Shown: positions 1 through 33,278, counted from the stretch's first letter. The stretch is 33,278 nt of DNA from Nitrospira sp. (GCA_029881435.1 JAOUMR010000032.1:1-33278); one strand, 5' to 3'. Notes: generated by a model not told the origin, from the sequence alone. Numbers and translations are program-made.

Positions 1-60
1 TAAAGATGATACCTCAGAACTGCCGTGCACTGGTCCTGCATCTCTTGTGCGACCTCAAAA

Positions 61-120
61 CCGCTTCCGAAGAAAAGCGAATGGGTGTTTACCAAACCCA
101 ATGGGAAACCGTATACTGCG
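61..120 (+). pseudogene. Possible tyrosine-integrase remnant
   Basis: A short stretch in one frame reads KKSEWVFTKPNGKPYT, which resembles the segment of phage-type tyrosine recombinases before the HxxR box (EWVF/FPNPKGKPYT). No R, HxxR or Y catalytic motif follows in frame, and the frame runs straight into the tRNA gene, so at best this is a scrap. Its position 55 bases ahead of a tRNA-Ser fits a decayed island integrase, since such enzymes commonly insert at tRNA genes. The match is short and could be chance. Confidence 0.3.
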
Positions 121-175
121 CAATCTCGTAACTGCTTGAAGGAACAGTATGCTCCGGGTCGAGCGAGCTTGGTAT

Positions 176-265
176 GGAGGGGTGACGGAGCGGCCGAACG
201 TGCCGGTCTTGAAAACCGGAGATGGGGTAACTCATCCGCGAGTTCAAATCTCGCCCCCTCCGCCA
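176..265 (+). tRNA. tRNA-Ser (anticodon TGA)
   Basis: The 7-bp acceptor stem GGAGGGG (176-182) pairs with CCCCTCC (255-261), followed by discriminator G and an encoded CCA (263-265). The anticodon arm CCGGT-CTTGAAA-ACCGG carries TGA. A long variable arm (GATGGGGTAACTCATCC) and the T-loop GTTCAAATC are present, as expected for a class II serine tRNA reading UCA codons. Confidence 0.97.
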
Positions 266-583
266 TATTTCTTCAACTTTAGTGTTCTCCCGCGCTTGTG
301 CCTCACACCTCATAGGTCGATTCCGCCAGTACCAGTGTGCTGTCTGGCCATAGACCGATAGCTTCCGCGTACGATCACCACGCTCGTGCTACCACCTTAG
401 TTGGGCCTCACCACCTACCAGGGTAGTAGTCCAAATTCCCATCCTGTATTACCGTGCAAACATCATTGAGCCTCCCTTTACTCAGAAGTCAGCAATTTGA
501 ACGACAGCACATCCAACATTCATGCGGGTTACAGGGCTGTTTATGTTGTCTAAGTTACTGACTTCTGAGTAAGAGGAGAAAAT
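266..583. other. Intergenic stretch between tRNA-Ser and the PilZ-like gene
   Basis: No convincing coding frame is visible. The only structure found is the pair of 15-nt inverted repeats at 478-492 and 558-572, listed separately. A good ribosome-binding site (AGAGGAG, about 573-579) lies just before the ATG at 584. Confidence 0.6.
478..572. repeat. Perfect 15-nt inverted repeat in front of the PilZ-like gene
   Basis: TTACTCAGAAGTCAG at 478-492 is exactly the reverse complement of CTGACTTCTGAGTAA at 558-572, with 65 bases between. The second arm abuts the Shine-Dalgarno sequence of the gene at 584, so a transcript could fold and mask it, or the two copies could be paired operator sites. The arms could also be ends of a small element. 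The sequence alone does not decide among these. Confidence 0.75.
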
Positions 584-940
584 ATGCCTACAGCATTGCT
601 CTCAAAAATCGAAATCGACTGCATCCTATCGACCAAAGATGAAGGTTTGACAGGCGATGGCTGCATCTATGACCTCTCGTCCCCCTCCCCCACCATTTCA
701 CAACCAGAACGCCTGCACCCCGGTGACTACGTCAAACTTCGCCTGTGGCTACCTGATGAAAGCTCCTGCATCTTTGTTGAATTAGCAGAAGTCCAATGGG
801 TGAAGCATCATTGGATCAAGGTCGAATTACTCATTACGTCACCCGAGGACCAAACGCGTCTCAGACAGTTCGTTGCCGTTGAGGATCGGTCCTTACTGTC
901 TTCTCGCAGGAAGAGCGAGCAGATCTTGATTCGTGCATGA
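584..940 (+). CDS. Small PilZ-like domain protein
   Basis: A 118-aa soluble protein without signal peptide. It follows the PilZ beta-barrel plan: a GDGCIYDLSS segment at about residues 24-33, in the place of the D-[SG]-S-x-x-G turn, then HPGDYVKLRLWLPD, a VELAEVQWVKHHWIKVELL strand pair and a C-terminal helix. PilZ domains bind cyclic di-GMP or act as protein-protein modules. Here the RxxxR motif is not evident and the DxSxxG turn is degenerate (DLSSPS), so binding of the nucleotide is doubtful. The start is supported by AGAGGAG about 5 bases upstream. It stands alone, and the preceding inverted repeat suggests special control. Assignment rests on pattern only. Confidence 0.55.
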   Translation: MPTALLSKIEIDCILSTKDEGLTGDGCIYDLSSPSPTISQPERLHPGDYVKLRLWLPDESSCIFVELAEVQWVKHHWIKVELLITSPEDQTRLRQFVAVEDRSLLSSRRKSEQILIRA

Positions 941-1302
941 GAACAGCATCGCCTCAGTAACGCTCGTGTAGCAGAGTGACCAGCGTATCTTCTACACAAA
1001 TTCTTAGTGAAATGAGACTTGGGTGAAGGTCGCTGCTGTGGATGCCCACCCACACGCAGCAAGAGGCTTCTTCTCCTCCCGAAGAGGCCTACCTTCACCC
1101 ATAATCCATGTTCACGGATACCTGCCAAAGATGCATACCGACCGCAGAGAAACACGACTAACCACTTCAGATGTAGCCTCGAAATGAATGGCCCCTCTTT
1201 GGCTCATGTCATCGTACCTCCTCGGTATTTTCGACTCACCCCTAGCGGTTTATCCTGAGGCCAGTCGAACGACACCAGAGCCATCTCGCATGGAGGACAA
1301 CA
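941..1302. other. Non-coding stretch with a strong fold
   Basis: No coding frame here has a ribosome-binding site or recognisable product. It contains the three-stem structure at 1020-1101 and, at its right end, GGAGG (1292-1296), which serves the zinc-ribbon gene at 1303. Confidence 0.5.
1020..1101. other. Three-way-junction inverted-repeat structure (possible structured RNA or small element)
   Basis: Three nested pairings can be drawn by eye. P1: GGGTGAAGGT (1021-1030) with ACCTTCACCC (1091-1100), extendable by one T-A pair. P2: GCTGC-TGTGG (1032-1041) with CCACACGCAGC (1050-1060), ten pairs with one bulged C. P3: AGGCTTCTTC (1064-1073) with GAAGAGGCCT (1081-1090), ten pairs including one G-T. 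The loops are 8 and 7 bases, and few bases lie between the stems. This is far more pairing than expected by chance in 82 bases. I recognise no RNA family, and either strand could be the one expressed. A palindromic mobile element such as a REP or MITE unit is an equal alternative. Confidence 0.6.
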
Positions 1303-1503
1303 ATGGGGAAACACAAAGACACGGCAAGACCTATCCGGAAAGAGGTTCATGGAAAGGCATGTCCGTTCTGCGGGGAGAACACCTATCAACTCGTCCTCAG
1401 AAGCACGAGTGTAGCAGATGCTTCGAGCTTATTTGTTCGTTGCCGCCGATGCAGTCATCCAACGAACTTGGAAGGCGAGTTCAAGAGCATCTTATGGACC
1501 TAA
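1303..1503 (+). CDS. Small double-CxxC zinc-ribbon protein
   Basis: A 66-aa basic protein. CPFCG near residue 21 and CRRC near residue 47 form a four-cysteine zinc-ribbon pattern separated by about 22 residues. The ATG has a strong GGAGG seven bases upstream (1292-1296), which argues that it is translated. A longer open frame crosses this stretch in another register, but it has no comparable start signal or motif here. Proteins of this type bind zinc and often contact nucleic acid; no specific function can be named. It sits between the folded element and the transposase. Confidence 0.6.
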   Translation: MGKHKDTARPIRKEVHGKACPFCGENTYQLVLRSTSVADASSLFVRCRRCSHPTNLEGEFKSILWT

Positions 1504-2012
1504 TTCCAAACCTCTCAAATCTGAATCATCAGAGCAACCATCGCGGAGGCTATGAGATGGCGCTTCACTACGTCCAGACATACTTCGACCGCAAACGGCA
1601 TAGACGTCAGACGCTCCAGATGCTGTCCCTCAGTGGTGTCGTGCGACCAAGTCATGTCGAAGTTCGGTACACAACCTCTCTCCTGAAAGCGGAAGAACAA
1701 ACCGACTTCTTCCTGGACAACACTGTTCCAGTGACGAGTCACTCAAGTCTTCTCACGCAATTCGTTGAGCTCATACGACCACTCATCGTGGGCCTGGGAT
1801 CACTTCGCCCGCACCTGTGCCGATGGATCTCGTCGTTATGGGCGGGAATGGGCACGCGTCGACGCAGCCATCCTGGTGAGCCCTCAACCACCGCCTTGGT
1901 TGTCACTGGGGGGAACGGATACGCCGCCATGCTTGAGCGAGTCTGCCACGGGAAGGTCGTGTCACGCGCGATGTGGAATGACACGCCGAAGCAGTGGGTG
2001 AGAGGGAAGATC
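1504..2012. other. Stretch without a recognisable gene, upstream of the transposase
   Basis: One plus-strand frame stays open through this stretch into the transposase, but its translation resembles nothing I know and lacks a supported start. At about 1910-1930 a GGGGGGAACGG...GCCGCC string loosely resembles the reverse complement of sequence at about 3228-3253, downstream of the transposase. That could be a degenerate pair of IS ends, giving an element of about 1.34 kb, but the match is too weak to call and no target duplication is visible. Confidence 0.35.
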
Positions 2013-3209
2013 ATGGTCCAGCGGCACAAGATCCAGGAGAAGGACGTCACCACGTTCCTCGATGGCGTCCAGCCAGAGCACCGATGTACGGTGGCGCCAG
2101 TTGATCTGCCTGCCGGAAGCCAGCATGGTTGTGGAAAACCTGATCAGTCTCCAGTGACCGGTGGGACCGTCACGGTCCTTCGCCCGAGGATACTGGACCT
2201 CGCCGAGCGCTTTGAGGGCAAGGTCCTCCCGCTGCTCACTCGGCGGCCTCGGGAGGTCGGTTGTATGCCCTCAGACCTGTACGTGCAGGGGCTGTCCACG
2301 GGAGACTTCGATGGGGCGCTGCAAAATCTGTTGGGCGAAGGTGCGCCGATGCCGGCAACCTCGATCCAACGTCTCAAGATGTTCTTCCAGCTGGAGTATG
2401 ACGTGTGGAGGAAACGGGATCTGTCACATCTTGAAGTCGCCTACTGGTGGGCCGACGGCCTCTATGTAAAGGCAGGCATAGAGGATCACAAGAGCGCACT
2501 CCTCACGATCGTAGGCACGCTCATCACCGGCGAGAGGATTGTACTGGCCTGTGACAGCGGGAAGCGGGAGAGCAAGGAAAGTTGGCTCAAGCTCCTGCGC
2601 GACCTCAAGCACCGCGGCCTCACATTCCCACGGCTCACAGTGGCCGATGGGCGTCTCGGCTTGTGGGCGGCCTTAGATGAGATCCATCCCTCCGGTGAGC
2701 AGCAAGGGTGCTGGAATCGTAAGATCGCCAGTGTCCTCAAGACACTCCCGAAGGATGCTCGGCCGAAGGCGAGGGAGCTGCTGAAGGCGATGGCCTATGC
2801 CGAGACACAAGCCGAATGTGAGCGGCGGCGAGACAAATTCGTACGGACATACCGGAAGACGGAGGGAAAAGCAGTCGAGACCCTGCTGCGGGACTGGGAG
2901 CGAATGGTAACCTTCTATACGTTTCCGCAGGAGCATTGGCGTCATCTCCGCACGACGAACATCGTGGTGTCGCCGTTTGACTCGATGCAGCTCCGTACAA
3001 GCGCCTCCCGACGCTATAAACGCGTCGAGGGAGCCAAGGCGACCATGTGGAAAATTCTCCGGGTCGCCGAGAAGTCGTGCCGGAAGCTGCATGCGCCGGA
3101 GCTATTACCCTTGGTGACCTCCAGCGTGACATTCAAAAATGGGGTGATGATACGGTCGGAAGCCTTCGTGAACGCCGTGAATCATCAGTCGGAGAAGACC
3201 GCCGCCTGA
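2013..3209 (+). CDS. IS256-family (mutator-type) transposase, catalytic Glu replaced by Val
   Basis: A DDE transposase of 398 aa, the usual length for the family. The ATG at 2013 is preceded by AGAGGGAAG. Family landmarks are RPRILDLAERFEGKVLPL, YVQGLSTGDFDGAL, YWWADGLYVKAG, LTVADGRLGLWAAL, CWNRKI, AYAETQAE, ERMVTFYTFPQEHWRHLRTT and RRYKRVEGA. The first two catalytic aspartates are present at residues 148 and 212 (64 apart; D167 and D233 in IS256). The third acid, E341 in IS256 within TNxxE, should fall 107-108 residues after the second Asp. Residue 319 there is Val (TTNIVVSPF; codon GTG at 2967-2969). One A-to-T change from GAG would explain this. The protein is intact in length but probably catalytically dead. 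No clear terminal repeats remain. Confidence 0.85.
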   Translation: MVQRHKIQEKDVTTFLDGVQPEHRCTVAPVDLPAGSQHGCGKPDQSPVTGGTVTVLRPRILDLAERFEGKVLPLLTRRPREVGCMPSDLYVQGLSTGDFDGALQNLLGEGAPMPATSIQRLKMFFQLEYDVWRKRDLSHLEVAYWWADGLYVKAGIEDHKSALLTIVGTLITGERIVLACDSGKRESKESWLKLLRDLKHRGLTFPRLTVADGRLGLWAALDEIHPSGEQQGCWNRKIASVLKTLPKDARPKARELLKAMAYAETQAECERRRDKFVRTYRKTEGKAVETLLRDWERMVTFYTFPQEHWRHLRTTNIVVSPFDSMQLRTSASRRYKRVEGAKATMWKILRVAEKSCRKLHAPELLPLVTSSVTFKNGVMIRSEAFVNAVNHQSEKTAA

Positions 3210-3338
3210 CCTGTATTTACTTTTCTCTGGGCGGCAACTCCCGTACCTCCCCGCAGCAGAGCTTCAGTAGGCTCCGCACACCGGCGTCTCTGAACATGCA
3301 CCTGGTCTCATGAGGGTCGCGAACCCCTGACTCCGCTC

Positions 3339-3368
3339 TTGTACCCTTCACATGGGCTGAGGTAAAAT
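3339..3368 (+). promoter_or_regulatory. Possible promoter for tRNA-Ser(GCT)
   Basis: TAAAAT (3363-3368) matches the -10 consensus in five of six positions. TTGTAC (3339-3344), 18 bases upstream, is a poor -35. Transcription would begin about 70 bases before the tRNA. The rest of 3210-3445 shows no gene. Confidence 0.3.
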
Positions 3369-3445
3369 GCCTCCGCGTTAGCGATTTCCCGCCCTATCGA
3401 CGGCTTCCGTTGTGGATGCGGCGTGACCCTTCTGAATTGTGACGT

Positions 3446-3538
3446 GGAGAGGTGGCCGAGTGGCCGAAGGCAGCGGTTTGCTAAACCGCCGTAGGGACAA
3501 AATCTCTACCGAGGGTTCAAATCCCTCCCTCTCCGCCA
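3446..3538 (+). tRNA. tRNA-Ser (anticodon GCT)
   Basis: The acceptor stem GGAGAGG (3446-3452) pairs with CCTCTCC (3528-3534), then discriminator G and encoded CCA (3536-3538). The anticodon loop TTGCTAA lies between CGG-type stems and gives GCT, reading AGC/AGU serine codons. The long variable arm and GGTTCAAATCC T-arm are present. Confidence 0.97.
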
Positions 3539-3681
3539 CTCTTTCCGATTCACATCTCTCTAGATAGTCAACCTGCGGCTTCCTTTGTGCGCAGTGCTGT
3601 AAGATTTCTGTTGTGAGATGAGAACGCGTATCGTATTCTTACGATCTACATTAGCCCCTCATAAGAAAGGACCACTCATCC

Positions 3682-4368
3682 ATGTCATCCATGCGAATTC
3701 ATGCCCTCTGCTTGGCCTCTGGGCTGTGTCTCCTTACGGCTCCGGTGCTCGCAGCTTCGTCGGATCCAAGTACCGATGACCAGAAAACTTTGTATGCCCT
3801 TGGATTAGCGATCAGTCAATCACTAGGAACTTTTTCCTTGAGCGAGACCGAACTTGATATGGTCAAGCACGGTATGACCGACGGCGTGCTCAAGCGCCCT
3901 CAAAAGGTCGATCTCCAAACATTTGGACCAAAAATTCAACTGTTGCAACAGGCTCGCCTCGCGAAGGTCGCCGAGGGTGAAAAGAAGGCGGGTGCCGCAT
4001 TTCTCACGAAAGCGGCTGCGGAGAAAGGGGCGACTAAGACGGAATCCGGCATCGTCATCACCCCCATCAAGCCAGGCGCTGGTGCGACGCCAAAGGCAAC
4101 GGATACGGTCAAGGTTCATTATCATGGCACATTAACGGATGGGACGGTATTCGATAGTTCCGTCAAGCGAGGAGAGCCGGCCACCTTTCCGCTGGACAAA
4201 GTCATCAAGTGTTGGACGGAAGGCGTCCAGCAGATCAAGGTCGGTGGAAAAAGCCGACTGGTTTGTCCGGCCAATCTGGCCTATGGTGACGCGGGATCAC
4301 CACCGACTATTAAGCCGGGATCCACTTTAGTGTTCGAAGTCGAGCTACTCGAGATCATCAACAAATAG
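3682..4368 (+). CDS. Secreted FKBP-type peptidyl-prolyl isomerase (FkpA/Mip-like)
   Basis: A 228-aa periplasmic folding factor that catalyses cis-trans isomerisation of Xaa-Pro bonds. Residues 1-24 form a signal peptide ending PVLA-A. A helical FKBP_N-type dimerisation segment spans about 30-115, and the FKBP domain about 140-228 (VKVHYHGTLTDGTVFDSS, then CWTEGVQQIKVGGK, LAYGDAGSPP and STLVFEVELLEI). Active-site positions Tyr147, Asp158, Trp178 and Tyr201 are visible. The usual GWTEG has Cys (C177), and another Cys is at 195, so a disulfide is possible. The gene is monocistronic, ending in a hairpin terminator. Published mofA loci also carry an FKBP-type isomerase, but this gene lies 12 kb from the MCOs, so no link should be assumed. 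Confidence 0.9.
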   Translation: MSSMRIHALCLASGLCLLTAPVLAASSDPSTDDQKTLYALGLAISQSLGTFSLSETELDMVKHGMTDGVLKRPQKVDLQTFGPKIQLLQQARLAKVAEGEKKAGAAFLTKAAAEKGATKTESGIVITPIKPGAGATPKATDTVKVHYHGTLTDGTVFDSSVKRGEPATFPLDKVIKCWTEGVQQIKVGGKSRLVCPANLAYGDAGSPPTIKPGSTLVFEVELLEIINK

Positions 4369-4375
4369 TCGTTTT

Positions 4376-4417
4376 GGTGACCGCCCCATTCCGAAGGGGT
4401 GGTCACCGATTTCTTTC
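4376..4417 (+). terminator. Rho-independent-type terminator after the FKBP gene
   Basis: GGTGACC-g-CCCC (4376-4387) pairs with GGGG-t-GGTCACC (4396-4407) across an 8-base loop, followed by the T-rich GATTTCTTT. The stem has 11 Watson-Crick pairs plus one G-T. The T tract is imperfect. Confidence 0.75.
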
Positions 4418-4478
4418 AGCCGAGAACCTTACCAAAGCCTAAAGACCGTTCGTGCCAGCGGCTCTTGTCTGAACCATT

Positions 4479-5795
4479 GTGAACGGGACGGATCCCACGA
4501 ATCGCATTCAGTCATTCCCTCCTTCCCCCCTGCGCTGGTTGATTCTCGGGCTCCTCTTTGCCATCAGCGTCGTCACCTACATCGATCGTGTGAACATCTC
4601 CGTCACAGCCCGGCACATGATGCCGGCACTGGGGCTGACCGATCAGGAAATGGGCCTGGTCTTCTCGGCGTTCGTCGTCGGGTACGCACTGTTCCAGATC
4701 CCCGGCGGCTGGCTCAGCGATCGTTGGGGCATTCGCATCGTGCTGACGATCGCACTGGTCTGGTGGTCCTGCTTCACCGCTTGGACCGCCACTGCTGCGA
4801 CGTCGTTCATGGCCGGACCGCTCGGAATCGTCGGCACACTGGCCATGGTCAGATTTCTTCTCGGTGTCGGCGAAGCAGCCGCCTTACCGACGTTTAATCG
4901 CGCCGTCACTGACTGGCTTCCCCCTCATGAGCGTGGTCTCGGCATCGGAATCGCCATCGGCGGAATTGGAATCGGTGCGGCGATTACTCCACCCCTCACC
5001 GCTTGGATTATGGTCAACTATGGCTGGCAGATGGCGTTTTATCTTTCAAGCGGCTTAGGGCTAGGCCTCGCCGTTATCTGGTGGATCTTGGCCGCTGATC
5101 GCCCAGCAAGTCACCGCTGGCACAACCGTCACGAGACAGGGCCATCTAAGGCTTCGGATCCCGTTACCCAGCCATCCATTCCTTGGACTACCTTCAGGAA
5201 GACACCGAGCGTCTGGTGGCTCGCGTTGAGTTACGGATGTCTGGGCTATGTCGCGTATGTCTACATGTCATGGTTCTATCTCTACCTTGTCAATGAGCGG
5301 GGCTTCACCATCTTAAGTGGTGGGGTGTTTGCTGCCGCCCCCTTTCTCGCAATCCTGATCTCATGTCCACTCGGTGGATGGATCACCGATCGGCTAGCGA
5401 TGCGCCACGGCATCACCAAAGGCCGTCAGATCGTGGGCATGACCGGCATGGGGCTCGCCGCAGGCTCGATCGCGCTCGGTGCGAGCGTGGAGTCTCCCTA
5501 TCTGGCGATCGCCAGCCTCTCATTGGGCGCAGGCTGGCTCTACTTCACCATCGGCGCCTATTGGTCTTCGACGAGCGATCTTTCCCCTGCCCATGCCGGC
5601 AGCTTGTCAGGTCTCATGAATATGGGCGCCAATCTCGGCGGAGCCCTTTCGCCTACGCTCACACCATGGCTCGCTCACCAATGGGGATGGCCCGCTTCGC
5701 TCGGATTTGCCGCGGTCATAGCCCTTATCGGTGGGATCATGTGGCTAGGCATCCGCCCAGGGGACGGACTCGCAAGAGATGGTCTTGCGCCCTGA
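4479..5795 (+). CDS. MFS transporter, probably anion:cation symporter (ACS) family
   Basis: A 438-aa inner-membrane protein with about 12 hydrophobic segments in two halves of six, joined by a polar loop near residues 205-235. The first helix ends in SVVTYIDRVNIS, typical of the ACS family (hexuronate, glucarate and similar organic anions). The MFS motif A equivalent GGWLSDRWGIR lies between helices 2 and 3, and GVGEAAALPTFNRAVTDWLP follows helix 4. The second motif A copy is GGWITDRLAMRHG. Substrate cannot be deduced. Translation starts at GTG (4479), without a strong ribosome-binding site. It is followed 65 bases later by the cyclophilin gene on the same strand, which could be co-transcribed. 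Confidence 0.85.
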   Translation: MNGTDPTNRIQSFPPSPLRWLILGLLFAISVVTYIDRVNISVTARHMMPALGLTDQEMGLVFSAFVVGYALFQIPGGWLSDRWGIRIVLTIALVWWSCFTAWTATAATSFMAGPLGIVGTLAMVRFLLGVGEAAALPTFNRAVTDWLPPHERGLGIGIAIGGIGIGAAITPPLTAWIMVNYGWQMAFYLSSGLGLGLAVIWWILAADRPASHRWHNRHETGPSKASDPVTQPSIPWTTFRKTPSVWWLALSYGCLGYVAYVYMSWFYLYLVNERGFTILSGGVFAAAPFLAILISCPLGGWITDRLAMRHGITKGRQIVGMTGMGLAAGSIALGASVESPYLAIASLSLGAGWLYFTIGAYWSSTSDLSPAHAGSLSGLMNMGANLGGALSPTLTPWLAHQWGWPASLGFAAVIALIGGIMWLGIRPGDGLARDGLAP

Positions 5796-5860
5796 CGGAA
5801 CAATCACACCGGCGTTGCCAGTCCTTGTTATCGAGAAGACTGCCTTGATACAGTCAGACC

Positions 5861-6382
5861 ATGAAAATACAGTTTCAAAAGAAAGACCCTCGCATCACGA
5901 TTACGACGAGGCTCGGCGACATCAAGATTCGTCTCTATTCTGACGCGGCCCCACGTCATGTCGAGAACCTTCTCAACCTCGTCAAGATTGCCTTTTATGA
6001 CGGTACCACCTTCCACCGTGTGGTACCCGGGTTCATTATTCAAGGCGGCGATCCGCTAAGTAAACATCCCGATCGCCTGCTCCATGGAACTGGAGGACCA
6101 GGGTACTTTCTGTCGCCAGAGACGAGTGACTATCCACACAAGCGTGGCGCCTTGTCCATGGCCAAAATGCCACGTGAGAGTAATAGCACACGCGACTTCA
6201 ACGACAATGGCTCTCAATTTTTTATCTGCGTGGACGACAACAGCGGTCTTGATCGCCGCTATTCGGTGTTTGGTGAAGTCTTTCGTGGAATCGAGGTCGT
6301 CGACAAGATCGTCAGCGTCCCTCGTGATGAGCGAGACAACCCGTTACAGCCGATCATCATCACCATGAGCGCAAAAGAATAG
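5861..6382 (+). CDS. Cyclophilin-type peptidyl-prolyl cis-trans isomerase
   Basis: A 173-aa protein without signal peptide, therefore cytoplasmic. The cyclophilin barrel covers almost the whole chain: TTRLGDIKIRLYSDAAPRHV, then FYDGTTFHRVVPGFIIQGGD with catalytic Arg53, Phe58 and Gln61 (equivalents of human CypA R55, F60, Q63), GALSMAK, NDNGSQFFICVDD and YSVFGEVFRGIEVVDKI. The Trp that binds cyclosporin in CypA is replaced (GLDRRYSVFG), as is common in bacterial enzymes. The gene ends at 6382 with the Sua5-type gene close behind, so the two are probably one transcript. Confidence 0.92.
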   Translation: MKIQFQKKDPRITITTRLGDIKIRLYSDAAPRHVENLLNLVKIAFYDGTTFHRVVPGFIIQGGDPLSKHPDRLLHGTGGPGYFLSPETSDYPHKRGALSMAKMPRESNSTRDFNDNGSQFFICVDDNSGLDRRYSVFGEVFRGIEVVDKIVSVPRDERDNPLQPIIITMSAKE

Positions 6383-6409
6383 TTGATCGGGCATCGGCAC
6401 GGCATTCCT

Positions 6410-7411
6410 ATGGACGCAGAGACCAATCTTCCCAAAGGGGCTATCCTCTCAGGATCAGACGCTGCGTCCCTTCGTCTGGCAGGCCGGATCATCAAGACTG
6501 GAGGGCTTGTGGCATTCCCAACGGAAACAGTCTATGGCCTGGGCTGTGATGCCATGAACCCAGAAGCAGCAGCGAAAGTCTTCGAGGCCAAACAACGTCC
6601 ACAGTTTGATCCGCTCATCGTGCATCTTGCTGATCGAGCGCAACTGGATAACGTTGTCGCATCACAGCCACCAATGGCTCAGACACTCATGGATGAGTTC
6701 TGGCCTGGCCCGCTGACATTGGTCTTACCAAAACAATCGATCGTCCCTGATCTCGTCACAGCCGGTTTATCGACAGTTGCAGTTCGAATGCCGAACCACC
6801 CCATAGCGCAAGCGCTCATCAGAGAAGCAGGCACCCCCATCGCTGCCCCCAGCGCCAATCCGTTCGGCTATGTGAGTCCCACGACTGCGCGCCATGTTTC
6901 CGAGAGTCTTAGAAACAAGGTCGACATCATTCTCGACGGTGGGCCCTGCCAGGTCGGCGTAGAATCAACGATCGTCTCGCTGCTCGGCCCTCAACCACAA
7001 CTATTGCGGCCCGGCAGTATCACACTCGAACAACTCGCTGCCGTGATTGGTCCAGTCTGTTCCCTGCCGCCGAGCTATAATCATCCAATTGCCCCTGGTC
7101 AATTGGCGCGTCATTATGCAACGCTCACTCCCCTGACTATTCTCACCTCTGCCGGGACCAGGCCAGTCTTGAGGCCTAACGAGCGGGCAGGCCTGCTGCT
7201 CATCTCGCAATCGAGAGAAAGCCAAACCTGCTTTGCCGCTGTTGAGGTCTTATCCCCTACAGATGATATCCGAGAGGCAGCACGAAATCTCTTCGCCGCC
7301 CTTCGCAAATTGGACTCTCTTGGTCTTGATCGAATCTATGCGGAACCATGTCGCGAGGTTGGTTTGGGAGTGGCAATCATGGATCGCCTGCGCCGTTGCG
7401 CGGCATATTGA
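6410..7411 (+). CDS. L-threonylcarbamoyladenylate synthase, Sua5 type (YrdC plus Sua5 domain)
   Basis: This enzyme makes threonylcarbamoyl-AMP from threonine, bicarbonate and ATP, the first step of the t6A37 modification of ANN-decoding tRNAs. The YrdC domain fills about the first 200 residues: GGLVAFPTETVYGLGCDA, KQRPQFDPLIVH, FWPGPLTLVL, VAVRMPNH, PIAAPSANPFGYVSPT and VGVESTIVSL. The C-terminal 100+ residues (PGQLARHYATLTPL onward to the GVAIMDRLRRCA end) match the Sua5 extension absent from the short TsaC/YrdC form. The ATG at 6410 gives 333 aa. A TTG at 6383, directly after the cyclophilin stop, would add nine residues; neither has a clear ribosome-binding site. Confidence 0.9.
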   Translation: MDAETNLPKGAILSGSDAASLRLAGRIIKTGGLVAFPTETVYGLGCDAMNPEAAAKVFEAKQRPQFDPLIVHLADRAQLDNVVASQPPMAQTLMDEFWPGPLTLVLPKQSIVPDLVTAGLSTVAVRMPNHPIAQALIREAGTPIAAPSANPFGYVSPTTARHVSESLRNKVDIILDGGPCQVGVESTIVSLLGPQPQLLRPGSITLEQLAAVIGPVCSLPPSYNHPIAPGQLARHYATLTPLTILTSAGTRPVLRPNERAGLLLISQSRESQTCFAAVEVLSPTDDIREAARNLFAALRKLDSLGLDRIYAEPCREVGLGVAIMDRLRRCAAY

Positions 7412-7483
7412 GACCGGAAAACTCTGCGACACTGATTTCGATCGCTCACTGTTTGCGAAGCAGGAGCATGCTCGGCGGACTCC

Positions 7484-8524
7484 TTACTTTCCTCCACCCT
7501 CCAACACCACATGAAATGTCAGATCGGTATCGACTCGACGGACTTTGACTGCAACCTCTTGACCTGGCCTGGTACGCTCGATGAGATAATTTTTCAACTG
7601 AGCACCATCCAGAATCTCCGTGTTCTCAATTGCCAACAAGACATCGTGCTTCTGAATGCCTGCTGTCTTCGCCGGCTCTGCGACCTCCTTGACAGCCACG
7701 CGCACCTTCGTGCCGTCTTTTACCGATGTCATGTGGACACCGAGTCTGGAGAAGGCAAGCGGCGTTCCTGAAAGAGCTGCGTTGACGATGCGCTCCGAGA
7801 GGGTTCCGGGAATAGCAAAGGTCATACGACTACAGTGAGCCTGGTACTCCTCTTTGTCAGTTTGAATAACGGCATGCAGGACCCCCACAACTTCTCCTTG
7901 CATGTTGAACAGCCCACCTCCGGAGTTTCCGCTGCAGGCCGAAAGGTCTGCTTGAATAAGTCGAGTATCGACGGTTTGCAGAAATGTATTGGTATTGCCG
8001 AGCCTCCCAAAGGCCATGGTCGGCCCCCAACCAAGCGGGTAGCCAACTGTGAAAACCTCCATCCCAGGAGAAACTTCCCCCCTGGCAAATGATGTCTCAG
8101 TCTGCAGTTTAGAGCGATGCGGTTCGGCAACTCGATACACCACCACATCCATGAATGAACTCTCACCCACAAGATCGGCGGGAAGTTCGTGAAGATCGTT
8201 TGTGAGCACACGAATCTGTTTCTGAATACTGGTACCAGTCGAAGGCTCGTGTTTCTCTGCGGCATGCCTTGCGGTAATCACATAGCCGTCTCGCAGGTGA
8301 AATCCGGTCCCTCGGACAACAATCTTTCCTGGCCTCTCCGGCGTTCGCTTGTCTTGGGTATCTGCCAGAATTCCCACCGTGACCTGTCTCGCCCGAAGAA
8401 ACGCATCATGGCTGAGCGGCGTGGGTTCGGCTCTGAGCTCGAGGCTGAGCATCATCGTTACAGTCCCTACGACGAATGCCAATAGGCGCACATACCGAGC
8501 CGGTAATGGGGCAAGATCACTCAT
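7484..8524 (-). CDS. Secreted trypsin-like serine protease with C-terminal PDZ domain (Deg/HtrA-like)
   Basis: A 346-aa protein. An N-terminal hydrophobic segment at about residues 11-30 ends LELRAEP, giving a signal peptide or anchor. The chymotrypsin-fold domain carries a complete triad: His87 (ITARHAAE), Asp126 (SFMDVVVY) and Ser201 (SACSGNSGGGLF). The oxyanion segment reads GNSGGG rather than GNSGGP. A single PDZ-like domain follows at about 255-346 (RLGVHMTSVK...GIQKHDVLLAIENTEI). Family members degrade or chaperone misfolded extracytoplasmic proteins. The gene is convergent with the Sua5-type gene and divergent from the SUMF1 gene at 8741. The ATG at 8524 is used. Confidence 0.85.
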   Translation of the reverse strand: MSDLAPLPARYVRLLAFVVGTVTMMLSLELRAEPTPLSHDAFLRARQVTVGILADTQDKRTPERPGKIVVRGTGFHLRDGYVITARHAAEKHEPSTGTSIQKQIRVLTNDLHELPADLVGESSFMDVVVYRVAEPHRSKLQTETSFARGEVSPGMEVFTVGYPLGWGPTMAFGRLGNTNTFLQTVDTRLIQADLSACSGNSGGGLFNMQGEVVGVLHAVIQTDKEEYQAHCSRMTFAIPGTLSERIVNAALSGTPLAFSRLGVHMTSVKDGTKVRVAVKEVAEPAKTAGIQKHDVLLAIENTEILDGAQLKNYLIERTRPGQEVAVKVRRVDTDLTFHVVLEGGGK

Positions 8525-8740
8525 TCGACAATCCTTTCCAAAGGTAATTCACCCTGGACCACAGTGAGATCGAAGCAGAAACCTTTCTCTCTGAAAGTGT
8601 GCAGCATACCCCATCACTCTCGTTCAATTCAGCCATTATGAAAGTGTATCGAATGCTCTCCGCCTCTCTTGTAAGCCATGGACCTTGAGCTTATAGTCTC
8701 CCAGAAAAAGAGCCTGCACGAACATCCTGGACACAGCGTG

Positions 8741-9640
8741 ATGCCGAACGGTTACACGACGTCTGTACTCTCCCTGTTTCTCCTTCTCGCCATGACATGC
8801 CCTTCTATGGCAGCGTCTGAACCAACACCTACTCCGGAACTGGCCAAGCATTTGACTCGGATCGCTGGGCTGGCCCAACCATCACCGATCGTGACCATCC
8901 CAGCCGGTTTGTTTTTACTCGGTTCTAAGCGAGTCGATGGTGATGCGTATGGAAAGTGGACGCAGTTCGACGATACGGAACTCCCACAGCAACAGGTCTG
9001 GTTGGACGCCTACGAGATCGATCGTGAAGAAGTAAGCCTCGGAGAATATCTGTCCTACCTGCAGAAGAAGAAGCTTTTTCCCGCCACTGAGTTACAGAAA
9101 CTCATCTGGCATGTTATTACCGTCCATTTTGTTTCAGACCAGACTCTGACCCGATGGCCTGCGCTCTATGTCACATGGGCAGAGGCACAGAGTCTCTGTA
9201 CGGCAAAGCGCGCAAGGCTTCCGACGGAAGCCGAATGGGAAAAGGCCGCACGCGGTTCTGAGGGCAACCTTTACCCATGGGGCGAAGCGGCTCCCACCTC
9301 CACCTTCGCCATGTTTGGGCAGCATCATGTTCATGAAATCCCCATTCTAGCCGCTGTCGATTCACATGATGAAGGCAAGAGCCCCTATGGCCTTCACCAT
9401 ATGGCAGGCAACGTTGCGGAATGGGTACAGGACTGGTTCGGCTTCGACTACTATGCGTATATGCCAGAGCGCAATCCGCCTGGCCCAACCGCAGGGCGCT
9501 ACAAAGGCGTTCGCGGAGGCTCCTGGAAAAGTAAGCGGGTGATGCTCCGATCCGCGACCCGAGGCGGGGCTACTCCAGATCAACGTTCGGCAACGGTCGG
9601 ATTCCGGTGCGCACGATCATCGGCTTCTCCACTTCCGTAA
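8741..9640 (+). CDS. Secreted SUMF1/FGE-fold protein 1 (no catalytic cysteines)
   Basis: A 299-aa protein from the ATG at 8741, chosen because it leaves a clean signal peptide (VLSLFLLLAMTCPSMAA). An in-frame ATG at 8678 would add 21 polar residues ahead of it. The formylglycine-generating-enzyme-like fold shows IPAGLFLLGS, YEIDREEVSLGEY, RLPTEAEWEKAARG, YPWGE, SPYGLHHMAGNVAEWVQDWF, GVRGGSW and VGFRCAR. True FGEs use two cysteines shortly after the RGGSW motif; here GGSWKSKRVMLRSATRGG has none, so sulfatase activation is unlikely. Related proteins without these cysteines occur beside copper nitrite reductases (NirV) and other redox enzymes. It heads a three-gene plus-strand operon. Confidence 0.85.
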   Translation: MPNGYTTSVLSLFLLLAMTCPSMAASEPTPTPELAKHLTRIAGLAQPSPIVTIPAGLFLLGSKRVDGDAYGKWTQFDDTELPQQQVWLDAYEIDREEVSLGEYLSYLQKKKLFPATELQKLIWHVITVHFVSDQTLTRWPALYVTWAEAQSLCTAKRARLPTEAEWEKAARGSEGNLYPWGEAAPTSTFAMFGQHHVHEIPILAAVDSHDEGKSPYGLHHMAGNVAEWVQDWFGFDYYAYMPERNPPGPTAGRYKGVRGGSWKSKRVMLRSATRGGATPDQRSATVGFRCARSSASPLP

Positions 9641-9723
9641 TGATTAGCCTCGCCCTCGACACCACGCTGCAGAACATCCACCCCAACCTGCCGACGGCTC
9701 GAGGAGAAAATAGGCCAATTCCT

Positions 9724-10332
9724 ATGGTACGATCTTGCCCGATGCGACAGCTCTGTTTGGGTTTCTTGCTTGTGTGGAGCACGCTGCTGTTTGGAGAGCG
9801 GGCTTCGGCTCTGGAGTTTACAGCCGACCAAGCGACCAAAATCGATGGCAAGGTGCGCAAAGCCTACATCTATTACCGTGATGCGATGTGGCGTATCGAA
9901 CACCATAGTATGGGACCGGTGAACGTCAGCATCGTGCGGAAGGACAAACAGATCGTCTGGCTTTTACTTTCAAGAATGAAACACTTCAAGACCATTCCGT
10001 ATAGCCCTGAGCATGACCTAAGCGTCAGTGAGCAGCTGGAGGGAGAAGTCTCGCGGCAGGAGATCGGCTCGGAAGTACGCGAAGGCCATCCCACAGTGCT
10101 CTACGAGGTCACGACAAAGCAAGGAGAACGAGTCGATGCTTACTACCAATGGGTCGCCACAGATATACATTTTCCCATGAAGCTGGCCAAGAAAGATGGC
10201 AGCTGGATCGTCGAGTATCAGCATGTCAAAATGCGCTCGGTGTCAGATTCCCTCTTCAACCTACCTGTGAACTTTCAACCACTGGAAGCATTCGATACGC
10301 CAGAGCCTAAGCAGATCGGGCCAAACAAGTAA
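9724..10332 (+). CDS. Secreted LolA/DUF4412-like protein 1
   Basis: A protein of about 202 aa with signal peptide (LCLGFLLVWSTLLFGERASA, then LEFTADQ). The mature part has alternating beta strands of the LolA/LolB half-barrel type that recurs in outer-membrane lipoprotein-sorting-like proteins: MWRIEHHS, IVRKDKQIVWLLLSRMKHFKTIPYSPE, YEVTTKQGERVDAYYQWVATDIHFPMKLAK. The plan of a conversion strand, a dye-like hydrophobic cradle and 'WVD/WVAT...P.KL' closely parallels the gene at 13690-14325, a likely paralog. ATG 9724 is preceded by AGGAG (spacing long); ATG 9742 is an alternative. It lies between two SUMF1 genes in one operon. Function unknown. Confidence 0.6.
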   Translation: MVRSCPMRQLCLGFLLVWSTLLFGERASALEFTADQATKIDGKVRKAYIYYRDAMWRIEHHSMGPVNVSIVRKDKQIVWLLLSRMKHFKTIPYSPEHDLSVSEQLEGEVSRQEIGSEVREGHPTVLYEVTTKQGERVDAYYQWVATDIHFPMKLAKKDGSWIVEYQHVKMRSVSDSLFNLPVNFQPLEAFDTPEPKQIGPNK

Positions 10333-10352
10333 TATGCAAAGGAGGATGGACT

Positions 10353-11264
10353 GTGCGAGTTTATCGAATCGCCTTAGGCATTACGCTGTCGGGACTGATT
10401 GCTGTAGGTGGAGCACTTGCATTAGACGTTGCCGATGTTGCCCGACAATGGACTCCTGAAGGAAAACAACTGGCGGAGGAGCGAGCTAAACTGCCGGCGC
10501 ATGACGAAATGATCCTGATTCCCGCCGGCGAGTTTCTGATGGGAAGCGACAAGAAGGTGGATCGGAATGCGTATCAAGCCGAACTCCCGCAGCGAAGAGT
10601 CTCTCTGAAAGCCTACGAAATCGATAAATTTGAAGTCACGACCGTACAATTTCTGAAATTTGTCCTTGCTCACGATCTGCCGCCTCTCATCGACTGGCAG
10701 TATGACGGTGGAAACTTCCAAGAACCGATGTCGAACCATCCCGTCATGCACGTATCCTGGGCCGAAGCCGATGCCTACTGTACATGGGCAGGCAAGCGAC
10801 TGCCGACCGAGGCCGAATGGGAAAAGGCCGCACGTGGGCAGGATGGACGGCTCTATCCCTGGGGCAATCAGATGGCTGGGTTATCGAGGGCAAACTTCGG
10901 ACGGACCGGTTTGTCAGGCCCCGTACGGGACCGCCCCGAGCGACTGTTGCTCTATCCACCGATTATTTCCGTCGACAAGTACGACAATGCCGTGAGTCCG
11001 TACGGAGTTTTTCAGATGTCCGGCAATGTAGCCGAGTGGGTAGCCGACTGGTATCACCCCAAGTACTATGCGACCGCACCCAATCAGGATCCGAAAGGAC
11101 CGGAGAAGGGAACTCAGCGAAGCTTCCGCGGAGGCAGCTGGATCGACAGCACCCCAATCGTACGAGTGGCACAGCGCAACGGGACAGACCCAAACACCAG
11201 GATGAATTGGCTCGGCTTCCGTTGCGCACGAGATGCGAAGACCTCACCAGAGGCCCAGAACTAA
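10353..11264 (+). CDS. Secreted SUMF1/FGE-fold protein 2 (no catalytic cysteines)
   Basis: A 303-aa protein starting at GTG 10353, supported by AAGGAGG ten bases upstream. The signal peptide is about residues 1-24 (IALGITLSGLIAVGGALA). Fold landmarks are IPAGEFLMGSDKKVDRNAY, YEIDKFEVTTVQF, HVSWAEADAYCTWAGKRLP, TEAEWEKAARG, YPWGNQ, SPYGVFQMSGNVAEWVADWY, SFRGGSW and WLGFRCARD. The region after RGGSW lacks the FGE cysteine pair. It lies 20 bases after the LolA-like gene, so the three plus-strand genes are almost certainly co-transcribed. A structural, assembly or ligand-binding role for the copper proteins is possible but unproven. Confidence 0.85.
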   Translation: MRVYRIALGITLSGLIAVGGALALDVADVARQWTPEGKQLAEERAKLPAHDEMILIPAGEFLMGSDKKVDRNAYQAELPQRRVSLKAYEIDKFEVTTVQFLKFVLAHDLPPLIDWQYDGGNFQEPMSNHPVMHVSWAEADAYCTWAGKRLPTEAEWEKAARGQDGRLYPWGNQMAGLSRANFGRTGLSGPVRDRPERLLLYPPIISVDKYDNAVSPYGVFQMSGNVAEWVADWYHPKYYATAPNQDPKGPEKGTQRSFRGGSWIDSTPIVRVAQRNGTDPNTRMNWLGFRCARDAKTSPEAQN

Positions 11265-11392
11265 GCAACCGCTTCACCGTCTTTCACAACAAACACGGTC
11301 CAGACCAAGATGACGTGCCGCAGCATGAGACGCATGGCGTGAGAGCCTGATCTGCAGAGGAGAGCTACGGATTTTGAGAGGGTGTCTGTTGA

Positions 11393-12238
11393 CTATTTTA
11401 GCGGGGCATCGGTTGCGCAACGGAACCCTGTGGACTCATTGCGAACCATCGGGTCGCTCTCTACGCGGGTAAAGATACGGACGGTAGGCGTTTCGTTTTG
11501 CCATCCTGCACCACGAATGACCTTCTTTGAACCAGCTGCTGGACCTGTAGGGTTTTTCTCGGGACTCTTCTCATAATACTGGGCGTCATACCAGTCGTTG
11601 ACCCATTCCCAGACGTTGCCGGCCATATCATAGACCCCGTATGGGCTCTTGCCCGCCTCATAACTCCCAACTGGCATGAGGGTCTTCTCCCCAATCCACC
11701 GTTGATTGTAATTGAGATGCTTGGCCGTCGGTTCGACATTCCCCCAAGGGAACCGCCTATCGGACGTCCCTTTGGCAGCCTTTTCCCATTCTGCTTCCGT
11801 CGGCAGTCGTTTCCCCGCCCATTTGCAGTAGGCTTCCGCATCAAACCAATCGACATTGATCACAGGCCGACCGATGAGCGATTCCGTGATGCTGTCCCCT
11901 TGCCACAGATTACGAGTTGGATTGTTTGGATTCTGTGGCACGCGATGCCCCGTAGACTTGACAAAGGCGAGATACAGGCCGTTCGTCACTTCAAACTTGT
12001 CGATCGCAAACGTATCCACCAAGACATCATGACGAGGATATTCATCCCGTCCCCCGTCTCGATCTCCAGAGGGCACACCCATTGGAAACGAGCCGGCTGG
12101 AACCACGATCATCGGGGCGCCGTCCTTCTCGGCTAGAAACTCAACTGGTTCCTGAGATGAACGGTCATCGGCGAACAACATGGATTGACCGAACAGAAGG
12201 CAGCACAGAACCGAGAGAACCACACATCGCACAACCAT
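11393..12238 (-). CDS. Secreted SUMF1/FGE-fold protein 3 (no catalytic cysteines)
   Basis: A 281-aa protein from ATG 12238, which has AAGGAG about 8 bases upstream and leaves a signal peptide (VVLSVLCCLLFGQSMLFA). Landmarks are VVPAGSFPMGVPSGDRDGG, FAIDKFEVTNGLY, VNVDWFDAEAYCKWAGKRLP-type segment, TEAEWEKAAKG, FPWGNVEP, SPYGVYDMAGNVWEWVNDWYD, IRGAGW and TGFRCATD. RGAGW replaces RGGSW and no FGE cysteine pair follows. It is the last gene of the minus-strand copper cluster, 89 bases after the HEAT gene, and converges on the plus-strand SUMF1 operon; each operon therefore carries LolA-like plus SUMF1 members. Confidence 0.85.
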   Translation of the reverse strand: MVVRCVVLSVLCCLLFGQSMLFADDRSSQEPVEFLAEKDGAPMIVVPAGSFPMGVPSGDRDGGRDEYPRHDVLVDTFAIDKFEVTNGLYLAFVKSTGHRVPQNPNNPTRNLWQGDSITESLIGRPVINVDWFDAEAYCKWAGKRLPTEAEWEKAAKGTSDRRFPWGNVEPTAKHLNYNQRWIGEKTLMPVGSYEAGKSPYGVYDMAGNVWEWVNDWYDAQYYEKSPEKNPTGPAAGSKKVIRGAGWQNETPTVRIFTRVESDPMVRNESTGFRCATDAPLK

Positions 12239-12327
12239 CGGAGCACACTCCTTCCGGGAAGTCATAAGAGCATTGATCGTATCATACCATTGAAGAGCAC
12301 TGCTGGAACCAGAGCGCACTTTTCCAC

Positions 12328-13686
12328 CTATTCATTTGGTGCGACGACTGTTAAAAGCGCACCCCCTGCCGTTGCTCGAACGGCATCATCCTCATCATGG
12401 AGGCTTATTTGAAGAATCTCCCTCGCACTCGCCCCCTCGATCTTCGCAATCGAACGGATCGCTGCAATCCTCACACGAGGGACAGTGTCCTGTACCAGCA
12501 GCATCAACGCCGACCGCGCCGGCTCTCGATTAGCCTGTCCCGCATGCCCCAAGGCCCTTGCCACGGCAGCACGAACCGCGGGCTCTTTCGTGTTGATGAG
12601 CGTTCGAACTGAGCTGGCTACGATCTCATACCGTTCATCCAGCTCTAGCAGCGCACCGATGACGAAGGCCCTCACCGCAGAGTCGCGGTCATCAAGCGCG
12701 TTGATCAGTGGCGACCGTGCGTCCGAACCCTGCATCTTGCCTAAACTCACCGCGGCAGCGATTCGCACAGGAGTGAGTGGATCCCTCAGAAGCCGCGTCA
12801 ATACGAGTACAGCTTGCGTTGATGACATATGGCCAAACCCTGTCGCAGCAGCTCCCCGCACTGATGGTTGCTTGTGTTGGCTGGCTTCCATGAGGATCGA
12901 ATACACGCTTGAGGATGGTTGCGTAACTAATGCGCGAATTGCCGACGTTCGTTCATCGGGATTCGGCGCTTTTGCATACCGTAGCAGCAAGTCGCACGCC
13001 TTCGAGCGTTTCAAATGACAGAGAACCTCGGCTGCCGCCACACGTACCCGTACCTCTGGGTCCTTCAGCAGCGGCTCAACGAGCGAGACGACCGATGCAT
13101 CATCCGCCTTCGCAAACCCCTTGAGAACTGCCTCCTTCACTAACACGGCTTGATCCCCAAGGGCCTGCCGGAATTTTGTTGAGCGGCGTCCAGCGTCCAG
13201 CTTGGCAAGCCCTTCGGCAGCCAAGGCTCTGACAAGACCGGAACCGTCACTAAGACCATCCTCGAAGAATGGAATGGCATCGGGGCTCTGCCATTCTTTC
13301 AGAGCCGTATAGGCGGCCCCACGCATCTGCTCTCGCATATCCTTCGTCAGGACGACAACGAATCCGAGCGCGACCTCTCGAAGGATCAACCGATCATCCT
13401 GCTTCAACATCTGTGTGAGCTTGTCATATTCCGTCAGTGCATCTTTAGGATTGCCGAGCCTCAGCAACGTACGGACTTTGAGTCGACGAACATCCGGCGC
13501 GCTAGATGCTTCCGCATCCAGCTTGGCCAACTCCTCAAGAGCCTTCTGGTACTCCGTCTTGTCGTACAGCGTTTGAATCTTCTGAAGGTCGGACGCCGTC
13601 CCGCCACATGCCGGCTCAAGGATGGGAAGAAGCCAAACGAGAGCGAACAAGACGATCGCAGCTTGTCGTATAGTCAGAGCACTCAT
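12328..13686 (-). CDS. Secreted TPR/HEAT-repeat scaffold protein
   Basis: A 452-aa protein with an N-terminal hydrophobic signal (AAIVLFALVWLLPILEPACGG). Residues 35-100 are helical and TPR-like (YDKTEYQKALEELAKLDAEA...GNPKDALTEYDKL). From about 105 to the end there are repeated 30-33-residue helix pairs of HEAT type, recognised by recurring VRxAAAxxLGK/LxK and D-x-x-x-x-VR patterns (DPEVRVRVAAAEVL, DPLTPVRIAAAVSLGKM, DRDSAVRAFVIGALLEL, DTVPRVRIAAIRSIAKI, DEDDAVRATAGGAL). Such solenoids act as protein-binding scaffolds. It starts three bases after the LolA-like gene stop, so translation is probably coupled. Confidence 0.8.
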   Translation of the reverse strand: MSALTIRQAAIVLFALVWLLPILEPACGGTASDLQKIQTLYDKTEYQKALEELAKLDAEASSAPDVRRLKVRTLLRLGNPKDALTEYDKLTQMLKQDDRLILREVALGFVVVLTKDMREQMRGAAYTALKEWQSPDAIPFFEDGLSDGSGLVRALAAEGLAKLDAGRRSTKFRQALGDQAVLVKEAVLKGFAKADDASVVSLVEPLLKDPEVRVRVAAAEVLCHLKRSKACDLLLRYAKAPNPDERTSAIRALVTQPSSSVYSILMEASQHKQPSVRGAAATGFGHMSSTQAVLVLTRLLRDPLTPVRIAAAVSLGKMQGSDARSPLINALDDRDSAVRAFVIGALLELDERYEIVASSVRTLINTKEPAVRAAVARALGHAGQANREPARSALMLLVQDTVPRVRIAAIRSIAKIEGASAREILQISLHDEDDAVRATAGGALLTVVAPNE

Positions 13687-13689
13687 CCT

Positions 13690-14325
13690 CTACTCTCCCC
13701 GCCTTTGGTCGGTCGCACTGAGCCGTTTCTGGTAGCCTGGCGGCTCCTCGAAGTACATGCTGGGCTGTGGGGAAATACGCACTCGCTCATACTGAAACGA
13801 CCAATCACGGTCCTGACTAGCCAACTTGAGCACAATCCCAGTCTCCACATCGATCCATTCGTAAAATCGTTCGAAATGGCCGTGACGATCTGTATGAACC
13901 TCAAATAACTGTGCGGCCCGACCCACCATCTCGGCATCACCAACGGCTGTCCTACTTGTTTCCCCGAATAATCTCGGGTGGATCGGAAGAACATCTTCGG
14001 CCAACGACACAACTAACAATTCTTTCCGTTGGGGAAGGACATACCACATTTCCGCTAAATCCGGCCTGATGATTTCAATCGCCGAAAATCCGAGCTCGGT
14101 TCGAATGGCATACTTATACTCAAGCCTAAGCCGATCACCCTTTACAAATACTTGTACTTGATAGGCTCTCCCATTTACTCGCTTGATGAGCGTACCGGAA
14201 AATTCTGGCTCTAGCGGAAGAGTGTCGCTGCCATTCGAACCCGAGATCGGCAGGCACAGCACAACGACACCGACGAAAGCCAGGAGCACCGAGCTGCACG
14301 TTTTCCTCGCAGCACACAGGCGCAT
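13690..14325 (-). CDS. Secreted LolA/DUF4412-like protein 2
   Basis: A 211-aa protein with signal peptide (SSVLLAFVGVVVLCLPISG). The mature chain is beta-rich in the LolA-like pattern: FSGTLIKRVNGRAYQVQVFVKGDRLRLEY, EIIRPDLAEMWYVLPQRKELLVVSL, QLFEVHTDRHGHFERFYEWIDVETGIVLKLASQDRDWSFQYERVRI. Segment order matches the protein encoded at 9724-10332, suggesting an old duplication that accompanied the SUMF1 duplication. It begins six bases after the stop of the cupredoxin gene (14332) and ends three bases before the HEAT gene start. Function unknown; probably periplasmic. Confidence 0.65.
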   Translation of the reverse strand: MRLCAARKTCSSVLLAFVGVVVLCLPISGSNGSDTLPLEPEFSGTLIKRVNGRAYQVQVFVKGDRLRLEYKYAIRTELGFSAIEIIRPDLAEMWYVLPQRKELLVVSLAEDVLPIHPRLFGETSRTAVGDAEMVGRAAQLFEVHTDRHGHFERFYEWIDVETGIVLKLASQDRDWSFQYERVRISPQPSMYFEEPPGYQKRLSATDQRRGE

Positions 14326-14331
14326 CGGCCG

Positions 14332-15255
14332 TCAATGTTGATGTTCGAGCAGCGGTTGGATATCGATGGAATACCCCAAAGATTCAAGACCGAATCTCGG
14401 GTTGTCCATGACCTTGTGTGCAGTTCGATTCCCCTTTGGGGCAGGCACTGAAAGCTGCTCGGCGAGTTTTCCATCCGGTTGGACCACGACAGATTTGATT
14501 GTGCCAGGTCCTGTCTGGGGATGCCACACGACCAACTGATAGGTGCCGGGAGGAATCTGGTCAATCGTGAACTTCCCTTCGGCGTCAGTCAGCGCATAGT
14601 AGGGGTTGTTCACGGCCATGGCCCAACTCTCCATATACGCATGAAAGCCACATTGCATATAGAAGGTACGGCGGCCCTTATTCAGATAGATCGGCCCGAC
14701 CAGCGATTTGCCGGGCGCATGGTTGTGCAACGCATGGAGATCCCCCCGTTGATGCTGATGGTTCATCACGAGCGGCGTATTGAACAACACACGAGCTCCC
14801 GCTTCCAGAGATGTTTCATAGCCTTGGATATCGTGCATGACGGGATCCATATTGATCACCTCAACTGCATGCCCGTTTCGGACGACCGTCATAAACGGCT
14901 GGAACATGCAATCGCGTGCTTCGATTAGCGGAACAGACACCTCGAAAGGTTTCCCGGCTTCGACCCCTTCCAGAAGCACAATGGCATCCTTTAATCCGCC
15001 CTGATGGCCGACGACGAAATCATGGAGCAAGCGCCACCCACGGCCGTTGGAAATACGGCCACAATACGCAGGGTCAGGAAAGGTAATGAGATTGAATCCC
15101 TTCGGCTCAGGCACTGTTCCATCGAGTGTGATCGTGCCTTCTATCGTTCCGCCATGCTCAACCTGTACAACGTCATAGCAGTAACCGGACACAACCCCCA
15201 CCACCAGTGTCAGGACCGCAATTCCAAAGGCGAATGACCTGCGTCTTGCGCTCAA
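14332..15255 (-). CDS. Cupredoxin-carboxypeptidase-regulatory fusion protein B
   Basis: A 307-aa secreted protein. The TTG start at 15255 is supported by GAGGAG about 7 bases upstream. The signal peptide covers residues 1-26. A first region (HGGTIEGTITLDGTVPEPKG, CGRISNGRGW) is followed by a plastocyanin-like domain with a complete type 1 copper ligand set: His141 in MDPVMHDIQ and Cys202, His205, Met208 in QCGFHAYMESW. A carboxypeptidase-regulatory-like beta sandwich follows at about 213-260 (YYALTDAEGKFTIDQIPPGTYQLVVWHP). Likely a periplasmic or surface electron carrier or copper donor for the multicopper oxidases. It is 24 bases after its paralog. Confidence 0.8.
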   Translation of the reverse strand: MSARRRSFAFGIAVLTLVVGVVSGYCYDVVQVEHGGTIEGTITLDGTVPEPKGFNLITFPDPAYCGRISNGRGWRLLHDFVVGHQGGLKDAIVLLEGVEAGKPFEVSVPLIEARDCMFQPFMTVVRNGHAVEVINMDPVMHDIQGYETSLEAGARVLFNTPLVMNHQHQRGDLHALHNHAPGKSLVGPIYLNKGRRTFYMQCGFHAYMESWAMAVNNPYYALTDAEGKFTIDQIPPGTYQLVVWHPQTGPGTIKSVVVQPDGKLAEQLSVPAPKGNRTAHKVMDNPRFGLESLGYSIDIQPLLEHQH

Positions 15256-15279
15256 TTGCTTCTCCTCGTATCGGTTGCT

Positions 15280-16215
15280 TCAGTGACTCTGCTTCTCGAT
15301 CATCGGATCAATTTCTTTCTTCGTGTCTTCGGTCACTTCGTACCGATTGTACGCATGATCCAGCACCTCGTTGGCATAGAGTCGCCCGGTCGGAGCCGGA
15401 ACCACCAGTTGAGTGTCTACCGTCCCCTTTGGACCGATAATGACTGTCTGTTCGGTGGTACTCCGGACATAGGGGTGCCACACGACCAGTTTGTAGGTTC
15501 CTGGTGGCACATCAGTGAGAGTGAACCGTCCCTGCTCGTCAGTCTTGGCAAAGTACGGATTGCTCACGGCCACTCCCCAACTCTCCATATACGCGTGAAA
15601 CCCACACTGCATGACGAACACCCGCCGTCCCTTGCTCAGGTTGACCAATTGCTTCATCGGCGCACCGGCCATATGTTTATGGTACATTCCCGCGTCACTG
15701 CGGTCTTTCAGGTTCCGTGGATGGGCTGGATTCATCGGAAGGGGGACGTTGAATAACACTCGCGGGCCGAGATGTGACGTCTCGTAGGCTTGAATGTCGT
15801 GCATAACTGGGTCCATGTTGACGACCGTCACTGATTGACTGTCCCGCACGACCGTCGTGAATGGGAGGAAGAGGCAATCTTTCGCTTCAATCTGCCGCGC
15901 GCCCTCATCCTCGAAAGGCTTTCCTTTCTCAACCCCTTCCAAGTACACAAGGACCTCTCGAAACTCACCCTCAGGGCCAACATTGAACGGTTGCAGGATG
16001 CGCCAGCCTTCGCCGTCAGAAATACGACCGCAGTAAAACTGGTCTGGCAGCGTCGTGAGGTTATAGCCTTTCGGCTTGGGTACCTGACCATCCAGCTTCA
16101 CCGTGCCTGTGAGAGTCCCGCCATCCGAGACCGCAGCCTCCTTGTAGGCATAGACCGGCGAACCTATAGCAAACGTCATCACTACCGCAATTACAACATA
16201 TCGTGTCAGATTCAT
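15280..16215 (-). CDS. Cupredoxin-carboxypeptidase-regulatory fusion protein A
   Basis: A 311-aa secreted protein, paralog of the next gene. ATG 16215 is chosen because GGAGGAG lies upstream and a signal peptide (VVIAVVMTFAIGSPVYA) follows directly. The copper site is complete: His139 (MDPVMHDIQAYE), Cys204, His207, Met210 (QCGFHAYMESWG). The regulatory-like domain reads YFAKTDEQGRFTLTDVPPGTYKLVVWHP. A His/Met-rich insert (GMYHKHMAGAPM) lies between the copper His and Cys. It is the first gene after a strong terminator and has its own promoter with a consensus -10, so it starts a separate transcript (cupredoxin A, B, LolA-like, HEAT, SUMF1). Confidence 0.8.
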   Translation of the reverse strand: MNLTRYVVIAVVMTFAIGSPVYAYKEAAVSDGGTLTGTVKLDGQVPKPKGYNLTTLPDQFYCGRISDGEGWRILQPFNVGPEGEFREVLVYLEGVEKGKPFEDEGARQIEAKDCLFLPFTTVVRDSQSVTVVNMDPVMHDIQAYETSHLGPRVLFNVPLPMNPAHPRNLKDRSDAGMYHKHMAGAPMKQLVNLSKGRRVFVMQCGFHAYMESWGVAVSNPYFAKTDEQGRFTLTDVPPGTYKLVVWHPYVRSTTEQTVIIGPKGTVDTQLVVPAPTGRLYANEVLDHAYNRYEVTEDTKKEIDPMIEKQSH

Positions 16216-16280
16216 CGGTCCGCTCCTCCTACCATCTCTCATACAGACTTGAGCAGTTGGATATTACATACATCCGGTTA

Positions 16281-16309
16281 ATTATACCGAGTTCCGCTCC
16301 CGATTGCAG
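16281..16309 (-). promoter_or_regulatory. Promoter of the cupredoxin operon
   Basis: On the minus strand TATAAT (complement of 16281-16286) is a perfect -10 hexamer; 17 bases upstream is a weak -35, CTGCAA (complement of 16304-16309). It lies between the MCO 1 terminator and the cupredoxin A start, leaving a leader of about 60 bases. Confidence 0.6.
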
Positions 16310-16326
16310 GACTTGTCAGTCTTGAT

Positions 16327-16364
16327 AAAAAACAGGGGAGCCGTACATTCTGCACGGCTCCCCT
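16327..16364 (-). terminator. Terminator of MCO 1
   Basis: AGGGGAGCCGT (16334-16344) pairs perfectly with ACGGCTCCCCT (16354-16364) over a 9-base loop. Reading the minus strand the stem is followed by GTTTTTTA, a classic rho-independent tail. It lies 30 bases after the MCO 1 stop. Confidence 0.92.
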
Positions 16365-16394
16365 CGTCTTTTCTCCGCAGAATTCCTGAGCGGC

Positions 16395-19300
16395 TTACTT
16401 CATCGCCGTCGGAATAACCTGAGGTTGCTCCTCGGTTTCCGCCTGCTTGGAACCGGCTCCACCAGCACTCAGCGGCTGGAGCCTCTTGTCGCCACTTGGC
16501 AGAACTCGCAGATAGCCCCATTGCCCAGACTGCGAATACGGCAACCGCTGGTTGCTGTATACATAGTCACCAGACATCCGGTAAGGACCTCCGGCCGAAG
16601 GGATAAATACATCGAGAGTTTCAGATCCGGAGAACTCCACGACACTGATCTGGTCCGCGCCACGCATAAATGGCTCGATCGGCCATTCATGTTTTTCGAC
16701 GCCGAACATACCGTTCTGTTCATTGTTAACGCCGATCACATGGATACGCACCGGATCGCCGGCATGTGATTCGATGACAGGTGTTGCCGGATCTTCAGGA
16801 TTGTCCGCCTTGCAGGGCTGGAACATCTTACCGAGCGAACAGCCCTGGTCTTCCCGGTACAAATATGGCTCAGACCGGTAGTTAATACCAGTCAAGCCCG
16901 CGACATTCTGCACGTACGGCATGAAGCTGGTGCCGATGATGTTGTCCTCATCTTGGAAGAATAACGCCACATCGCGATAGTTCGCACGCATTTCGTTTCC
17001 AGAGATAGACCTGTCCACGATCACATCGGCCGCCCAGGCATTCTTGTTCGACAGATCAACACCGGTCTTCGGATCCCGGTACTTTGATCCCTTTGGACCG
17101 ACAACGATCGCACCGAACAAGCCGTTCCTTGGATTCATCATCACATTACCCCAGTCCCAAACGAGTGAGGTCGTCTCACCGTTGAACGGATCGGCATAGT
17201 ACGTGTAGACCCGTTCACCGCCTGGAACGATCGTCTGATCGCCGGGATTGTTTCCGACATTGGCTCCCATTGAATCCTTCGGATCGAATGCGAGCCCAAT
17301 GGCGGAGAATGAAGCCTTACTGTCCTTCATCTTATTCTTCAGCTTAACCTTGACGCAGTCTCCAATGTTCACCCGAAGCGTCAGTGGCATAGGTCGCGAG
17401 TTTCCAGACACTTTTGCCACCTCGTCCTCCAGCGCGTAAATTTTCGCATCTGGATTGGCGACCTGTATCTTTCGCTCAAAATCGACCTCAATGGCTTCCG
17501 GAATCTTCGGGTTAAAGGTCATCGACGGGTAGTCCATCGCCACCACGTTGAAGCTCTTCACCGGAGCATCGGCTGGACACACCGGCAAGGCCTTCGGGAT
17601 CTCTCCCTTATTCGAGAACCCCGCCGGCAATTTCTTCAGATCGCGTTGCTCCTTGTCATAGACCCGCACGATGCCCCATCCACCTTCCGACAACTTCGAT
17701 GACCGCCCATTAAAGTGGATGAAATCACCCGCTTGATGCCGAGGACCACCGGCTTCCGGCACCACCAAGTCATACCGTTCGGCAATGCCTACATGAATTG
17801 AGTTCTTCCGGTTGGCATCGGGCGCGTACCGCTCGGTCCAGAACGTATGGCCTGACAAGGTCCAACTCATTGTCTCGTTCATGAGGGTATGCAACAGCCG
17901 GAACACCATGGTGTCGCCCGTGTATGCCCTCAGAAGCGGCGTATAGGGATCTCCATGGATCTGGCTGTTGAAGATTTGTGACACATCCGGATTCGTCGCC
18001 AAACGCTGGGCGATTGGTCCCGCCCGGAAGTTCAGACCACTTCCGGTAGTGTGTGTTCCGCCGTTCAGGAACGGCATCGGAGTCATATAAATCTTTTCCG
18101 GCATGGCGAAGGACACGGTCTTCCCTGCCTCCAGAGCCACTTCGATCGGTTGACCAGGAGGATTCCCTGCCGTGACGATATTCACGGTATGCGGTACCGT
18201 ATCATGCACCTGAACCATGAGCTCACGGAAGCTGTTATTCACCCCATGCCCCACGGGCTCGTTGGTATGAATATCCGCGATAGGACCACTACGGATTTGT
18301 TTCCCTGTCGTTGGATCATGGTAGGTCGATCCGACCGGTTCGGCAATGAACGTACCGAACCCACCGTGCGGCCAAGTCGTCGCACCGAATGCGTGATCGT
18401 GCCAAAATACGGTCCCCACATCCGCATCCACCCAGAACCGTTGACGAACAAACTCCACCGTGACGATATCCTTGGCAGGGTGATTGTTCTTTAATCCCTT
18501 CGACAGCGTAATCTGATTACCCTTGATGGCCTTGATACGGGCAATCTCGTTACCCTTCACGTTATCGGCGCCGACCAGGATCAATGTTCCAACATGATAC
18601 TGTTTGGCGTTCTTGACCGAGATTGTTTTCGCGCCCTTCTTCGCGGCTGAAGTCAACACAGTGTTCATCGGAGCAGGAAGCCCCTTCGGATTTTTCTTCT
18701 CCAGCATTGTGAACGGACGCACCGACTGTTCATAGGAGAATCCGGTGATCACACCGTCCGATGCCTGGTTATCGAATTGCAGGAAATGCCAATGGGTGTT
18801 GATCTTGGACGCCTGGAAATTCGTGTAGTCGTCATCGTCCCACTCGCTGGTCAATGTCCAATCCACACAATCGTAAATGTTGCCGCGCACGACCAACGGA
18901 TACTTGAGATCATCGTTGGCGCGAATCGCAGCCTCCTCTTCGTGCAACACATAGATCAAGCCGTTCTGATCGATAACCGGAGGCTCCTTACCTTGGGCCT
19001 TCGCAATCTTGATCGGTACCTTGATGAAATGAACGTTGTAGTTCTTCCGCCCGGCATTAGCTGGACAGAGGCTCCAGTTCCCCTGCTCTCCAGGCTTGGC
19101 TTGATCGAGGCTCTCCTCTCCATTGTCGTCCCGACGGATCATCTCTAACCACGGCGCCCCGACGTGATTCGGAGAAAACGCAACGCGCTTCCCGAAATGT
19201 GGTGTGAGATGTGGCCACGCCACCTTCCCTGTCAGCGGCTCGAACATGATTGGGTGCCGCTTGCCAGGATGGGTCGACTTATATTTCGGATTTTCGACAT

Positions 19301-21227
19301 CGCTTTCTCTCTCACTCATGGCACGATTGCCATCCCAAACCCAATCCAACACGGTGGCATCGTAAGAAAGAATCTGGCCTTTCTCATCATCCTTATGGCC
19401 GGGCTTGCCCAGTGGGGGCAACTGCATCGCGACCCAATCCTTGATCGTGATCGTGGCCGGATTTCCCTTCCAGTTGCTCTTCCCCTTCTCGATAATCTTG
19501 AATTTGGTCCCGAACCAATCCACGGTCTGTCCGATCAACTTATCGGATGAGATCGGTTCCTTAATACGACCTTTACGATCCGGCAACTCACGCAGGTCCG
19601 GCATCACATCATTCCGCATGTCGCCCTGCTGGATCGTATTGTACACGCGCCAGTAGCCCCACATGCCGGACACATAGTGATGCGCCACGTGGCAGTGGAA
19701 CAGAAAATCGCCGGCCAGTTGTTGGCAAAGACCTGAGCCGCACTCCGTTTCCAGATCTAAGGCTTCCGATGGGCCGATGACTTCTACGTCGACACGATCC
19801 GTCTTGTGACGGATGACAGGATACTTGACTGGACCGTTCACCGCCGTGGCCCAGAGGGGCATGTCATCGATGGCCCTCGGGCTCCGCGGCCAACGAATCG
19901 ATCCCCCATGCGGATGATGGCTGTGGAACACTTCGGATCCACCGTGGACAAGGCGGAACTTCGCCGGATCCCCGATGTAGGATCGAGGGATAGTCGGAGC
20001 AGCATCCCCGAAGGTATAGGAGCTATACCCCATCGACTCATCCTCAAACCCGAAGTATTCATGCTGTAAATGCATATTGTTGATGCCGAATGGCTCACTG
20101 CGATAATTGATCGCACGGCCACCAGGACGATAGGTATCGGTCAACGGATCGCGTTGGGGCAAGAAATCGCCCTTCTTGTTGAGGGGGCGGAAGGCTTCGT
20201 CGCCGACTTCATGGTAATACAAGACGAACTCCCGGAAGTCAGGACCGGTCCCATTCTTAATCATGACCTGCCAGCCGCTTGTAGCCGGAGTCGCATCTCC
20301 CGTTCCGAGCGGCTCCCAGTATGTTGAGCCGCGAGGCTCCACAACGAAAGAACCAAACATTCCCATGACGGTCAGTTCGCGATCATTGCTATAGGTGTGG
20401 AACTGGCGAACCCCTTCCTGCGTATTGGGATGGATGTACCATTCCAACTCTACAGGCTTGTCTTTGCTGGCGATGGCATCCGAATTCGTCGTGATTGCCG
20501 CAGCACCAGTCTTACTCACAACCGTCGACGAGCCATGGATGTGCAAGCTGACGTCCTCGCCGCCTTCCAATTTGTTGCTCAGCTTGATCTTGACACAGTC
20601 TCCCTGATTCGCACGAAGCGTCAGTGGCTGAATCCACTGCGCTTGCACGCCCGGGATCACGGCCCCTGGATCGAAACCGTCCTTATCGCGTGCTTCACGA
20701 TTCGTTGTTTCTTCGGCTCTAACCTTGTCGATATCCTCATCCAGCACGTACATATATCCGGGATAAAAATCGAGCCACTGGTTGAGCGTGATCTCGACGT
20801 TGATCGCGGAGACATTGTACTGCTTCACCGGCGCAGTCGCAGGACACTTACCGCCTCCGGTCGCAGCCACCGGTTCGACTCGAGGATCGGACATGAGCAA
20901 CATATCCTGCCCGCCGGCTCCGTACTGGTGCATCATGGCCGATGTGTTGTACATGCCGGTGTTGACCGCCTGTACCTGCGGATCCTTGGACATATGGTCC
21001 ATGATTCGCTGGTGTTGCTGCTCGACCATCGCGGACCGTTCGCCTCTTCCTGACATGGCGTCCTCGACGATCGTCTGCCCCTTGAGCTGTTCCGCCCAAG
21101 CCGGCAGCTGATGGTTCATCGCAATATGAGAGGGACTCTCGGCGGTCACCAGTGCCGGCATAGCCAACAACGCCATACCCGCAAGCCCTCTTAGGAGTCT
21201 GGTTGATGGAGAGTGGAAACGATACAT
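16395..21227 (-). CDS. Giant secreted multicopper oxidase 1 (six cupredoxin domains, permuted copper motifs)
   Basis: A 1610-aa protein with a perfect AGGAGG ahead of its ATG and a signal peptide at residues 1-29. A Met/His-rich segment follows (about 60-115). Three homologous two-cupredoxin units start at CPA-type motifs near residues 128, 721 and 1217. Copper motifs: HxxHxH (435, 438, 440) and HCHxxxHxxxGM (511-522) in unit 1; HxH (812, 814) and HxH (943, 945) in unit 2; unit 3 has lost them (SGDYVYSNQRLPYSQSGQWG in place of the type 1 site). Unit 1 also keeps HIHG at 229-232. One type 1 copper and one trinuclear cluster are expected, formed across units 1 and 2. Size recalls MofA of Leptothrix (Mn oxidation); substrate unknown. 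Confidence 0.88.
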   Translation of the reverse strand: MYRFHSPSTRLLRGLAGMALLAMPALVTAESPSHIAMNHQLPAWAEQLKGQTIVEDAMSGRGERSAMVEQQHQRIMDHMSKDPQVQAVNTGMYNTSAMMHQYGAGGQDMLLMSDPRVEPVAATGGGKCPATAPVKQYNVSAINVEITLNQWLDFYPGYMYVLDEDIDKVRAEETTNREARDKDGFDPGAVIPGVQAQWIQPLTLRANQGDCVKIKLSNKLEGGEDVSLHIHGSSTVVSKTGAAAITTNSDAIASKDKPVELEWYIHPNTQEGVRQFHTYSNDRELTVMGMFGSFVVEPRGSTYWEPLGTGDATPATSGWQVMIKNGTGPDFREFVLYYHEVGDEAFRPLNKKGDFLPQRDPLTDTYRPGGRAINYRSEPFGINNMHLQHEYFGFEDESMGYSSYTFGDAAPTIPRSYIGDPAKFRLVHGGSEVFHSHHPHGGSIRWPRSPRAIDDMPLWATAVNGPVKYPVIRHKTDRVDVEVIGPSEALDLETECGSGLCQQLAGDFLFHCHVAHHYVSGMWGYWRVYNTIQQGDMRNDVMPDLRELPDRKGRIKEPISSDKLIGQTVDWFGTKFKIIEKGKSNWKGNPATITIKDWVAMQLPPLGKPGHKDDEKGQILSYDATVLDWVWDGNRAMSERESDVENPKYKSTHPGKRHPIMFEPLTGKVAWPHLTPHFGKRVAFSPNHVGAPWLEMIRRDDNGEESLDQAKPGEQGNWSLCPANAGRKNYNVHFIKVPIKIAKAQGKEPPVIDQNGLIYVLHEEEAAIRANDDLKYPLVVRGNIYDCVDWTLTSEWDDDDYTNFQASKINTHWHFLQFDNQASDGVITGFSYEQSVRPFTMLEKKNPKGLPAPMNTVLTSAAKKGAKTISVKNAKQYHVGTLILVGADNVKGNEIARIKAIKGNQITLSKGLKNNHPAKDIVTVEFVRQRFWVDADVGTVFWHDHAFGATTWPHGGFGTFIAEPVGSTYHDPTTGKQIRSGPIADIHTNEPVGHGVNNSFRELMVQVHDTVPHTVNIVTAGNPPGQPIEVALEAGKTVSFAMPEKIYMTPMPFLNGGTHTTGSGLNFRAGPIAQRLATNPDVSQIFNSQIHGDPYTPLLRAYTGDTMVFRLLHTLMNETMSWTLSGHTFWTERYAPDANRKNSIHVGIAERYDLVVPEAGGPRHQAGDFIHFNGRSSKLSEGGWGIVRVYDKEQRDLKKLPAGFSNKGEIPKALPVCPADAPVKSFNVVAMDYPSMTFNPKIPEAIEVDFERKIQVANPDAKIYALEDEVAKVSGNSRPMPLTLRVNIGDCVKVKLKNKMKDSKASFSAIGLAFDPKDSMGANVGNNPGDQTIVPGGERVYTYYADPFNGETTSLVWDWGNVMMNPRNGLFGAIVVGPKGSKYRDPKTGVDLSNKNAWAADVIVDRSISGNEMRANYRDVALFFQDEDNIIGTSFMPYVQNVAGLTGINYRSEPYLYREDQGCSLGKMFQPCKADNPEDPATPVIESHAGDPVRIHVIGVNNEQNGMFGVEKHEWPIEPFMRGADQISVVEFSGSETLDVFIPSAGGPYRMSGDYVYSNQRLPYSQSGQWGYLRVLPSGDKRLQPLSAGGAGSKQAETEEQPQVIPTAMK

Positions 21228-21261
21228 GGACCGACCTCCTTAAGAAAATAAGTACAAGACC

Positions 21262-21282
21262 GACTGAGTCCGCTGCTCAGTC
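21262..21282. other. Hairpin in the MCO 1 leader
   Basis: GACTGAG (21262-21268) pairs with CTCAGTC (21276-21282) around a 7-base loop. It lies 35 bases before the MCO 1 start, inside the leader expected from the promoter at 21392-21420. No T tract follows, so it is more likely a leader structure than a terminator. Confidence 0.45.
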
Positions 21283-21391
21283 CGTCTGAAATGCTCCGCC
21301 CTAATTTGAAAAATAAGAAGACAAGACAATATCGATTGCATAGAGAGACCCTGAAAAAGAGACGCGCTCATCTTCAAACGATAAGGGCTGC

Positions 21392-21420
21392 AAGATACTG
21401 AACTTCACATTGGGTGTCAA
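21392..21420 (-). promoter_or_regulatory. Promoter of MCO 1
   Basis: On the minus strand a perfect -35 TTGACA (complement of 21415-21420) is followed after exactly 17 bases by TATCTT (complement of 21392-21397). The predicted leader to the ATG at 21227 is about 155 bases, long enough for post-transcriptional control. Confidence 0.7.
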
Positions 21421-21458
21421 GGTTCTGCTGGCGGAGAGATCTTTCTCTAGACGAGCTG

Positions 21459-22121
21459 CTAATGGCCAATGGGTGACTTCCGATTCGCCGTGTTCTGCAA
21501 ATCCATCTCCAACACCATCGCGCTCTCACGATTCTTGGGGTCCGTCTTAAGCGGCATCCGGTCCACCATTAACTTAATCACCGGAAGAGCCACGATAACA
21601 GGAGCCTTATCCGACACATTGGAATGGAGCGCAATGCGAATATTCTTGGGTCGATCGCTGGGGGTGACTTCCGCGACGAGCTCTTTCCCCATGAACCCTA
21701 CGAGCAATCCACTACCGTCAGAGAGCTTATGAATTTCATAGTCATTGTCGGTCGAAGCTGCCCGATCCAAGACAAGATCGGGACTTTGTGTCACCAGTGC
21801 TAACCCGAGGTGTGTCGGCGCAATAAAGCCATAGCTTCCCGTCGGGGCGTCCGAGAACCGACCTCTGCCGACCCGAAGCTCGGTGACGCCGTTCTTCGTT
21901 CTCATCTGGCGCCGCAGCTCAACCTCACTGCCGGCGGTTTCAATCACCACAGCCGCGGGCGCAGCCTTTTGTATAGGCAACGTCTCTAGTTTTTCCCCTG
22001 AAGCAGTCTCGATACAGTTCGGGACGCCGCTCAGACTCATGAATACGAGTAAAAAGACGACTATGGAGTATCGACTCGGCCTGGTGCGAGCGCTGTAGGA
22101 CGCGATGTGGGTATTACGCAT
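21459..22121 (-). CDS. Secreted protein of unknown function between the two MCOs
   Basis: A 220-aa protein. ATG 22121 is chosen because AGGAGAATTA precedes it; an upstream in-frame TTG would overlap that ribosome-binding site. A basic N-terminus and hydrophobic segment (YSIVVFLLVFMSLSGVPNC) form a signal peptide; the lipobox fit is poor. The mature chain is beta-rich (VVIETAGSEVELRRQMRTKNGVTELRVGRG, GSYGFIAPTHLGLALVTQSPDLVLDR, VAEVTPSDRPKNIRIALHSNVSDKAPVIVALPVIKLMVDRMPLK). I recognise no family and see no His/Cys/Met copper motif. Its place between MCO 2 and MCO 1 suggests an accessory role. A consensus promoter follows it, so MCO 1 can be transcribed alone. Confidence 0.75.
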   Translation of the reverse strand: MRNTHIASYSARTRPSRYSIVVFLLVFMSLSGVPNCIETASGEKLETLPIQKAAPAAVVIETAGSEVELRRQMRTKNGVTELRVGRGRFSDAPTGSYGFIAPTHLGLALVTQSPDLVLDRAASTDNDYEIHKLSDGSGLLVGFMGKELVAEVTPSDRPKNIRIALHSNVSDKAPVIVALPVIKLMVDRMPLKTDPKNRESAMVLEMDLQNTANRKSPIGH

Positions 22122-22464
22122 TAATTCTCCTGACAAGCTGACCTAACAACACTGGATTCTAAAAAAGCCGACTGGGAAAAAGCAAACGAGGTAGGATGTC
22201 AGAGTGTGTGATATTGCTCTTGATCCAACCAGCAGTTCGTCACCCCACGGGAAGATCCGCCCGACTCGGTGCGACACAGATCATCGTGTCATCGCGCTCA
22301 CCTGAACGAGCACCAAGACTACGAGCTTGCCCCATCTATTCATGGCACTGTCACTCCAGCCGTACGATTCAACAAGTCAATGGTCCGCTGAGTCAAGCAA
22401 CAAGAGGGAGAGCCGTTCTCACAGACGACTCCCCCTCCTGTTTTAGACGCCATGTCCGATCGGT
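22122..22464. other. Spacer between the unknown secreted-protein gene and MCO 2
   Basis: No gene is visible. It contains the imperfect MCO 2 terminator (22404-22437) and presumably the promoter of the gene at 22121; a T-run (complement of AAAAAAG near 22160) and AT-rich sequence precede that gene, but no hexamer pair stands out. Confidence 0.5.
22404..22437 (-). terminator. Imperfect terminator hairpin of MCO 2
   Basis: GAGGGAGAGCCGT (22404-22416) pairs with ACGACTCCCCCTC (22425-22437), 11 of 13 positions, loop of 8 bases. The tail on the minus strand is only moderately T-rich (TTGTTGCTT). It occupies the same position as, and resembles, the MCO 1 terminator. Confidence 0.55.
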
Positions 22465-25400
22465 CTATTTCATGGCCGTCGGCATAGCCTGAGGCTGCGG
22501 TGTCTCCTCCGCCCGCTTAGCCCCCACACCGCCCCTACCGAGCGGTTGGATCCGCGTATCACCGACAGGCAACACACGGAGATAGCCCCATTGTCCTGAC
22601 TGCGTGTAGGGCAGTCGTTGATTCGACCAGACGAAGTCTCCCACTTGGCGATAGGGGCCGCCCGCACCGCCGCGTAAGAACACGTCAAGAATTTCAGAGC
22701 CGGCATACTCGACCACGCTGATCATGTCGGCTCCCGGCATGTACGGCTCGATCGGCCACTCATGGCCTTCGACCCCGAACATGCCGTTCTGCTCGCTGTT
22801 GGCGCCGATCACGTGAATCCGAATCGGATCACCGGCATGGGCCTCAATTAACGGCGTCACAGGATCTTCGGGCTTCTCCACGACGCAAGGCTGGAAGATC
22901 TTACTCAGCGAGCAGCCTTGATCCTCGCGGAACAGATAGGGCTCGGCTCGGTAATTGACCGAGGTCAAGCCCGCGACATTTTGCACGTACGGCATGAATG
23001 AGGTCCCAATGATGTTGTCCTCATCCTGGAAGAAGAGGGCCACATCACGATAGTTCCGCTTGCCCACGTTCTCGGGCAGGCTCGCATCCACGATGACGTC
23101 CGCCCGCCAGGCGTTCTTCTGCGAGAGATCCGCACCGGTCACTGGATCCCGGTACTGAGACCCTCGGGGACCGACGATGATCGCTCCATACAGTCCGTTC
23201 CGTGGATTGACGACAATATTACCGCCATCCCACACGAGCGACGTCGTCTCCTTATTGGCCGGATGCGCATAGTAGGTATAGAGGCGGCTTTCGCCGGGCC
23301 CCACGGTCTGATCGCCAGGATTGTTCCCAACATTCAGGCCTTGACTGTCTTTCGGATCGAAGGCCAGACCTGGCGCAAAGAACGACGCCCGGCTCGCCTT
23401 CATCTTGTTCTTCAGATTGACCTTGATGCAGTCGCCAAGGTTGGCCCGCAACGTCAGCGGGTGCGGGGTCTTGCCGCTGGAGACCGTCGTCGCTTCTTCT
23501 TCGAGCGCGAAGATCTTGCCTTCCGGCATGGTCATTTCGATCTTCCGCTCAAAGTCCACCTCGATGGCGTCCGGTGCTTTGGGATTGAGCTTCATGGGCC
23601 GATCGACCGCCACGACGTTGAAGTTCTTCACCGGTGCGTCAGCCGGACAGACCGAACTCAGAGCCGCTGGGATACCGAGCGGATTGGTTCCCTTCGGCAA
23701 CGGCTTGAGATCCGACACTTCCTTGTCGAGCACCCGCACGATCCCCCAGCCACCTTCGGCGAAATGCGAGGTGCGACCGTTAAAGTGGATATAGTCGCCC
23801 GGCATACCCTGAAATCCGCCGGCCTTCGTCACAAGATCGTATCGCTCCGCAATCCCAACGTGGATCGAGTTCTTCCGGTTGGCATCTGCCGCATACCGCT
23901 CAGTCAGGAACGTATGCCCGGAAATCGTCCAGACGTGGGATTCATTCATGAGCTGATGCAACAGACGGAACACCATCGTATCGCCTGTATACGCCCGTAG
24001 CAGAGGCGTATCCGGATCACCATGAATCGCGCTGCTGAACAGTTTCGAGGTGTCCGGATTGTTCGCGAGCCGTTGCGCAAACGGTTCCGCACGGAAGTTG
24101 AACCCGCTGCCGGTCGTATGCGTCCCGCCGTTGAGGTATTGGTTCGGAGCGTTCAAGATTTTTTCCGGCATCTGGAACGACACGGTTTTGCCTGCTTCCA
24201 GCGCGACCTCCACCGGTTGTCCGGGCGGATTTCCCGTCTCGATCACGTTGACCGTGTGCGGCACCGTGTCGTGAATCGAGACCATCAGCTCACGGAAGCT
24301 GCCGCTGACGCCGGCCCCGATCGGCTCATTGCTGTGGATATCAGCAATCGGACCGCTGTAGACCAGCTTGCCGTTCTTCGGATCGTGATAGGTAGACCCA
24401 TACGGTTCCACAATCGTGACGCCGAATCCTCCGTGTGGCCAGGTCGTCGCGCCAAACGCATGGTCATGCCAGAACACCGTCCCCATATCGACATCGACCC
24501 ACCACCGATACCGGACGAACTCTGGCGAGACCAGATCATTGGTTGGGTGATTGTGCTTGAGCGGCTTAAAGAACGTCATCCGATCACCCTTGATCTCCTT
24601 GATCCGGGCGACTTCCTGACAGCTCTTGTCCCGCGGGAGTGATGCCGTGGGATCGTTACCTTTCTGCAGACAATCCATACCTACCATGACCTCGGTGTTC
24701 GCATGAAACTTCGTGGCACCGGGAGCCATCTGGATCTTGATCGAGGTCGCGCCGGCCTTCACTCCGCTCACGAGCTTGGCCACCATCGGCGCGGGTAATC
24801 CATGCTTCGTCTTCTTTCCCCACATCGTGAAGGGGCGAACCGACATCTCGTACTCAAACCCGGAAATGACACCGTCCGAGTTTCCGGTATCGAACTGGAA
24901 AAAATGGGGATGAATATTGATCTTCGACGACTGAAAATTTGTGTAATCGTCGTCATCCCACTCGCTCGTCAGAATGACATCGACGCAGTCATACACGTTG
25001 GCACGAATAACCGCCGGCACTTTGAGGTCATCATCGCCTCTCGTTAACCGCTCTTCCTCGTGCAGGACGTAGATCAACCCGTCCTTGTCGACGATGGGAG
25101 GCTCGTTTCCTTGCTTCTTCGCCAGCGTAATCGGCAGGCGAATAAAGTGAATGTTGTAATGCTTGCGGTTCGCATTCTCCGGGCACAGACTCCAGCGACC
25201 CTGCTCTCCAGGCATGGCCGGCTCGGAGGTCCGCTCGCCCTTGGCGTCCTGGTGAATCGGTTCGAGCCAAGGTGCCCCGTTGTGATTGGCCGAGAACGGG
25301 ACACGTTTTCCGAAGTGTGGTTTAAACAGCGGCCAGGCCATCTTCCCGGTCGTCGGGTCGAACAGGATTGCCGGTCTCGTGCTGTCGTCCCACTTGGCTG

Positions 25401-27393
25401 CCCATGTGTACTTCGGATATTTGGCGGTGCTTTCCCGTTCACCGACCGCCACATTGCCGTTCCACTTCCAATCCCAGACAGTCGCGTCATAGGCCATGAT
25501 CTGACCCTTTTCGTCGTCCGTATGGCCGGGTTTCCCCTGCGCGGGCACGAACATCTCAACCCAATCCTTAATGTTCACGATCACCGGATTCGATTTCCAA
25601 TTCGTCTTTTGGCTCTTGTCCACGATCTTGAAGGTCTTCCCAAACCAATCAACAGTCTTCCCGATCAGCTTGTCGGACGACACGCCCAGTTTCATCCGGC
25701 CAGCGCGATCCGGCAGCTCCCGGAGGTCCGGCATGCTGTCCGTATGGGCCGCTCCAACTTGGAGGGTGTTGTAGAACCGGCCGTAGCCCCACATCCCTGC
25801 GACATAGTGGTGCGCAACGTGACAGTGATAGAGGAATTCGCCAGCCAGATGCTGACAGCCACCGCCGCCACACTCAGGTTCGAGGTCCAACGCCTCGGAC
25901 GGACCGATGACTTCGACGTCCACACGGTCGGATTTCGTTCGGACGACCGGATACTTAACCGGGCCGTCCTGCCCCATCGCCCACATATTGTTGGGCTCGG
26001 TACCAGGACTGCGTTGCCAGCGAATCGATCCGCTATGCGGATGGTGCGAATGGAACACTTCCGACCCACCATGAACGAGTCGCCACTTGACCGGATCGCC
26101 CAGATAACCTCGGGCAATCGTGGTCGGCGTATCGCCGAACGTGTAGGAGCTATAGGCCAATGATTCGTCCTCAAACCCGAAATACTCGTGTTGCAAATGC
26201 ATCTGATCGATGCCGAACGGCTCACTGCGATAATTGATGGCCCGCCCGCCGGGACGATAGGCATCCGTCAGCGGATCGCGCTGGGGCAAGAAATCTCCCT
26301 TCTTGTTCAACGGGCGAAACGCCTCATCCCCGACTTCGTGGTAGAACAACACGAACTCGCGAAAATCGGGTCCCGACGCATTATCGATATTCACCTGCCA
26401 GCCACTCTTGACCTCAGGAGCAGGCCCTCCACTTCCGATCGCATCGAGATACCTGGCGCCTTGCGGCTCCACGATAAAGGCGCCAAAGAGACCCAGGACC
26501 GTCAGTTCACGGTCGTGGCTATACGAGTGGAACTGGCGCACTCCTTCCTGCATGTGCGGATGGAGATACCATTCGAATTCTTGAGCTTTGCCGGGTGCGA
26601 CAATGGAATCAGGATTGGTCGTCGTGGCCGGTTTACCCGTGGGGCTCACGACCATGCTCGACGCTTGGATGAACAGGCTGCCATCTTCTTCTTCCATTTG
26701 ATTGCGCAGCGTCATCTTGACGCAATCGCCCTGGTTCGCCCTGAGGACCAAGGGTTGAATCAGGTCGCCCTGCAGGCCCGTGCTGACGGCGCCAGGATCG
26801 AACCCATCCTTTTCACGAGCCTCCCTGTTCTTGGTCTCTTCAGCCCGAGCTTTCTCCACGTCCTCGGTCAACACGTACATATAGCCTGGATAGAAGTCGA
26901 GCCAGCGATTCAGTGTGATTTCGACATTGATCATCGACACATCGAACTGTTTGGTCGGCACGCCGGCAGGACATCTCCCTCCCGAGGTCAAGACCGGCTC
27001 ACCCTTGCTCGAATCCGTCATGAGGAGGAAACTGCTGCCGTCCTGCCCCATGTACTGGTGCATCATCGACATGTTGTTGAACATGCCCGATGTCTGTTGA
27101 GTTTTGGCATCCTTCTGGGCCTGCTGTTCTAATTTCTGCATCAATCGATGGTGCTGCAGTTCCATTTTTTGGGCCTTGTCGGCGTGGCCCTCGATGGCGT
27201 TCTCCAGCACTGTCTGACCCTTGAGTTGCTGGGTCCATCCCGGCATCGCCACCGGTGTGGCGTGACCTGCCAGAGAAGAATCGTGTGTCTCTGCAGCGAA
27301 CACTGACGCTGCCACAACGCTTCCTGCGATCAGAACAGCGTGCAGCATCAGCAGCCGTCGCCACCAACCCTGTGGTTGAAATAACGATCTCAT
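22465..27393 (-). CDS. Giant secreted multicopper oxidase 2 (paralog of MCO 1)
   Basis: A 1642-aa protein colinear with MCO 1 and clearly its tandem duplicate. GGAGG precedes the ATG; signal peptide residues 1-34 (LIAGSVVAASVFAAE). The same three two-domain units begin near residues 141, 737 and 1249. Copper motifs: HxxHxH at 448, 451, 453; HCH...H...GM at 523-534; HxH at 828/830 (HPH instead of HWH) and 975/977 (WHDHAFG). Unlike MCO 1, the unit-1 HIHG is absent (FIQA at 241-244), and HPHG after the HxxHxH box is HPHS. Extra residues, including a Cys-containing loop (MDCLQKGNDPTASLPRDKSC), lie near 906-925. These differences suggest divergent substrates or partners. Expected to be extracytoplasmic. 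Confidence 0.88.
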   Translation of the reverse strand: MRSLFQPQGWWRRLLMLHAVLIAGSVVAASVFAAETHDSSLAGHATPVAMPGWTQQLKGQTVLENAIEGHADKAQKMELQHHRLMQKLEQQAQKDAKTQQTSGMFNNMSMMHQYMGQDGSSFLLMTDSSKGEPVLTSGGRCPAGVPTKQFDVSMINVEITLNRWLDFYPGYMYVLTEDVEKARAEETKNREAREKDGFDPGAVSTGLQGDLIQPLVLRANQGDCVKMTLRNQMEEEDGSLFIQASSMVVSPTGKPATTTNPDSIVAPGKAQEFEWYLHPHMQEGVRQFHSYSHDRELTVLGLFGAFIVEPQGARYLDAIGSGGPAPEVKSGWQVNIDNASGPDFREFVLFYHEVGDEAFRPLNKKGDFLPQRDPLTDAYRPGGRAINYRSEPFGIDQMHLQHEYFGFEDESLAYSSYTFGDTPTTIARGYLGDPVKWRLVHGGSEVFHSHHPHSGSIRWQRSPGTEPNNMWAMGQDGPVKYPVVRTKSDRVDVEVIGPSEALDLEPECGGGGCQHLAGEFLYHCHVAHHYVAGMWGYGRFYNTLQVGAAHTDSMPDLRELPDRAGRMKLGVSSDKLIGKTVDWFGKTFKIVDKSQKTNWKSNPVIVNIKDWVEMFVPAQGKPGHTDDEKGQIMAYDATVWDWKWNGNVAVGERESTAKYPKYTWAAKWDDSTRPAILFDPTTGKMAWPLFKPHFGKRVPFSANHNGAPWLEPIHQDAKGERTSEPAMPGEQGRWSLCPENANRKHYNIHFIRLPITLAKKQGNEPPIVDKDGLIYVLHEEERLTRGDDDLKVPAVIRANVYDCVDVILTSEWDDDDYTNFQSSKINIHPHFFQFDTGNSDGVISGFEYEMSVRPFTMWGKKTKHGLPAPMVAKLVSGVKAGATSIKIQMAPGATKFHANTEVMVGMDCLQKGNDPTASLPRDKSCQEVARIKEIKGDRMTFFKPLKHNHPTNDLVSPEFVRYRWWVDVDMGTVFWHDHAFGATTWPHGGFGVTIVEPYGSTYHDPKNGKLVYSGPIADIHSNEPIGAGVSGSFRELMVSIHDTVPHTVNVIETGNPPGQPVEVALEAGKTVSFQMPEKILNAPNQYLNGGTHTTGSGFNFRAEPFAQRLANNPDTSKLFSSAIHGDPDTPLLRAYTGDTMVFRLLHQLMNESHVWTISGHTFLTERYAADANRKNSIHVGIAERYDLVTKAGGFQGMPGDYIHFNGRTSHFAEGGWGIVRVLDKEVSDLKPLPKGTNPLGIPAALSSVCPADAPVKNFNVVAVDRPMKLNPKAPDAIEVDFERKIEMTMPEGKIFALEEEATTVSSGKTPHPLTLRANLGDCIKVNLKNKMKASRASFFAPGLAFDPKDSQGLNVGNNPGDQTVGPGESRLYTYYAHPANKETTSLVWDGGNIVVNPRNGLYGAIIVGPRGSQYRDPVTGADLSQKNAWRADVIVDASLPENVGKRNYRDVALFFQDEDNIIGTSFMPYVQNVAGLTSVNYRAEPYLFREDQGCSLSKIFQPCVVEKPEDPVTPLIEAHAGDPIRIHVIGANSEQNGMFGVEGHEWPIEPYMPGADMISVVEYAGSEILDVFLRGGAGGPYRQVGDFVWSNQRLPYTQSGQWGYLRVLPVGDTRIQPLGRGGVGAKRAEETPQPQAMPTAMK

Positions 27394-27452
27394 ATCTCGG
27401 CCTCCTCTCCTTGGATATGCCTATTGCTTCAGACCATAAGTTGATTGCTACT

Positions 27453-27471
27453 GGTCGATCATCAATCGACC
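27453..27471. promoter_or_regulatory. Operator-like dyad upstream of MCO 2
   Basis: GGTCGAT (27453-27459) and ATCGACC (27465-27471) form a perfect 7-bp inverted repeat around 5 bases, 60-78 bases before the MCO 2 start. The spacing suits a dimeric transcription factor. No convincing -10/-35 pair was located next to it. Confidence 0.45.
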
Positions 27472-27500
27472 ATCCCTGTACACCTATTCGCTAGTGAGCA

Positions 27501-27634
27501 CCGGCCTCCGACTCGTATCCGGCCTTATTCTCTGGAAGGTAAAGTGCTGGTGAAGGGTTCCTTCTTGCGAAGGAATGGGTCATTCGGAGGCCGGTCCAAA
27601 ATCACCCACACCTTCACCAGCGACAATTTTTGTC
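27501..27634. repeat. Interlocked inverted repeats upstream of MCO 2
   Basis: Arm A CCGGCCTCCGA (27501-27511) is complementary to A' TCGGAGGCCGG (27584-27594). Arm B GCTGGTGAAGG (27546-27556) is complementary to B' CCTTCACCAGC (27611-27621). The order A-B-A'-B' is that of a pseudoknot. A 7-bp hairpin TTCCTTC-ttgc-GAAGGAA (27558-27575) lies inside, and the palindrome GACAA-TTT-TTGTC (27622-27634) follows. It begins 108 bases upstream of MCO 2, so it could be a 5' leader structure, an operator array, or two overlapping mobile-element ends. No gene is visible from 27394 to 27858. Confidence 0.65.
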
Positions 27635-27858
27635 AGCAATCGCTATGCCTTGTCGTAACAGGACAGTGATCAAGAGAGATTTACACTATTTGACAATGGC
27701 TTAGAGGGATCGTGGCCGTGAAAGCGCCGCAGAAGGGATCTGGGGAATCTGTCTACAGAATGAGGTTCAAGCTGAGTACTTTCTCGATCAGCCTATAAAG
27801 TCATACCTTTACGCTGTCTAAAATCTTGGACAGTACCGATTGTGAAATTGAGGCATGA

Positions 27859-28074
27859 TGGGACAGTGCTGAAACGATCAAACGCCAACGGTATGAACAT
27901 TACGGCATCCCCAAATATTGGATCATCGACCCGGCAGTCGATCAGGTGAAAATCCACCGCCTCAGCAACGGCCGCTATGGCCAAGCCTCAATCCTGACCC
28001 TGGAAACGCAAGACCTCCTTACCACACCATTGCTGCCGCCCCTAAACCTGCCGCTCGCCGCACTGTTCAAGTAA
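27859..28074 (+). pseudogene. Uma2-family (DUF820) endonuclease remnant
   Basis: Starting after an in-frame TGA (27856-27858), the frame ending at TAA 28072-28074 reads about 71 residues that match the C-terminal part of Uma2 nucleases: IKRQRYEHYGIPKYWIIDP, then VKIHRLSNGRYGQ, and an end of the form LLTTPLLPPLNLPLAALF. The IPKYWIIDP box is the family's catalytic-core signature (E/YWIVDP). No start codon exists and the N-terminal half of the roughly 180-residue family is gone, so it is a fragment. Uma2 genes are scattered, mobile and often decayed. Confidence 0.75.
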
Positions 28075-28276
28075 ACGATCGGAATGTTCTCTCGCGTTCT
28101 CACAATCCCTACCTACTGTAGTTACGCATGCCTCGCGGTTAAGTCACCTGCCATGCTGGGGCTAGAATCAACCGTGCGCCTCTAAAGCCGCCACAAACCG
28201 GACGCCGCGTAGGACGTCGTCCCGCTAGAAAACCTGCCTGTCTCTTTCTATTTTTTGCACTCTTTCTTTCCTCTTA

Positions 28277-28306
28277 TTGACTTCCACACGCTGAAGCCGC
28301 TACGCT
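28277..28306 (+). promoter_or_regulatory. Possible promoter of the RelE-type toxin-antitoxin pair
   Basis: TTGACT (28277-28282) is five-sixths consensus for -35; TACGCT (28301-28306), 18 bases on, is a weak -10. A start about 20 bases before the antitoxin ATG would give a short leader. The rest of 28075-28325 shows nothing else. Confidence 0.35.
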
Positions 28307-28325
28307 CAATCCAAAGGGAGATCTC

Positions 28326-28526
28326 ATGAAAGTCGCTGATCTAACCATCGAAGAATTCCAAGCGCTGATCAAGAAAACCATCCACGAAGAACTGCAAGAA
28401 TTGCTGACCGATCCCGATGCAGGGCGCGAATTAACCCAGGAAATTGAAGCGCGTCTTACCGCGTCGCTACAATCAACAGAGCGCATCTCGTTCGAGGAAG
28501 TCAAAAGAAGGCATACGCTTCGTTGA
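28326..28526 (+). CDS. Antitoxin of a RelE/ParE-type pair
   Basis: A 66-aa acidic, largely helical protein with AAAGGGAG ahead of its ATG. It begins MKVADLTIEEFQALIKKTIHEELQ-style and ends in a basic tail (FEEVKRRHTLR). Small antitoxins of this kind, with a DLTxEEFxxLI start, occur directly upstream of RelE-like toxins. They neutralise the toxin by wrapping it and usually repress the operon. No ribbon-helix-helix or HTH motif is obvious, so its own DNA binding is uncertain. The stop TGA overlaps the toxin ATG by one base. Confidence 0.7.
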   Translation: MKVADLTIEEFQALIKKTIHEELQELLTDPDAGRELTQEIEARLTASLQSTERISFEEVKRRHTLR

Positions 28527-28783
28527 TGGTTCATGTTGAGTTCACTCCTCAAGCGCTCGAAGATCTATCTCAGCTCGACAAGGGGATAGCAGACCGAATC
28601 GCAGCAAAGATTCAATGGCTCTCTGAGCAGTACGACCACGTTCAACCTGAAACCCTCACTGGACGCTTTGCCGGACTGTATAAGCTCCGGGTTGGAGATT
28701 GGCGTGTGCTGTACACCACAGATCCGGCCGCGCGCATGCTCACGATTCATGTCATTGCCCATCGGAGCACAGTCTATAAGTGA
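28526..28783 (+). CDS. RelE/ParE-superfamily toxin
   Basis: An 85-aa basic protein. Family landmarks are VEFTPQALEDLSQLDKGIADRIAAKIQWL at the N-terminus, LTGRFAGLYKLRVGDWRVLYTTD in the core and a C-terminal HVIAHRSTVYK. RelE-like toxins cut mRNA in the ribosomal A site; ParE relatives poison gyrase. The core LRVGDWRVLY and terminal HR...VY resemble the mRNA-interferase branch. ATG 28526 overlaps the antitoxin stop (TGATG), implying translational coupling; a TTG one codon earlier is possible. The pair appears intact. Confidence 0.85.
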   Translation: MVHVEFTPQALEDLSQLDKGIADRIAAKIQWLSEQYDHVQPETLTGRFAGLYKLRVGDWRVLYTTDPAARMLTIHVIAHRSTVYK

Positions 28784-29152
28784 AGCGGTAAGCCCCTTTG
28801 CCATCGAACAGCGCCTTCGCGTTGGAACGGGAGCAGGCGAGTTTTCCATCGCGTGTTTGCCACGCGGCTATCGGCAGTAATGCCGCCATGCCATGCGTCC
28901 CTCTCGGCTCTTGAACTCACGGCTCTCGCCTCTTATGTCACCCGCCGACAGCCCGTTGGCCCTGTTGAATGGTCACGGCAACTCGCCACTGTACTCGGAC
29001 TGAATCGACGCTTCGCCCCCGTGGATGCCCCGCCAAATTACGTAGCCTGTCCCTTTTTCTTCCCTCGAGCCAGGCCTACCTATCGACAAGTGATGCTGTC
29101 AGTTTTCTCTGCGTTGTATTACAATGACGCATGTTGCCTGGAGGACTCGCCA
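28784..29152. other. Spacer between the RelE-type and HicB genes
   Basis: The HicB frame stays open upstream through this stretch, but it has no supported start and its translation is unlike HicB. A segment reading RRQPVGPVEWSRQLATVLGL could be a decayed gene fragment of unknown origin. Near 29119 TACAAT is a plausible -10 for hicB. GGAGG (29140-29144) serves the ATG at 29153. Confidence 0.4.
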
Positions 29153-29365
29153 ATGCGATACCGCGTCGTTCTTGAACAAGATGAAGATGGGGTCTATATA
29201 GCCGAATGCCCATCCCTTCCGGGTTGTGTGAGTCAAGGAAGCACACGAGAAGAGGCGTTGACCAATATCAAGGATGCCATGGCGGGCTACCTTGAAAGCT
29301 TACGAATCCACAATGAGCCAATACCCCCATCCATTTGGGAAGAAACCGTGGACATCACCCTTTGA
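29153..29365 (+). CDS. hicB: HicB-family antitoxin
   Basis: A 70-aa protein with a strong GGAGG upstream of ATG 29153. It is the partial RNase H-like fold of HicB: MRYRVVLEQDEDGVYIAECPSL-type start, PGCVSQGSTREEALTNIKDAMAGYLES and a C-terminal strand. HicB antitoxins neutralise HicA mRNA-cleaving toxins. This short form lacks a C-terminal DNA-binding extension. The order is hicB then hicA, with the stop overlapping a TTG that once began hicA. The toxin partner is broken, so this is an orphan antitoxin. Confidence 0.85.
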   Translation: MRYRVVLEQDEDGVYIAECPSLPGCVSQGSTREEALTNIKDAMAGYLESLRIHNEPIPPSIWEETVDITL

Positions 29366-29587
29366 GCAAATTGCCTATCCTACTCAGGTCAAACCGCGGT
29401 TCGCGCACTGAAGGAGATTGGCTATCTGGTGGATCACCAAACCGGAAGTCATATCATCTTGCGACAATCCGATCTTCCGCACCGGCGACTCACCGTTCCT
29501 CATCACACCGAGCTGGCAAGAGGCACGTGACGCAGCATCATTCGCCACGCCGGTCTCACGGTTGAAGGATTTAGCGCATTGCTCTAA
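29362..29587 (+). pseudogene. hicA: hicA toxin pseudogene (frameshift plus nonsense codon)
   Basis: From the TTG overlapping the hicB stop, LSKLPIL is read in one frame, and HicA sequence continues one base later in the next: SGQTAVRALKEIGYLVDHQTGSHIIL, then RQSDLPHRRLTVPHHTELARGT, an in-frame TGA (29528-29530), and RSIIRHAGLTVEGFSALL to TAA 29585-29587. The double-stranded RNA-binding core is there, with the catalytic His in GSHIIL. One single-base shift near 29384 and one stop codon inactivate it. Every HicA segment is recognisable, so the loss is recent. Confidence 0.85.
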
Positions 29588-29635
29588 GCGGTGCACGCAC
29601 CCACCTGAACGCTGCCACCCTTCTCATGCGCCTCC

Positions 29636-29857
29636 TTACCCCTTCAGTCCTCGCAGCCCCTTGCTGGGGGAGACCGGGGCGATGAAATTAGCAATCGACC
29701 TGGGGTCCCAATCTTTCGCATTGAGAAACGCTCCTACCGCTGATGCCCCCCGGAGGACAGGCTCTCCGGCGCTCCCACTGACCTCTCGGTTTCCTTCTTG
29801 ACGATCAACAATCAAAGACTCCCGGCCCTTTGCTTGCACGTAGAACACAGAATTCAC
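29636..29857 (-). CDS. Small protein of unknown function (73 aa)
   Basis: Begins at GTG 29857 with a strong GGAGG nine bases upstream, which is the main support. The sequence (NSVFYVQAKGRESLIVDRQEG, VLRGASAVGAFLNAKDWDPRSIANFIAP) has a soluble alpha/beta look and no signal peptide, cysteines or transmembrane segment. I recognise no family. It lies 39 bases after the Cys-rich peptide gene on the same strand and is probably the last gene of the PatA/PatG-like operon. Confidence 0.5.
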   Translation of the reverse strand: MNSVFYVQAKGRESLIVDRQEGNREVSGSAGEPVLRGASAVGAFLNAKDWDPRSIANFIAPVSPSKGLRGLKG

Positions 29858-29896
29858 GCTCCTATTCCTCCAAAAATACCGTTTCCCACGCTTCGT

Positions 29897-30265
29897 TTAC
29901 CCACTCACCAAGGAGAAGACCCTGTCATCATGACATTGGACTACATCGTTTACTAAATGGCATTCCGCTGGCCATGGATGCTTAGACGCGCACCCCCATA
30001 TCGCTTCAGCCCAATGCCGCTCAGTGCAACCATGACACCCATTAGCATCGCACGATTTACAGCAACCACGGAAAGGAACTACCGGAGCAGCAAAACCCAA
30101 ATCTGGCGTTGGAAATTCTGGACGTCGTCGAGGAGGTAGAAATTCTTCACGTCGTTGAGGAGGTAGAAATTGTTGAGATGCCTTAACACCAAAATTGTTT
30201 TCGGAATTTGTTTTGTTGCCTGACATCCCCCGATTTACGCCATTTGTTAGTTTTGGAATTTTCAC
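29897..30265 (-). CDS. Repeat- and cysteine-rich small protein, candidate precursor peptide
   Basis: A 122-aa protein from GTG 30265 with GGGAGG nine bases upstream. The first 32 residues are Asn/Lys/Ser-rich and could be a leader. Then come near-identical 9-residue repeats FLPPQRREE (33-41) and FLPPRRRPE (42-50), plus a degenerate third beginning FPTPDLG. Residues 68-111 hold eight cysteines (68, 69, 72, 77, 80, 92, 102, 111), beginning GCCKSCDANGCHGC. There is no signal peptide. Directly downstream of a PatA/PatG-like protease, it resembles a ribosomal precursor with repeated core segments, but cyanobactin recognition motifs are absent. A metal-binding accessory protein is the main alternative. 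Local sequence is AT-richer than the neighbours, hinting at transfer. Confidence 0.65.
   Translation of the reverse strand: MKIPKLTNGVNRGMSGNKTNSENNFGVKASQQFLPPQRREEFLPPRRRPEFPTPDLGFAAPVVPFRGCCKSCDANGCHGCTERHWAEAIWGCASKHPWPAECHLVNDVVQCHDDRVFSLVSG
30116..30169. repeat. Tandem 27-nt repeats inside the candidate precursor gene
   Basis: Units 30143-30169 and 30116-30142 are both 27 bases, in frame, and differ at a few positions; they encode FLPPQRREE and FLPPRRRPE. A third, diverged unit follows at 30089-30115. Perfectly in-frame duplication of a short coding unit is typical of multi-core peptide genes and of structural repeats. Confidence 0.85.
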
Positions 30266-30338
30266 CTTTGGGATCCTCCCATTTTGGAATTTTTTAAAAC
30301 CTTTCCACGATTTTACTTAACTTTTTCAAAGAACATAC

Positions 30339-32342
30339 TTATCGGACGGACCATGATCGCACAGGTCCAACCATAACAGGTACAACATCGCTCACATCAA
30401 CACAGCATCGATACACCTTTCTGGCCTGCACAAATACTTGCTTGGGGTTAAAGCATGTCAGTTTCACATCCCAGCAATCGGAGCCTGGCCGGCCGATCGG
30501 ACTCCGTTCCACTTCAATGCTGTCAAGCTCCATGTCCTCCTTCATCGCGGCTTTAAAAACCTCCATCACTTGATAGGCATTCGTGGCCGCATAGTTCACC
30601 GCCCGGTGCTGTGGCGTCACACCGAGATTCCGGAGCTCCTCATACACGCGGCGGAGAAAGTTGGTGATGGCTTGTGCTTTCACGCCGTATTCATCTTTCT
30701 CCTTTTGCGGCGTTTTATCTTGAGGAGGAGTCCCACAAATGGTGTGCACGAGCGCCGAGGTATTCCAACTATACATCCCACGCAAAACCGGCAAAATGAT
30801 CGGCACGACCTGCCCGGTATATAGCCTCGCACTTCCAGCGATATACCCTGGAATGGAGACGCGCTCGACTTCACCCTTGGCCTGATCGCCAAGAAATTCA
30901 CACAGCCGTTGACAGATCTGGCTTGCAAATCCTCCCTGAGCTTGGATGGCATAGATGGGCGTAGCATCCAAACTGAGGGTCCAAAGAACTGCTGCTGCGT
31001 CCCAGTAGTTGTCCCTCAGATAGTCCAGAAACTGGACAGGGTCATGGGGATTGGCCGGCTGCTTCATATGCTGCATGATGGAGTCACGGCGCGCTTCGGT
31101 TCCAAAGTCATAACCCAGCTGCCCAAGAGCGAACACAAGTTGCTTGGGAGCGGTGCCGCCACATTCGCATGCGGCAGCTTGAATGTGGCTGGGACTCACA
31201 GCCCCCTGCGCCGCGAGGACTTCTTTCCTTGGCGCACTCATGCTGCTTCCTGATGGCTGTGTTTCCATCGCAGGGTCTGTGGTCCCACCGTCGAAAGACG
31301 CTGCCTGCACGTGTGCTGGCGGCGGCTGGGATGCGGGGGCTTTCAACGCAGAACGTGCGTCATCCTCAACCAGGGTGTTTCCGTTTTCTCTTGCTTCATT
31401 GGATTCGGTCATAGCATGTATTCCTCCTGTTATGTGCAACATCGCCCCGTTCACATGAAGACGCCCAGCTAGGAGTCGCCGACAATTAGATACTGGCTGC
31501 TCATCACATCCTATGGCGCTCGTCAAGATTGCCGCACGTACAGCAGAGGCGTCAGGTTCTTGTCCAAGCTTGAGCTGAAGACTCAACAGAAGCGCCGCGA
31601 CGCCGGAGACGACAGGTGTCGCATAGCTGGTGCCACTATTCGTCATAGTGCTGTCGTCAGGTCCGGCTCCTACAATGTTTTCCCCAAGGGCCAAGACACC
31701 TTGGGTTTGATAGTGTGTGCCCCAGTTACTGAAGCCCATCGGCTGGCCCTGAGCATTCATCGCCCCAACTGCCAATACCGATGGCAACGCACCTGGAATA
31801 TGCAGGCACTCGCAACCTTCGTTCCCCGCTGCGGCCACGATGAGAACGCCACGGTTCGCACAATCCTTGATCGCATCAGCGAGTAGAGGGTGAGCCGTGC
31901 CGGAGGGGGTAAGCTCACCACCGCTGATGTTGACAATATGCGCGCCCGCTTGAACAGCTTGACCAATCGCTCGTGCCAGGTCGACCTGTGAACAAGGAGC
32001 AATAGAGCCGGCATCCCCATCTTTGAAAACCGGAATAACCAAGCCCCGGCAATGAGACGCGATACCCTTAATCGGGCTATCATGCTGTCCAAAGATGACA
32101 CTGGCGATATGGGTACCGTGCTGTGAGGCTGGGCCATGATCTGCTTCTCCCGAAACAAGCGTCTCAATTCGAGTAAGATCAGCGCGAGCAAGGCTCGTAT
32201 GCGACTCGTCAACTGGGCCATCGAGAATCGCAATGCAAATTCTGGAATCACCTAACGTCTCACTCCAGAGTTCTTGGAGTCCGGGAATTTCTCCGTTCGC
32301 GATTGATGACCGCTGAACAGGCTTGCTCACAACTGACTGCAC
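30339..32342 (-). CDS. Subtilisin (S8) protease of the PatA/PatG cyanobactin-maturation type
   Basis: A 667-aa protein from GTG 32342 (GAGGAG nine bases upstream), without signal peptide, so cytoplasmic. The subtilase domain (about 20-300) has the full triad: Asp41 (AILDGPVD), His75 (QHGTHIAS), Ser239 (NSGTSYATP), with oxyanion Asn174 (AAGNEG). A linker carries two related motifs, HVQAASFDGG (344-) and HIQAAACECGG (386-). The C-terminal 270 residues begin PKQLVFALGQLGYDFGTEARRD, a signature of PatA/PatG-family proteins. In cyanobactin pathways PatA cuts the leader and PatG cleaves and macrocyclises the core. No YcaO-type heterocyclase or oxidase is visible here. The gene overlaps the preceding receiver fragment and is followed by the candidate precursor. 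Confidence 0.8.
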   Translation of the reverse strand: MQSVVSKPVQRSSIANGEIPGLQELWSETLGDSRICIAILDGPVDESHTSLARADLTRIETLVSGEADHGPASQHGTHIASVIFGQHDSPIKGIASHCRGLVIPVFKDGDAGSIAPCSQVDLARAIGQAVQAGAHIVNISGGELTPSGTAHPLLADAIKDCANRGVLIVAAAGNEGCECLHIPGALPSVLAVGAMNAQGQPMGFSNWGTHYQTQGVLALGENIVGAGPDDSTMTNSGTSYATPVVSGVAALLLSLQLKLGQEPDASAVRAAILTSAIGCDEQPVSNCRRLLAGRLHVNGAMLHITGGIHAMTESNEARENGNTLVEDDARSALKAPASQPPPAHVQAASFDGGTTDPAMETQPSGSSMSAPRKEVLAAQGAVSPSHIQAAACECGGTAPKQLVFALGQLGYDFGTEARRDSIMQHMKQPANPHDPVQFLDYLRDNYWDAAAVLWTLSLDATPIYAIQAQGGFASQICQRLCEFLGDQAKGEVERVSIPGYIAGSARLYTGQVVPIILPVLRGMYSWNTSALVHTICGTPPQDKTPQKEKDEYGVKAQAITNFLRRVYEELRNLGVTPQHRAVNYAATNAYQVMEVFKAAMKEDMELDSIEVERSPIGRPGSDCWDVKLTCFNPKQVFVQARKVYRCCVDVSDVVPVMVGPVRSWSVR

Positions 32343-32536
32343 AGGCCAGACTCCTCACATCCCTCGTGGATACGAATGACAGCATCGGATGTCGCTCGAC
32401 TGGTCTCTTGAAGAATATGCATCGCCTCTCGACAATCGCCCACCAGCTCCAGATCCGCCTGTTCCTCCACCAGCTGTCGAACGGCGTCTGGCATCATCAG
32501 CGGCTGATTCGCGAGCAGCACCCGAATTTTGTCCAA
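32327..32536 (-). pseudogene. Truncated receiver domain of a response regulator
   Basis: A 69-aa frame from TTG 32536 starts DKIRVLLANQPLMMPDAVRQLVEEQADLELVGDC and ends ESGLCSQL. It is the first half of a NarL-type receiver; the phosphorylation Asp, later strands and HTH are missing. The acidic pair normally in the DDHP box is replaced by ANQP, so it could not bind Mg2+ even if complete. The frame stops 16 bases inside the protease gene, so the two overlap and may be translationally coupled. It may be a remnant cut when the protease cassette arrived, or a short coupling peptide. Confidence 0.65.
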
Positions 32537-32598
32537 CCAGCGCGCCTCACAACATGAGTACAGGATGTACCGTAGGCGAGAGACTGTGAGAAGCCAAT

Positions 32599-32659
32599 AG
32601 ATCCATGGATCTACTTGGATCTAGATGTCGCGAGAAAGAAGATCTAGATCTGGCAGATC
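32599..32659. promoter_or_regulatory. Cluster of GATC-centred palindromes
   Basis: Six GATC sites lie in 60 bases (32600, 32608, 32618, 32641, 32647, 32656). They form three palindromes: AGATCCATGGATCT (32599-32612), AGATCTAGATCT (32640-32651) and GATCTGGCAGATC (32647-32659). The cluster lies in the 207-base gap between the upstream regulator gene and the receiver fragment/protease operon, where a promoter is expected. It could be a multi-site operator for the adjacent LuxR-type regulator or a methylation-sensitive switch. Confidence 0.7.
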
Positions 32660-32743
32660 CAGACGGGTCAGAGGACAACGCGCGGAGGTGTACCCCAGGG
32701 GCCTGGCACGGAAGATGATGTCGGGCAGGTCTGCAGGGGGTGG

Positions 32744-33278
32744 TCAGCGAAGATGTGCGATGAGGCCGCGGTCTTTCACATATCGTACAGCCGAACGTCG
32801 GTCTTGCAAGTCGAGTTTATCGAGAATGTTATGGACGTGGTTCTTGACCGTCGAGACTTCGATGTGGAGTCGAGTCGCGATTTCCTTGTTGCTCAACCCA
32901 TCCGCTATCGACTCAAGAATTTCTCCTTCGCGACGCGTGAGACGCTTCGAATCAAGCGTCTGTGTAGAAGACGTTTGGCGAGTCAATGTCGAGAGCCGTG
33001 AAAACGCGAGGTTCGCAATTCTCGGCTGACACAGCGTTTCACCCTGCACAATCGCCTTGATATTGCGTACTAAACCTTCGACTGATGCATCGCACAACAG
33101 ATACCCGGAAGCCCCACCCGTCTCAATGCAATAGAGGATCTCGTCCTCATTTTCCGGTACGTCAATAACCAGTGTCCTCACTTCTGACGACAGAGTGCAA
33201 ATCGAGGTATCATCTTTAGGTGTGGAAATAGGAGAAAGGCGGCGTAGCCTTTTGGTTGAGCAATCAACCAACGCCTCG
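32744..33278 (-). CDS. NarL/LuxR-type response regulator, 5' end outside the window
   Basis: The visible 177 residues are the C-terminal part; the frame stays open to the window edge, so the true start lies beyond it. The rest of a receiver domain (VRTLVIDVPENEDEILYCIETGGASGYLLCDAS) lacks the conserved Lys of GYLLKDAS, which is Cys here, so it looks phosphorylation-independent. The LuxR helix-turn-helix is complete: LTRREGEILESIADGLSNKEIATRLHIEVSTVKNHVHNILDKL. It is a DNA-binding transcription factor and the obvious candidate regulator of the PatA/PatG-like operon 200 bases downstream. Confidence 0.85.
   Translation of the reverse strand, partial: EALVDCSTKRLRRLSPISTPKDDTSICTLSSEVRTLVIDVPENEDEILYCIETGGASGYLLCDASVEGLVRNIKAIVQGETLCQPRIANLAFSRLSTLTRQTSSTQTLDSKRLTRREGEILESIADGLSNKEIATRLHIEVSTVKNHVHNILDKLDLQDRRSAVRYVKDRGLIAHLR

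What the first reader, a model, noticed from the sequence alone, without database searches (positions are those of the whole stretch)
29636..32342. PatA/PatG-like protease with an adjacent repeat- and Cys-rich peptide: candidate new RiPP-type locus
The sequence shows an S8 protease with complete triad and the FALGQLGYDFGTEARRD signature of cyanobactin PatA/PatG proteins, followed 73 bases later on the same strand by a small gene with good ribosome-binding site, 9-residue repeats and eight cysteines, then a 73-aa unknown. Cyanobactin proteases process precursors with repeated cores. A precursor-protease pair without YcaO or oxidase in a non-cyanobacterium would be a minimal or different pathway. 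That the peptide is the substrate is inference.
Basis: partly seen in the sequence, partly recalled or inferred. Interest (0 to 1): 0.82.

Follow-up and report, generated by a model that had tools for sequence, protein, structure and literature searches.

The report
Cyanobactin-style protease with its peptide precursor
A Nitrospira genome pairs a cyanobactin-type leader-removing protease with a cysteine-rich peptide carrying the same two recognition motifs that cyanobactin precursors use, and the same pair, without the usual cyanobactin modification enzymes, turned up beside related proteases in four bacterial phyla, so it looks like an unnamed, stripped-down peptide-maturation system.

Summary
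The protease (30339-32342, minus) scores 711 bits against NCBIfam TIGR03895 (PatA/PatG family; cut-off 421). Its nearest solved structures are PatA-type proteases and the PatG domain of unknown function. The gene 73 bases downstream (29897-30265) encodes a leader, MKIPKLTNGVNR, with the spacing of the published cyanobactin leader motif (P-x4-PVxR), then GVKAS, close to the PatA cleavage signal G(L/V)E(A/P)S, then a tail holding all eight cysteines. With a profile built without Nitrospira sequences, this leader ranks first of 1594 start codons in the window. All 21 related stand-alone protease loci examined (Nitrospirota, Planctomycetota, Cyanobacteriota, Streptomyces plasmids) have such a gene downstream. 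The Streptomyces copies carry GVEA, GVEAS, GLEA and GIEPS. YcaO is absent from all three Nitrospira genomes. Tails are mostly cysteine-rich, amphipathic in Streptomyces, phospholipase-A2-like in two Planctomycetota. I conclude that the protease removes the leader after GVKAS and releases the tail. The 9-residue repeats are probably part of the tail, not cleavage boundaries. Cleavage, further modification and bioactivity are untested. No NCBIfam, Pfam or held paper names these peptides. It is a new variant of cyanobactin-type maturation, not a cyanobactin.

The parts
30339..32342 (-). PatA-type S8 protease with C-terminal PatG domains (667 aa)
   Evidence: TIGR03895 711 bits, cut-off 421; PDB 4h6w PagA E 1e-101 and 3zxy PatA E 1e-86; Foldseek of the model: 4h6w and 3zxy first
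31503..32243 (-). Peptidase S8 domain (residues 34-280), triad D41/H75/S239
   Evidence: PF00082 E 1e-29; invariant columns
31188..31205 (-). GAVSPS in the linker (residues 380-385), resembles the cleavage motif of the peptides
   Evidence: linker comparison; linker 308-399 has pLDDT under 50
31161..31169 (-). Cys-x-Cys in the linker (C392, C394), invariant in the 13 Nitrospira and Planctomycetota proteases, absent from the Gloeothece cyanobactin A and G proteins
30843..31136 (-). PatG_D domain (residues 403-500), first part of the cyanobactin DUF
   Evidence: PF18047 E 6e-13
30351..30686 (-). PatG_C domain (residues 553-664), second part of the cyanobactin DUF
   Evidence: PF18065 E 1e-40; PDB 4uvq PatG-DUF E 9e-54 over 397-666
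30275..30280 (-). Ribosome-binding site GGGAGG of the peptide gene
   Evidence: sequence
29897..30265 (-). Precursor peptide gene (122 aa), 73 bases after the protease stop
   Evidence: top leader score of 1594 starts; only significant genome hit of the leader profile
30230..30265 (-). Conserved leader MKIPKLTNGVNR (P-x4-[PG]V-x-R)
   Evidence: published motif KKNxxPxxxxPVxR (PMC3428304)
30176..30190 (-). GVKAS (residues 26-30), predicted protease cleavage signal, cut expected after S30
   Evidence: position and motif shared with relatives; PatA consensus G(L/V)E(A/P)S (PMC10885120)
30122..30175 (-). Two 9-residue repeats QQFLPPQRR EEFLPPRRR at the start of the predicted product
   Evidence: 27-base direct repeat
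29900..30175 (-). Predicted released tail (residues 31-122, 8 Cys)
   Evidence: inferred from the site; Cys follow the site in relatives

Best explanation
A two-gene maturation unit. The PatA-type protease recognises the small protein made next door through its conserved N-terminal leader (MKIPKLTNGVNR) and cuts once after GVKAS, residues 26-30, freeing a 92-residue cysteine-rich tail as the active product. There is no YcaO, macrocyclase or C-terminal signal, so the product should be linear, with its cysteines probably forming disulfides or binding metal. Shown by sequence: protease family and triad, leader, site, co-occurrence across four phyla, absence of YcaO. Inferred: that the protease cuts this peptide, where it cuts, that the leader is what it reads, and that the product is exported and acts on other cells (a guess from amphipathic and phospholipase-like tails in relatives). 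The conserved (V/I)(S/T)PS...CxC linker inside the protease may be a self-cleavage or pseudosubstrate site; this is inference, though a PDB entry is titled as self-cleaved PatA.
For: Protease. Peptide downstream of the protease in every stand-alone locus examined: 3 Nitrospira, 10 Planctomycetota, 4 cyanobacterial plasmids, 4 Streptomyces plasmids. Leader: P-x4-[PGAS][VIML]-x-R in 16 of 23 peptides, shuffle mean 0.28, maximum 4. Site: G[VIL]x[PA][SQ] in 10 of 23, shuffle mean 0.39, maximum 4 in 2000; looser form in 19 of 23, in 18 of these starting at residues 22-29. Cys: 5 in the first 30 residues of 23 peptides, 132 after. Loci found after the motif was fixed: Moss Beach leader scores 12.5 against 3.9 for the next position; Streptomyces sites read GVEA, GVEAS, GIEPS, GLEA. 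Whole-genome leader search: nearly all hits under E 0.01 lie near the protease. YcaO absent in all three Nitrospira and 10 of 13 genomes. A true cyanobactin cluster (Gloeothece) carries GVTPS before its Cys-rich core and a PatB starting MRLPKLAPPVKR.
Against: No biochemistry. The window leader is not the purest (KL for xQ, G for P), and its site has K for E. A motif as loose as GVKAS occurs in 2% of shuffles of this peptide. Known cyanobactin precursor HMMs do not hit the window peptide and only brush three relatives (two, one; 13.7 to 14.1 bits, below cut-off). NMR found no binding of the isolated PatG DUF to PatE (PMC4259220), so the DUF need not read the leader. The adjacent G673 peptide lacks the leader Arg, and the G296 and G210a tails lack Cys. 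Codon-position GC of the peptide gene is not clearly coding-like (0.59, 0.50, 0.33). No transporter is annotated near the Streptomyces loci and transport was not searched for systematically.
Confidence: 0.82

Rival explanations
1. A fuller RiPP pathway: the tail is modified before leader removal by enzymes encoded elsewhere, for example a B12-radical-SAM methyltransferase, and the protease only performs the last step.
For: In G199 a TIGR03975 RiPP-maturation radical SAM C-methyltransferase (715 bits, cut-off 282) and a second B12-type radical SAM ORF lie within 5 kb upstream of the protease. G000 and G210 have a TIGR03975 gene on another contig. Both the G000 and G210 contigs end just upstream of the protease, so neighbours could be missing.
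Against: TIGR03975 is absent over its cut-off in 9 of the 13 genomes; no leader peptide was found by that gene in G000; in G199 the radical SAM pair has its own candidate substrate upstream (11576-12130, a Gly/Pro/Trp-rich 184-aa protein).
Confidence: 0.25
2. A protease-activated (zymogen-like) effector system: the leader keeps small toxins or enzymes inactive until the protease, perhaps itself triggered by self-cleavage at its linker, releases them, for instance in competition or stress.
For: Two Planctomycetota tails are phospholipase-A2-like (PF00068 E 7e-5 and 3e-4, below the gathering score). Streptomyces tails are short and amphipathic. The linker carries a peptide-like site.
Against: No defence family matches beyond generic subtilase; no immunity gene or trigger was identified; several loci have several different tails, as in natural-product arrays.
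Confidence: 0.25
3. The small gene is an unrelated cysteine-rich metal-binding protein that merely sits next to the protease.
For: CCxxC, CxxC and several His in the tail; no functional test; large multicopper oxidases in the same contig.
Against: Leader and site shared with relatives whose tails are unrelated; co-occurrence in all 21 loci; no Pfam or NCBIfam metalloprotein match.
Confidence: 0.05

Closest known systems
Cyanobactin pathway (patellamide, prenylagaramide, piricyclamide)
   Same: PatA-type protease with the C-terminal DUF; leader with P-x4-PVxR spacing (PMC3428304); G(L/V)E(A/P)S-type site (PMC10885120); small precursors in arrays with constant leader and variable core
   Different: No PatG macrocyclase, no C-terminal recognition sequence, no YcaO in the genome; long Cys-rich, amphipathic or enzyme-like tails; found in three phyla besides Cyanobacteriota
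NCBIfam TIGR03895, PatA/PatG family cyanobactin maturation protease
   Same: Full-length match far above cut-off
   Different: The stand-alone members checked here have CxC in the linker and no cyanobactin cluster around them; the family name overstates the pathway
Linear cyanobactins (aeruginosamide, viridisamide)
   Same: Linear product; protease plus DUF proteins
   Different: Those clusters carry heterocyclase and methyl- or prenyltransferase (own knowledge and PMC5460452); none seen here
S8 leader proteases of lanthipeptides (NisP, AmyP)
   Same: Subtilase that removes a leader at a short motif (PMC10885120)
   Different: Different protease family and leader; no lanthipeptide synthetase seen in the window

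Membership tests
PatA/PatG protease family (TIGR03895) | Full-length profile match over the curated cut-off | tested here: met
   711 bits, cut-off 421
PatA/PatG protease family (TIGR03895) | Intact Asp/His/Ser triad | tested here: met
   D41, H75, S239 invariant
PatA/PatG protease family (TIGR03895) | C-terminal PatG_D/PatG_C domain | tested here: met
   PF18047, PF18065; 4uvq
Cyanobactin | Precursor leader KKNxxPxxxxPVxR | tested here: inconclusive
   Spacing and GVNR for PVxR present, KKN absent; exact PVxR or PIxR in several relatives; TIGR03678/TIGR04446 cut-offs not met
Cyanobactin | N-terminal cleavage site G(L/V)E(A/P)S | tested here: inconclusive
   GVKAS in the window; exact GVEAS and near-exact GIEPS in Streptomyces relatives; cleavage not shown
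Cyanobactin | C-terminal recognition sequence (AYDG, FAGD type) | tested here: not met
   The tail ends ...DDRVFSLVSG
Cyanobactin | PatG-type macrocyclase (G protein) in the genome | tested here: not met
   Only one match over the TIGR03895 cut-off in the genome, PatA-like by sequence and fold
Cyanobactin | YcaO heterocyclase (present in many, not all, clusters) | tested here: not met
   No PF02624 match in G000, 99.85% complete
Cyanobactin | PatB/PatC/PatF homologues | not tested
   Not searched in the genome
RiPP (leader plus core, modified, leader removed) | Conserved leader and variable core in adjacent small genes | tested here: met
RiPP (leader plus core, modified, leader removed) | Post-translational modification of the core | not testable with these tools
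   Needs mass spectrometry; radical SAM neighbour in one relative only

The most novel reading that the evidence does not exclude
A cross-phylum, YcaO-free peptide-maturation class ('PatA-only') in which one leader and one G(V/I/L)x(P/A)(S/Q) site deliver unrelated products, from amphipathic peptides and disulfide-rich peptides to phospholipase-A2-like proteins, through a PatA-type protease with a self-resembling CxC linker. Cyanobactins would then be one elaborated branch of it, which would explain why the cyanobactin leader P-x4-PVxR and the PatA/PatG DUF are conserved although no chemistry has been assigned to the DUF.
Probability: 0.45. Interest if true: 0.85.

Novelty: new variant of a known kind. 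Interest (0 to 1): 0.72.

Why it matters
It separates the cyanobactin leader protease from cyanobactin chemistry. The role of the PatA/PatG DUF is an open question (PMC4259220), and systems that keep only protease, DUF, leader and site make it testable in the simplest setting. It also gives a ready search rule (leader plus site downstream of stand-alone TIGR03895) for peptides that are now 'hypothetical' or unannotated, including arrays of amphipathic peptides on Streptomyces plasmids, and a protease with a short portable recognition sequence.

Tried and rejected
Repeats as cleavage boundaries: rejected, they follow the conserved site and relatives lack them. 73-aa ORF 29636-29857 as a component: no match, no support. 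Defence system: only generic subtilase matches in PADLOC. Shared neighbours: Pfam over 83 and 68 neighbouring ORFs gave WD40 proteins by four Planctomycetota loci and otherwise nothing common; the output lists only the top 25 families, so transporters are not excluded. Viral contigs: no relative. Literature: no report of these peptides found in the held library; most subscription papers, including many cyanobactin papers, are not held. Cyanobacterial chromosomes could not be sampled, only plasmids.

Full report
What is in the window. On the minus strand, 30339-32342 encodes a 667-aa protein with a Peptidase S8 domain, a linker of about 90 residues and the PatG_D and PatG_C domains. It passes TIGR03895 with 711 bits against a cut-off of 421. 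Among solved structures the protease domain is nearest to the N-terminal cyanobactin proteases PagA (4h6w, E 1e-101) and PatA (3zxy, E 1e-86), well ahead of the PatG macrocyclase (4aks, E 1e-50); the C-terminal part matches the PatG domain of unknown function (4uvq, E 9e-54). A predicted model (mean pLDDT 73) gives the same order by Foldseek, with the linker 308-399 disordered. It is therefore PatA-like, not a macrocyclase. Seventy-three bases after its stop codon comes a 122-aa gene, 29897-30265, with a GTG start and GGGAGG upstream.

The peptide is not an orphan. Reading downstream of related proteases gave small ORFs with a common beginning. The consensus of 22 of them is MRLPxQSxGVxR, a variable stretch, then GVxPS. 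The published cyanobactin leader motif is KKNxxPxxxxPVxR (PMC3428304), so the spacing P-x4-[PG]V-x-R is the same; 16 of 23 peptides match P-x4-[PGAS][VIML]-x-R against a shuffle mean of 0.28. PatA cuts after G(L/V)E(A/P)S (PMC10885120). G[VIL]x[PA][SQ] is present in 10 of 23 peptides (shuffle mean 0.39, maximum 4 in 2000) and a looser form in 19 of 23; 18 of these begin at residues 22-29. Cysteines are nearly confined to the part after residue 30: 132 of 1156 residues, against 5 of 690 before. In the window the leader is MKIPKLTNGVNR and the site GVKAS at 26-30.

Controls. A profile built without any Nitrospira sequence ranks the window peptide first of 1594 start codons in the window, 16.2 against 9.5. 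In 13 whole genomes and 4 plasmids the leader profile (which includes the window peptide) gave almost all of its hits under E 0.01 near the protease; the exception is an orphan in G673:C168 (its ORF is MKLPVLARPIDRS...TIQPA with a Cys-rich tail). In the window's own genome the only such hit is the window peptide. Loci opened after the motif was fixed behaved the same way: Acaryochloris 'Moss Beach' (LLPKQLKPIKR, 12.5 against 3.9) and four Streptomyces plasmids, whose proteases (one of them, in L088, scores 545 bits on TIGR03895) are followed by about four to seven small ORFs with LQMPQQxPPVDR-type leaders, GVEA, GVEAS, GLEA or GIEPS, and then short amphipathic or two-Cys tails. A Nostoc locus with the DUF but no S8 domain has no such peptide. 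In all, 21 of 21 stand-alone loci have the peptide; in G673 the adjacent copy is degenerate, and one Nostoc protease has an internal deletion.

What is missing. YcaO is absent from all three Nitrospira genomes that have the protease and from 10 of 13 genomes overall. No macrocyclase-type G protein is present in the window's genome, and the tail has no AYDG or FAGD end. The system is therefore not a cyanobactin by membership, although the protease step should work like one. In one relative, G199, a RiPP-maturation radical SAM methyltransferase (TIGR03975, 715 bits) lies just upstream, so further modification is possible in some hosts.

Distribution and evolution. Three of 79 genomes of the genus have the protease; a named relative shows that the genus is Nitrospira. 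The three form one clade whose sister is a Planctomycetota protein (97/94), among Planctomycetota and cyanobacterial sequences, which fits horizontal spread. In G210 a unit of about 500 bases, made of the last 144 bases of the protease gene, the ribosome-binding site and the leader, is repeated with decay (protease 3' end in three copies, 90% and 67% identity): the leader can be duplicated onto new tails. G199 has four peptides in a row. The tails are unrelated to one another; two in Planctomycetota resemble phospholipase A2.

An unexpected feature. The protease linker carries (V/I)(S/T)PS followed by CxC in most stand-alone members; C392 and C394 are invariant in the 13 Nitrospira and Planctomycetota proteins and absent from the Gloeothece cyanobactin A and G proteins, which keep VTPS. 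It looks like the peptides' own site followed by cysteines. Since PDB 3zxx is titled 'Structure of self-cleaved protease domain of PatA', self-processing or a pseudosubstrate is plausible but untested.

How sure. That the neighbour is the protease's substrate: about 0.85. That the cut is after GVKAS: about 0.7. That the product is linear and otherwise unmodified: about 0.55. What the product does: unknown; membrane activity is a guess from the amphipathic and phospholipase-like tails of relatives.

Noticed in passing
window 16395-21227 (-) and 22465-27393 (-): Two very large multicopper-oxidase-like proteins (1610 and 1642 aa) distantly related to the manganese-oxidising MnxG (NF041487, 130 and 107 bits, cut-off 3100); possible metal oxidation in Nitrospira.
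   Followed up: no
L012 (G199:C13) 12148-13905 and 13745-15868: Two overlapping B12-type radical SAM ORFs, one a strong TIGR03975 RiPP methyltransferase, upstream of the protease, with a Gly/Pro/Trp-rich 184-aa protein at 11576-12130 that may be their own substrate.
   Followed up: partly
L036 9913 onward (G768) and L037, G727:C18:98810-98896 (-): Leader-bearing proteins whose tails are phospholipase-A2-like (WCGxxN...DAVCxxHDLC) followed by proline-rich repeats.
   Followed up: partly
L088-L091 (Streptomyces plasmids): Arrays of similar leaders with short amphipathic cores (for example NFLPLLGALGSLLF, DFLPLLPIVASAAGGLLGKLFG), several unannotated, near a BTAD-type regulator in every case.
   Followed up: partly
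L010 2084-3232: About 500-base tandem duplication of protease 3' end plus ribosome-binding site plus leader, decaying; a route for making new precursors.
   Followed up: yes
L021 5944-7320 (Nostoc cf. commune plasmid): Protease with an internal deletion of the catalytic-Ser region, joined to the DUF, still followed by an intact leader peptide.
   Followed up: no
L020 12559-12774 (Gloeothece PatB) and 7315-7560 (-): PatB of a true cyanobactin cluster starts with the same leader (MRLPKLAPPVKR), which suggests PatB may itself be, or derive from, a leader peptide; the precursor carries GVTPS before its core.
   Followed up: partly
L038, L041, L042, L043: Large WD40-repeat proteins close to the peptide gene in four Planctomycetota loci.
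   Followed up: no
window 32327-33277 (-): Fragment of a response-regulator receiver domain and a LuxR-type regulator just upstream of the protease; the contig ends here, as the G210 contig does just upstream of its protease.
   Followed up: no
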